The notes below the pieces were generated by a model. The model was given only the letters and a program-made list of their open reading frames with translations. It was not told the DNA's origin and searched no databases. Source: Owenia fusiformis (taxonomy: Eukaryota > Annelida > Polychaeta > Sabellida > Oweniidae). From it: a DNA stretch of 64,000 nucleotides. The stretch spans positions 3,806,571 through 3,870,570 of the forward strand of contig CAIIXF020000011.1 of NCBI GenBank assembly GCA_903813345.2, in the 5' to 3' direction. This document shows, piece after piece, positions 1-64,000 of this stretch. The position numbers and the translations under genes are program-made. Numbering within the stretch: position 1 is the stretch's first letter; every line of letters starts with the position of its first letter.

Positions 1-231
1 GACATTGCCTCACTTGTTTGAGTGCATTAATGACGTTGGTTTAATTATATAATAATATAAACTTAATGTTAACGTAGACATTTTTCAAAGAGCAAAGTTA
101 CCGCGATGAGTTTACTAAACTGCATGTTTCGTATCAGTTCAAGGTTCGAATAGGTCGTTTCGGACATATCATATCAATGTAACAGAATCAAATGGAAAAC
201 CGACGATTTCAAACGCAGTTTAAAACCATTT
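1..231. other. No gene recognised
   Basis: AT-rich sequence with no convincing open frame, splice pattern or repeat that I can assign. Confidence 0.4.
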
Positions 232-1105
232 AAAGACGTTACGTCTTTGTAACAAAATAGATTAACTTCCGTTGGAAGAAATTTTAAAGGAAAAGTCTCG
301 ATTTGGAGAACAGTCTCCTGGGCTAATAATTATTTTCATGAAAAATATATAAAATATCATCCAAATCAAATTATTAATATTCAAAGGAGAACATTTAAAT
401 CTACGAGATGTTAAAATATCACAATTATCCGAAGCAGGGATAATAGTGCAGAAGACCGATTCAATAAAATACAAGTTTCAATCTGGAGGAAGAAGTTCAT
501 CAGTGTACTGCGCTAAGGATGTTTTTCATGAAAAATCTAGATATTTCATCCAAATCAAATTATAACTATTCAAAAGAAGACATTCAAATCTATATTATGT
601 AAAAAATCCAATTTGTCTGAAGCAGGGATAACACTCAATTAGATTGATGAACTTCGTTCCTCAAACCGAAAATAGCCCTTTCACCAAAACAGGTCTATTT
701 GTATCCAAATATATTACCTGGCTGTATGTTAATAGCTAGTTGCAACCAGTTACTGAATATCTAGGCAGTCAAGAGCACATATATCCATCAGCTCCAATAA
801 TCGAGTGAGAATTCTTCACTTCGGCAACCAGGACGTTATCTAAAGAATTTCATAAATTCTTGGTTGCTTCATGTTGTTGCATATTAACGTCCTGAACGTC
901 CTAACGTTGCTGAAGTGAGGAATTGGATCCATTGGATGTATATACTCGTGTCTGATTCGATATTCAGTAACCGGATACTACTGCTAAAATAAGGGTAAAA
1001 TATTTGGATACAAATCGACCCCCTCCTTGGTGAAAATATGAAAAATAAAAATGTTCTCTAACGAAAGTTCAATTATCCATTTTGTTATAAAGACGCGACG
1101 TCTTT
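232..1105. repeat. Nested inverted-repeat (fold-back) element
   Basis: The outer arms at 232-270 and about 1065-1105 are inverted copies of each other. Each contains the small palindrome AAAGACGTnACGTCTTT followed by TAACAAAAT. A MITE copy lies inside at 288-677. A long imperfect hairpin lies at 678-1035: TTTCACCAA and ATTTGTATCCAAATAT on the left pair with ATATTTGGATACAAAT and TTGGTGAAA on the right, and an inner pair TTCACTTCGGCAAC / GTTGCTGAAGTGA lies at 814-916. No transposase is visible, so this reads as nested non-autonomous DNA elements. Confidence 0.6.
288..677 (-). mobile_element. MITE, diverged copy of the 43.4-kb element
   Basis: This segment matches the inverted sequence of 43407-43802 along its length, including GGAGAACAGTCTCCTGGGC, TTCATGAAAAAT and two AAGCAGGGATAA blocks. 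Its ends (CTCGATTTGGAGAAC and CCTCAAACCGAAAATAG) are decayed forms of the terminal inverted repeat that is perfect in the other copy. The internal block occurs twice in direct order, so the family is itself a diverged dimer. It has no coding capacity. Confidence 0.6.
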
Positions 1106-1261
1106 ATTACCGGGTGGGGAACAGTGTTATAACTCAACAGTGTTGTCATTTGAATTTGACTACAATTAACATTTAACACCTATGAAATACTGTGTAAAGA
1201 AGTGTTACCAATCCCATTTATGAAAAATTGGTTTTGTATAGATGTAACTCATATGCCATAC

Positions 1262-1456
1262 CTTCACAGCACTGTTTTGTTTCGATTTGCTTGTCACATA
1301 ACTCTTCGCAATGTGAGGGATCGAGCACGTTAGTACCTTTACCTGCCACGTCCGCTAGGCAAAGTCTCGCTCGATGTACAACGTTGCAGCGACTATCGTC
1401 ACATCCACTCCAGTATCCCCAGTCCCCCCATCGTACAGTTGCACGATCGTTGACAC
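1262..1456 (-). CDS. Thrombospondin type-1 domain exon (partial gene)
   Basis: The 195-bp open exon is bounded by an acceptor (AAAAAG before 1456) and a donor (GAAG/GTATGG at 1262), so its length is an exact multiple of three. The translation carries the TSP1 signature: WGDWGYWSGC, a following C, an RARLC strand, then three more spaced cysteines ending in ETKQC. TSP1 domains bind glycosaminoglycans or proteins in secreted or surface proteins such as hemicentins, ADAMTS and SCO-spondin-like proteins. No other exon of this gene is recognisable: the next sequence upstream on the minus strand is satellite DNA, and the downstream side leaves the window through repeats. It may be part of a larger gene or a stranded exon. 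Confidence 0.65.
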
Positions 1457-1574
1457 CTTTTTCTACATAGAAATGTAATGTGTCGGTTGTTATAGGAATT
1501 TGAGACAAGCAATGAACAACTATGAAATGAAAATTGCTTCATTTCTTGTAGAAAGTGTTTTATATGCAATGGCA

Positions 1575-4500
1575 GCGTAGTCCGAATAAATAAGTGAGGT
1601 GCATTGACAATATATTCCGAATAACTCAACGTGATGCATTGACAATGCTTTACCCCCCTATCACACCAAACTCGTTCTTACCCGTTCTTGCCAGTCCTAC
1701 GAAAACGTCGTAAAACGGGCTCAAACTGGCTGTGGTCGGGAAATATGTCTGAAAGAATTAGCTTCTTCGTTCTTAAACAGTCTTCAATACGTCCATCTCG
1801 TTCGCAGTTCGTTCAGGTCGCACCACGTCGGTGTGCAACGCCGTAGAACGCGTCCCTTAGTCTAGAAGGTCATCATGACCTGATAACAGAACGGTATGGT
1901 CGCAATCGAATTTTGAATCGATTCAAAATTCTAAAATCACATTCCCGTCTGAGAACGTTCATAAAGTTTGTAAATAGACCTTAGAAAGTTGCAGCTACGT
2001 TCATTCCGTTCGCACACAGTTTAGAACCAGTTTTGAAGAACGCAGTGGCAACTTGTTTGGTGTGATAGCTATATTTTTGCTAACTCGTTCATAAGCAGTC
2101 TTAAATACGTTCTTAATCAGTTTAAACCCGTTTGCAATGAGTTCTACCTCGTTCTCAACACGTCCTCAGACAGTTCCACTCGTTGTTAAAACGTCCCTAG
2201 TAGGATTGAAGTACGACGGTTCCGTTCGTAGTACGTCCAGCTCGTCATTAGTACGTTGTCACTCGTTCTAATTGTAGAACGTGACGACCACGAAAACATT
2301 TTGAGCATTGTCTAAGTTCTAGAGGACCTACCCGTTCGAGTACGTTTGATGAAGTTTGTAAATAGATCCCAAACGGTTCTTAGTACGTCCAGTCCGTTCG
2401 TACACAGTTGAAGCCCGTTTTCGAGAACGTAGTGAGAACTAGTTTGGTGTGATAGTAGGGTTACGAAGGCAGTGTGCTACATAGACAATCTATTCCGAAT
2501 AAGTCAGCGTGATTCATCGACAATGTATTCAGAATAAGTTAGCACGATTTTGACAATATTGCCCGAATAAGTCAGAGTGATTCATTGCGATGAATTCCAA
2601 ATAAATCGGCGTGATGCATATCATGTAATGTTTGAAGAATGGACCGTCCTCAGTGCGGTTTCATTATGGTTTTTGAAGAGTTGTTGGTGCAGTATGTATG
2701 ACAATGTATTCCAGATGAGTCAGCGTGATGCATTGACAATGTATTTCGGATAAATCAGCGTGATGCATTGACAATGTATTTCGAATAAATCAGCGAGATT
2801 GTATTAAGAATAAGTCAGCACGATGCACTGACAATAAAGTCAAAATACGTCAGCGTGATTCATTGACAATGTTTTCCGAATAAGTCAGTGTGATTCATTG
2901 ACAATGTATTCTGAATAAGTCAGCGTGATGCATTGACAATGTATTCTCAATGAGTCAGCGTGATGCATTGACCATGTATTCTGAATAGGTCAGTGTGATG
3001 CATTGACAATGTATTCTGAATGAGTCAGCGTGATGCATTGACAATGTATTCTGAATAAGTCAGCGTGATGCACTGACCATGTATTCTGAATAAGTCAACA
3101 TGATGCATTGACAATGTATTATGAATAAGTCAACATGATGCATTGACCAAGTATTCTGAATAAGTCAGCGTGATTCATTGACAATGTATTCAGAATAAGT
3201 TAGCACGATTTTGACAATATTGCCCGAATAAGTCAGAGTGATTCATTGCGATGTATTCCAAATAAGTCGGCGTGATGCATATCATGTAATGTTTGAAGAA
3301 TGGACCGTCCTCAGTGCGGTTTCATCAAGGTTTTTGAAGAGTCGTTGGTGCAGTATGTATGACAATGTATTCCAGATGAGTCAGCGTGATGCATTGACAA
3401 TGTATTTCGGATAAATCAGCGTGATGCATTGACAATGTATTTCGAATAAATCAGCGAGATTGTATTAAGAATAAGTCAGCACGATGCACTGACAATAAAG
3501 TCAAAATACGTCAGCGTGATTCATTGACAATGTTTTCCGAATAAGTCAGTGTGATGCATTGACAATGTATTCTCAATGAGTCAGCGTGATGCATTGACCA
3601 TGTATTCTGAATAGGTCAGTGTGATGCATTGACAATGTATTCTGAATGAGTCAGCGTGATGCATTGACAATGTATTCTGAATAAGTCAGCGTGATGCACT
3701 GACCATGTGTTCTGAATGAGTCAGCGTGGTGCATTGACAATGTATTCTGAATAAGTCAACATGATGCATTGACAATGTATTCCGAATAAGTCAGCATGAT
3801 TCATTGACAATGTATTCTGAATAAGTCAGCGTGATGCATTGACAATGTATTCTGAATAAGTCAGCGTGATGCATTGACCAAGTATTCTGAATAAGTCAAC
3901 ATGATGCATTGACCAAGTATTCTGAATAAGTCAGCGTGATTCATTGACAATGTATTCAGAATAAGTTAGCACGATTTTGACAATATTGCCCGAATAAGTC
4001 AGAGTGATTCATTGCGATGTATTCCAAATAAGTCGGCGTGATGCATATCATGTAATGTTTGAAGAATGGACCGTCCTCAGTGCGGTTTCATTAAGGTTTT
4101 TGAAGAGTTGTTGGTGCAGTATGTATGACAATGTATTCCAGATGAGTCAGCGTGATGCATTGACAATGTATTTCGGATAAATCAGCGTGATGCATTGACA
4201 ATGTATTTCGAATAAATCAGCGAGATTGTATTAGGAATAAGTCAGCACGATGCACTGACAATAAAGTCAAAATACGTCAGCGTGATTCATTGACAATGTT
4301 TTCCGAATAAGTCAGTGTGATGCATTGACAATGTATTCTCAATGAGTCAGCGTGATGCATTGACCATGTATTCTGAATAGGTCAGTGTGATGCATTGACA
4401 ATGTATTCTGAATGAGTCAGCGTGATGCATTGACAATATATTCTGAATAAGTCAGCGTGATGCACTGACCATGTGTTCTGAATGAGTCAGCGTGGTGCAT

Positions 4501-5695
4501 TGACAATGTATTCTGAATAAGTCAACATGATGCATTGACAATGTATTCCGAATAAGTCAGCATGATGCATTGACCAAGTATTCTGAATAAGTCGGCGTGA
4601 TGCATTGACCAAGTATTCTGAATAAGTCGGCGTGATGCACTAACCATGTGTTCCGAATAAGTCAGCGTAATGAACTGACCATGTGTTCTGAATGAGTCAG
4701 CGTTGTGCATTGACCATGTATTCCGAATAAGTCAGCGTTGTGCACTGACCATGTGTTCCGAATAAGTCAGCGTTATGCACTGACCATGTGTTCTGAATGA
4801 GTCAGCGTCGTGCATTGACCATGTGAACTGAATGAGTCAGAACGATGCATTGACAATAAAGTCAAAATACGTCAGCGTGATTCATTGACAATGTATTCTG
4901 AATAAGTCAGCGTGATGCATTGACCAAGTATTCTGAATAAGTCAGCGTGATGCATTGACCATGTATTCCGAATAAGTCAGCGTGATGCACTGACCATGTG
5001 TTCCGAATAAGTCAGCGTTATGCACTGACCATGTGTTCTGAATGAGTAAGCGTCGTGCATTGACAATGTATTCCGAATAAGTCAGCGTTATGCACTGACC
5101 ATGTGTTCTGAATGAGTCAGCGTCGTGCATTGACCATGTGAACTGAATGAGTCAGAACGATGCATTGACAATAAAGTCAAAATACGTCAGCGTGATTCAT
5201 TGACAATGTATTCTGAATAAGTCAGCGTGATGCATTGACAATGTATTCTGAATAAGTCAGCGTGATGCATTGACAATGTATTCTGAATAAGTCAGCGTGA
5301 TGCATTGACCAAGTATTCTGAATAAGTCAGCGTGATGCATTGACCAAGTATTCTGAATAAGTCAGCGTGATGCATTGACAATGTACTCCGAATAAGTCAG
5401 CGTAATGCATTGACAATAAAGTCAGGATAAGTCAGCGTGATGCAATGACAATGTATTCGGAACAAGTCGGCGTGATGCATATTATAAAATGTGTGAAGAT
5501 TGGACTGTCATAAGTGAGGTTTCATTAATGTTTTTGAGAGTTGTTTGTGCATAAGTCAGCGTGATGCATTGATAATGTATTCCGGATATATCAGCGTGAT
5601 GCATAATAATGTATCCTGGATAAATCAGCGTAATGCATTGATATAGTATCCCGAGTAAGTCAGCGCGATACAATGATAATGTAGTCTTAAGACAA
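1575..5695. repeat. 35-bp satellite array with higher-order structure
   Basis: A roughly 35-bp unit is repeated head to tail about 90 times: GTATTCTGAATAAGTCAGCG followed by TGATGCATTGACAAT, with single-base variants. A longer insert-like block (GGACCGTCCTCAGTGCGG and flanks) recurs at 2641, 3302 and 4068, with a decayed copy near 5500, giving a higher-order period of about 660-770 bp. The first units (1575-1650) are separated from the rest by the element at 1653-2460. Short minus-strand open frames arise only because 35 bp cycles through the three frames; they are not genes. Confidence 0.9.
1653..2460 (+). mobile_element. 808-bp inverted-terminus element, copy A (PIF/Harbinger-like MITE)
   Basis: The ends are CCCCCCTATCACACCAAACT and AGTTTGGTGTGATAGTAGGG, inverted relative to each other, flanked by TTA on both sides (1650-1652 and 2461-2463). 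A 3-bp TWA duplication is typical of PIF/Harbinger transposons. There is no open frame, so it is non-autonomous. The interior carries a GTY motif spaced at about 10.5 bp (see findings). An internal GGTGTGATAG near 2059-2068 suggests the element formed from two joined units. It sits inside the 35-bp satellite. An inverted copy at 20166-20973 has exactly the same length. Confidence 0.75.
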
Positions 5696-5992
5696 TGAAT
5701 ACTAGGGTTAAATGTCCTAGATCCCTAGAAACACAGGTCTTATGTAGGCCTATGATTTTTCATCTCCTTTTAGAAATCCAAAAAAATAATACAAAAATCC
5801 GTTTTGAATATTTTCCAATGTAGAGTTATCCAATAACCTATTAGGTATGGACTACATCTGTTATGTTCGATCGATTTTGGATCCAGGGTTAATCAATCAG
5901 GAAATATGTACTTCCCTCGGTCAATGCGGTTCCTAAATACTCTTTCCCTCGTGATAAAACCTGTGTCCAAAACCTCTCCCAATACATAGCCC

Positions 5993-8187
5993 CTATGTAT
6001 CACCTGGTAATGAGGATGTGGGTCCTTCATCTCTAGCCGTAGTTTCAGTCTGTTTCGGACGATGGACGTGTTGTTCGAACTGCTGCAAATAGTTACCAGG
6101 TGGAGAGTATCGACAACAAACTGTATAAGAGTAGAAGTTCCCGTGTAATCCATTAGCCAGGCCACATCCAAGAAGTACAGAGTTAACCCAAACTAGCTGC
6201 AGTCAAAACATAATATAAATATAAGTTAATACCTTCGCTTGATCCTTCGCTAGCAATTGAACCTCGATGCTCATGTGATTTCACAAAAACATTGGTAAAG
6301 TACTTATTTGTTAGTCTTACTTGTGTGAACTGGCCAGTGTCTTTCTTATAGCCAGGCTGATCGAAATCATAATTCTTGATACCAGCATACCTGTTAAATA
6401 TATCATCTTGGTAAGAACCCCTTTTAAAGGACGACGCCGCGTCGGGCGCCGCATAGGACTCAACTGTATTACATCAGTACAGATCTACGTAAAGCATATT
6501 AGTTAGACGTGTTGCAAAGAGGTCGCGCACGCATTGTTACACATTTTCGCTTTTTAACACCAAAGAATGTGACGTTTTTTGAGAAAAAATTACACATATG
6601 GAAATCCTTTCGTCCTCCACATTTGCCTCTTTATCTTAAAATATTTAAGGCGAATAACTCTGATATCGTATATGTATTAACAATGAGATAGGAGCATCAT
6701 AAAACACGAATCAATTGATATTTTAGGTGAAATAAATATACGTGTTGCTGTGCTTGAAAATAGGCGAATGGCGTAAATGAATTTTGAAAACCTTTCGTCC
6801 TCCACGTTTCCACATACAACAGAAAACACATACTTTTCCGAACAAAATCAACTATTTATTAATAAACTAGAGTTTAGGAGCAAAATAATCATGTATGATT
6901 TATTAAAAATTGATCTCGTATTTTTTGTTTAATGTACACCTGAAAAGTTGAAGGTAACAAAAAATGAGCAAAAAAGGTCGCTGTCAACAGATTCTATTTT
7001 TCAAACTCTATGACGTCACAAAATGGGACGCTTACTAACATTCATCCTTTGAAATAAAACTCCCATCTACCTTTATCAAGACGAAAAATAAGTATAATAG
7101 TCATATATTGTTTGAGTTATGAGCGTTTAAAGACGAAAAATAATTCAAATTGTAACGTGTCAACAGGGAATATTTGCCAGATGTTTTGGTAAAAAACTCT
7201 TTTTTAAAAAAGAACGCGCAGGAATCGTGAACGTAGTGTAGTTTATGTAAAAACTTCATCGAAACGGCTTTAAAATGATATATAACTTTAATTAGAATAT
7301 TATCTTATAATCCGGGGAATCAACGTTACATTCACGCGATACCCTTAAAAAACAAATGCGCCACCTTTTTGCGACACGTCTAAGCAAGTCTTAAATACGA
7401 AAAGCCACGGTAAAATTATTTTATAAATTTTGAATATTACAATAGACCATGTCTCAGATGTTTGTCACCAAAAGTACTTATTAAAAGGTATACAGACCAT
7501 GCTTGCGATGCTGTGTATGCCATATTGTCCGTAGCTTGTTTTGCTAACGATACGGTCGACCGAAATCGCCAAAGATTCTCGCCAGCAAGAGGATTCTGGC
7601 GAGATGATACCGGAGACGATACAAAGCTAAAACATTCAAAAGAGCCAAGTGAGTTATTGCAAATGATTTTAGACGATTATATATCTTGTATTATGAATAT
7701 TTGTCTGATCGTGAAGACCGGTGTATCATTTATGTTCATATATTTGTCTCCAAAAAAGATAATGAATAGAAATGCAAAAAAAACATTTAAAAATATTGCG
7801 TTTTGGTGAAAATGAGGTCAACGTTATTAAAATTATAGGGATTAGATTACTCTGAGATCCGGAATATAACAAAGGCGTAGCATTAAAAAAAATTTACGAA
7901 TTGGATTAAATGTCACCGTATATTAAAAAGAGTAGGGGCCAGTTTTATAAAGAGCCAATTGTGTATGGTCAAACTTACATGTTCCTACGTTCAAGTGTTC
8001 CACAATACTTCTGAGCCTGTTTTGCCAATCCTCTATGCCATCTCATAGGAGGCGTGTTCATATGAAGATTTCTAAGTTCATTGTGCCTTTTCAGTATATT
8101 CTTCTCAAATACGGTTCTTTGAGCATATTGCAGTTGAAATTGTAGTAGAAATACGACAAAAACGCAATATGATGCTAGCATCCCCAT
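5993..8187 (-). CDS. Secreted CAP/SCP-domain protein, four exons
   Basis: Coding exons on the minus strand are 7979-8187, 7498-7626, 6321-6390 and 5993-6196; the phases agree at every junction and give 203 residues. Exon 1 encodes a signal peptide (about residues 1-22) and the first CAP helix with HNELR. Exon 2 carries GENLW. Exon 3 begins inside the WY pair and ends GQFTQ. Exon 4 carries the VW, GCG, FYSYTVCCRYSPPGNY block and ends at TAG. CAP proteins (CRISP, antigen 5, GAPR-1) are secreted sterol- or lipid-binding or signalling proteins. Two of the four conserved cavity residues are replaced: the Glu after WY is Gly (WYAG), and the His of GHFTQ is Gln. The exon 2 donor (GTCTGT) is weak. 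The tail after PPGNY is short, with no extra Cys-rich domain, so the protein is closer to GAPR-1 or antigen-5 forms than to CRISPs. Confidence 0.85.
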
Positions 8188-8929
8188 CGTGATACGATGA
8201 TTAAAAAAGGTGTAAAATCATTGCTATTGTTACATATTTTTTACTTGGTGTTAAACTGCATGTATTTTTTTACGCAAGCCTGGAGTTTACTGGGGGAATA
8301 AATAAAGGCCAATTAACTGAATTAATGTTGCATCGTACACTACTCATTTGAGAGATAACAAGATGTATATATCTCTGGACCATGTCCATGTATTACCCAT
8401 AAAGGTGAAAACGAAATATCAGGTAGAAGGTTCAAATTAAAATACGAGCCTCAATATATACATAAACAAAAAATCAAAATATTGAAAAAAGTGTGATAAG
8501 ACCGGTTTTAAGAAAAAGGATAAAAAAGTTGTTATATCAGATATTGGTCTCTTAAATATCCTAATGTCGAAATACGTCTATTACAATCCGTATGCAATTG
8601 ACCACAAATATAGGTAGGGCCTCCTAATAATTATCTAAATAAATATATTAATGTTATTTATTATCATATGCCTAACAATGTGAATCAACATACTTGCTAT
8701 TTTTAATGATAGCAACAATACCATAACGACTGTATAAACAAATAATACGCCTGATAATACGCCTGATTCCTATGATGCCATTGTCGATTATTAGAAATAA
8801 CGTTCATATGCAAGTAAATGCTCTGTTTTTGAATAATTACGACCGTTGTATGTATTTTAAGTAAAATAGGGCGTAATACGACATAGTTTGAAGGTGTATG
8901 TATATAATGTAATAATGTAATAGTTTTGA
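8188..8929. other. Upstream flank of the CAP gene, nothing else recognised
   Basis: AT-rich sequence. I see no clear TATA box for the CAP gene. A 12-bp motif TAATACGCCTGA occurs twice in tandem at about 8745-8770. Confidence 0.35.
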
Positions 8930-8939
8930 TAAAGCAAAT

Positions 8940-11256
8940 GTCCTCATGAAATATTTTGTCAATAAGAACATTGTGAACATCAATGACAACTATATTCCTT
9001 ATTTTAGACCAATAACTCAAAGTATCTTGCCTGACATGTCAACCTCATCTGAAGAAGTTCTAAATCTAGTTATTGATATCGATATTACAAAAGCACATGG
9101 TCCTGATGAAATATCAAACAAAATGCTCAAATTATGTGCACATTCTATCGCCGAACCACTTTCCTTACTTTTTAATAGAATATTTCAAGAAAACACTTTT
9201 CCTGATATTTGGAAGGAAGGTACAATTGTCCCAATTTTCAAAAAAGGAGATAGAGGACTAGTTTCTAATTACAGACCAGTGACCCTGCTTAGCTCAATCT
9301 CCAAAATCCTAAAATCAATAATCCACAAAAGACTTTTGACTCACCTTCTGCAGCAAAATCCTATTTTATTGGCTTCAAAGTGGTTTTCTACCTAAACATA
9401 ATACTGTCAACCAACTTATTAACATAGTGCATGATATTCATGAAAACATTGATGATAACAAAAATGTCAGATCAGTATTTTTAGATTTAACTTCTGCATT
9501 TGATTTAGTCCCACACAAATGATTAATATCCAAACTTAAGGGTTATGGATGTAACCTGAACTTTGTCAAATTAATGACGTCATACTTAGAAAATAGGAGA
9601 GTTCGAGTCAAAGTAAACGGTACACTTTCAAAATGGTCTTCCAATAGTATGAATAATCAAAATGAGCCTAATATGCAGACCGATAATTTTGTCATCAATG
9701 CTGGTGTACCACAGGGGTCTGTCCTTGGACCCCTGCTATTTCTAATATATATCAACGATCTGCCTGATGAGCTTGTTTCAAAATCGTTCATTTTTGCTGA
9801 TGACACCTCAATTTATTGTCCATACGAAAAAAATGAAGTGTTTTTCAATATTCACGAGCCAATCCAAAGTGATCTAGACAAGCTTGCTCTCTGGGCTGCC
9901 ACCTGGAAGATGCAATTCAAAGCTCAAAAAAGTGCAGATATGATTTTTTTCTAGAAGGAACATTTTATCTCATCCACCACCTTTGAGATTAGGTGCTGAT
10001 TTTATCCCTAGCTGTGAGAATCACAAACATCTTGGCCTTAATTTTGACATTCACTTTAACTTTAATTATCACATTGACCAGATAATAAAAAGAGTTACTT
10101 CTCTTTTGAGACCGATGATAAAGCTGATTAAAATTCTAAATAGTCAGCACTTAAAGATATTATATAATACTTACATTATGCCTCATTTTGACTATTGTGA
10201 TGTCATTTACAACAAGGCATCTAACATGAAATTACAAGCTCTTGAAAGACTTCACTACAGAGCAGCCTGCCTGGTTTCTGGGGCTATACATGGTTCCAAT
10301 ACTATCAAAGTTTTAAACTCTTTAAACTGGAAACAGCTAACAACCAGAAGAATTGAGCACTTAAACATGTTTACTTTTAAATGCAGGTATAACATTAATC
10401 CTCCATTTATTTGTGACTTACTTCGGAAATATGAACATATACCGGTCCGCCCCTTAAGACATCAAAGAGATTATGTTCTCCCAACTCGCCTTAGCTTCTC
10501 TTTTAAAAAACTACCATCTTCCAATCTATAACTTTATGGAATAATTTGCCATCAGATACTAGAATGGGTCAACCTATTTCTAGGTTTAAAAGATTAGTAA
10601 GAGAACACAAGAGCCCAGTCTCTTTAATTCCAACTTCTAAATTGAATGTGACCTTACCCAGACATATTGAAATACCTTTTAATAGACTCAGGTGTGGCCT
10701 TTTACTTTAAGCACACCTTTATGCACATAACTTTAATGACATTAGTGACCCTTTGTGTAAATGTGGTGTTCAATTGACTACCTTGCATTTTCTTTTAAAT
10801 TGCCCACTGCTCCATGATGAAAGAATCAACCTCATTGCAGGCCTTCATACTTACAATTTAGGAAACCTGTTTAACAGCTACAATTTGAATGATAAATTAC
10901 AATTTTTACTTTTTGGAAAAGATGATTTAGATGCATCAACAAATGAAGAATTAATTCATATTGTTAGTTATTATATATACACGAGTTTCACTATCATATC
11001 ACGTCTGTGACAACAGGTTCCGTTTCTTCATTTGTCTGCTCTTTCCTTTTTGTCATCATCCCCGCCCATGGGATTTCCTTGATTCAGTGATTTGGAATTA
11101 AGAATATATGTAAACCTTTTGTATTTTATATTATATCTATTATTTCATTTATGTTATATTATTTAATTGCCACTAATGTTGCAAAACTTTGGCAATCAGC
11201 TAACTTTGTACATCTATGTTATTATTTGAAATAAATCGATAACATGAAAAAAAATG
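8940..11256 (+). mobile_element. 5'-truncated non-LTR retrotransposon (Jockey/CR1-type), broken
   Basis: A continuous reverse-transcriptase relationship runs through several broken frames. It has HGPDEISNKMLK, IFKKGDR...YRPVTLLSSISKI, FLDLTSAFD (frame change near 9385, in-frame TGA at 9520), GVPQGSVLGPLLFLIYINDL, the FADD catalytic motif near 9795, then HKHLGLNFD and the C-terminal thumb region. A CxC...HFLLxC zinc-like motif lies near 10756-10805. The copy lacks the endonuclease domain and 5' UTR. It ends in an AT-rich 3' region and a short A-run near 11247-11255. It is an inactive insertion of the Jockey/CR1 superfamily; the clade cannot be fixed by eye. Confidence 0.9.
8946..11010 (+). pseudogene. 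Reverse transcriptase pseudogene of the non-LTR element
   Basis: The open fragments are 8946-9395, 9574-9954, 9983-10531 and 10753-11010. They belong to one ancestral frame and are separated by at least one nonsense codon and several frameshifts. The catalytic Asp pair (FADD) is intact, but the protein cannot be made as one chain. The order of motifs (fingers, palm, FADD, thumb, terminal Cys/His motif) is that of an ORF2 carboxyl half. Confidence 0.85.
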
Positions 11257-13144
11257 TAATAATCCACATAATCACGGAAAGGATCTTCTTATTATTATGA
11301 CTCAATCAGGTACATGTATCTAAACGGTACTCTCCGGTAAAATCCTAACGACCCGGTAAAATCGCTTTCTCTGGAAAAAATCACACACAGGTAGGTCATA
11401 AAACTGCATCTAAATCACAATTTACAATAATTATCCTATCTGTTTATGGTATATTTAGTTGAATCACACATTTGCCGACCCTATTCACCCATGGCTGACG
11501 TCACCTTATCTCAAGTTTCTTCATAAATTGGCACACAGTGATCAATTTGTGTGCAGTCTCACAAACAATCAGACGTATATGTAAGTATCCTAAAGAACAC
11601 AGATGATGTGAAACACATTTCGCTAGGTGATTATACTATCAAGAATAACGTAGATCATTGGACTTTCAAGATTGAGCCTTTATTTTGAAATTATTTGCAA
11701 AAGTCTCACGATTTTTACCCGATCGTGCGGATTTTACAGAAGAGTACTGTTCCCTTCCTTAAATGATAATTCAACATGCATTCGACTAGTCTCAAAACAT
11801 TTAAAACAAAAAAGATAAATAACGTGGTAGTTTTGACTAAGCTCGCATGTTTAGGATATGCCACTCATTTGGTTATATGACATAAAACCACCCTTTAGTT
11901 TCAAACACTATATTGACTTTGAACAAGGGAATCCTTGACTGGGTTTCATAATCTTGCAAAATACAACAACGGTTGCGGTGTTTGAGACTCGTTCTGAGTG
12001 AACCAACAGCCCTTATTTTGTGTGAAACGAGGCTTATCCATCGTTGTAAGCCACGCCTCTCCATCTCTTCGATCATGCACGATGCAACAGAGAGAGATGC
12101 TATGAGTATCAGAATGAGGTTCATTGGTAAGTTTAAGTTCTTGACACTTGGACTGCCAAAATCTTTACGCAGATAACTATCCTATTTTGTGTCATCCCTC
12201 TGATCACCGAACTACCGAATGATAAATGTCAAGTAAAATGTGAAGAGCTCGAGAAATAATACTTGCTATTATCCTATCTGTTTATTGTACATGTGAAACT
12301 GTTTAATCGGAACAAATACAAAACGGTTTACTAGCATGATATTACGAATAATCTCTCAAAAGTAAACACGAACACACAAAAATCATCTTAGATGACGCTC
12401 CAGGGTGCGTAAAAGAATCCACAGAACTTATATTTATATGAAAAACGCATCATGATAAAACATGACATCTCATTTCTTCCCAGTCCTGAGATGCCATGAT
12501 AAAATGAGATACATTTGGCGATCTGAGAGAGCTCAGATTTGAGGATTTTTTAAATCTTTCATCTCAGATTATATTACATGTAATTAAGGGTCATAAAACT
12601 TTTGAGATCGTATCACCCGTGTCTGTGTTAATATCTACAATGGTAGTGACAACATAATACAATTACATGTTATGTAATACAGAGACATATAAAACAGAGA
12701 TGAGTGACACTCATTGGTGCGGTTGTCCATAAGGGAAGTCCACGGTGGACTTTTGGTGAAAATGACCCTTTAGTAAATATTGTGAGTAGTTTATAATGAC
12801 AATGGGAATTTTCCAAAATTCAAACATCAATATATTTTGAACTAGACAAAATCTTGCTTGTAACCCTTCTTGTTTTAAAGACATTTGAGTCATGGCTACC
12901 TTCTAGGAAGATTGACTTTATTGCTCTTGAACTGTTCTGCAGAGGGTCTTTTGAAGATTGATGAATTAAAATGGGGCTCAATGGAAACATGCGAAATTCA
13001 CGAAGCCTGTTATTATCCACTGGGGCCATCTTTTGACACCACTTCGGTGGATTTCATAAATATATGTAACAATGATACTTTGATCAAAAAATGGTGCCGT
13101 ATTTATAGCAAGTACAGTTCAAGGGTTTTATTGTCATAACTGAC
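11257..13144. other. Intergenic, mostly unassigned
   Basis: No firm gene. Around 12460-12590 there are several copies, in both orientations, of CTCAGAT/ATCTGAG and CTCAT/ATGAG words, suggesting a decayed fold-back. An open frame at 12885-13139 (+) has no recognisable domain. Confidence 0.3.
11873..12124 (-). CDS. Possible small secreted peptide ORF (uncertain)
   Basis: An 83-residue frame starts with a signal-peptide-like stretch (MNLILILIASLSVASC) followed by a basic segment containing a CC pair. I recognise no family. The leader could be chance in AT-rich DNA. The true exon end is unknown, because the 3' half may run into an intron. Confidence is low. Confidence 0.2.
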   Translation of the reverse strand: MNLILILIASLSVASCMIEEMERRGLQRWISLVSHKIRAVGSLRTSLKHRNRCCILQDYETQSRIPLFKVNIVFETKGWFYVI

Positions 13145-13410
13145 TGCACCCCGTTTTCAATACATCCACGGATAGTTCAACTCGTTTTAAAAACGTCACT
13201 AGTAGGATTGTAGTAAGACAATCCCGTTCGTAAATTACGTCAAGCTCGTCTTAACGTTGTCACTCGTTCTGATTGGAGAATGTGAAGACCATCAGAACAT
13301 TATGAGCATGTTCTAAGATCTGAGGACCTACCCGTTCGTTCGTTCACATACGTTCAAATGTTAGTACACAGTTTAGCCCCGTTTTCGAGAACTCAGTGAG
13401 AACTCTGCAA
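13145..13410 (+). mobile_element. Diverged fragment of the 808-bp element family
   Basis: Matches the right half of copy A: CACTAGTAGGATTG, GTTGTCACTCGTTCT, GAGGACCTACCCGTTCG and CCCCGTTTTCGAGAAC appear in the same order. The terminal GGTGTGATAG is lost, and there are several small indels. It is older than copies A-C. Confidence 0.7.
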
Positions 13411-13617
13411 ATCAATAGTGGAGTGGTCTCACGTATGAAAACTTGAGACATCTGGAATCAAATATGGTGGCATGCTGAACAAAAAAAAGATCAAATTGAA
13501 CGATACCTTTCAGCTTAACAATAAACATCACAAAATGTGAATACCAAGAAGACATTCACATTGACTTAGCATAGTGTATGGTATTATTTTTGCTTCTTTA
13601 TTCATTAAATTCAAATA

Positions 13618-14360
13618 TATTCGATATATGAAATATAATATTCGCTAAATCATTTTCCATTCGGTAAAAACTAAGTTTTCAAAACAGCCAATCGCTTAAT
13701 ATTATGTGCATTAAATTACATATTTTATTCGCTAAACGATATGTTTTTTGCGTATATTGTTATGGTATTCCTTAACAGTAACACATGCACAATATTGAAT
13801 TTCTATTTGAACCCTACCGAAATAAGTTTGCCTATATTTACCAAATGGTTTATTTTTCTATGACATAGTTAATGCATTTTATCGAAAGCTAATTTGCTAT
13901 TTACCGTATGCAATAAAGTAATATTCGATAACTTTCGTTGTTGTTCGATATTTTGTCACGTGACCTCGAGATTTGCAAAATGGCCGCGCAGCTATTCTTC
14001 ATCGTTCAAATATATCACCTGACTGAAAGTCTCGTAAAGTATCGAATAATAACGAAATTTATCGAATGTGGCATTCGGTATTTACCGAATATAAATAATT
14101 TAAATACGGAATGTACAAACAATTGAATTATACGTGCGTTTAGGAAAACCAATAGATTCGCTGCATCACACAAATACATGTACACAGTGTATAAATATCA
14201 AATGTGAATGCCAACACAAAGAACAATTGAAACTATTTAGCGAATATAAATTGTACAGATTATTACAGTCGATAAAATAAAAAAACATTCGATAGATTGG
14301 GTAAAGGTTTAGTAAATTGTTTGTTTTATTTGGTATTTATGGAATATTTAATGTACCGAA
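13618..14360. other. AT-rich island dense in TTCGNTA motifs
   Basis: The heptamer TTCGNTA, or its complement TANCGAA, occurs 15 times in about 740 bp: 13620, 13641, 13660, 13728, 13815, 13880, 13924, 13944, 14040, 14060, 14074, 14083, 14238, 14288 and 14354. Both orientations are present. Several near matches lie between them. There is no coding frame. Confidence 0.6.
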
Positions 14361-15741
14361 TAGAGAAGCAGACTTTGTTTAAACACCATAATAGTGATGC
14401 ACTTAGATTTATCCTACATAATACAGTAGATATACAGGATAATGCATCTTATGTTTCGAAGAAAATTTTAACTTTTTCTGAGCTGTCAATGCAACATTTG
14501 GCTTCAACATCTTCTTTGACATATTTATTTTCTTAAACTGTATGGATAAACTATCAATATCAGCATTAAGAAGTGTAAATTCAGTTAAAAGTTTCAAAAA
14601 AGGGGAAATCCACGTTTAAAAGCCCATGCTCCCACCAAGGGTGCTCTAACATACATAGCATTATGTTCTTGGTTCATAAGACTAACAAGGACAAACAATG
14701 TTGTGATGCTGCTATTGTCTTCAATATACTTTTTTATTATTATGCATTATCATGCTCACAAATGTAAAAATAACGCTGAAAGCATTGGACATCATTCCAT
14801 CGATCGCCATTATCACCCCAAATGAGCGTGCATGGTTCTAGATTGCCCTTGTGATATTTGGACGGCTGGCCATGTTGCCAATTCGTATAGCCCCCTGCAA
14901 CTGCATTACCCTTGGTCCAATATTGTTGGTTTTTGCCAATAGAGTTTGCTCCTTTTTAAAGACAACACAAATAACGAATAGATCATGAAGGCATATTGAT
15001 ATGTTAAATGTTACCCGTTCAAACATAGTTATATTCCAGAACAAAGAATAAGTGCTTATACTGGTTCAAAAAGGTATTACTCCATGGTATGAAATTTCTA
15101 GGACGTCTAATTAAGGAGTTGGTGGCACCATATATGCATAATGATATTTGAGCTTATATTTAGATACCTACATGTGTCCCGCGTTTTATTTTTGTATAGC
15201 CGTGATAAATACGGCGGGCTTTTAGGGCGAATAATGCATGTCATTATCAGGGGTCAAAAAACGTGTAAAAAGTTTTTCGTATTTTTTTCATAATTTAATT
15301 TTGCGGTACGTGTTCCTTAAAATACCTTATTATATAAAAAATCAATGTTTCAACATTTTATGTCGTTTTGGAGATATTGGTGAAGCAATCAATAAATTGG
15401 CACCTTTATTACCTGTGAATAACATATGGTTATAATATGTCAGTTTTTTTACTAAATTAGTTGTAATACATTTTGAGATATGGACTGCCGTATTCAGGGG
15501 TCAATTGCCAATAAAGGGAGACTCGTTGTTCTTCCTTGCCTTATACCGTCTGCGATTGAAAATTGTTGCATATGGTTGAACATGAATTGGTTGCTTATAT
15601 AAGGACCATATCATCAACATTTGATTGACTGCATGGATCTTTGAGAAATGTCGGCAATCATGTAAAAATGACAAATATAATTGTTATATTATACTGTTTG
15701 TTACACATTAATAAAAAATCAGAATTCTGAAGTAACAAAAC
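14361..15741. other. Intergenic, one shared repeat segment
   Basis: No gene recognised. A segment around 15121-15153 (GTGGCACCATATATGCATAA and flanks) recurs inverted at about 19526-19558, so it belongs to a dispersed repeat. Confidence 0.35.
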
Positions 15742-16131
15742 ATGAACGCACAAGTGGAAATGGAAAAGGCACAGCAACAAATGGAACGTGTTCAAGAGTA
15801 TACTTATATAAGGGAATATCAAAGCATTAACATGCAAAATGCCAACGCATATTTGTTACGTACAACGAACGCCGAATATGTACTGTCAATGGACTTTATG
15901 TTGGAAACTATAACAATATGTCATACCACTCTTGGTGGTGACATAAGAAACCCTAGCAATCCCAAAGTCAAACGTCTATCAACCCCTCCCGACCCACGAG
16001 CTAAGTATAAACATCATTCCCAGACCATCACACCAAGTAGCACTTCATTACCTCCTTCATATGTGACATATAATTTCACCCAGAAACTAGTTTTTCTAGC
16101 AAGACCCGATATAAAAACAAAAGAGATATAG
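15742..16131 (+). CDS. Hypothetical ORF, 129 aa, unrecognised
   Basis: An open frame whose first 25 residues are charged and Gln-rich (EMEKAQQQMERVQ), followed by a Ser/Pro/Thr-rich stretch. It has no domain I can name, no clear promoter or splice context, and a composition like its AT-rich surroundings. It may be chance, or a piece of a decayed element. Confidence 0.2.
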   Translation: MNAQVEMEKAQQQMERVQEYTYIREYQSINMQNANAYLLRTTNAEYVLSMDFMLETITICHTTLGGDIRNPSNPKVKRLSTPPDPRAKYKHHSQTITPSSTSLPPSYVTYNFTQKLVFLARPDIKTKEI

Positions 16132-17322
16132 CCTGGGAGTAGCCATTTTGTCCCAAATTCTATCCAAAATGTCATTCATATGTAGGCACAAGTGCCAAAT
16201 GCGAAAGACCAAAAATGACAAAACATAGCAAGAAAATGAAATGCCTAAGATCTCATTGCCAAATGGAAAGAAAATCCAACTATCCCAAATCAATATACAA
16301 CGTGAAAGGAAAATGTATCTTACAACACTCACAACAATTCGTAAAAGTGCAATTCGCATGGCTTTGGCGACATAGAGTTTGTGCACAAATGAATAATGCC
16401 TGATTTGATAAAAAGTTACAAATTATATAACCTCTTTGGTACAAAATATACTCACCAAACGAAAACCTCATACCAGAACTCATGGCAAAGCATCTCGATG
16501 CAATGTTAAGGCATCTTTAATATAGAGTAAATAAAAAAATACCACTCCAACAATGATGCAGCAATAAAGAATGCAATCAAAAAATGATATAATTGAGTAA
16601 ACTCTAAAACAAGAATACCCACATGTAAACTCAAAGATCATAAGGCCTTTTTGGTACAGAGTAAAGTCACAAAATCAATATTCCAGCCGCATAAAATATC
16701 ACAAATACTATAGGCTTTACTGTATAGAATATCACGGTGTTATAGCATGGCGGTAACGACAAGGCGATTTGCAAAATTTTGCGGTAACGATAACAAAAAA
16801 TGGCGGATGAGAAAGACAGCATGTCCTCTTTCTCGCCTGTAGGCAAGATTCTCAGATAAGATTTCCTTTTTTACTAGTTCCATTCGGTGACGTATATATG
16901 GATGGTTATAAAGAATGGGTCAAATCTGCCAGGTGGTTTACTAGAAGCGGAATATAAGGTGCAAACTTACCGACTGAGATGTCCAAGTTCATATTTTTTA
17001 GTGATTTCTCAGTATATGTGCCTCAGAGCCACTCAAACTATTAACAGTAAGTAAACCGTGTATAAACAAGACATAAAATGACAAATCCAGAACAGGAACG
17101 TGGTCATATTGTAAAAAATAAGGTTTCAAACGCAATGTCGTTAGACGACTACGTATGAATTCTATGGACGGTAACGTATTGTATTAGATGTACATTAGAT
17201 ATTTAGCGGACGGTTACGTGCATGTACACCTTTCAAGTTAAGGTTTCTAGTTCCGATAGCCTCTTTCCATGTAATTGTTATAAGGGGTAAAAAATGGAAT
17301 ATTGAATTGCTTATATTTGTTT
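16132..17322. other. Intergenic, nothing recognised
   Basis: Scattered short open frames in both strands overlap each other and show no family resemblance. No repeat structure is obvious. Confidence 0.3.
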
Positions 17323-18045
17323 TCAGGACTCGCAAGAGACGCTCTTGTTTGAGCCTCTGTTTGAACGAAGTTCTGGTTCTTTGTCTATTTTTTCAGTCAG
17401 AATGTCTCCAATATTTGTTTTGGAATCAAACACAACTTCGGACGTAGCCATGTTTGTAGGCTGCCAAAATTGAAGTCTCTCGCCGAAATGCTTGATAAGT
17501 CTTTTCTTTAGCTTCCCCAATCTATAATTTGGCATAGAATCTCCATTACATGATAATAGAGTCTTAAACTCGGCCAAAATATCTGCCAATCGCTTGGTTC
17601 TGCCATCTGTTATGACATCCTTCTCAATTGTATCACAAAGTTGTGTGAAAATATCCCTTAATTTTTTTTTAGTATGCATCTTTTTCTCAAAGGATTTGGA
17701 TCTATTTCGAGGCACGTAAGAACTATAACACTGACTATGATAGCATATTCTGTCATGTTGTCTTATGTATGTCAGCATGTCTTTGTCATCATTTTCTTTT
17801 ATCTGGTCATAGAAAGCATGACCCCTAACAATGCTTTCTGATATGGCAACATGAACCCTAACTTTTGTGCCTTTGATTTTTCTAGTTTTGTTGCAAAATA
17901 TACATTGGCGAGGAGACATTTCATTAGGTAATATACCTGTGGGAATTTTCGGAGATGGTTCATCGTAAGTGTATGTGTCATTTGAAGATTGTTTCCTTTT
18001 ACGAGATGACTGTTTCATTTTATAAGTCGAGGTATTGTTGGACAT
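17323..18045 (-). CDS. 240-aa zinc-binding ORF, probably mobile-element derived
   Basis: An intact frame with a basic Ser/Lys-rich N-terminus, then a C-x2-C (CIFC, about residue 48) and a YHSQCYSSY motif about 60 residues later. This Cys/His arrangement is seen at the start of very numerous uncharacterised invertebrate proteins associated with repeats. The second half is basic and helical, with conserved-looking words YRLGKLKKRL and FWQP. Nothing resembling a transposase or recombinase core is visible next to it, so this is either the N-terminal module of a broken element protein or one exon of a larger gene. The family assignment is from memory of the motif only. Confidence 0.5.
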   Translation of the reverse strand: MSNNTSTYKMKQSSRKRKQSSNDTYTYDEPSPKIPTGILPNEMSPRQCIFCNKTRKIKGTKVRVHVAISESIVRGHAFYDQIKENDDKDMLTYIRQHDRICYHSQCYSSYVPRNRSKSFEKKMHTKKKLRDIFTQLCDTIEKDVITDGRTKRLADILAEFKTLLSCNGDSMPNYRLGKLKKRLIKHFGERLQFWQPTNMATSEVVFDSKTNIGDILTEKIDKEPELRSNRGSNKSVSCES

Positions 18046-19637
18046 TTTTCCAATCCTGGTTTGGGTGGGACTTTTATTTTGAAATCAATTCGATATGTTA
18101 TATACAAAGTAAAACCAAGTGTATATCGATCATATATTTTGAGCATTTACAAAGGGTTGTCCAGTAAAAGTCTGGAGAAAAATAAGGGTTTCAGAAAAAT
18201 CGTCAATCAGAAAAATGGGAGTTGGTGAGAAAGAATTGGAATGTTCTAGAGAACAATTGGAGTGAAGTATTGGTTCCTAAAACTCGAATGGAAAGATCGG
18301 AAAACGAGAGATGTTGGATTGCTGAAATAAATTGAGAGAACCGGTCTTACAAAAAATGATTCGATGTCGTCTTTAAATATCGGAGGCTCGTCTGAAAGAT
18401 AGGATGTGTGAAACACTATAGATTTCTCCCAATTCCAATCGGGACTTTGCACGCGATGGGTGAGTTGATATGATTGATAGGGTCACACCTTGGAACAACG
18501 ATACATATCGTGAACACAGATGATAAAATATAGATAGTCAATGAAATAAAATATAAATGAGTACCTTTTATTTCGTATAATTCACAATCTCGCCCTGCTG
18601 AATGAAATCGTCTCTAACGGTGTCACTCATCCATCACGAAGGTTGGTTTCTGGTTCTTATTAATGACAGTATGGCTCTCACTTATCAATTTACATTTAGA
18701 ATAGAACGAACATTTATCAAGTTATGAATTTCACAAATCTTGCTTTACTGCATGAAATCGTCCTGAATATAGTCACTCATCATGAAAGTTGATTTCTGGT
18801 TTCTTAATCAATCATTCTAGCGTTCTCATTTATAAAACAATCGATAATCAAAAAACTGAAATATATTATAATATGCATTCAATGTTTACTTTCTTACAAC
18901 ATTGCATGGTTATTTTATTGTGGGAGCACAGCATTGTGACACTATGATATATGCGACGCATTTGACTGCGCCTTCTTTATTCCTCGATGCAAATCATCTA
19001 GTTTAAAAATGTAAACATTCCAATACCAAAATTAGATTAATTATTTAAATGATACATCCTTTATATTTTTAATTGATTACGTTTTGAATATCATTAACAA
19101 TAATCCGTTGTTTGACCCTTGAAAATGCAAGAAATATTTCCGTGAATATATTGTTTCTATAAGTACAAAACTAATATGTTACTAATTATAGATTTTCTGA
19201 ATATTTCGCATAATTTGGTCACATCTGCACTGTCTTATTTTTTTCTAAATAATAAAACGTTGAAAAGTACCCTAGTGCAATGCACTAATTGAAAAATGAC
19301 ATTTACGTTAAAATAGTATTATATTTCTATGTAATCCTAATCCTTTAAATTATATATAAGTTTTGATCTACAATTTGAGTCTCATAAAATGCACTAAATT
19401 GCGCATGAAAAGTTTCACTTTTTTTACCTCTTGTGATGACAGACATAATTCGACCCGAAAGCCTTAATATTTTTTACCAAATGGCATTTTAAAAGCATAA
19501 GGACATATGCCCCTCCCTAAATATCGGTTCAAATGTCGTTATGCATATATGGTGCCACGGATTTGTAATATCTATGAGCCATACCATGGACTATATGTCT
19601 GATAGCTTTATCTTACTTAAACTTCAAATGTTCTTAC
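18046..19637. other. Intergenic/3' flank of lectin gene with a diverged tandem duplication
   Basis: Segments around 18580-18700 and 18728-18845 are imperfect tandem copies (TTCACAA..CT, TGAATGAAATCGTC / TGCATGAAATCGTC, GTCACTCAT, GTTGATTTCTGGTTTCTTA). The remaining exons of the lectin gene would be expected on the minus strand below 19638, but I could not identify them here. Confidence 0.35.
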
Positions 19638-19897
19638 CTATCCAAAAGTTTTTCATTGCAGTATTACGTATCGACCGTTCGATATAGTGCTGTTCGTTTG
19701 AAGAGCCTATGTTTACTAAATATGCACCCTGCGAAACACACAACGCACTAGCCTCAAACCATGTTAACTCGGGGTCTTTGCCGTATAAGTAGCAATGACC
19801 TGCGAAGAGGGAAAACCCACCTGGACACCCGGCTTTTGTTTCAGAAATGATTGCTAATACAGCTACCAAAAGAAAAACCGCTCTGGCTGTCTGCATC
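19638..19897 (-). CDS. C-type lectin exon: signal peptide and first half of the lectin domain
   Basis: ATG at 19896 lies one base after an acceptor (TTATTTTAG/G). The exon ends at a strong donor (TGGATAG/GTAAGAAC). It encodes an N-terminal signal peptide (about 22 residues, MQTARAVFLLVAVLAI start) and the opening of a CTLD: GCPGGFSLFAGHCYLY, TWFEASALC, GAYLVNI, and the FWIG strand where the exon breaks. C-type lectin domains bind sugars, often Ca2+-dependently, and many are secreted immune proteins in invertebrates. The exons with the WND and second cysteine pair are not found in the window, so the gene is incomplete here. The upstream non-coding exon and promoter are annotated separately at 21690-21785. 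Confidence 0.85.
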
Positions 19898-20165
19898 CTA
19901 AAATAAGTTTAACTTTGTAAAATGATAATGCAACAACTTTTTCTTTTAAAGGCTCCATATAGATGTCAAAACAATTTGGCTTATATTGTAGCCTTACCCT
20001 ATTTCAAAAAGTGGTATTTTAAGGACTTTTTGCTAAAAAATCGTCAATTTATTGAAAATAGATTTTAGAGCTCACTTAAATTTTTTAGTTATAGTTTACA
20101 ACCATGCATAGCATTCATCGTCGCGTGTCTTTTGCAGAACATTTTAGAAATTGGTTGATTAATAA

Positions 20166-20973
20166 CCCTACTATCACACCAAACTAGTTCTCACTGCGTT
20201 CTCGAAAACGGGCTTCAACTGTATTCGAACGGACTGGACCTACTGGAGCCCGTTTGGGCTCTATATACAAACTTCATCGAACGTACTCGAACGGGTAGGT
20301 CCTCTAGAACTTAGACAATGCTCAAAATGTTCTCGTGGTCGTCACGTTCTACAATTAGAACGAGTGACAACGTACTTACGACGAGCTGGACGTACTACGA
20401 ACGGAACCGTCGTACTTCAATCCTACTAGGGACGTTTTAACAACGAGTTGAACTGTCTGCGGACGTGTTGAGAACGAGGTAGAACTAATTGCAAACGGGT
20501 TTAAACTGATTAAGAACGTATTTAACACTGCTTATGAACGAGTTAGCAAAAATATAGCTATCACACCAAACAAGTTGCCACTGCGTTCTTCAAAACTGTT
20601 TTTAAACTGTGTGCGAACGGAATGCACGTAGCTGCAACTTTCTAAGGTCTATTTACGAACTTTATGAACGTTCTCAGACGGGAATGTGATTTTAGAATTT
20701 TGAATCGATTCAAAATTCGATGACGACCATACCGTTCTGTAATCAGGTCATGTTGACCTTCTAGACTAAGGGACGCGTTCTACGACGTTGCACTCCGACG
20801 TGGTGCGACCTGAACGAACTGCGAACGAGATGGACGTATTGAAGACTGTTTAAGAACGAAGAAGCTAATTATTTCAGACATATTTCCCGACCACAGCCAG
20901 ACTGAGCCCGTTTGACGACGTTTTCGTAGGACTGGCAAGAACGGGTAAGAACTAGTTTGGTGTGATAGGGGGG
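20166..20973 (-). mobile_element. 808-bp inverted-terminus element, copy B, in lectin intron 1
   Basis: An inverted copy of 1653-2460 with identical length. The ends are CCCTACTATCACACC and GGTGTGATAGGGGGG, flanked by TAA on both sides (20163-20165 and 20974-20976). It lies between the non-coding first exon and the coding exon of the lectin gene. The phased GAACG/CGTTC motif is retained. It is non-autonomous, with no open frame. Confidence 0.8.
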
Positions 20974-21689
20974 TAAGCGAGAAATGAACTCACCATGCAT
21001 GAAAGGTATTCAGAGAAAAAATGCATTCTAGATAGTTAGACAATCAACATAAGTTTATTTTGAAAGTTAAACATACTTAGTAAAGCTTGACATTAATTTT
21101 TTTCAATGAAATCATGATGACGTTGCTTAGGGTGCACATTTCCTAATATGCTAAAAACATTTAAGTGGCATATTAGATATATACTTTATTATTTGTTTAT
21201 TAAATTATTATTTTGTTCAATCTTTGAAATGGTGTTAAAGAGACAATATGTTTGAATACAATTTAATATTTTATGATTCAAAACTTTTATCTGACAAATT
21301 GCGGGAAATTTGAGCACTGTATTTGAGAAATAATTTTTTACCCCAATTTTTTTAATCTTTAAAATAACTTTTAAAACATTTGTGGTAATCTAGGAAAGCT
21401 AATTTATCATTGGAAGACGTACTGTTTTATCATATATACGAACCACTGCATTGATTAGCCATTAATTACACGTTTACACATAACACATTTTGAACTTGAG
21501 CTTTTAATTATACTCATCATCAACATATCCCATAAATAAAGTACAATTAGCATCAGGTTTCATTATGATTCAGCAATCATTTTAAAACGTATATATCTCT
21601 TTTGTTATTTAGAGTCAGTTCAATCATAGTTCGATTGTGATGTTATATACTGAATAACTGTAGTAAGAGTTATCGAAAAATTAACTCAC

Positions 21690-21718
21690 CTGAAAACTGT
21701 TTCTTCTCCGTTGCAATT
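21690..21718 (-). other. Probable non-coding first exon of the lectin gene
   Basis: On the minus strand a TATA box is followed about 30 bp later by a short segment that ends in a strong donor (TTTTCAG/GTGAGTT, exon edge 21690). The next acceptor in the same strand is the one directly before the lectin ATG at 19896. The transcription start (near 21718) is estimated from TATA spacing, not observed. Confidence 0.55.
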
Positions 21719-21743
21719 GGTTTTGAGAAGACGAAACACTACG

Positions 21744-21785
21744 TTTTATAGTTGATCATTGCCCAACGGGTAAGCTTTTCATTGG
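21744..21785 (-). promoter_or_regulatory. TATA and CCAAT boxes of the lectin gene
   Basis: Minus-strand TATAAAA (complement at 21744-21750) has an upstream CCAAT (complement ATTGG at 21781-21785) about 35 bp away. This is a compact TATA promoter of the kind used by inducible or tissue-specific secreted-protein genes. It sits the expected distance from the inferred first exon. Confidence 0.6.
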
Positions 21786-22067
21786 CTGATAGAAATAATA
21801 CGTTGAAAAACTAAGTAAACGTATCAGATGTATTCAGAGATATTTACATTTAACATAAAACCACAAAATATAACCGCAAACGTATGAACACAAGGATGAT
21901 TGACTCCCAGAATTGAAGTCGATATATTCCAACAATGAAAACGCGGAAATGTCGTTATTTTCTGAAAACTGAGCGAGCAATTTTTCTAAACTCATTTCAA
22001 TCATTTTCAAACCATTTGTTTGTCAATTCTATAAGAAAACGGTACTCTCTGACCAGTCTACATCATC

Positions 22068-22203
22068 GTAGGTATGTTATAAATCGTTTATGTCACTATC
22101 GTGGCACATATGCCCTTGGTTCTCAGAGATCAATGTCCCTCCCAAGGTCGGGCCATATATCACTGAGACCTCGGGCATATATGGCACGATAATGACATAA
22201 CCT
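22068..22203. repeat. Short fold-back MITE
   Basis: The arms AGGTATGTTATAAA...TTTATGTCACTATCGTGGCA and TGGCACGATAATGACATAACCT are inverted copies, with an inner GGCACATATGCCC / GGGCATATATGGC pair, closing to a hairpin of about 135 bp. No coding capacity. Confidence 0.6.
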
Positions 22204-22960
22204 CTAATTATGTAACATTTTTTGTGAATAATACATGCATACTTCACGCATTTAATATGTAGCAGTGGAGGTAACGATTTAGTATTTTAATCGGGAATAC
22301 TTAATCTTTAGTTTATAAAACAGTCAACAATTAGAATACGAGTTGCATTAAGTATAGACTGAGACTAACGTAATTTTATGATGGTCTAAAGTATAGTTGA
22401 CCCTGAAAAGAACACCCGAGCATAATGAAAAGAACACCCAAGTATAATGAAAAGAACACTCGAGTATAGTGTGATATTACAGAAAAATATTTTTGCACGA
22501 CATTAAAGTAAATTGGGTAAATCCGGAGACCATGTTTCGATAGCCAATACAAGTAAACTTTTGACACGTACAATTACAAGAATAGATACAATTCAATTTA
22601 TTTATGGACGTGGGCTTTACACAATGAGTAAATTATCATATTTTCTGAATATGATAAAATATGGCTAACCTCAATATTGTGATATAGTAGAGAACAATAC
22701 ATTTTAATTCATTCATTTTTATATGGTCCACACCGCAATTATATTTTTTATTATACTGAATAAATTATGGCCAGCCACGAATATATAATATTCTTACAAA
22801 ACAATAGTTTTAATTTGAATAAAAAACATTTCATTGCGAATTGGATATTTCTGTGGAAATGATAATCCATAAAACCGTGGAGACATATTTGATTAAATTG
22901 ATTAAATTAAATTTAATTTGATTAAATGTTTTATTCTAATGATTGGTTTAAAGTGCCTGA
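22204..22960. other. Intergenic, nothing recognised
   Basis: AT-rich. A small tandem repeat GAAAAGAACACCC/CGAGTATAATG is present three times near 22404-22470; otherwise there is no structure I can name. Confidence 0.3.
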
Positions 22961-23040
22961 TAAACTATAAAATGCGCATGCGTCCAGGTGTTGATAAACT
23001 ATAAATAGCGAAAACCCAGGGTTTGTCATCACAAGGTAAG
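22961..23040 (+). promoter_or_regulatory. Possible TATA promoter with short first exon
   Basis: TGATAAACTATAAA occurs twice in tandem (22958-22973 and 22992-23006); the second extends to TATAAATAG. About 30 bp downstream lies CACAAG/GTAAGC, a good donor. This reads as a promoter plus tiny exon interrupted by the Gypsy insertion 100 bp further on, but no downstream coding exon is identified. Confidence 0.3.
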
Positions 23041-23136
23041 CCAGGACGTGTTGAGCGAACATCCAGTGTTGATATTGAATTTACATGTAGCCAGATAAGT
23101 TTCCTTATTGAAATTACATATAGTTATTAGCAATGC

Positions 23137-23325
23137 TGTCATGTATGTTAATAATTAATGATTCATTTAAAGATGTCGCCATCTGTCAGTAATAGTTTTC
23201 CCCAGACCGCTTTAGCGAAATCATTCTATTATATTATATCGACTATGTTATGTTCTCAGTAAGAAAATAAAGCACGTGAAATATTTGCAAAACACCAATC
23301 TGTATTTGCTTGATTATATGTAACA
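23137..23325 (+). repeat. 5' LTR of Gypsy element
   Basis: Starts TGTCATGTATG and ends ATATGTAACA. It contains a polyadenylation-like AAAATAAAGC, 60 bp before its end. It lacks the 7 bp GTCGAAT seen in the 3' LTR. Confidence 0.9.
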
Positions 23326-23405
23326 CTGGCGACGAGGATAAAGTTACCTCCATGTCAATATCGATATTCACTATATTCTGGACTGTATAACACCCAGTAA
23401 GTACC

Positions 23406-24338
23406 ATGGCTGACGGTGAAGAACAGACATATCCAATTCGTGACTTTAATTTGAACTTAAAGTTCCAACATTTTGATGACTCTGTTGAGAGTGTGGATAT
23501 ATACTTCGAAAGGCTAGATCAATATTTCGAGGCAGCAAATTTAAGACCAACAGACGATAAAATTGTGCCATTAACATTGACATTGATCGGTGCAAAAATG
23601 TACAAAACCCTAAGAGATTTATCAACACCAAAGCGTCCACATGAACTGTCATATGGACAGATAAAAGACACACTGATTAAACATTACTCTCCGAAACCTC
23701 TTATTATAGCGGAACGTTTCAAATTCTATAAAAGAGATCAGGATTCGACAGAGTCATTTGCGGAATATACTGGAATCATCAAAGCCATGGCGGACAAATG
23801 TGACTTTGGGAATTTTCTCCCACAAGCCTTACGTGATAAACTGGTTTGTGGTATCGCAGATGAAAATATTCAGAAGCGACTGTTGAATGATGACATGTCA
23901 TTCCAACAAGTGTATGAAAAGGCTGTAACTATGGAGTTAACATATTCAAATATTAAGGAGATGCAGTCACCTTCTGCAGTGAAAAGTCCTACAGTGAACA
24001 GATTAAAGGATGTTGGAAAGAAGGACTATAAATATGATAAATCCTGTTACAGATGTTTGGGCAAAGGTCACAATAGTGATGAGTGTTACTTCAAAAATGA
24101 GAAATGTCATAGATGTTCACGCGTTGGTCATATTAAAAAGGCATGTAACAACAGAACACTGAAAGATTCAAAGTTTAACCACAAGAAGAAGTCAAAAGGT
24201 AGATATCGTAAACACAATGTTAAGTCTGTCGATGCCGACGATCACGACAGATCTACTTCAGACAGTGATTCAGACAGTGAACTGTACTATATAAAGGTGA
24301 ACAGTATTTCTAGTAAGAGATTAACCCCCATAAAATAA
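23406..24338 (+). CDS. gag: Gypsy Gag (capsid and nucleocapsid)
   Basis: An intact 310-residue frame. The first two thirds resemble the retrotransposon gag capsid domain (the helical region from YFERLDQYF to ERFKFYKRDQDS and FAEYTGII). Two CCHC zinc knuckles follow (CYRCLGKGHNSDEC and CHRCSRVGHIKKAC), then a basic tail. Gag forms the virus-like particle and packages element RNA. The TAA that ends it is in the same frame as the protease that follows only one codon later, so gag and pol are separated by a single stop rather than by a shift. Confidence 0.9.
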   Translation: MADGEEQTYPIRDFNLNLKFQHFDDSVESVDIYFERLDQYFEAANLRPTDDKIVPLTLTLIGAKMYKTLRDLSTPKRPHELSYGQIKDTLIKHYSPKPLIIAERFKFYKRDQDSTESFAEYTGIIKAMADKCDFGNFLPQALRDKLVCGIADENIQKRLLNDDMSFQQVYEKAVTMELTYSNIKEMQSPSAVKSPTVNRLKDVGKKDYKYDKSCYRCLGKGHNSDECYFKNEKCHRCSRVGHIKKACNNRTLKDSKFNHKKKSKGRYRKHNVKSVDADDHDRSTSDSDSDSELYYIKVNSISSKRLTPIK

Positions 24339-24341
24339 TCA

Positions 24342-26195
24342 TTGTCGGTGAATGGACAACATGTTGAGTTTGAAGTTGACACGGGGTCAGCGTTTTCTAT
24401 TATGTCAAAGAAAATGGCTGATGACAGATTAAATGACATTGATGTGACACCATGCAGTTTAAAACTGTATACGTACACTGGAGAACAGATAAAAGATGTT
24501 AGCGAAACTACAGTCAAAGTTGAAACAGGCAGTGGCTCGAAGGATTTACGCTTATTATTAGTGCCAAATGATGGACCACCACTACTAGGCCGTGATTGGC
24601 TTCAACATGTAAAGTTAGATTGGACTCAGATTAAAAATGTACATGGATCAAGTAATCAGCCAAAAGAGCTGAGATCTGTACTGAAGAAACATGATAAACT
24701 GTTCAATGAAACTATTGGATGTATGAAAGGATTCAAAGCAACATTCAAGCCCAAGGGTGGTAGTACTCCTCAGTTTCGTAAACCGTAACCTGTACCGTAC
24801 GCTTTGCGGGGTAAAATGGAAGAGGGCTTGAAGAAAATGGAAACTATGGGAATTATTTCTCCAGTGGCTCAGAGCGAATGGGCTACACCATGTTTTCCCA
24901 TATTAAAAGGCAATGGCTCAGTTCGCATATGTGGTGACTATAAATCTACATTGAATCCGGTGCTTGAAGATAATTCGTATACCATGCCTGTCATTGAGGA
25001 CATATATGCAAACTTAGGGCATGGCGAAAAATTCACCACACTGGATTTAGGTAATGCGTTTACCCAGATCGAATTATCGGAGGATACTAAGATGTATACT
25101 ACAGTCAACACGTGTAATGGATTATACGTCTACAATCGTCTCAATTATGGTACCAAAGTGGCCCCAGCGATTTTCCAAAGGGCAATGGATTCTATTCTGC
25201 GTCCTTTACCCGGAGTATCGTGTTATTTGGACGATATAATTATCACAGGCAGAGATGATAAAGAACATTTGGAGAATCTCAACAAAGTGCTACAAGTATT
25301 GGAGGATCATGATTTGAGATTGAATAAATCAAAGTGTAATTTCATGCAGAAATCAGTCTCATATTTAGGTCATGTGATTGATAAAGATGGCCTACATAAA
25401 TCTGAGGAAAAAGTGAAAGCTATTGTGAATATGCCAAGACCACAGGATAAAGCTGGTCTTCGCTCATTTCTTGGAAAAGTTCAATATTACAACAAGTTTA
25501 TTCCAAAATTGTCTACAATTATCGGTCCACTCAATGGATTACTACACAAAGATGCCGAATGGAATTGGAATTCTCAGTGTGAGGAAGCATATCTCAAGTG
25601 TAAAGAAATATTAGCTTCAGATCTTGTGCTGACACACTTTGATCCAAATCTCCCCATAAAGTTGGATACAGATGCATCAATGAAGGCTGTCAGAGCCGTA
25701 ATTTCACATATCATGCCCGACAAATCGGAACGTCCCATTGCATATGCCTCTAAATCACTCAACAGTACTCAGTGCAACTACAGCATGATTGATAAAGAAG
25801 CTTATGCCATTATATGGGCACTCAAAAAATTTAACATGTATTTATATGGCCGCGAATTCGCCATAGTTACTGATCATAAACCCCTTCTTAATATATTCGA
25901 TCCATCGAAGGCTACATCAGTGATGGCCTCCGCACGATTGCAACGATGGTCATTGCAACTACAAGGATATAATTACAGGATTGAATATCGTAACACTCGT
26001 GAGCATACAAATGCTGATACACTGAGTAGATTGCCGTTACCAGATAAGGACTCTGATAAACCCGATACTCAGACATTATTCTACATATCTCAGATTGACG
26101 CTTTACCAGTAGATGCTATGCAAATTGCCAAAGAGACGATATTACCAAGTACAATACAGAGTTGTATTCATATTATACAAAACGCCATGAAATGA
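24342..26195 (+). pseudogene. pol: Gypsy pol: protease, reverse transcriptase, RNase H (interrupted)
   Basis: In frame with gag. The aspartic protease shows VDTGSAFS near 24377. An in-frame TAA at 24786-24788 falls in the normally conserved KP.PVPYALR linker at the start of RT. RT then continues with WATPCFPILK, LDLGNAFTQIEL and the catalytic YLDD near 25220. RNase H follows (LDTDAS, TDHKPL, NADTLSRLP). The frame ends at 26195, although homology has by then moved to another frame. The catalytic residues of all three domains are present, so damage is limited to the stop and the frame change. Confidence 0.9.
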
Positions 26196-27487
26196 CACTA
26201 CAAAGTGATTGCATTATGTGGGGTATTAAAGTGATTGTTCCTGCAAAACTTCGACATTTGATATTAAGTGAACTACATACCGGACACTTAGGCATAGTCC
26301 GCATGAAAGCCCTAGCTCGTAGTCATGTCCACTGGTATCACATTGATAATGACATTGACAATTTAGCCAAATCTTGTCATGGTTGTAGCGAAAATGCACG
26401 TCAACCAAGACTTGCACCACTTCACCTTTGGGAGTGGCCTGAAGACCCATGGAAGCGTATTCACGTGGATTACGCGGGACCCATATTTGGAAGCATGCAC
26501 TTAATTGTTGTCGACGCTTACAGTAAATGGCCAGATGTTGTAGGAACTAAATCTACAACTCCTAGTGCTACTATTGAACTGTTAAGACCACTTTTTGCAC
26601 GATATGGATGTCCCGAACAATTAGTCTCAGATAACGGACCACAATTTGTCAGCGATGAATTCGAACACTTTATGAAGGCTAATGGTATTCGTCACATTAC
26701 CAGTAATCCAATGCACCCAGCCACAAATGGGCAGGCAGAAAGACTTGTGCAGTCTTTTAAACATTCGTTGAAATGTATGAAATATGAGTCTGGAAACACC
26801 CAACAGAAGTTATGTAAATTTCTCTTAAGCTGCAGAAATGCACCACATGCTCTTACAGGGCAGACACCAGCATCGTTATTTCTCAAACGTAATTTGAGAA
26901 CACGTCTCACATTGGTAAAACCAAATCTCAAAAATCGTGTCATTCAACGTCAAACAACTGAATCACAGCTACGTCTTGGTCCATACAGAGAGTACCAAAT
27001 TGGACAAAATGTCTTAGCCAGAGACTATAGAAATCGTGGTAAGAAATGGGCTGAGGGAACAATTATTGCAAGAGCAGGCCCTCTGAGCTACATGATTGAA
27101 ATAGATAACGGACAAGTATGGCGCAGACATATTGATCAAATTCAGTTTGGTGGCTGCGGACCACTTAATATGCCCGACAACCTAATACCAGATGTACAAG
27201 TTGCAAACCCTCTAGTTGCACCTACTGTACTATTACCTCCAGTGATTTCACCTGCTGAAGTTACAACTCCAGTTTTGAGACCAGATCCAATGCCAGCTAC
27301 ACCTTCCAAGGTTAAAGATATTCCTCAGCGGCAGAATAAATCACATTCTCAATCTAAGCCAGATATGTCCCTTGATAGCTCTACTGTGGATAAATCATTG
27401 CGAAATTCATCCCCAAGTCCTATCGGGAAGTATAATCTCAGACGTGACAGAAAACCACCAGTTAGATATGGTTGGAAGAACATTTAA
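26162..27487 (+). CDS. Gypsy integrase domain (frameshifted from RT)
   Basis: Starts in a different frame from RT/RNase H, with homology resuming at RHEMTLQSDCIMWG, so a frameshift near 26165-26190 separates the two. It has the HHCC zinc module (HTGHLG...KSCHGC), the DDE core (HVDYAGP near 26465, SDNGPQF near 26627, NGQAER near 26734) and a C-terminal Pro/Ser-rich tail of about 120 residues without a chromodomain. The integrase reading frame itself is intact. Confidence 0.9.
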   Translation: MYSYYTKRHEMTLQSDCIMWGIKVIVPAKLRHLILSELHTGHLGIVRMKALARSHVHWYHIDNDIDNLAKSCHGCSENARQPRLAPLHLWEWPEDPWKRIHVDYAGPIFGSMHLIVVDAYSKWPDVVGTKSTTPSATIELLRPLFARYGCPEQLVSDNGPQFVSDEFEHFMKANGIRHITSNPMHPATNGQAERLVQSFKHSLKCMKYESGNTQQKLCKFLLSCRNAPHALTGQTPASLFLKRNLRTRLTLVKPNLKNRVIQRQTTESQLRLGPYREYQIGQNVLARDYRNRGKKWAEGTIIARAGPLSYMIEIDNGQVWRRHIDQIQFGGCGPLNMPDNLIPDVQVANPLVAPTVLLPPVISPAEVTTPVLRPDPMPATPSKVKDIPQRQNKSHSQSKPDMSLDSSTVDKSLRNSSPSPIGKYNLRRDRKPPVRYGWKNI

Positions 27488-27724
27488 CATTGATCACATT
27501 ATGACTGACTACTTTATATAAGTACTGTATTTTATAGATAATATTACTTTGTAGAAGGAACTGAAAATCTTTCATTAGATTGTAATTACTGCAAAGATCA
27601 GTTTGAGGACTTCATTGATTACTGTTATTGAACTAGTTATAAATAACATTGAACAAAGTTAAAGTTAAACTTTTCTCTATGTCATGATGAACATTTATTT
27701 TGTCATCCTGAAAAACAGGGGCAC

Positions 27725-27920
27725 TGTCATGTATGTTAATAATTAATGATTCATTTAAAGATGTCGCCATCTGTCAGTAATAGTTTTCCCCAGACCGCTT
27801 TAGCGAAATCATTCTATTATATTATATCGACTATGTTATGTTCTCAGTAAGAAAATAAAGCACGTGAAATATTTGCAAAACACCAATCTGTATTTGCTTG
27901 ATTGTCGAATATATGTAACA
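27725..27920 (+). repeat. 3' LTR of Gypsy element
   Basis: Apparently identical to the 5' LTR except for an extra GTCGAAT at 27903-27909. Near-identity implies a recent insertion. Confidence 0.9.
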
Positions 27921-28734
27921 AATACTTTGTAGGTGATAATTAATAAAATATGAGTATATATGAGAGAACTTGGCCATTTCGAACCTGTTGAAAGTTTGTG
28001 GCTCTCGGCTACACTGGGGAATTTACTTCCATGAGTACAGACACAAATGTGGGGGCTCCCCAAGAGGTACGCGAGAAGGTGACCTGGCATCAAATGTACG
28101 AATAAATGCTTCTATCGAGTAGATAAAAGAACGAATACAACAATAAGTTATTGCAAACGACAATTCCGAGCATTCATCTCACTGAAGTATTTTGAAGTGA
28201 AGAAAATATGATTTTTGTTTTGAAACATGGATTCAGATGAACGTAACTTCATTCTGACACCTAATCAAAACTGAACAAAATTGATTATACGTAACAGACG
28301 ATTTATTGTTTTACAATGTTCTGATCGGCTAAACGAATGAAACCAAGAAATTATGACATGTAAAATGGCAATTTTGAAATGTAAAATTTAAAAGTGACAA
28401 ACACAACCTCCCTATCCACTCTTTATAAGCCCTAATATGTACAGGCAGCAGTGGTAGTGTACAGCTTATTATCACACTACTGGGCTTTGTATTCTAAAGC
28501 TTGTTGTTTTTAATAACACCATTCACTCGACGTAAATGTTTTGTGTGTGCGCAGTCAACGATAATCATTGTTTTATCCCGGTTATATGACCACGGCAATT
28601 ATAACAAAACCGTACTAAACGAAAAAAATATATAAACTCTGTTATATACGTAGCCAGGTCGGGCCCACACTTTAAGTTTGAAAACGTAACAAGCATTGTT
28701 GAAAAAATCTGAAGTGATCCTAACTATGGTAAAA
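27921..28734. other. Intergenic, nothing recognised
   Basis: No domain-bearing frame or clear repeat apart from single-copy AT-rich sequence. Confidence 0.3.
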
Positions 28735-28818
28735 ACGAGATCACCTCATTATACCGACGCGCATTATACTGAAACCCATTATACCGACGCGCATTATACC
28801 GAAACCCATTATACCGAC
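28735..28818. repeat. 15/30-bp minisatellite ATTATACCGACGCGC
   Basis: Tandem ATTATACCGACGCGC and ATTATACYGAAACCC half-units alternate. The same units in the opposite orientation occur at 33010-33080. Confidence 0.75.
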
Positions 28819-28824
28819 ATTCAG

Positions 28825-29540
28825 CTGTGTACGAACGGACTGGACCTACTAAGAACCGTTTGGGATCTATTTACAAACTTCATCGAACGTACTCGAACGG
28901 GTAGGTCCTCAATTAGACAATGCTCAAAATGTTCTCGTGGTCGTCACGTTCTACAATTAGAACGAGTGACAACGTACTAACGACGAGCTGGACGTACTAC
29001 GAACAGAACCGTCGTACTAGGGACGTTGAGAACGTTGAGAACGAGGTAGAACTAAATACAAACGGGTTTAAACTGATTAAGAACGTATTTAACACTGCTT
29101 ATGAACGAGTTAGCAAAAATATAGCTATCACACCAAACAAGTTGCCACTGCGTTCTTCAAAACTGGTTTTAAACTGTGTGCGAACGGAATGAACGTAGCT
29201 GCAACTTTCTTAAGTCTATTTACGAACTTTATGAACGTTCTCAGACGGGAACGTGATTTTAGAATTTTGAATCGATTCAAAATTCGATTGCGACCATACC
29301 GTTCTGTTATCAGGTCATGATGACCTTCTAGACTAAGGGACGCGTTCTACGGCGTTGCACACCGACGTGGTGCGACCTGAACGAACTGCGAACGAGATGG
29401 ACGCATTGAAGACTGTTTAAGAACGAAGAAGCTAATTATTTCAGACATATTTCCCGACCACAGCCAGATTGAGCCCGTTTCATGACGTTTTCGTAGGACT
29501 GGCAAGAACGGGTAAGAACTAGTTTGGTGTGATAGGGGGG
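28825..29540 (-). mobile_element. 808-bp element family, copy C, left-truncated
   Basis: Matches copy B from GAACGGACTGGACCTACT onward and ends GGTGTGATAGGGGGG followed by TTA. The first roughly 65 bp are missing; the junction is the minisatellite at 28735-28818. Two internal deletions (around 28910 and 29020-29045) remove motif units. Confidence 0.8.
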
Positions 29541-29543
29541 TTA

Positions 29544-31388
29544 CAGCGGGAATTTCAAGTTTTTGTCAGTGTAGACATAAAAAGTTGCAGTCCTCAATAC
29601 ATGCATTTTCAATTTTTTGAAAGATATATTCAAGAACAGTGCTTTGAATCTAGCTCTATACTCTTTCAAAACGTCATGTAGACACACGATTATGTACATA
29701 TATGACAGTGCATTGTAACATTATATAGGCATAGTATAATAAAAGTGGAACCTGAAAAGTCAAATATGGTGCTATGTTGAAAAGCCATGAGAAAAAAAAA
29801 ACTTTATATATTACTTTATCATACCGCTTGGTTCAAAGTATACATGATTTTTTCATTCAGCAGACAAGTCTTGAAAATTAAAAATTCATTTTAATTTACT
29901 TCCACAATACTTTGACTTTAAAATTTTTAATATGAAACTGGATGTCAATCTGTTGTTTTTATATTCATATTCAATTAAAAGTTCATCGCGCAAAAACATA
30001 TTTTCAGATAAAGCTCAATTTAAAATCTTTGAACATCTTTACATCTCAGTTGCGGCCAGAATTTTTTAACTGATGCTCATATGCTAGGTGTTTCGGATTG
30101 AGGGGTCGTCTCAATAAACTTTATTTCCAGTTAACCATAAATTTCTGTATTTCATAGAGGATAAAGTCATAATTCTGTTATTTATGTTTGATTATGGTAA
30201 ACCCTGTACTTCATAAAATATATTTAACAGTGGTAAATTCTGTATTCAATGAAGTAAACATTTATTTATACTGTATTGTTTCATTGGTAGAAATAAATAA
30301 TTGTGCAATTAAATATAACGTTTCACATTTCTTACTGAACTTGATAATTACTGTAAGTTCGATCTTGTGCTGATGAGGCCAAAAATTGGTGTCATGGAGA
30401 AGGAGCAAGATATGTTGTCATGGAGATAGTAAGAAACGCATTCATTTGTTTTACTTTAAATCTTTCCAAATACAAGTGTGATTTTATCAATGTGTGCCTC
30501 GATGATCCCATTAATTCTGAAGTTATTTAATTTTCTAACCATTTTACAAATATTTCTTTTCATATAATACTTCTAAATTGGCATCATTTCCATGTTTAAA
30601 TTGCTTATATAGTTTTTGGCTACTGACATTATCTCTATCATCAGTTTTCATTCCACAAACGAAATATCAATTATTTTGCCTAATATTTCAGTTTCATTAT
30701 TTTGAAACGTTGAATACATGTTTTAATTGGCAGTTTAAAATGGTGCTCATTAGCTAAGTCCAATATTCAGCGCCCCTTTAATATCTATTTAGGGGCAAAT
30801 TAATACTAGACTTAGCAGGTCATCTGATTCTTAATTTGATTTTAATTTGAATTGATTCTCAATTGGGACCAATAGTGACTTTGCTCCACCGTTCTTGGTT
30901 GAGTTTAAGTCATGGCTCTAATTGGTATAAAAATTAAGCTACCCACGAATGCTGTTTTTCCTCCGGGGCCTTGCCATAACTAACGAAAACAATGATGTGG
31001 ACATTTCTGGATTATTTCCGGTGTTTCCTTTTGTTGCTACCTCATTTCTCAAAGTATCCATACCAATTTCTTGACTTTGTTGAAAGCCCATGGTCCAATC
31101 AACCGTACCTCCTTATCTTATGATGACCACACAAAATGATAGAGCGTGGGAACCGACTGTGCCAAATGCTACGGATATTGCAGCTATGTGTGTTGTGTTT
31201 TCAAATGTTATTTTATATATGTCCGACAAATCGAATTATTGTTTTGATACTATCTAGATGTAATAGTATTTAATAGTATCTATATGTCTCGTTCATTCAT
31301 TTGACCAATAAAATCATAACTGCCTGGAAAGTAATATGAATAAAGTATGTAAATAAATGAATTAAAATGTCAAATTAAGAAGCAAAAG
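29544..31388. other. Intergenic, nothing recognised
   Basis: AT-rich, with no convincing frame on either strand and no clear repeat by eye. Confidence 0.3.
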
Positions 31389-31757
31389 TCTATTCTGGGT
31401 CACTGCGAATGGCATGATTTCCTCGAGTCTCTTCAGTTGCAAGGCAACCATACTGGGACCGATTCGAGTCGTTCCACTACTGCCCTTGGTGGGGGCCCGC
31501 TACCATACTATATGACTCCCGGAGTTTACTAAAGCACGTTAGTGGAGGAACCAACCACAGTCTCACAATCTGTCTCCGGCAAGAGCGGCCAGAGAACCAA
31601 CCCATGCCAAGGGCCGGTAAACGGTTGGACCTTCGGACCGGGTGTCCGTAGTGACAATGATTAACAACTCCGTACCTGGGGCTCGAACGCGGGACCTCCG
31701 TATCCCACGACGTTCAACCGCAAAGTAGCCTCAGTCTACGCCACTAGGCTACCCTGC
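31389..31757 (-). mobile_element. tRNA-derived SINE
   Basis: On the minus strand the 5' end reads GGGTAGCCTAGTGGCGTAGA (pol III A box), followed about 40 bp later by GGTCCCGCGTTCGAGCCCC (B box, tRNA T-loop-like). A GC-richer body of about 280 bp follows, with GGTTGGTTCTCTGGCCGC and GGTAGCGGGCCCCCACC. The local base composition is far less AT-rich than its surroundings. I could not assign the core domain. The 3' end (near 31389) is approximate. Confidence 0.8.
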
Positions 31758-33012
31758 TTAGGTGTCAAAACTGCTAAAAAATAATGTAGTTGTTACAATT
31801 ATTTGCTTGGATAAACATGATATTACATTTTTTAATTGATTAATCTGATTTAGTTGGAATCGAAGTTCGACCAACGATTAAGGCAATGCAATCAACAACT
31901 CTTGCAAATGTGAACGGGAGTCGTAAAGAAAGAAAGTACAAGAATCGTGATCAATGTAAAGTATAATATATAAGACACATCTTTGAATATCAGGTAGGAG
32001 AAACATTCCAAAATGAAGAAGAATCATTTAGAACATTTGATTTGTTGCAAATATATCAATTGCGTCTCAAATGAATGAAATAAAAGGTATCGCGGGCCAC
32101 TAAAGCCGATGAGTGAAAACAATTATAATTGACGCGTCTAGATCGCTCACTATAACGGTAAGTGAATGGGTTTGTCTAGATACGTCGAGGAAAATAAGCT
32201 ATTTCGACGCTTGAAATAATCTGATTACGCTTATAAATAATTACGCGTGGCTATTAAACACAAGTGTTGTGTAGAACAAAAACAAGAAAACTGAACGACC
32301 TATTAAGGAACCGTACTTCAGTTTCAAAGTGTTCCGCGTGTTTAAAAACACAAAATTCATATTTTAGCTAGGCTATACATATTTTGTCAGATATCTCCAA
32401 TTCATATTACAGGGAAAACATAATCATGTTTCCGAAAATAATTTACACTCGCTACTGAAAATGAGGCACGGACACAAGTACAGAGAATAGCCTAGTGAAG
32501 GCATCTATCTAATAATGGCTTTTCCATATAGCTTTGAAATCTCGTTAAAGTCTCGTTTTAATGAGATTTTAGGAGATCTGCATCTTTAACCACTAAATAC
32601 TAACATTTTCTTCTATTTGAATTCTGTGTGTAATTTTCTATCAAAACAACTTAGTTTGCACTGTTTTTACCTTTATTCAAATTCCAGAGATTTTCATGTT
32701 TTCTAAAAATGGTCAGGCTAAATCCCCATTGACAAAGTAACATACATGTACATAGGTAATATAACAAGCTTTTGTCAATGTAACAAAAGCGAGGGGCTTA
32801 GTTTATGAATTACAGCTTCATTTACGAAACAAATTCCAAATCGAAGAAACTTATTAAAACTAGGCTATATTTTCTAGCTTTGGGCCAAATTATAATTTGT
32901 AACTTATTAGTAAAAATCGAGAAAGCAAAAAAATCGAAACCAGGAAGTTCATCCATTTTGTTACATTGACGTTCCGTCAAAGTAACTAGTTGTGGAACAG
33001 TGATTATGACAT
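31758..33012. other. Intergenic, nothing recognised
   Basis: No domain-bearing frame. Short inverted words such as CTTTTGTCAATGTAACAAAAG near 32770 are present, but no larger structure. Confidence 0.3.
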
Positions 33013-33530
33013 ACGGTTAACGCCTTTCGGTACAATGCGCGTCGGTACAATGCGCGTCGGTATAATGGGTTTGGCCATAAGAAGTAGATTCTTTGTTTTG
33101 CGTCCGCTTGCTTGCACGATATCGATTTTGAGTAAATCAGAAAAAACAAACACATCCAAATAGCAATCACAAGGGTCTGAATCAGACGTCAATCAGAATC
33201 AGAAAAAATTAATGGCAGATAATTTGACGTGCATCAAAATTGACAGTGTTATTAATTAGTTTGGTATACATCCTGTATTTTTCTTATTTGTTACCATTGA
33301 ATAATAGCTATATTTAAATATATTAAATGTATAGATATGTGTTTGTAATCACTAAAAATTGGTATGTCATCCCTTTTTTATGCCCATAAAATGTATACAT
33401 TTTCAGCAAACAAGTTAGTGTTTTTTTGAGTTTGTGTTTGTTTTCCTTGTACCCTTGTATGATTTTGATTTTGCCAGGACGCAAAACAAAGAATCGACTT
33501 CTTATGGCCTTTCGGTAAAATGCGCGGACC
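33013..33530. repeat. Inverted-repeat element sharing the ATTATACCGACGCGC unit
   Basis: The left arm 33013-33110 (CAATGCGCGTCGG repeats, GGCCATAAGAAGTAGATTC, GTTTTGCGTCC) is inverted in the right arm 33476-33530 (GGACGCAAAACAAAGAATC, CTTCTTATGGCC, TTCGGTAAAATGCGCGG). This implies a fold-back of about 510 bp with no coding frame. Confidence 0.6.
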
Positions 33531-33687
33531 CCGTAAAAACATCGACATTTTTATGCTCTACCAATTTCACGCTCTTAAATTTTCTTAACACTCGTATGGT
33601 ATTTCAAATACATCAAACACAAATAATTTTTCGACTCTCAGATTCAGCATTTTTGACTGAATAGGGAAAATATGATTGGAAGATATA

Positions 33688-34300
33688 TCCATGAGTACTT
33701 TCTGGCCATAAATACAGTGGTTTTTATAAAAACAACATGTTTTCTTTCAAGTGAAGTTCCCGTGATAGTAAAACATCAATCCAACTCTCTGAAAAATTAT
33801 GGATTAGGACCCCATTTGCATCTCGGCACTTTTTTAAAAATGTTAGGCTTATTTTCTAAAAAGAGGATCTTGATTTTCTTAATTTAACCATAGCAAACGT
33901 TTCTTCTACACTATATTTACAACTTCCGAAAAGGGGATTGGTATTGAAATGCGTTAAAGTTAAAAACCACATATCCCATGTTATTTTCCCATAGGGATAA
34001 TTTTGCTCATCGGAAATTGATATTTTTAAAATTAGACTTTCAATACCATTCTACTTTTGAAGAAGTTTTAGACTCCTTTTTGAATAATATTTTTATGCAA
34101 TAAAAATCAGAAAAAGGAGATCCTCTTTTTAGTAAATAGGTTCAACATTTTGAAAACATTGTTGACATGGGGTCCCTATTCATAATTTTTCGAAATGTTC
34201 GATTGATATTTTTATCATCATGGGTACTTCACTTGAAACAATACATTTTGTTTTAATAAAAAACGACTGTCTTTATGCACAGAAAGTACTCATGGTGAAA
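33688..34300. repeat. Fold-back element with about 200-bp arms
   Basis: The left arm (CCATGAGTACTTTCTG, TTTCAAGTGAAGT, AGGACCCCAT, AAAAAGAGGATCT) is repeated inverted in the right arm at about 34090-34300 (AGATCCTCTTTTTAG, ATGGGGTCCCTATTCATAA, ACTTCACTTGAAAC, CAGAAAGTACTCATGG). The inner segments (GGTATTGAAATG / CTTTCAATACC) also pair. The arms have diverged, so the element is old. Confidence 0.65.
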
Positions 34301-34529
34301 GATATGACTGTCTAAAATCACTTGCCATACTGCACATGGACCATTCGGTCCAATCGTATTTGATTGAAACAGAAACAGACAAATGAACAAATATCGTAAT
34401 GTTCAATTCATGTAAATGGTCTGCGTTTGTGATTATTTCTCGAAAATAACTAGAAAACAGCAACTCCACGAAGTAGCAAATCCCACCGAACAATATTTAA
34501 CTGGTATTCGAGTTATCGAATACTATGTT

Positions 34530-35360
34530 TTTGTCCGAAAATGATGGCCATTTTGCAATTCAGCTGCCATATCTCGAACATGTCTTTTTGAGCAAAGCTC
34601 CTTCGTCTCCAGGTAGCGGCATATAAAATTTGAACCAAATCCTTTAACTAGTATTTTAGTTATCAACGATTACGCACGTTTTTAACGAAGAATGGCAGCC
34701 ATTTTAAAATTTAATCTTGAAAATCCTTCTGTAGAAGAGCTTGTTTGTCCTTGGGCATCAAGATATAAAATTTGAACATATCCGTCCACGAGTAGTTGAG
34801 TTATCAAATATTACGTTTTTCTGAAAAATGGCTGCCATTTTGAAATTTAGTGGTCATCTTGAAAATGTCTCCTTTAACGGAGTTCCTTCGTCCCTTGGCA
34901 TCAACATATAAAATTTGGACCAATATTTTTACCAAAGGTTACGTTATTTTACGAAAGAATGGCGGCCATTTTGAAGTTCAGCCGCAATCTTGAAATTTCT
35001 TTCTTAAATGGAGTTACTGTGTCCCGAGGCATCAGCATACAGTTGAAGCCAATTTCCGTTCACTATGAAAGATTACGCTTTTCACAAAAATGGTAGCCAT
35101 ATTGAAATTCAGTCGCCAACTTGAAAAGGTATTCTCGAACAGAGCGACTGTGTCCTTAGGCAGCATTATACAAATTTCGTTCACTTGTATTTGAGTTATC
35201 AGAGTTACTTTTTGACGAAAATGGCGGCCATTTTAAAATTCAAATGCCATCTTAAAAATCTCTCGTCGAGCAAAACTCATTTGTCCCAAGGCAGTAAATC
35301 CGTGAAATAGTATTTGAATTTAACCCCGTCAATGCGAGAGCAGCCATATTGAAAATTTCT
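34530..35360. repeat. 131-148 bp tandem array centred on ATGGCNGCCAT palindromes
   Basis: Seven degenerate units. The palindromic word AAAATGGCNGCCATTTT or a variant starts near 34544, 34692, 34828, 34959, 35090, 35221 and (half) 35341. Other shared words are TTGAGTTATCNAA and GGCATCANNATATAAAATTTG. There is no open frame across units. Confidence 0.75.
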
Positions 35361-35916
35361 TCTCGAGCAGAGGTACTACACCCAAAACATAATCAAATCC
35401 ATCATTCGGTTTTTGAGTTATCGCCTGGACACACGGAAGGACGAACGGACGGCTTTCTTATATCCCCTTCGAACATCGATAGCTTTACATCAATAGCCTT
35501 TTGTTTAGCAAGGAATGACACAATTCCACGTTTTCTCGAGTTGGTAGTAAATGTTTTCAAAACAGTGTGGAATTTACAATCATATTTAAGGACAAGTGGA
35601 ACGGCTATAATTTGCAGCTGTCTATTGAGCCCTGTGGTAATTGAGATATAACGTCGCATTATTGCAATTATGTTCCAAGCATTTTATGCACTTTTGATTT
35701 CAATTTTGATCCGGATCCGTTTCGGTAACAAAATGTAGGATCCTCGAAGGTACCATTTTCCCCTTTTCTTATTTTACGAGTTGTACGGTAGCTAGGCAGA
35801 ATTCCCACGAAATTTTTATCACAAACATGTGTCAGTATCATATGTTTAAGAAAATCTAAACGTTTGCGAACATGTAATTCCGAAGACAACAAAATCGTCG
35901 ATTAATACCTCACAAT
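35361..35916. other. Flank of the tandem array, nothing recognised
   Basis: A GGAAGGACGAACGGACGGC word follows the array at 35431-35452. No gene recognised. Confidence 0.3.
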
Positions 35917-35917
35917 T

Positions 35918-35982
35918 GTTACGTAAACGGAACGGGTTTAAAGTGCAGATTTTAACCATATTTGAAGTTCCGTTTACGTAAC
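35918..35982. repeat. 16-bp perfect inverted repeat
   Basis: GTTACGTAAACGGAAC (about 35918-35933) and GTTCCGTTTACGTAAC (about 35967-35982) flank a 33-bp loop: a perfect 16-bp stem, possibly a small MITE or a hairpin-ended element. Confidence 0.7.
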
Positions 35983-36056
35983 AAAGTTGAGGAAAAATAT
36001 GGACGATTCTGTCATCCTGCGATCGCGAACTACAGTATTTCGTGCGAAATCACTTG

Positions 36057-36179
36057 GATTTCCAGAAACATATGATGCTTATACATGTACATGTTTGTGC
36101 CAAACATGTTATGATGATTTCCAGAAACATATGATGCTCATACATGTACATGTTTGTGCCAAACATGTTATGATGATTT
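36057..36179. repeat. 61-bp tandem duplication
   Basis: GATTTCCAGAAACATATGATG through TGCCAAACATGTTATGAT occurs twice with one or two differences. Confidence 0.8.
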
Positions 36180-37852
36180 ATGCTGATCGAGAAATCAAAG
36201 AAAACTAAAAATCTCACCGAGCTTTCTAACCGGAACCGCAGTCATCTTGAAACGGATCATGCGTTAACGAGTGCAGTACCAGTGAAAATTGAATCGAAAC
36301 AATGAACATCATCAACTCTTTATTTGAGCGAACATAAAATAATCGATCACAGAAGCTTCGTTAAGTGAAAGTCGCAGTTTTACGTGTTCTAGAAGGTTAC
36401 TTTTCAATAACATCTCAAGATAAAATCGAATAACACCGCGTTGATGATGGAGTTTTACGTCCAGTGAATTACAAAGCAAATTAAGATGGATGAACCATTT
36501 CCGACAATTGTACTAGATTAATCGGTACGAATTATCAATAATTCTGTGTTTATAGAGATATAATTAATGTCAATTCCAAACGCTTGGTAGATTCTATTTT
36601 CGTTTTCCAATATTCAAATGGTAACGCTTCAAGCTAGCGGCGTACTTCGTGATACAACCAAGTTAATGCTAAAATCATCCGGATTATGATTTAACAAAAC
36701 AGCGATCGTAAGGATACGAGAGTGCTCACAATGGATAGGATACTGGATGGAATTTGTCTCGTTCAACATCCTTAGAGTGAAGAGATAATTTTTATACAAT
36801 AAATTGATGACATCAGGATTGGGACAAATAAAATCGTCGCGTGGTCGTCATTTCGCACTAGCGTACGTTATCGTAACAATTGTAATTCAATGTTTGATAC
36901 GCTAAAAAGGGTATCTTGTTTCATACTAGTACCTAAAGGCCTCCTCATATATAAACGAAACGTCCGACGTCAACTTGCGAAAAGGACTTGAGTAAAATTC
37001 GTTCCCATTAGATTTTACGTTGGGGTGTTCGTATGTCGTAGTACCCTTTCGGAAAGCTTCGGACGGCTTCGGAAGTATGCGCTTCGTTGCGCTTCGGTTC
37101 GCGTGTTAACGTTCTCAATCGCCAGAAATGACAATTTACCCAATTCTCAAGGATGCGTTTACTGGATTCATTCATATGTGAGGATGCCTTTAAAACAGGT
37201 GGGAAGTAATTTTACGCAGGTGACCATATCCAAAGTAAAGATCATAGTGAAGAAATGGGGGGGGGTTCTTTTAAGTGAGGATTATGCGTTTGTAATGAGG
37301 GTCAAAAATATGTTATAGAGGAACTACTTCACGATTTGTCAATTTGTGATTTTGCGACCTTTTTTGTCAAAAGTACGGTTTGCTTGAAAATTCTTCCATT
37401 AATAAAATGTATTTATCTTAAATGACCTGCGTACAAAATAGTAATTATTAGACACCGTTTCAGGTACGATATACAAAAAACCTGTTTAACAAGACTAAAA
37501 GATCTGATACTGTTAGAATCCGGATCTGATTACTTTATCATCGATCCCTTGGATCCACTTTCAAGAACTGCAAGGGAATCAAGGGAATAGGCTACAATGA
37601 CTGAAAATATAAACCCAGTGTTCTCAGTTCTTGATGAAAAGGAATTGCAAGTCTTTCCTCTTTGGAAGTAAGTAGAATTCAATAAGCTAGTATTCATTTT
37701 TTCTATCCCTGTATTCGACTGCTCCAATATAACTATCGAGGTATGTTGACTGCCGTTCCTTTGTTATACAGTCTTGAGTGTAGTCCGACATGGATTCATA
37801 TTTCATAATTGAATCACCGTTGAATTTATATATTGCTATTTTCATCTTATAG
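36180..37852. other. 5' flank of the coiled-coil gene
   Basis: No upstream coding exon can be supported. A run of eight G at about 37259-37266 is the only notable composition feature. Confidence 0.3.
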
Positions 37853-39134
37853 GCTAATGTTTCATCAACGGCTTTCTCAGACAGAGAAGGAGATTCATTC
37901 ATTCGAAATGAAGATCGATTCCTGCTTCCGTAAATTTTACCAGACGACTACGAGTACCATCGCTCACATGCTACACGTATTGGATTCACTTCTCCATGTG
38001 ACTTCTCCCGAACACTCGCAGACGACACAAAATGAGCCAACGCAGACGACACTGTCTGAACGCATGCGTACAACTCCCAATCAACACATCAACACTTATC
38101 AGCGAGACGATAAACTAAGTAAAATAAATTCAGTGCGCCAATTACAACTTGCAATTGACAAATTAGAGAATCATTCCCAAGAAAACGAGTCTGAGAACTT
38201 AGATTCAAGTACAGTTCTTGTGTATTTCAAATGGTATCTGGATAATTTAGAATACATAAAAAGACTACTTAAGATATTCATCGACAATATTTTCAATCCG
38301 CTTTTGACAGATAAGCACAAATTGGAAAATGGCCTCGTTCTGGATCTGGGGATTTGTCATTCTCTTGCCAAATACGAAGCGTCGGAATTGACGTTAGTCA
38401 TTGAAGAACTTAAGACCAATACCAATCACCTTTTACCGTCTAGAGTGTACAGGATGAAAGGAACGTGTCATTGTGAAAACACTGAACAAGCTGAAGAATC
38501 CATGAACGTTAAACTAGACTCTTTCTTCATAGAATCTTTAACAAAGCTCCAAACAGCATGTACATTAGCCCGTGGAATTCTTCACAAGAAACGCAGTAGC
38601 ACCGACGCAGATTTACGTACACTGTTTAAAGAGAGTGCAAGGAAGAAGGCTTTGGCGAACGAAATAAAGGACCTCTCAAAGAGCGTCGCTGAAAACGAGA
38701 AGGATATAGAATGTCTGACACAAGACCTACAGATGTTGTGGGTACGAGAAAAAAGGACCGATGAGCTAGAATCGAACATACTAGAGACACACAGGACAAT
38801 AGCTTCCTTGACTAAGACCATTCAAACGAGAAACCTCGAGGAAAAAAGCTTGATGATGGATTTACATTTGTTAGAATCTGAATCAGCTGAATATAAGACA
38901 ACGCTTGCCGAACTGCATGCCATACGGTTGGAGCAACTTACAGTGAAAACACAAATTCGGACACTAGAATATAAACATAATTTATACCAAGAAGATCTTG
39001 CCATTGAATATTCCCTTAAACCAGACATTGTTAGATTTTCTGATAATGTACAGGACAAAATTGAAACTTTAGAAAATAAGACCCAAGAAGCTTCACAGAA
39101 AATGTTTGAACTTGAAACGATGTTAGGATTTTGA
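37853..39134 (+). CDS. Coiled-coil protein, single long exon, unrecognised
   Basis: An intact frame of 427-433 residues. An acceptor (CATCTTATAG/GCTAATG) lies at 37852/37853, so the sequence is either a final exon read from upstream or begins at ATG 37857. The first 60 residues are helical, followed by a Thr/Gln/Glu-rich low-complexity stretch (about residues 55-90). A folded-looking helical middle segment follows (LDNLEYIKRLLKIF, LVLDLGICHSLAKYEAS). From about residue 240 to the end there is long coiled coil with heptads rich in Leu, Glu and Lys. A CHC pair (GTCHCEN) sits near residue 213. No signal peptide or membrane segment, so probably cytoplasmic, cytoskeletal or centrosomal. I recognise no family. 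An AATAAA lies near 39514. Confidence 0.8.
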
Positions 39135-39685
39135 TCAAAATGTTTCTTACGGCGATTAGTTATCAATCTTCGCTATGATCAATGTATGATGTCTAAGACT
39201 TGTACAATGACAATTAGCGGGAAAGAAAAGTATACCTCCCGGATCCGGAGAACCTAGCATTCATATGTTCTAAAAAGGTAATATGTAAAAAGAGTCCCTT
39301 GGGGCAAAGTCTATATTTGCCCTTATATTGAAAATTGTTCCGTTGTTTCTGCTTGAATTCATTTTTTTTCTTAATTTCATGTGAAGTATAATAGGCTAGA
39401 GGAATTTAACTTTGCCTATAAGTGGCACTTATTCGTGGTAAAATACTTCGATATCTCTAATTTTAAGACATATGATGCCGCCGTTGATTATCATTACTAA
39501 CTAACTAACTGTAAATAAAAAATTAAAATGATACTTGACTTTGTGCAAACACTTCGGATGGTCCAAATATAAATGGTGTTGCGTCGGAAAATGTGGAAGA
39601 GATTGTAAAATGTTTTCATTAAGCCCCCCCCCCCGCCGGGCCAAAAAAAGCTCTCTACATCATGCAGTTTTTCACCATTCACATT
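39135..39685. other. 3' flank of the coiled-coil gene
   Basis: Contains AATAAA near 39514, a possible polyadenylation signal for the upstream gene, and a run of 13 C at about 39625-39637. No other gene. Confidence 0.35.
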
Positions 39686-40135
39686 CGAATAGCCTGACAG
39701 CGGTAAAGTCAGATACCGTTGTCACAAATGGCGACCTAACCGTCGCTTAACTCTGATCACTTGGTTCTCATTTCATGGGATTTTATCGTCGGTAATTCTG
39801 CGCATGTATTAAGCTCTTGTGATGATGTATCATATGAAATTTGACAACGGAATCTGAATTTGAAATGATTTACAAAGACAACGGCACATGGTAATACAGT
39901 GTCCGTTGTCTCGTATCTCATTTTTGATCGGTTAAATTAAAGAGTTTTTTTTGATGGTCGAACATTATTAACTGTACAATGAGTATAAAGATACTTTGTT
40001 TGAGTGTTATTCCAAAGGAATTTAGTCCAGGTGCTCTTTTAAACATACAATTCATGAAAATCTTATTGAAGCGAAGGTTATTCCCGCCATTTGTGACAAG
40101 GTATCTGACTTAACCGTTGTCAGGCTATTCCAGTG
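39686..40135. mobile_element. MITE with about 45-bp terminal inverted repeats
   Basis: GAATAGCCTGACAGCGGTAA, GTCAGATACC and TTGTCACAAATGGCG at 39687-39735 are repeated inverted at about 40088-40135 (CGCCATTTGTGACAAGGTAT, CTGACTTAACCGTTGTCAGG, CTATTC). The interior has no frame. Confidence 0.7.
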
Positions 40136-40339
40136 TTATTCTGAGCACTTTTCGAGTGATTTTGGCCATTTTTGGAACCTCTGGAATTTTTCGAAACGTG
40201 AATCCCCCTTGACAAATCCTGGCTTCGGACCTGTGTTCAAATGTATAACTTATTATATAATATGCACGAATATTATAAACATAAGTTCACCTAACTAAAA
40301 CAGTACATGTAGTTCCATGACTATTTAGTATACTTACTG

Positions 40340-40425
40340 TTATTACTGTTTACACTACTATAATACTGTTAACACTAATATAATACTGTTTACAGTAATA
40401 TAATACTGTTTACAGCTATAGCAGG
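40340..40425. repeat. Tandem repeat TAATACTGTTTACA
   Basis: About five copies of a 17-20 bp unit (ACTGTTTACANTAATATAAT). Otherwise 40136-41737 shows no gene. Confidence 0.7.
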
Positions 40426-41737
40426 ACATACAGACATAGGCGAGGCATCCACTTCGTCAAAGTTGAACTGAAGATTTTTTGTATGGAAGTTCTTTCAAAT
40501 AAACATGCGTGAATATAGTTTTATATTAATATTAATTTATTCATTCCGGTTTGTGGTACTGTGGATATTGCTATTGAATAAAGCACTACATTAAAAACTA
40601 AATTAAAAAATTCACAATCGCATGCTAGTGTAATAATCATACTCGAGATTATTCAACAGCAGTGCGTAAATCGAGGGTCTACTAATAATCGGTATGAAAT
40701 TACCAAACATAATTTCCAATCAAATATGTCAATTTACATGACACCTGTCACATGAAGTCCATCATTTATCAACCATAATTTTATATTACAAAAATGTTGT
40801 CTTATTGTTTACCTTTTCAGCTATGATAGACCATTTCAATACTTGACATTTGATACTTTTTTGTACCGGTGACAAAAAGGTAACATTGTTCTTAGGAGAA
40901 ATATGACTAGATATATTTGTACATTTTATAACACAAAATTTTTTTTTAATAATATATATATAATTTACATATAAAATGCATAGTTGATGGGCAAATGCAT
41001 AGAGATTCATATTTAAAGAGACCTGTCTCTATTTTCTTACATTATTAAATTATGACTAGATAAATATGCACATTTAAAACTAAAATTAGTTTTGAATAGT
41101 ATTAGTGTTTATATTGCATATATACAAGGCATTAACATGACAAAATGTCACCACCTTGTAAGTATAGAGATTTATCTATTAAAGAGGTATTTCCATACAG
41201 GTAGCAAGGGGTATTATTTATATGACCTTTATTGCTTCACATATGTAAGGTTTAAGCAAAGACTAGGTGTCCCTTTAAATTGTTAAATGCCATCATAGGA
41301 TATGAATAGCATCGTATAGGATATTATTTGATCCTATGTTTCAGATTTACCAAGTAATTATTTAACAAAGGCAATGATTCTATTCTTAATTTTAAGAATG
41401 GATCATATTCATAGCCATAAACACACAGCAGTCGGTGGCAAAAATAATACTAAATTGCCATTCAAATCATTCTCTAACATGTGGAATAACAGTATTCTTA
41501 AATTTAGGAATAAGTCGTATTCCTTAACACATTTCCAGAGACATATTCATACATGGCTTCACACTGGAATTACTTTAAAGATCACTTTCATATCATTCCA
41601 CGAAAACGTTAAACAAATGATTAATATTATTATGGATTATGGATTACTGTACAATCTTCTGAATTTTCATTTCCATTTAGGATAGGATATTTGTAATATC
41701 CATCCCCATCTAACACATCCATCATATTGGATAAACA
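40426..41737. other. Intergenic, nothing recognised
   Basis: AT-rich. Open frames around 41092-41286 and 41374-41685 have no recognisable domain and biased AT composition. Confidence 0.3.
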
Positions 41738-41739
41738 TA

Positions 41740-41878
41740 CAGTAAAACCTGTCTAAGTGGAACATCTTTGTTTCGTTGGTCAGTTGGTCTTGGGATTCTG
41801 AAGTGTTTCACTAACAGGGGTGTTCCACTTCTAGACTTGTTCCACTTCTAGAGGTATTCCACTTAACAGGTTTCACTG
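41740..41878. mobile_element. Tc1/mariner-type MITE, 139 bp
   Basis: Begins CAGTAAAACCTGTCTAAGTG and ends CCACTTAACAGGTTTCACTG, with TA on both sides (41738-41739 and 41879-41880). The CAGT terminus and TA duplication are Tc1/mariner features. It lies directly 3' of the ASB-like stop codon, so it probably forms part of that gene's 3' UTR; its GTTCCACTT words repeat internally. Confidence 0.85.
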
Positions 41879-41896
41879 TATTAAATTTTTTATAGA

Positions 41897-44800
41897 TCAA
41901 TCTCCTTTCTGGAAATGGAAGTCGTCCAACTCTTTGAGAGTAAGATAGTCCAGTACAGTCTGAGGAAGGGGCAGATGGTGGTGTTTAGCCATCAGATATC
42001 TGCACATCAATCGACGAAAAAACAACCGGCAAAGCTGACGAAGAGTATGCGGTCCTGTTAACATTTCATAAACAAAGTGTTCGATGTGATCATCCTTTTT
42101 GAATTCTTCAGGCATATCATTGTTAAGGAGCCAGAATTTCAAATCGGCAACTTCATAACCTGCGATGAGTAACATCAACACAATATCGAACAATCTGTTT
42201 TCTAATGCGTATCCAATAAGATTATCCATCCGCAATCCATTTATATTACCCAGCATGCAATTTGCCTTAAGGAGACATCTAACAGCTTCCGGTCTACGTC
42301 CTACGATTGCATACCAGAGTGGGACATTTCCATGGTTATCTGGCTGATTAAGATCACCGTCGCCATCTATTAAATGTTGTAAGCATTTCTTATGTCCTTT
42401 CTGCGCAAGATAATGCATGGCGGTCTTGCCTTGCGTGTTTGCAACATTAACATCAACTCCAGCCTCGCAAAGTGCCCTAATCACACCGCAGAATCCTTCG
42501 GTAGCTGCATAGATTATAGAAGTATTTCCTGAAACAGAATGATCAATTAGTTTCAATCTGAAATATTTCTAAAATCATTATACAAAATAAAAGATTATTC
42601 CAATTTAGTTCTAAAAATTCTATAAACACGGGTTTTCATCTATCTTCCAACTTTTCAAGCCCTAAAACTGAAAGTTTTGAAAACAAAGATATATACTGGC
42701 AAACGTAATTTTTCACTGGCGAGTGTAAAAACACAAGTTACTTGGCAATTGGCGAGTAATAGAAAATTCCTAAGACCCACACTGAAACTTAATGAATTTC
42801 TCGCCTCCCAGATAAATTTTATTTTTGTCATAAAACCAAGAAATCAACAACGTTAACATAAGAGTCAAAATCTGGCAGTTGGGCTTTAAGGTTTTTTAAA
42901 ATAAATATTCAAAATGGAATACTATATTAATGTACTCCACTAACACAGATTGTAATGTATATTTAATCTCAATATAAATAAGAACTTAAGAATGAAAAAA
43001 AACTATAATTTTTCAAAAAGGTGTGCACATGTTAATTATTTTAATATTTAACCATCCACAATCCAATAAAATTCAAAATTTTACTGTCACGAAAGATAAT
43101 AAAAAACAGACTTACCATGTTCATCTAAGAGGTCAGTTCTGGCACCAGCATTTAGTAGAAGATCAACACCAAATGCTTTCTTGCAAGCATAATGCAGGGC
43201 AGTTTTTAAACATTTATCCTGAAACATTTAATAAAAAATCTGAAAAATCTGAAAAAGAGGTAAAAATAGGCTTACTTGATATCAAATTGCAAAAAAATTT
43301 AAAATTTGCCTATGTGGTATCGAATTACAGAAAATGATAACATTTTAGGACCAATCAAATTTGATGTTATAGGCACAAATTGACTAGATGTTCTATCTAC
43401 TTCTAGAAAGGACGATTCTCGGTTTGGAGAACGAAGTTCATCAATCTAAATGAGCATTATCCCTGCTTCGGACTAATTTAATTTTTTTTACATAATATAG
43501 ATTTGAATGTCTTCTTTTGAATAGTGATAATTTAATTTGGGTAATATTTCTAGATTTTTCGCAAAAAAATATTAGCGCAGTACACTGATGAACTTCTTTC
43601 CCCAAATCGAGATCGAGTATTTTATTAAATCGGTCTAATTGAGCGTTATCCCTGCTTCAGACCAATTTGTTATTTTTACATCTTGTAGATTTAAATGTCC
43701 TCTTTTGAATATTCATAGTTTAATTTGGGTAATATTTCTATATTTTTCATGAAAAAAATATTAGCCCAGGAGACTGTTCTCCAAACCGAGAATCGTCCTT
43801 TATCTACCAAATGTAAAGAAAACTATCAAGCAATAATTTCAACTCTGCCTTCCCTGCTGGCATTAAAAACTCAGTTTGCCATTTATATTTGGGAATCAAA
43901 TCTTAGTGAAAATTAATGTAACTGGAAAATCCACAATTCTGTAAAGGAGGAGGGAAGTTAGCGCAACAGATTTTGGACAGTCATATGTTTGATTTTGGCC
44001 ATTTCCTGGGGATTTAAACAGGTGCATATGTTAGGCAAATGCATTACCTCCAGGAAAATCACTTCTTGAGATGATAAAATAATTTCAACTTTGAGACAGA
44101 GTATATGCAAACAACCCACCCACATGTTTTTTCTGAAATGTTTTCAAAATTACAGCGTCCTTTATCAAACATGTAGCAGTTACCTTTCTCCAGCACCCCA
44201 TAAACTCTCGAGGCATTTCTTAAAATGACCGTAGACCAATTTTATAAAAATGAATTTACTGGTGTTCAGTGAGGGGTTCACAACTGTGCATTTAATGATA
44301 CTGTACCTGTTCATTTTAATCATAACTGTGCATTTAATCATAACAGTCCATTTAATAATACCTATGCATTTAATCATACCTGTGCATTTAAATCACACCC
44401 TGCTTCAATGAGGTACTGTGCAATAGGTCGTGCCCGATTTATATTTTTTGTGGCAAGAACCAGAGCAGTGCTTCCTGATTGATCTACTGCATCTATGTTA
44501 GCACCTGAAATACAAATATTAGCATTTTCAAAATATCTGGACCTTCAATACAAAAAATGAACACCAAAAACACAAAATAATAGCACCTTCAAATTGGAGT
44601 TCCAGTATATTAACAAAGGCATTAACATGTAAAATGTCACCACCAGCCATTTGTTACAGATTCTGAACGCCAGATACATGGTATCAGCATTTCTAACACA
44701 GAATAACATATTTTCAATTAATTATGCAATATCGGTATTTGAATTACCACTAAAACAGTCAAATAAATAAATCAACAGATAGACGAACCAACAGATGGCT

Positions 44801-47420
44801 TCCTCTAGCCTTCTGTGGGATCAAACATGGGTATTTTTTTCAAATCTCATAGGCTTTTGAGCAAATCATTTGTATATCTGTATTATTAAACACATTTTAG
44901 TTTGAAAAAAACAAGAAATTCAAGAATTCAAAAGCTGAACTGTTTTTAATTATTTTACTTGTCATGTTTGAATAGAGAAATAAAAAAGAAAAAAATAATT
45001 CAATTTACCTGCATTTACGAGCCGTTTAAGACAGTCAATATGCCCCATACGTGCTGCCATATGTAAACTTGTCCCTTGCTGACATCTAGCATCGATGTCA
45101 CAATGTTCAAATGACAGCAATGTATCAATGATGTCAGTATGACCCTCAGATGCAGCGATATGTAGAAGAGTTCTATCCTGGGTGTCACTTTGGTGAATGT
45201 CAGCCCCTTGAATAAAACATAATCAAAAGAGCATTAAAAGCAGAATCAGATCCAGCCAGAGGCTGAAAGTAAATGCAGAGTCGGGGTTGTAGCAAAGATA
45301 GGCGAGGCAAAATGATAAGGCAAAGCAAAAAATTGAAAAAGGCGAGGCAAAACTTTGAAGAGTGAGGCAAATTAAAAAAGGTGAGGCAAAAAATTGAAAA
45401 AGGCGAGTCAAACCTTTGAGACTTTGAAAAGGGTGAGGCAAATTGAAAAAGGAAAAGTTGAAAATGGAAAAGGGTGAGGCAAATTGAAAAGGCTGAGGCC
45501 AAATTGAAAAAGGAAAAGTTGAAAATTGAAAAGGCTGAGGCCAAATTGAGTCAAAGGCAATGCAACAATATGATCAGCTTTCATCACTTGAATCAATTGA
45601 TAACGTGAGCTAAAAATATCTGCATTGAAAATACATCTTGACATTTTGAAATGCCAGTCTCACATACATAAGGGTAATTTGAAAAGTGAACCACTAAAAC
45701 TGATGCATATTCAAGTTTAAGGGAATTTTGTAATACCCCGCCATGTTATTTCCCCCGAATCAGCCACCTGGTGGCGAAACGGGTAACTACCTACTCGCAT
45801 CTGAGTAATTCAATTAAAAAAACTGTGTCAATCAAACATTATATTTTTATTATCTAATACAAACATTTGTCACAAAAATGTTCATCTCACTTCTCACAAA
45901 CAACAGACCGCCAATCACATCAAAAGTTTGTAATAACAATATGTCATCTCTTACCAGCACTCAATAGTATTTCCAGACATTGTTTGTGGCCAAGACGACA
46001 GGCCTGAAGTAAAGCCTCATCTAACTCTCTTTGAGAAACACTGCCTGGGACAGCCACCAATAATCCCACCATGCGCTCATTGTTCCCAGATACTGCTGAA
46101 CTCAAACTAAAATAAACAAGCAAATGGATACAAATACTTGGGATAAATTCACAAATACTTGGGATAAATTCATAAATACTTGTGATAAATTCATAAATTC
46201 TTGGGATAAATTCATATATTCTTGGGATAAATTCACAAATACTTGGGATAAATTCATAAATAGTACTTAGGATAAATTCATAAATTCTTGGGATAAATTC
46301 ACAAATGCTTGGGATAAATTCATAAATACTTGGGATAAATTCACAAATACTTGTGATAAATTCATAAATACTTGGGACAAGTTCACAAATACTTTTTTTA
46401 TCCTAACTTCCTTCAGATCAAACAAGAGGACAAGAGGATAAACTAGGATTCAACTATGAATTCGGGGGTATTCTCTTTTCTTGAATCATATTTCAAGTTT
46501 CACATAAAAATGTTCATGAGTATTCAGTTTCAAAACTACTGTGTACAAGGATTGTGATACATCCTAAGGCTTGTTCCCAAATTTTGGGGCTAGCAACATT
46601 CCACTTGGTGAACAAATCTTTAGTCTCAGCTTTCAGGGTAAGGTGGCAATTTCACTTAAAGGAGTGGTATTGATATTGAGAACTTTTTGAACACACATTT
46701 CTCTTAAACCTGTCATAAAAAAATCTAAAAATTTAACACATCGTCAATCTAATGGTCATCTTTTAAATGGAAACAATATAATTTGAAAAATATATATATA
46801 CTTTCATCTATATTGTTTTAGAAAACACACCAAACACTTGTTTTGTTCTTGGTATCATGTTTCCAGAGTGAAATGAAACATCTTTCCGAACCTCATTGGA
46901 ACAAAACGACATAAACACAACATGTTTAGGTCTCTCAATATTGTAATTGTAAAAAGGAAATGTTGGTTGATTTTAAAAAAGTATCTTGTTAATGAAATAA
47001 AAGGTGTATCTTGATTATTATCTATTTTCGGGGGATTTTGGGGAACAATTGCACTAAAAAAACAAAAAAAATGTTAACAAAAACAGTTATACAAAATATT
47101 TCTAAATATTTTTTGCATTAAATTGTTGCCAATCAGTCAACATTACATAAAGCACTGTGTTTTTTTACAGAATGTTTTCAATAATTGATTTGAGAGAAAA
47201 ACATTGTTGAATTCAGTTCTCCATATCAATACCACTCCTTTCACCTAGATATTATTTATGTAATGAATGGATATTTTAAACCGAACATCAAATGTAGAAA
47301 AGGGTTACCTTGCCATGGAGATTGAGTCAGGAGTAGGTCAGTGATTCTGTTGGATTCTATTGGACCATTTATTGTTGTTGAAGAGTCATTGCCATGACTA
47401 CTGCAGTCAGTTGTGGTCAT
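41897..47420 (-). CDS. Ankyrin-repeat and SOCS-box protein (ASB family), six exons
   Basis: Coding exons on the minus strand are 47309-47420, 45955-46095, 45009-45206, 44380-44504, 43116-43218 and 41897-42528. All junction phases agree, giving about 436 residues. The first exon encodes a polar Ser/Thr-rich leader. The middle exons encode serial ankyrin repeats (LLHIAASEGHTDIIDTLL, SLHMAARMGHIDCLKRLV, ALHYACKK, AMHYLAQKGHKKCLQHLI). The last exon ends with a SOCS box: TLRQLCR, then LPLPQTVLDYL. ASB proteins use the SOCS box to recruit Elongin B/C and Cullin-5, and the ankyrin face to choose substrates for ubiquitylation. The start at 47420 is chosen by frame; an upstream in-frame ATG at 47462 or a further exon is possible. 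The acceptor of exon 2 is ambiguous (see findings). The paralogue number is not assignable. Confidence 0.88.
43407..43802 (+). mobile_element. MITE with perfect 25-bp terminal inverted repeats, in an ASB intron
   Basis: The ends AAGGACGATTCTCGGTTTGG (continuing AGAAC) and CCAAACCGAGAATCGTCCTT are perfect inverted complements. The interior is a diverged direct dimer (two TTATCCCTGCTTC blocks and two GATTTAAATGTC / GATTTGAATGTC blocks). It matches 288-677 in the opposite orientation. It lies in the intron between the exons at 43116-43218 and 44380-44504. Confidence 0.85.
44255..44395 (-). repeat. Tandem duplications of an exon end with its 5' splice site
   Basis: On the minus strand, AAATGCACAG/GTATGATT (the true exon end and donor at 44380) is followed by about four more imperfect copies of an 18-20 bp unit: ATGCATAGGTATTATTAA, ATGGACTGTTATGATTAA, ATGCACAGTTATGATTAA and ATGAACAGGTACAGTATC. 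At least two of the extra copies keep AG/GT. Confidence 0.75.
45229..45550. repeat. Purine-rich intronic minisatellite
   Basis: Irregular repeats of GAGGCAAATTGAAAAAGG / GGCGAGGCAAAA (about 20-24 bp), purine-rich on the plus strand. Intron of the ASB-like gene. Minus-strand open frames here are products of the repeat. Confidence 0.75.
46117..46395. repeat. 21-bp intronic minisatellite
   Basis: About 13 copies of AAATACTTGGGATAAATTCA(C/T), beginning about 10 bp upstream (in gene orientation) of the exon 2 acceptor of the ASB-like gene. Confidence 0.9.
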
Positions 47421-47499
47421 AGGTGAATATGCTGTACAAATGGTAATTCTACAAGTACACAAAAACAGAATTGAGACATCAGCTCTTGCCTTATGCTGT

Positions 47500-50279
47500 A
47501 GGCATTTTCACGAATAAGTGACACTTTTCAGTATTTTTTTGTAACAGCATCATTACTTATTCAATTTAAGGTATAAAAGAAAAACAATGCTTTCTAGAAG
47601 TTGGTATCATAATGTTCTTATATGCACATCATGAAAAAATACAATATGTTATTGCTTATTTTAAATATCAACAAGTAATGACCCAAAATATGCTGTTTTT
47701 TGGTGTAACAAGCATTTCACTTCAATTGTGACCATGTTTACATGATCACCGAAGGGCTAATATCATAGATAGGTAGACAATTTTATACCAAGTAGTAGCT
47801 AAATCATTTATCTTTAATATGTTTTTTAAATTGTTTTAAACACTGTCATATTGCCCAAGTTATAACCGTTTTTATGTCATGACTACTCTGTAACACCTTT
47901 CCATTTTTTGGAGAGGTATTTTATGTTTTTTAACACAGAAAATCTGTAGCTGATTATTTTCCTTCTTATAAAATGATTTTGAATAGCTAACATATTCATG
48001 TATAACTTATAAAAAGCTTTTCACTTGGAATTAATTAATTAACAAATAGCAAATAAAAGTTCTGAATCATTTTTTAGGAGTCACAAACCATGAGGTGTCC
48101 GTAATGACAAAGTTTCTACAATTTACACAGTACTTATATCTTAACTATTCTTATTTTTCAATTAAATGAACATAACTTATCAATGAAATAATAATTTAAC
48201 AGTGATTGACCTTTTACTTTCTGATCCAGAAGCAGATATGGTGTCTAAAATCTAGTGAGGTGTCCGTAATGCTACCTAGTTTCTCAATTCAAATTGTAGA
48301 ATTAGCTTACTTTATCCCCAAAATCACTGTTGAATACTTCCCAAGTGTCTCTCTACACATGTTTATTAAATCTAAACTGGTATTGCCACTGAAAATATTT
48401 GAAATTTTTTTTACCATAAGCTATAGGGGTCCATTTTACAAACATCAGTGCTGATTAAAAATGAGGCAGAAACTAATTAAAATTGATTTTAAATTCCAAG
48501 TCTTGACTAGGCATATCGAGTCAAAACCAGATTTAGCTTTTTTAAATAAATAGAAACAAATAAAAAGAATAAATAGTTTTTAAAAAACATTACGGACACC
48601 TCAAGCCTATTGATTTAATGTTTATAGCAAAAATAATGTATTTTCAAAGTAGTAATTAACCTTTATGAGTAAAAAATGGAGAAAACAAAGTATGCAGAGG
48701 AGGAAAAAGATATTAGGTTCAAAATACAAACCAACAAAAGAAAATAAGAGGAAACATGTACCAGAAAGAAAAAGTTAAAAATGTTGCACTTGAAAGGCAA
48801 TATATCTAATAGTGATAATAGTCCAAAGGTTTAAACGCATTGTACTGAAATGAGTTTATTCTGAAAACACATTCTGAAACAACTCATGAAGTATCAAAAA
48901 AGCATTGCATCCAAAACCATGATATTTGTAATTCATATAAACACAATGTTCTTTAATTGTATCTAGTGGAGATGATGAGTTTTAATCTTTTGTGACAACT
49001 AGACCAAAGAACAGCAAGTACCCAAAAACAGCAGCAAGGGTGTTTCAAGTTCATTTTGGTTAAATATATGAAAAGCATAATTCATTTTTGATTATATATA
49101 TTTATTTTAAATTGTTTGTGTCATTTGATATACTACACCTTGAAGTTTGTAGTGTAGTCAATTTTTTACCTTGACTTGTTCTTTCCTTAAGCTTGTGTTC
49201 ATTTATTTGAATTGCCTGGCTTGGCAGGATATGTGTCTTGAAGCAAGACTCATTTGTTGGACAAAACTAAAACAGTAATATGGTTCCAATAGAATGATAT
49301 TACCACATAACATTCTATTCAAAACATACTAAATTTCAACACAAAAAAGAGTATAGTAATAAGAGGTAAACTGAGATCCATAATGTTTGAGATAAAATGA
49401 CTATAATTAATTAAATAATTAAATAGGACCATATCCAAGTGATTTCACTTCTTAAAATGTTCAGTCCAGGTACAGATTGTTTTCCTTTTGTTATCTTGCT
49501 CAATGTAAAGTATATGCTGTTAAATCATATATTTCTTTGTAAAATTCAATGTATGTCTACATGTATATTGTTTACCTAGGCAAGGAGGCTAGATAAAGTT
49601 CATTAACCATACATATTCAATTATTTTGATCAATAATTGTTATGAAAAGGTTTTTGTATATATACATCTTCAAACAAAACTTACTTTTGCGACCTAATAC
49701 TGAAAAGAATTTAAAACAAGCAAATTTGAGGTGTCCGTAATGCAATCTCTTTCATTATTTAAACATAAATTGACAGATTTTGAAACAAACACAGATAATT
49801 CAGTGGATAGCAATTAAAAGACCATGGAATGATCCACAAAATTTGATACTTTTTTGGGGGCTGCAATGTGAATTTATCTAATTATGTGACTTTATTTTGT
49901 AAAATCTAATTCATTAAGTGATGAAGGAGACATGTTCAAATCAAATTGTACTTTTTCTTTAAATTTCGCAGCTAATTGTTGTACAAAATGTGTTATCAAT
50001 GATAAAAGACTTAAAAATATATGTCAGAAACAAAAATATTCCTGTTTTGAATTTTGGTTTTTGAGCATATTGAGAGTGAATTGTCCGTAATGCCAATTTT
50101 AGTACCTATAAAGATGACAGTTTTTTGTAAATTTGCAGATGCGGATACTTAGGAATTTTTACATCATCAGAAGCCCGACATACGAAAGTGTAAAAATCTT
50201 CATAAACAATAAGAAAAACTAAAAAAAAATTTTTGGACATTTTGAAATGGAAAAGTGTCACTTATTCGTGAAAATGCCT
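47500..50279. mobile_element. 2.78-kb non-autonomous DNA element with 30-bp inverted termini
   Basis: AGGCATTTTCACGAATAAGT (continuing GACACTTTTC) at 47500-47529 is perfectly inverted at 50250-50279. TGT flanks both sides. The interior is AT-rich with no frame above 82 codons, and contains five copies of GTGTCCGTAATG or a close variant at about 48091, 48257, 48586 (inverted), 49729 and 50081. It is inserted into a short tandem repeat whose units remain on both sides (47433-47499 and 50280-50360). No superfamily can be named from the ends. Confidence 0.8.
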
Positions 50280-50384
50280 TGTATAAAATGGTAATTCTAC
50301 AAAACAGTACACAAAAACATCAGATCAGATCAATGCTTTTGCTGTACAAATGGTAGTAGTATACGGCGGGCCTTTCGACCTACA

Positions 50385-50545
50385 ACCTGCACCTGCACCA
50401 TACACCATGGTGCACCGGAAGTGGTGCACCGGAAGTGACGTCATAGATCACGTGGTAAGATGGTGCACCGGAAGTGACTGCACCGGAAGTGGAAGTGACG
50501 ACATAGGTCACATGGTTACTGATATAACTGGTCAAGGTTACTGAT
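50385..50545 (+). promoter_or_regulatory. Cluster of ETS, CRE and E-box motifs in the outer left arm
   Basis: ACCGGAAGT (ETS consensus) occurs four times between 50414 and 50492, TGACGTCA (CRE) at about 50436, and CACGTG at about 50450. A composite ACCGGAAGTGGAAGTGACGTCA recurs at about 51003-51025. These are classic animal promoter motifs; their function here is not shown. Confidence 0.5.
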
Positions 50546-50689
50546 AAGAGAGAGATAATAAACTGATATCACACTGAAAAAGATGGTCAAAGGTTACTGA
50601 TAATTGATAAGAGAGAGGTAATAAACTGATAAGACAGTGAAAAACATGGCCAAAGGTTACTGATAATTGATAAGAGAGAGATAATAAAC

Positions 50690-51413
50690 TGATAAGACAG
50701 TGAAAAGATAACTACCATGGTTTCTGATATAACTGGACAAAGGTTATATTGATAAAAGAACATAGGTTTGAGTTGAATGCACAGAAATGATGTCATACGT
50801 CACATGGTTACTGATATAACTGGTCAAAGGTTACTGATAACTGATAAGAGAGAGCTCAATTGATTAGATAATCAAACAAACACTGTTAAGGTAACCTGGT
50901 GACTATGTGATAAGCTATCTTGTCTACTTCATGGATGTTTCATTGTTATAGGTCAAAGGTGGATAACAAACTGATAAAACAGTAAAAAAGATAAGACGAT
51001 GTACCGGAAGTGGAAGTGACGTCATAGGTCACATGGTTACTGATATAACTGGTCAAAGGTTACTGTAATTGATAAGAGAGAGATAATAAACTGATAAGAC
51101 AGTGAAAAAGATAACTACCATGGTTTCTGATATAACTGGACATAGGTTACTGATAATTGATAAAAGAACATAGGTTTGAGTTCTATGCCCAATGCACAGA
51201 AATGATGTCATGGGTCACATGGTTACTGATATAACTGGTCAAAGGTTACTGATAACTGATAAGAGAGAGCTCAATTGATAAGATATTCAAACAAACACTG
51301 CAAAGGTAACCTGGTGACTATGTGATGAGCTATCTTGTCTAGTTCATGGATGTTTCATTGTTATAGGTCAAAGGTTGATAACAAACTGATAAAATAGTAA
51401 AAAAGATAACTGC
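50690..51413. repeat. 402-bp direct tandem duplication in the left arm
   Basis: ATAACTACCATGGTTTCTGA at 50708 recurs at 51110, and the following sequence (GATAAAAGAACATAGGTTTG, AACCTGGTGACTATGTGAT, GATGTTTCATTGTTATAGGT) repeats in the same order at an offset of about 402 bp. Confidence 0.85.
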
Positions 51414-52369
51414 AGAACCATTTCAACCAAACAGGTTTTAGCTTGCAGAATTATTTTAACCAATCAGAGTACAGTAATTTTTAACCAATCAGGTTTTGAC
51501 TTGCAGAATCATTTTAACCAATCAGGGCACAGTATGTTTGGATTATTTTAACCAATTATGTTTAGAGTTTCAGAATAATTTTAACCAATCGGGTTGCGGT
51601 ATATTCTCATCCAATCAGATAAAAGAAAATCACCCAATAGAGGAGAATTTCTGCACAATTTAACAAGTTCAGACAGGTATTGAATATTTATAACCAAAAA
51701 GTCTCCTGAGTTATTTTAGAATATTTTTAAATTGTCAAGTTGATCAATTTGTGCTAATTTTTTCTCCAAACGATTACTTGATTCTTACTTTGGAGTCATT
51801 TTAGAATATTTTTCCAATCTTCACGCTTGAGTGATTTTCGCTTATTTCTTGAGTTTGAGGTATTTAATCACCAAATGGACACAGTATTCTTACTCCCGAT
51901 ACATTTAAGAGCATTTTTACAATTTTCACGCTTGAGTGATTTTTGGTGATTCCTGGAGTTTGAGGCATTCTTTTACCAAACGATCACTTGATTCTTACTC
52001 CTGGGTCATTTTAAAGTATTTTTTGAAGTGTCACGTTTCGGCGATTTCAGTCACTGTTGATCGATTTCTGCTAATTTTTGGAGTTTAAGCCATTTTCACA
52101 AAATAGACACCCACCCACTATACAAAATAACACGCTTTAATAGGCATCTGTTAATTTAACATGCCACTGATAAAAATATAAACACCTACAAGATAAATAA
52201 TAAAAAATGCTAACGTTAACAGTTTTACAGCAGAACATTTTCGACCAATCAAAGTGTATATGCAAATGAGCTGCAGAACCATTTCAATCAATCAGATCAG
52301 ATTATTGCACTCTTCGACCCCACCACCGCCGCCGCCACCGCCGCCGCCACCGCCGCCGCCGCCGCCACC
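51087..52369. repeat. Left inverted repeat of the ATPase element
   Basis: Complement of 54521-55809 with very few differences; the clearest is a small indel near 51677-51690 against 55183-55205. It holds eight CCAAT or CCAAA boxes at 51427-51638 and ends inward in (CCG)n at 52319-52370. Confidence 0.93.
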
Positions 52370-52417
52370 TTTTGTGCCTTTATCATATTTTATTCAACAG
52401 AGGGATGTATTAAAACT

Positions 52418-52425
52418 ATATAAGT
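52418..52425 (+). promoter_or_regulatory. TATA box of the ATPase gene
   Basis: TATATAAG lies 59 bp upstream of the ATG at 52477 and just inside the left inverted repeat. A TCATTCATTCAGCG initiator-like segment lies about 30 bp downstream. Confidence 0.7.
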
Positions 52426-52476
52426 GAAAAGCAGGCTTGATTCATTCATTCAGCGCAACCTCATCTACGTGGCAAC

Positions 52477-53913
52477 ATGGATTATATTTGCTCCGTGTGT
52501 TCTGGCACATTTGCCAGGAAGGATATTCTTCTGAGACATATGAGAAACATTCACAAAAAAGATGAGACTAACTTCGATCTCGACTCACCTATACAGTTCA
52601 GGCATCCATTTACTAAAATTGTTGCAGGTCCTACTGGATGTGGAAAGACAACCTATGTTGTCGACCTTATTGATAGAGCCGAACAATTAATCAATCCACC
52701 ACCACAAAGAATAGTATGGTTCTTCAAACAATGGCAGCCTTTGTATGCAGAAATAAAGAGAAAACAGCCTCATATCGAGTTTGTTATGGGACTTTGCGAT
52801 GACTTGATGAAGCCCGATTACTTCGATGGAAATGTGACCAATTTGGTTGTGATAGATGACCTCATGGCGGACCTTAACAAGGCAGTTACATTGCTATACA
52901 CAGTGGGTTCTCATCACAAAAATATATCCATTATCACGCTACAACAAAATATTTTCCCACCCAATGGAGAAAGCAGAACAATGAGCTTAAACAGCCATTA
53001 CTTGGTTCTGTTCAAGAACCCGAGGGATCAAAGACAGATAAGTGTTTTGGCATCTCAAATGTATCCTGGAAAGACACATATTTTACTTGACATTTACAGA
53101 CAAGCTACGGAAAATCCATTTGGTTACTTAGTGGTGGATCTGAAGCAAGAAACTGAAGATGGTTCGAGGCTTAAGCCTAATGCATTGCAGCAAGTTGCAG
53201 AAAGTGTTCCATATACATCATTTCAACATTTTTATAACACGGCAGGGAGCTCCACTGCTCAACAGAGGCAAGATATGTCGGAATTCCGACCAAATACCAT
53301 TGTTCAACCAACTCAGATGGATGCTACGTATCCAGGTCTAATGGATGATGTTACTCTAAGAAACCCCTCCGTTTTACATCTCCCCCATTGTAAAGACTGT
53401 GGAACAGTGTTGATTACCACAAAACATGCAGACATACATCAAAAATATTGCCAATATGAAGACTCTGGTAAAAATGAACCCCATGCTGAAGATTTGAAGG
53501 AAAATTATACATTTTCTACTCTGAAGCAGAACGTGTTGGATGTATTGAAAAAAGAAGCTGACACTTTGTATGAAAAATACACTACCAGGGGATTACCAGA
53601 GAAGGAAATTACTCAAAAGCTCAAAGCAAAACTTTATCCCAAAGCAAAATCTGAGTTTTTAAATGACTATGGTGAAATTCTGAGGTTATTTATTGAAGTC
53701 AAAGATGCCGATGTACATCGAGAAATAGTAGAAGAAATTGAATTCTTAGTTGATCAAGACATGTCTCTGTCGAGAGCTATCAGAAAAACTTTGGCCAAAT
53801 ATTCTTATATCGCTGATGAAATGTTTAACGATGAAGCGTCTATTGACGGACATGATTCAGAAGATACAGATACATCTGGTGAGATGGAAGAAGAACGTAG
53901 TGAGATTTTGTGA
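52477..53913 (+). CDS. FtsK/HerA (A32-like) packaging-type ATPase with N-terminal C2H2 finger
   Basis: An intact 478-residue frame. A C2H2 zinc finger (C5, C8, H21, H26) is followed at residues 51-58 by a Walker A motif GPTGCGKT. Walker B is LVVIDD at 123-128, and a polar TLQQN strand at 154-158 sits where the sensor lies in FtsK/HerA ATPases. A second Cys/His cluster (C305, C308, H317 or H321, C325) follows. The C-terminal third is helical and ends in an acidic Ser/Thr/Glu tail. Enzymes of this family pump DNA into viral capsids (poxvirus A32, Polinton and adintovirus ATPases). Here the ATPase domain is about 220 residues, and the fused fingers suggest DNA-end recognition, which is inference. 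TATA promoter upstream; the second gene follows 60 bp downstream. All catalytic motifs are intact. Confidence 0.88.
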   Translation: MDYICSVCSGTFARKDILLRHMRNIHKKDETNFDLDSPIQFRHPFTKIVAGPTGCGKTTYVVDLIDRAEQLINPPPQRIVWFFKQWQPLYAEIKRKQPHIEFVMGLCDDLMKPDYFDGNVTNLVVIDDLMADLNKAVTLLYTVGSHHKNISIITLQQNIFPPNGESRTMSLNSHYLVLFKNPRDQRQISVLASQMYPGKTHILLDIYRQATENPFGYLVVDLKQETEDGSRLKPNALQQVAESVPYTSFQHFYNTAGSSTAQQRQDMSEFRPNTIVQPTQMDATYPGLMDDVTLRNPSVLHLPHCKDCGTVLITTKHADIHQKYCQYEDSGKNEPHAEDLKENYTFSTLKQNVLDVLKKEADTLYEKYTTRGLPEKEITQKLKAKLYPKAKSEFLNDYGEILRLFIEVKDADVHREIVEEIEFLVDQDMSLSRAIRKTLAKYSYIADEMFNDEASIDGHDSEDTDTSGEMEEERSEIL

Positions 53914-53973
53914 ATGAACGTTCCGTAGTCCCTTTTAGTCACTACGATGAGAATATAAAGAGAAACCTTAGAC

Positions 53974-54408
53974 ATGAGCATCATATATTTGAGAGAAACT
54001 GAGGAAGCAACAATGCCTAAGATAGTGCCTTATGTGGATGACCCAGAAGTGTGGAAGAAGTTTATACGAGCCCAGGTAGAAGGTAGAGTCATAGAACACG
54101 CTGGATATGGTAGGCGAGGAAAACTCAAGTGGATACCAGTGTCATCAGTCCGCGAACCAATTGTTCAACACGTCAGTCCCACTGAAGCTGTTTATCAGAG
54201 GGCAAAGGCAGAAATTGACAAGCAGCAGAAAGAAATGGCTGAACGGGATCTGCCATCAAAGAGAGTTTACAGACAAATGAGTGACAATGATTCCTTTGAC
54301 CACACCTATAATGGAAATGTGATGAATAGACTTTTTAAGAAACCTAAGAAAAAGAGGGATGTTATGGTGTATTCTGGCCCACCTGGAAAACGTCAACGCA
54401 GACAGTGA
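53974..54408 (+). CDS. 144-aa basic protein paired with the ATPase
   Basis: An intact frame 60 bp after the ATPase stop, same strand. A second ATG at 54013 (giving MPKIVPY) may be the real start. It has an early DDPEVWKKF segment, a central helical EIDKQQKEMAERD segment, and a strongly basic tail with a nuclear-localisation-like KKPKKKR and final GKRQRRQ. Size and charge suit a DNA-binding core or packaging co-factor, but I recognise no family. AATAAA at about 54460 could serve both genes. Both frames are open between arms that have stayed nearly identical, which argues for recent activity. Confidence 0.75.
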   Translation: MSIIYLRETEEATMPKIVPYVDDPEVWKKFIRAQVEGRVIEHAGYGRRGKLKWIPVSSVREPIVQHVSPTEAVYQRAKAEIDKQQKEMAERDLPSKRVYRQMSDNDSFDHTYNGNVMNRLFKKPKKKRDVMVYSGPPGKRQRRQ

Positions 54409-54459
54409 TCATCAACAATGGACTATGAAATAATTTGTATAAATGACAATATGTATATT

Positions 54460-54465
54460 AAATAA
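54460..54465 (+). terminator. Polyadenylation signal AATAAA
   Basis: Located about 50 bp after the stop of the 144-aa gene, before the right inverted repeat. Confidence 0.6.
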
Positions 54466-54520
54466 ACAACTAAAGCACTAAAATGCATTTTACTGTTATT
54501 GTTGGGTTGTTGTTGATAGT

Positions 54521-55809
54521 GGCGGCTGTGGCGGCGGCGGCAGCGGCGGTGGCGGCGGCGGCGGTGGTGGGGTCGAAGAGTGCAATAATCTGATCTGATT
54601 GATTGAAATGGTTCTGCAGCTCATTTGCATATACACTTTGATTGGTCGAAAATGTTCTGCTGTAAAACTGTTAACGTTAGCATTTTTTATTATTTATCTT
54701 GTAGGGGTTTATATTTTTATCAGTGGCATGTTAAATTAACAGATGCCTATTAAAGCGTGTTATTTTGTATAGTGGGTGGGTGTCTATTTTGTGAAAATGG
54801 CTTAAACTCCAAAAATTAGCAGAAATCGATCAACAGTGACTGAAATCGCCGAAACGTGACACTTCAAAAAATACTTTAAAATGACCCAGGAGTAAGAATC
54901 AAGTGATCGTTTGGTAAAAGAATGCCTCAAACTCCAGGAATCACCAAAAATCACTCAAGCGTGAAAATTGTAAAAATGCTCTTAAATGTATCGGGAGTAA
55001 GAATACTGTGTCCATTTGGTGATTAAATACCTCAAACTCAAGAAATAAGCGAAAATCACTCAAGCGTGAAGATTGGAAAAATATTCTAAAATGACTCCAA
55101 AGTAAGAATCAAGTAATCGTTTGGAGAAAAAATTAGCACAAATTGATCAACTTGACAATTTAAAAATATTCTAAAATAACTCAGGAGATATAAATATAAA
55201 TTATAAATATTCAATACCTGTCTGAACTTGTTAAATTGTGCAGAAATTCTCCTCTATTGGGTGATTTTCTTTTATCTGATTGGATGAGAATATACCGCAA
55301 CCCGATTGGTTAAAATTATTCTGAAACTCTAAACATAATTGGTTAAAATAATCCAAACATACTGTGCCCTGATTGGTTAAAATGATTCTGCAAGTCAAAA
55401 CCTGATTGGTTAAAAATTACTGTACTCTGATTGGTTAAAATAATTCTGCAAGCTAAAACCTGTTTGGTTGAAATGGTTCTGCAGTTATCTTTTTTACTAT
55501 TTTATCAGTTTGTTATCAACCTTTGACCTATAACAATGAAACATCCATGAACTAGACAAGATAGCTCATCACATAGTCACCAGGTTACCTTTGCAGTGTT
55601 TGTTTGAATATCTTATCAATTGAGCTCTCTCTTATCAGTTATCAGTAACCTTTGACCAGTTATATCAGTAACCATGTGACCCATGACATCATTTCTGTGC
55701 ATTGGGCATAGAACTCAAACCTATGTTCTTTTATCAATTATCAGTAACCTATGTCCAGTTATATCAGAAACCATGGTAGTTATCTTTTTCACTGTCTTAT
55801 CAGTTTATT
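54521..55809. repeat. Right inverted repeat of the ATPase element
   Basis: Complement of 51087-52369. It begins with (CGG)n at 54519-54575, carries the CCAAT boxes as ATTGGTTAAAA, and stops at CAGTTTATTA where GACTCCAG (Helitron-like 5' end) starts. The left arm continues TATCTCTCTC at the matching point, so the right arm is interrupted here. Confidence 0.93.
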
Positions 55810-57895
55810 AGACTCCAGATTGAAAATCTGGAGTCTATTGTTTTTGCCAGTATTCTTCTTCTTATTATTATTAGACTCCAGATGTCAATCTGGAGTCTAT
55901 TGTTTTCGTCAGTATTCTTCTTATTATTATTCTTTATTATTAGACTCCAGATTGAAAATCTGGAGTCTATTGTTTTTGCCAGTATTCTTCTTATTATTCT
56001 TATTCTTATTATTCTTTAGGAGTTTTTTCAATAACTATGAGGTATCCAGTAAGGACCATAATACAGTTTATTTAGGTTCAGTATCTAGTTGGTGGGAAAT
56101 TGGGTCAATTTTTTATCTAGGTCAAAGGTCAAGAACTAGGTCAAATCCAGTACTTTGTCACTTTTTTCGATTTTCTCGGTCGTCCTTCAATATTTTGGAT
56201 CCGGTTTTTTTTCATTGTGTTCCTCATAAAAAAGTAGAAAATCTAGGGTCGATTTAGTTTTTTGGTATCTCAAACCGATTTCGAGATATCAGTGTCCGAA
56301 AACGAGGTCCAAAAAAAAGTTCTCCTAATCCAATGTCCAGGATATCAGTCTTATAGGACATTTTCTCAGGATTCCGAATCTGAAAACCAAATTTCGATCT
56401 GACTTCCGGTTCAGAAGTTATGGCGTTTTGAAAATTCAAAAATCGCTAAATTTGGTGCCCCATGTTAATTCAATGGGAAAAAATATTTTTTTGAAGTGTA
56501 AAATACGAGATATAGACTAAGCACAGCTAAACATAATGGAAGCCCATAGAAGAAAGGGACCTCAAAACCTTCTTTTCATAAAAATTTGGACACCAAAATG
56601 CCTAGGTCAAAATCTAGGTCAAATTCAAAGTTTTTCCTTATTTTTGCGATTCTGACACTACAGATTAATTATATTCTTCGAAATTTTGTATACATGTAGC
56701 CAAGAGTGTGCTAATAGTGTTAGCCTTTTGCCGTCAGAAAGTATTCCGACCCACTTTAGAGATATGGTGTCCGAAAAGTAGGTCAAAATAAGAAATTCTC
56801 CAAATTTAACGTTTGAGTTATGAATTAAGTATAGAATTTTCTCAGGAATCCGAATCTGCAAACCAAATTTCGATCCGACTTCCGGTTCGGAAGTTATGCC
56901 ATTTTGAAAGCTCAAAAATCGCTAAATTTGGTGCCCCATGTTATGTCAATGGGATAAAAGATTTTTTTGAAGTGTAAAATACGAGATATAGACTAATTAC
57001 AGCTTAAAATAATGAAAGCCTATGAAAGAAGGGGACCTCGAAGGCTACCCAACTTCAAAATTTGGACAACAAAATCCCTAGGTCAAAATCTAGGTCAAAT
57101 TCATAGTTTTTCCTTATTTTTGCGATTCTGACACTATATTTAAATGATTTGCTTCAAAATTTTGTATACAGGTAGGAAAGAGTGTGCTAATAGTGTTAGC
57201 CTCTTGCCGTCAGAAAGTATTTCGACCCACTTTTAAGATATGGTGTCCGAAAAGTAGGTCAAAAAAAAGTTCTCCAAATTTAACATATGAGTTATGAATT
57301 AAGTGTAGAATTTTCTCAGGAATTCGAGTCTGCAAACAAAATTTCGATCCGACTTCCGGTTCCGAAGTAATGGCGTGTCCAAAAAGTAGGTCAAAATAAA
57401 AATTCGCCAAATTTAACGTATGAGTTATGAATTAGGGGTAGAATTTTGTCAGGAATCCGAATCTTTAAATCAAATTTAGATCCGACTTCCGGTTCGGAAG
57501 TTATGGCGTTTTGAAATTTCGGAAAATCGATCTGATGGTATCCTGATAGAAAGTCAAGAGTAGAGAAGAAAATATTGAAAAATTCATCCATCCTTCCTAT
57601 CTGATCCTATCCTATCCTTCCTATCTATCCTTCCTTCATATCCTTTCCTTCCTATCCTTCCTATCCTCTCCTATCATATCCTTTCTTCATATTCTGTTCT
57701 ATCCTATTCTTCTTTCTTATTCTATCCTATCGTTCCTTCCCATTCTATCCTATCCTACCTTCCTATTTTATCCATCCATCTTATTCTGGATGACTCCGCT
57801 TATTCTGGATGACTCGGCTTATTTTAGATGACTGGGCTTAAAAAAGTCTAGATCTGGAGTCTGAAATTGAACTTCGTTCAATTTCCAAAGTCTAG
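55808..57895 (+). mobile_element. Helitron-like unit 1 (with triple 5' fold-back)
   Basis: The 5' block AGACTCCAGATTGAAAATCT (continuing GGAGTCT) is a hairpin and is present three times (55810, 55872, 55942), each followed by ATTGTTTT(T/C)G(C/T)CAGTATTCTT and an ATT-rich microsatellite. The body has tandem core repeats of 476 bp, then a (TATCCTTCC)n microsatellite at 57590-57775. The 3' end is ATCTGGAGTCT, then the hairpin GAAATTGAAC-TTC-GTTCAATTTC, then CTAG at 57892-57895. A 3' hairpin followed by CTAG, plus this block order, fits non-autonomous Helitron/Helentron elements (the HINE or 'pearl' type of bivalves). Confidence 0.7.
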
Positions 57896-59600
57896 TTCTT
57901 ATTATTCTTTTTCTATCCCAGTTTTCTCAATAACCATAAGGTCTTCAGTAAAGTCAATCATTTGGGTAATTTAGGTCCAGTATCTAGTTCCTGGGAAATT
58001 GGGTCAAATTTTTATCTAGGTCAAAGGTCAAGAACTAGGTCAAATTCAGTACTTTGTCACTTTTTTCGATTTTCTCGGTCGTCCTTCAATATTTTCGATC
58101 CGGGTTTTTTTCATTGTGTTCCTTATAAAAAAGTAGAAAACCTAGGGTCGATTTAGTTTTTTGATATCTCAAACCGATTTTGAGATATCAGTGTCCGAAA
58201 ACGAGGTCCAAAAAAAAGTTCTCTGAATCCAATGTCCAGGATATTAGTCTTATAGGAAATTTTCTCAGGATTCCGAATCTGAAAACAAAATTTGAATCAG
58301 ACTTCCGGTTCTGAAGTTATGGCGTTTTGAAAGCTCAAAAATCGCTAAATTTGGAACCCATGTTAAGTCAATAGGAAAAAAGATTTTATTGAAGTGAAAA
58401 ATACGAAATATAGACTGAGTTCAGCTAAATATAATGAAAGCTTTTAAAAGAATGGGACCTCAAAAGCCATCTAGCTTTGAACTTTGGACACCAAAATGCC
58501 TAGGTCAAAATCTAGGTCAACTCAAAAATTTTTCCTTATTTTTGCGATTCTGACACTACAGATTAATTATATTCTTCGAAACTGTGTTTACATGTAGCCA
58601 AGAGTGTGCTAATAGTGTTAGCCTTTTGCCGTCAGAAAGTATTTTGCCCCATTTTTGAGATATGGTGTCCGAAAAGTAGGTCAAAATAAAAAATTCTCCA
58701 AATATGACGTTCGAGTTATGAATTAAGTATAGAATTTTCTCAGGAATCCGAATCTGTAAACCAAATTTCAATCCGACTTCTGGTTCGGAAGTTATGACAT
58801 TTTGAAAGCTCAAAAATTGCTAAATTTGGTGCCCCATGTTATGTCAATGGGAAAAAAGATTTTTTTGAAGTGTAAAATACAAGATATAGACTAATTACAG
58901 CTTAAAATAATGAAAGCCTCTGAAAGAAGGGGACCTCGAAGGCTACTTAACTTCAAAATTTGGACACCAAAATCCCTAGGTCAAAATCTAGGTCAAATTC
59001 AAGGTTTTTCCTTATTTTTGCGATTCTGACACTACAGATTAATTATATTCTTCGAAATTTTGTATACATGTAGCCAAGAGTGTGCTAATAGTGTTAGCTT
59101 TTTGCCGTCAGAAAGTATTTTGCACCACTTTTGAGATATGGTGTCCGAAAAGTAGGTTAAAATAATAAATTCTCCAAATTTAACGTTTGAGTTATGAATT
59201 AAGTAAAGAATTTTCTCAGGAATCCGAATCTACAAATCAAATTTCGATCCGACTTCCGGTTCCGAAGTTATGGCGTGTCCGAAAAGTAGGTCAAAATAAA
59301 AATTCGCCAAATTTAACGTATGAGTTATGAATTAGGGGTAGAATTTCGTCTGGAATCCGAATCTTTAAATCAAATTTCATCATATCCTTTCTTCTTATTC
59401 TGTTCTATCCTATCCTTCTTTCTTATTCTATCCTATCGTTCCTTCCTATTCTATCCTATCCTACCTTCCTATTTTATCCATCCATCTTTTTCTGGATGAC
59501 TCAGCTTATTTTGGATGACTCGGCTTATTCTGGATGACTCGGCTAAAAAAAGTCTAGATCTGGAGTCTGAAATTGAACTCGTTCAATTTCCAAAATCTAG
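57896..59600 (+). mobile_element. Helitron-like unit 2
   Basis: Follows the previous CTAG directly, starting TTCTTATTATTC and CCCAGTTTTCTCAATAACCA. It has the same order as unit 1: DR1-like AGGTCAAAGGTCA at about 58017, 476-bp cores, (TATCC)n at 59385-59480, 3' hairpin, CTAG at 59597-59600. It lacks the 5' fold-back, as expected for an internal member of a head-to-tail array. Confidence 0.7.
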
Positions 59601-61012
59601 TTATTTTTCTTTCCCAGTTTTCTCGATAACCATAAGGTTTCCAATAAAGATCATTATTCAGTTAATATATGTCCAGTATCTAGTTCCTCGGAAATTGGGT
59701 CAAATTTTTATCTAGGTCAAAGGTCAAGAACTAGGTCAAATCCAGTACTTTGTCACTTTTTTCGATTTTCTCGGTCGTCCTTCAATATTTTCGATCTGGG
59801 TTTTTTTCATTGTGTTCCTTATAAAAAAGTAGGAAACCTAGGGTCGATTTAGTTTTTTGATATCTCAAACCGATTTCGAGATATCAGTGTCCGAAAACGA
59901 GGTCCAAAAAAAAGTTCTCTGAATCAAATGTCCAGGATATTAGTCTTATGGGAAATTTTATCAGGATTCCGAATCTGAAAACGAAATTTAAATCTGACTT
60001 CCGGTTCGGAAGTTATGGCGTTTTGAAAACTCAAAAATAGCTAAATTTGGTGCCCATGTTAAGTCAATGGGAAAAAATATTTTTTTGAAGTGAAAAATAC
60101 GGAATATAGACTGAGTTCAGCTTCATATAATCAAAGCCTTTAAAAGAAGGGGACCTCAAAAGCCATCTAGCTTCACAATTTGGACACCGAAATGCCTAGG
60201 TCAAAATCTAGGTCAAATTCATAGGTTTTCCTTATTTTTTCGATTCTGACACTACACTTTAATTATATTCTTCGAAATTGTGTATACATGTAGCCAAGAA
60301 TATGCTAATAGTGTTAGCCTTTTGCCGTCAGAAAGTATTTTGACCCACTTTTGAGATATGGTGTCCGAAAAGTAGGTCAAAATAAAAAGTTCTCCAAATT
60401 GAATATATGAGTTATGAATTAAGAGTAGAATTCTGTCAGGAATCCAAATCTGCAAACCAAATTTTGATCCGACTTCCGGTTCGGAAGTTATGGTGTGTCC
60501 GAAAAGTAGGTCAAAATAAAAAATCTCCAAATTAAACATATGAGTTATGAATTAGGGGTAGAATTCTGTCAGGAATCCGAATCTGCAAATCAAATTTCGA
60601 TCCGACTTCCGGTTCGGAAGTGATAGCGTTTTGAAATTTCGAGAAAAATCGATCTGATGGTATCCTGATAGAAAGTCAAGAGTAGAGAAGAAAATATTGA
60701 AATATTCATCCATCCTTCCTATCTCATGCTACCCTATCCTTCCTATCTATCCTTCCTTCATATCTTTTCCTTCTTATCCTTCCTATCCTATCCTATCCTT
60801 TCTTCCTATTCTATTCTATCCTATCCTTCTTTCTTATTCTATCCTATCCTTCTTTCCTATTCTATCCTATCCTACCTTCCTATTTTATTTATCCATCTTT
60901 TTCTAGATGACTCAGCTTGTTCTGGATGACTCGGCTTATTCTGGATGACTCGGCTAAAAAAAGTCTAGATCTGGAGTCTGAAATTGAACTTCGTTCAATT
61001 TCAAAAATCTAG
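59601..61012 (+). mobile_element. Helitron-like unit 3
   Basis: Begins TTATTTTTCTTTCCCAGTTT. One full core plus partial core, (TATCC)n at 60700-60895, 3' hairpin and CTAG at 61009-61012. At 1.41 kb it is shorter than its neighbours because it has fewer core repeats. Confidence 0.7.
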
Positions 61013-63230
61013 TTATTAGACTCCAGATGTCAATCTGGAGTCTATTGTTTTTGCCAGTATTCTTCTTCTTTATTCTTATTCTTATTATTAGACTCCAGAT
61101 GAAAATCTGGAGTCTATTGCTTTTGCCAGTTTTCTTATTATTATTATTAGACTCCAGATTGAAAATCTGGAGTCTATTGCTTTTGCCAGTTTTCTTATTA
61201 TTATTATTCTTTCTTTGCGCGTTTTCTCAGCAACTAGAGGGACTTTCTGAAATCTGCTTACATGGTTAAATAGGTAATGAGACCTAGTTTCTGGGAAATT
61301 AGGTCAAATTTTTATCTAGGTCAAAGGTCAAAATCTAGGTCAAATTATCATTTTGTCAATTATCTCTGTCATTTTTCAATATTTTTTCAATTTTTTTTTT
61401 TCAACGTGTAGCCAAGAAAAAGACGATTCGACGGTGAGTAATCAATTTTTTGATTACTTTTACCGATTTTGAGATATTGCGTCCGGAAAGTAGGTCGAAC
61501 GAAAAAGTTCTCCAAATTCAACGTATGAGTTATGAAATAAGTGTAAAATTTCCTCAGGAATCTAAATCTGCAAACCAAATTTCGATCTGACTTCCGGTTC
61601 GGAAGCTATAGCGTTTTGAAATTGCTAAATTTGGTGCCCATGTAAAGCCAATGGGAAAAAAGACTTTTTCGAAGTGTAAAATACAAGATATAGACTGAGC
61701 ACAGCTTAACATAATGAATGCCCATAAAAGAAGGGGACCTCAAAAGCTACCTAGCTTCAAAATTTGGACACCAAAATGCCTAGGTCAAAATCTAGGTCAA
61801 ATTCATAGTTTTTCCTTATTTTTGCGAATCTGGCACTACACTTTTAGGATTTGCTTCAAAATTTTGTATACAGGTAGCAAAGAGTGTGCTAATAGTGAGA
61901 GCCTTTTGCCGTCAGAAAGTATTTTGACCCACTTTTGAGATATGGTGTCCGTAAAGTAGGTCAAAATAAAAATTTCTCATAATTTAACTTATGAGTTATG
62001 AATTAAGGGTAGAATTTTCTCAGGAATCCGAATCTGCAAACCAAATTTCAATCCGACTTCCGGTTCGAAAGTTATGGCGTTTTGAAAGCTCAAAAATCAC
62101 GAAATTTGTGTCCAATGTTAAGTCAATGGGAAAAAATATTTTTTTGAAGTGTAAAATACGAGATATAGACTGCGTATAGCTTAGCATAATGAATGCCTGC
62201 ACAAGAAGGGGACCTCAAAAGCTACCTAGCATCAAAATTTGGACACTAAAATGCCTAGGTCAAAATCTAGGTCAAATTCATAGTTTTTCCTTATTTTTGC
62301 GATTCTGACACTACACTTTAATAATTTACTTCAAAATTTTGTATACAGGTAGCAAAGAGTGTGCTAATAGTGTTAGCCTTTTGCCGTCAGAAAGTATTTT
62401 GACCCACTTTTGAGATATGGTGTCCGAAAAGTAGGTCAAAATAAAAAGTTCTCCAAATTTAACATGTGAGCCATGAATTAAGGGTAGAATTTTCCCAGGA
62501 ATCCGAATGTGTAAACCAAATTTCAATCCGACTTTCGGTTCGGAAGTTATGGCGTTTTGAAAGCTCAAAAATCGCTAAATTTGGTGCCCTATGTTATGTC
62601 AATGAGAAAAAATATTTTTTTGAAGTGTAAAATACCAGATATAAACTGAGTACATCTTAACATTCTGAAAGCCTATAAAAGAAGGAGACCTCGAAGGCTA
62701 TCTAGCTTTAAAATTTGGACACCAAAATGCCTAGGTCAAAATCTAGGTCAAATTCGTAGTTTTTCCTTATTTTTGCGATTCTGACATTACACTTTAATGA
62801 TTTGCTTCGAAGTTTTGTATACAGGTAGCAAAGAGTGGGCTTATAGTGTTAGCCTTCTGCCGTCAGAAAGTATTTTGACCCACTTTTGAGATATGGTGTC
62901 TGAAAAGTAGGTCAAAATAAAAAATTCTCCAAATTTAACGTATGAGTTATGAATTAAGGGTAGAATTTTCTCAGGAATCAGAATCTTTAAACCAAATTTC
63001 GATCCAACTTCTGATTAGAAAGTTATAGCGGTTTGAAGTCTCGAAAAGTCGATATGATGATATCCCCATGTTAAGCCAATGGAGTCGAAGATAACATCGT
63101 CTAAATGTCTATATTCTAGCTGACTCAGCTTATTCTGCATGACTCAGCTTACAGTTTTTCGGATGACTCACCTTAAAAAAAGTTTGAAATCTGGAGTCTT
63201 AAATTGAACTTGTTCAATTTACATGTCTAG
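61013..63230 (+). mobile_element. Helitron-like unit 4 (with triple 5' fold-back)
   Basis: Starts with three 5' fold-backs (61018, 61088, 61149), as in unit 1, then GCGCGTTTTCTCAGCAACTA, three core repeats (markers at 61909, 62384 and 62860), no TATCC microsatellite, a weaker 3' hairpin (AAATTGAAC-TT-GTTCAATTT) and CTAG at 63227-63230. Confidence 0.7.
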
Positions 63231-64000
63231 TTATTATTCATTCTTTCTTTCTTTCTTTCCGAACACTTTTTCTCAGCAACTAGAAGAACTGACTTTAACC
63301 TACTTACATGGCTAACATAGCCCATCAACCTAGTTTCTGGGAAATTAGGTCAAATTTTTATCTAGGTCAAAGGTCAAGAACTAGGTCAAATTTAGGTAAA
63401 ATTAACATTCTGTCAATTATCTTCGTTGTTACTTGAGGTAACTCCTTCATCTTTTTTTCAACATGTAGCTTAGAAAAAAACAAATCGAGAGTGTGCCATC
63501 CGTTTTTTGATAACTCTTAGCGATTTTGAGATATGGCGTCCGGAAAGTAGGTCAAACTAAAAAAGTTCTCCAAATTTAGCATATGAGCTATGAAATAAGG
63601 GTAGAATTTTCTCAGGAATCCGAATCTGCAAACCAAATTTCGATCCGACCTCCCGTTCGGATGTTATGGCGATTTGAAAGCTCAAAAATCGCTAAATTTG
63701 GTGCCCCATGTTAAGTCAATGGGAAAAAAGACTTTTTTTAATTGTAAAATATGAGATATAGACAGAGTGCAGCTTAACATAATGAATTCCTATAAAGGAA
63801 GGGTACCCAAAAGCTACCTAGCTTCAAAATTTGGACACCAAAATCCCAAGGTCAAAATCTAGGTCAAATTGATAGTTTTTCCTAATTTTTACGATTCTGA
63901 CACTACACTTAAATGATTTGCTTCTAAATTTTGTATACAGGTAGCAAAGAGTGTGCTAATAATGTTAGCTTAATTGCCGTCAGAAAGTATTTTGACCCAC
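63231..64000 (+). mobile_element. Helitron-like unit 5, cut by the window end
   Basis: Starts TTATTATTCATTCTTTC and continues with TCTCAGCAACTAG, the AGGTCAAAGGTCA word near 63365 and one core repeat. The right end lies outside the window. Confidence 0.65.

What the first reader, a model, noticed from the sequence alone, without database searches (positions are those of the whole stretch)
50385..55809. Two-gene, long-inverted-repeat element built round a packaging-type ATPase: candidate undescribed satellite or mini-Polinton
Seen: nearly identical 1.29-kb inverted arms, a TATA promoter, an intact ATPase with Walker A and B motifs and two zinc-binding clusters, an intact 144-aa basic protein, a shared AATAAA, and nothing else. 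Known: this ATPase family packages DNA in Polinton/Maverick, adintovirus and poxvirus-type elements. Inference: an element that keeps only the packaging motor and a basic partner, between long inverted repeats that could serve as replication ends, would parasitise a helper's polymerase and capsid, a eukaryotic parallel to phage satellites. Alternatives are a deletion derivative of a Polinton, or a transposon that uses the ATPase for another purpose.
Basis: partly seen in the sequence, partly recalled or inferred. Interest (0 to 1): 0.88.

Follow-up and report, generated by a model that had tools for sequence, protein, structure and literature searches.

The report
Polinton satellite with own packaging motor
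In a marine worm's genome we found a small two-gene mobile element that seems to live off a larger virus-like element (a Polinton): it shares a helper's ends and one small helper gene but brings its own DNA-packaging motor, so it looks like an animal counterpart of the satellites that exploit bacterial viruses.

Summary
The host is the annelid Owenia fusiformis. The window copy starts at 50355 and ends 5.5 kb beyond the window (69492), flanked by a 6-bp duplication; a roughly 13-kb insert splits its right arm at 55810. It encodes an FtsK/HerA-fold ATPase and a small basic ORF2. The genome holds at least 19 such ATPase loci. ORF2 adjoins the ATPase in 18 of 18 copies examined; no polB, integrase, protease or capsid gene was found in the parts read. 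Fourteen of 15 elements with both ends have matching duplications. dN/dS is 0.21-0.25 (ATPase) and 0.12-0.16 (ORF2) between the two subgroups. A capsid-bearing Polinton (contig C138) has a terminus identical to that of three two-gene copies, 482 terminal nt 98.5-99% identical to another copy, and an ORF2 79% identical to the window's over 85 residues; its short ATPase is only 35% identical. That Polinton copy's polB and integrase frames look broken. A second two-gene family shares ends and ORF2 with a different capsid element. Best reading: trans-mobilised Polinton satellites with a helper-matched ORF2 and their own packaging ATPase. Helper dependence and particles are inferred, not shown.

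The parts
50349..50354 (.). left target-site duplication AATGGT (right copy lies outside the window, at about 69493-69498)
   Evidence: identical 6 bp beyond both termini
50355..52369 (+). left terminal inverted repeat; terminus AGTAGTATACGGCGGGCCTTTCGACC at 50355-50380; internal tandem units of 415, 63, 58 and 105 bp
   Evidence: outer 363 nt matched at the far right end
52417..52424 (+). TATA-box-like sequence TATATAAG ahead of the ATPase ORF
   Evidence: sequence; not tested for function
52477..53913 (+). long packaging-type ATPase, 478 aa: N-terminal C2H2-type cluster (5-26), FtsK/HerA-fold core (Walker A 51-58, Walker B 123-128), second zinc-type cluster (305-325), helical domain, acidic tail
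54013..54408 (+). ORF2, 131 aa from the conserved start (144 aa from ATG 53974): N-terminal domain like that of the C138 Polinton, basic tail with PPGK
54461..54466 (+). AATAAA, possible shared polyadenylation signal
   Evidence: sequence
54521..55810 (-). inner part of the right terminal inverted repeat, cut at 55810 by a secondary insertion; the outer end (69130-69492 read) lies beyond the window
55811..64000 (.). secondary insertion (satellite-like repeats) inside the right arm, running on beyond the window; not part of the element
   Evidence: self-matches; terminus beyond it

Best explanation
The element is a satellite of capsid-bearing Polintons (Mavericks). Shown: Polinton-type ends ((AGT)2 start, 6-bp target duplications); only a long zinc-finger FtsK/HerA-fold ATPase and ORF2 found inside; many copies; constrained genes; and terminal repeats plus the ORF2 N-terminal domain, but not the ATPase, shared with a capsid-bearing Polinton of the same genome. 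Inferred: when a helper is expressed, its protein-primed polymerase copies the satellite from the shared ends. The satellite's own ATPase, docked on the helper capsid through ORF2 (helper-matched N-domain, satellite-type tail), then pumps satellite DNA into helper capsids in competition with the helper's short ATPase, and the helper's integrase inserts it.
Against: No particle, extrachromosomal DNA, transcript or mobilisation was observed. The C138 Polinton copy looks defective: its PolB lies in separate frames and its open integrase frame lacks the first ~140 residues; intactness of C5:3929-17338 was not read beyond its MCP. 5 of 18 ATPase frames are broken or cut. Within the 98-99% group the ATPase ratios scatter from 0.15 to 1.05, one undefined. 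The long ATPase also occurs in larger elements (capsid L026-L028, polB L033/L034), so it is not satellite-specific. For S3 the ATPase contrast is weak (66% to L027's, 71% to S4's). ORF2 gave no confident model.
Confidence: 0.68

Rival explanations
1. Passive internal-deletion derivatives of a Polinton, whose two ORFs are leftovers and which move only because they kept the ends.
For: 5 of the 20 terminus pairs contain no ATPase or MCP of the lists used, 0.4-4.2 kb. Polinton ends and TSDs are shared. 5 of 18 ATPase frames are broken or cut.
Against: The ATPase is not that of the C138 Polinton (35%, versus 49-58% to the other long-type cores compared), so deletion of this Polinton could not leave it. 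Both genes are constrained between subgroups. The same gene pair recurs in other families with other gene orders.
Confidence: 0.12
2. One segment of a multipartite (segmented) Polinton-like virus whose genes are spread over separate elements and complement each other, rather than a parasite.
For: An element with capsid genes, long ATPase and integrase in which no polB was seen (L027, about 8 kb; frames of 120 aa or more listed in flanks), and elements with polB-like frames, long ATPase and integrase in which no capsid gene was seen (L033, L034).
Against: The C138 Polinton carries polB-like frames, its own ATPase, integrase, protease and MCP in one element, though that copy looks partly broken.
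Confidence: 0.13
3. An interfering, host-favoured element: the ATPase and ORF2 poison helper assembly (antiviral defence) and transmission of the element itself is secondary.
For: ORF2 resembles the helper's N-domain but has a different tail, as a dominant-negative partner might.
Against: Matching target duplications, near-identical arms and many similar insertions point to spreading.
Confidence: 0.07

Closest known systems
Polintons/Mavericks (Polintoviruses)
   Same: Terminal (AGT)2, inverted repeats, 6-bp TSDs; FtsK/HerA packaging ATPase; ORF2 has relatives just ahead of the putative MCP gene of Polintons in this genome.
   Different: About 5-8 kb instead of 13.4 kb here and 15-20 kb in PMC4028283; no polB, integrase, protease, MCP or PX found; an ATPase with zinc clusters unlike the short one of C138.
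Phage satellites (P4, PICI/SaPI)
   Same: Small elements that redirect a helper's capsid assembly or packaging (P4 recalled; SaPI from the abstract start of PMC12409344); here the module is inferred to be ATPase + ORF2.
   Different: Animal chromosomal element, Polinton-type helper, inverted-repeat ends, integrase supplied in trans (inferred).
Virophages and transpovirons
   Same: Eukaryotic DNA parasites of larger DNA viruses; transpovirons are 7-kb DNA episomes (abstract start of PMC7031253).
   Different: Virophages encode their own capsid (recalled); transpovirons go with giant viruses of amoebae. The helper proposed here is a chromosomal Polinton in an animal.
Adeno-associated virus with adenovirus (recalled)
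   Same: Small animal DNA element dependent on a larger DNA virus.
   Different: AAV has its own capsid and Rep; here both roles would come from the helper and only a motor and ORF2 are kept.
Foldback transposons (FB, Galileo, Tetris; recalled and listings)
   Same: Long inverted arms with internal tandem repeats.
   Different: No transposase match; Polinton-type termini and 6-bp TSD.

Membership tests
Polinton/Maverick | (AGT)2 or (AG)3 termini, inverted repeats and 6-bp TSD | tested here: met
   AGTAGTATACGG termini; identical 6-bp flanks in 14 of 15 elements; criterion from PMC8097293 passages
Polinton/Maverick | protein-primed PolB gene | tested here: not met
   no tblastn hit of five PolB pieces in 19 two-gene loci or the window; three of the five rang outside their own locus pair or source as control (PolB_37b, PolB_34c, and 34a/34b between L033 and L034), PolB_37a only in its own
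Polinton/Maverick | rve integrase, cysteine protease, MCP | tested here: not met
   no hit of 3 INT, 2 PRO, 2 MCP queries, all of which rang in several capsid or polB elements; nearest MCP match 71 kb or more away
Polinton/Maverick | FtsK/HerA packaging ATPase | tested here: met
Helper-dependent satellite | lacks replication and capsid genes but shares recognition ends with a possible helper in the same genome | tested here: met
Helper-dependent satellite | own genes maintained by selection | tested here: met
   dN/dS well below 1 between the 98-99% and 92% groups; not readable within the 98-99% group
Helper-dependent satellite | replication/packaging needs the helper | not testable with these tools
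   needs wet-lab or read data
Virophage | own double-jelly-roll MCP, penton, protease | tested here: not met
   no MCP, PRO or PX hit; compared only with Polinton proteins of this genome, no separate penton query was run
Foldback transposon | known transposase (MULE- or P-type) | tested here: not met
   two ORFs of 80 aa or more in the centre; no transposase family among their Pfam matches up to E 1

The most novel reading that the evidence does not exclude
Satellites of Polintons arose repeatedly in one animal genome by the same recipe: a long zinc-finger packaging ATPase plus an ORF2 whose N-domain matches a local helper and whose tail carries a PPG(I/K) motif. Together with polB-bearing and capsid-bearing partial elements they form a distributed, trans-complementing virus community inside a chromosome set, a eukaryotic counterpart to phage-satellite networks.
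Probability: 0.38. Interest if true: 0.95.

Novelty: new variant of a known kind. Interest (0 to 1): 0.9.

Why it matters
Viral particles of Mavericks had not been observed when PMC8097293 was written (abstract start). A satellite that keeps a constrained packaging motor and a helper-matched small protein of the capsid cluster is indirect evidence that Polintons of this worm package DNA into particles: otherwise a packaging ATPase and ORF2 would have little reason to stay under constraint in a separate element. It also offers natural helper/satellite pairs for asking how packaging specificity is set.

Tried and rejected
Rejected: host gene or domesticated ATPase (many copies, inverted repeats, TSDs). 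Rejected: chance inverted repeat (over 1.2 kb at 99-100%). Rejected: foldback transposon in the strict sense (no transposase match). Rejected: bacterial or viral contig (host genome of 498 Mb; two IMG/VR scans confirmed no relative). L027's termini do not match the window's, so L027 is not taken as this element's helper. Led nowhere: ORF2 structure (mean pLDDT 52.5; no fold search made). The ends of the fourth family, L035, were not found: a 30-nt inverted match does not begin with AGTAGT. Genome searches for ORF2, integrase, P0122 and two further termini did not complete. The other 8 of 9 S3 loci and the other 14 or so S4 loci were not fetched. The fold search barely tested the helical C-terminal domain of the ATPase, and the STIV/HerA/FtsK neighbourhood shows a shared fold, not function. 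Pfam gave no family for the putative MCP; its named relative is only an 'uncharacterized protein F54H12.2-like' of a fish. Novelty searches: the listings showed no title or abstract start describing a satellite of an animal Polinton, and six exact phrases such as 'polinton satellite' gave 0 papers. The library holds only open-licence PMC papers.
Full report
WHAT IS THERE. The inverted repeat is real and nearly perfect: 610 nt at 100% and 668 nt at 99%; one substitution outside an indel patch and the GC-rich inner end. Between the arms lie two intact ORFs on one strand. The borders were wrong. The element starts at 50355 with AGTAGTATACGGCGGGCCTTTCGACC. Its other terminus is at C11:3876062, window coordinate 69492. 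The outer 363 nt there match the left arm at 99.7%, and the same six bases AATGGT flank both ends. The right arm is interrupted at 55810 by a satellite-like repeat array; the length of the interruption, about 13 kb, is inferred from arm lengths, and 64001-69129 was not read.

HOST. ORF2 relatives P0121 and P0122 are named Owenia fusiformis and lie on contigs of 42,456,855 and 25,000 bases. The window's genome has contigs of exactly these lengths: C5, and C138 and C139. P0122 is 100% identical to the ORF2 of C138.

COPIES. The genome search (89 of 264 candidates scored, so counts are lower bounds) gave 112 matches; 19 loci are 87-100% identical to the window's ATPase. I examined 18 of the 19 (17 fetched plus the window; C9:940437 was not fetched). 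All 18 have ORF2 downstream (in L011 and L013 with altered tails). Long inverted repeats were found in 14 of the 16 fetched loci of this family (not L013, L022). Flanks were tested for 15 elements with both termini: 14 (13 of this family plus L025 of a second family) and the window copy. Fourteen have identical 6-bp flanks. The exception is L010, where one copy sits beside or within another and the outer pair was not tested; an alternative left end of L018 also failed. Sizes of the matching ones are 5.05-7.76 kb. Full-length ATPase frames: 13 of 18; broken or cut: L016, L018, L019, L024, L029.

NOTHING ELSE FOUND INSIDE. Twenty helper proteins (five PolB pieces, three integrases, two proteases, two MCPs, two PX, the short ATPase and five small ORFs) were run by tblastn against 19 two-gene loci and the whole window. 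Only the short ATPase gave hits, as expected from the elements' own ATPase. As control, integrase, protease, MCP and most PolB queries rang in several capsid or polB elements; PolB_37a and the five small ORFs rang only in their own source. The outer parts of L010, L011, L013 and the window copy lie outside the stretches read, and the left end of L022 was not found. No MCP match lies within 70 kb of any of the 19 loci (one MCP query, 94 of 96 candidates scored).

SELECTION. Window against the four full-length copies of the 92% group: ATPase dN/dS 0.209, 0.252, 0.236, 0.248; ORF2 against five: 0.159, 0.162, 0.135, 0.120, 0.134. L019 (partial) gives 0.292 and L024 (disrupted, its end closer to the window) 0.402 for the ATPase and 0.193 for ORF2. 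Within the 98-99% group there are too few changes: ATPase 0.15-1.05, one undefined, and L029 (partial) 0.73; ORF2 0.07-0.15 where defined, but 0.83 and 0.73 for the altered tails of L011 and L013.

CAPSID-BEARING ELEMENTS. L027 and L026, with other long ATPases, carry an rve integrase (E 8e-12 and 4e-10), an adenovirus-type protease (Peptidase_C5), a 444-448-aa protein that I read as the MCP (position and recalled Polinton PY; no Pfam hit), a PX-like protein (an ORF in L027, a tblastn hit in L026) and an ORF2 just ahead of the MCP; L028 is 98.5% identical to L027 over that region. On C138 (L036/L037) there are a protease (41-42% to the others; Peptidase_C5 below cut-off), an MCP (60% to L026's), ORF2 = P0122, PX, an integrase frame with chromodomain that covers only the last 240 residues (64% to L026's), a short 220-aa ATPase without zinc clusters, and two frames homologous to the PolB pieces of L033/L034 (E 1e-5 to 4e-8). 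The contig starts inside this element, so only one terminus is seen, and PolB and integrase of this copy look broken. The terminus AGTAGTATATGGCGTCCATTTCGACC is identical to that of two-gene copies L013, L019 and L022 and differs at 4 of 26 bases from the window's. Its terminal 482 nt are 98.5-99.0% identical to both arms of copy L021; other parts match the window's arms at about 89-97%; no DNA match to L027, L032 or L035 was found. A further element, C5:3929-17338 (13,410 bp), has termini 1 and 2 bases off the window's, flanks CAGAGC on both sides, terminal repeats 96% alike that match the window's arms at 93-96% in parts, and an open MCP frame at 13081-14409; its other genes were not read.

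MATCHING RULE. Over the ORF2 N-domain (85 residues) the window is 79% identical to C138, 69% to P0123 (whose 1475-base contig length equals that of the MCP fragment P0124) and 40-41% to the other two capsid elements. S3 (L032) is 76% identical to L027 and 43-47% to the other capsid ORF2s. The ATPase cores follow less or not: window versus C138 35% and versus L027 58%; S3 versus L027 66% but versus S4 71%; L025 versus L026 66%. The first 25 bases of S3's ends, AGTAGATAGAAAACTGAGGGCATCA, are those of L027. So ends and ORF2 go with a capsid element; the motor clearly does not for the window family, less clearly for S3. In the ORF2 tree the two-gene label needs three changes, which starred branches force, but that is no more clustered than shuffles (305 of 500 as low) and one row is long. 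In the ATPase tree it needs two, and starred branches force only one, so a single origin of the satellite ATPases is not ruled out. Several origins, or exchange of modules, are the likelier reading given three different gene orders.

TAIL MOTIF. ORF2 carries PPG(I/K) in its tail in all four two-gene families sampled (window, L025, L032, L035) and in 17 of 18 window-family copies (not L011). It is absent from ORF2 of L026, L027, L028 and C138/P0122. PPGIPA also occurs in the ATPases P0039, P0049, P0057, P0059, P0064, P0069, P0072, P0074 and P0109 (9 of 123 proteins scanned). That it is a docking signal is a guess.

HOW IT LIKELY WORKS. Steps shown: ends, duplications, gene content of the parts read, constraint, ends shared with capsid elements. 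Steps inferred: protein-primed replication by a helper's PolB from shared ends; integrase in trans; ORF2 N-domain binding the helper capsid side; the satellite ATPase replacing the helper's motor.

LITERATURE. Vertebrate Mavericks have (AGT)2//(ACT)2 ends and 6-bp TSDs (PMC8097293, passages). Polintons are 15-20 kb and their ATPase belongs to the genome-packaging ATPases of double-jelly-roll viruses (PMC4028283, passages). A clam adomavirus-like sequence has an FtsK/HerA-like ATPase (PMC11071296, passages). PMC6431247 was looked at in passages only. No animal Polinton satellite was seen in the listings, and six exact phrases gave 0 papers.

Noticed in passing
L027 2182-9817 with L031 147-420 (C1:29.048-29.056 Mb): An about 8-kb element with capsid genes, integrase and long ATPase in which no polB was seen; no ORF of 120 aa or more in 10 kb upstream, one of 142 aa in 7 kb downstream. 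Nine MCP matches at 95-100% genome-wide.
   Followed up: partly
L033, L034 (C9:17.50 Mb, C2:31.06 Mb): Elements with polB-like frames, long ATPase and integrase but no capsid gene in the fetched stretch; two ATPase copies lie 9.66 kb apart on C2.
   Followed up: partly
L035 3076-5478 (C5:153900-162300): Fourth ATPase + ORF2 family with convergent genes and PPGIPA tail; about 15 related ATPase loci in all, ends not found.
   Followed up: partly
C2:6483291-6487516, C8:28315747-28319655, C5:23701973-23705521 and 23707423-23710971, C1:5628746-5629167: Terminus pairs 0.4-4.2 kb apart with the same ends but no ATPase or MCP match in the lists: likely gene-poor derivatives.
   Followed up: no
window 50355-52369 and 54521-55810: Arms are rich in CCGGAAGTGACGTCA-like, CCAAT and TGATAA motifs, as in promoter/enhancer DNA; not tested statistically.
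   Followed up: no
L010: Two two-gene copies in opposite orientation within one outer terminus pair (C10:22410347-22424082): one seems inserted beside or into the other.
   Followed up: partly
L013 3899-4189: ORF2 with the normal N-domain but a different tail that again holds PPGI: possible module exchange.
   Followed up: no
L001 (Candidatus Thiodubiliella MAG contig) and P0005 (Solemya symbiont record): Animal-type ATPase frames in bacterial symbiont assemblies, probably host contamination; in L001 the ATPase stands head-to-head with broken PolB-like frames (read mainly by eye; DNA_pol_B_2 E 0.027 for one piece).
   Followed up: partly
window 23391-27487 and 8916-10531: Ty3/gypsy-type gag-pol frames and LINE-type reverse transcriptase frames (read from translations, not searched).
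   Followed up: no
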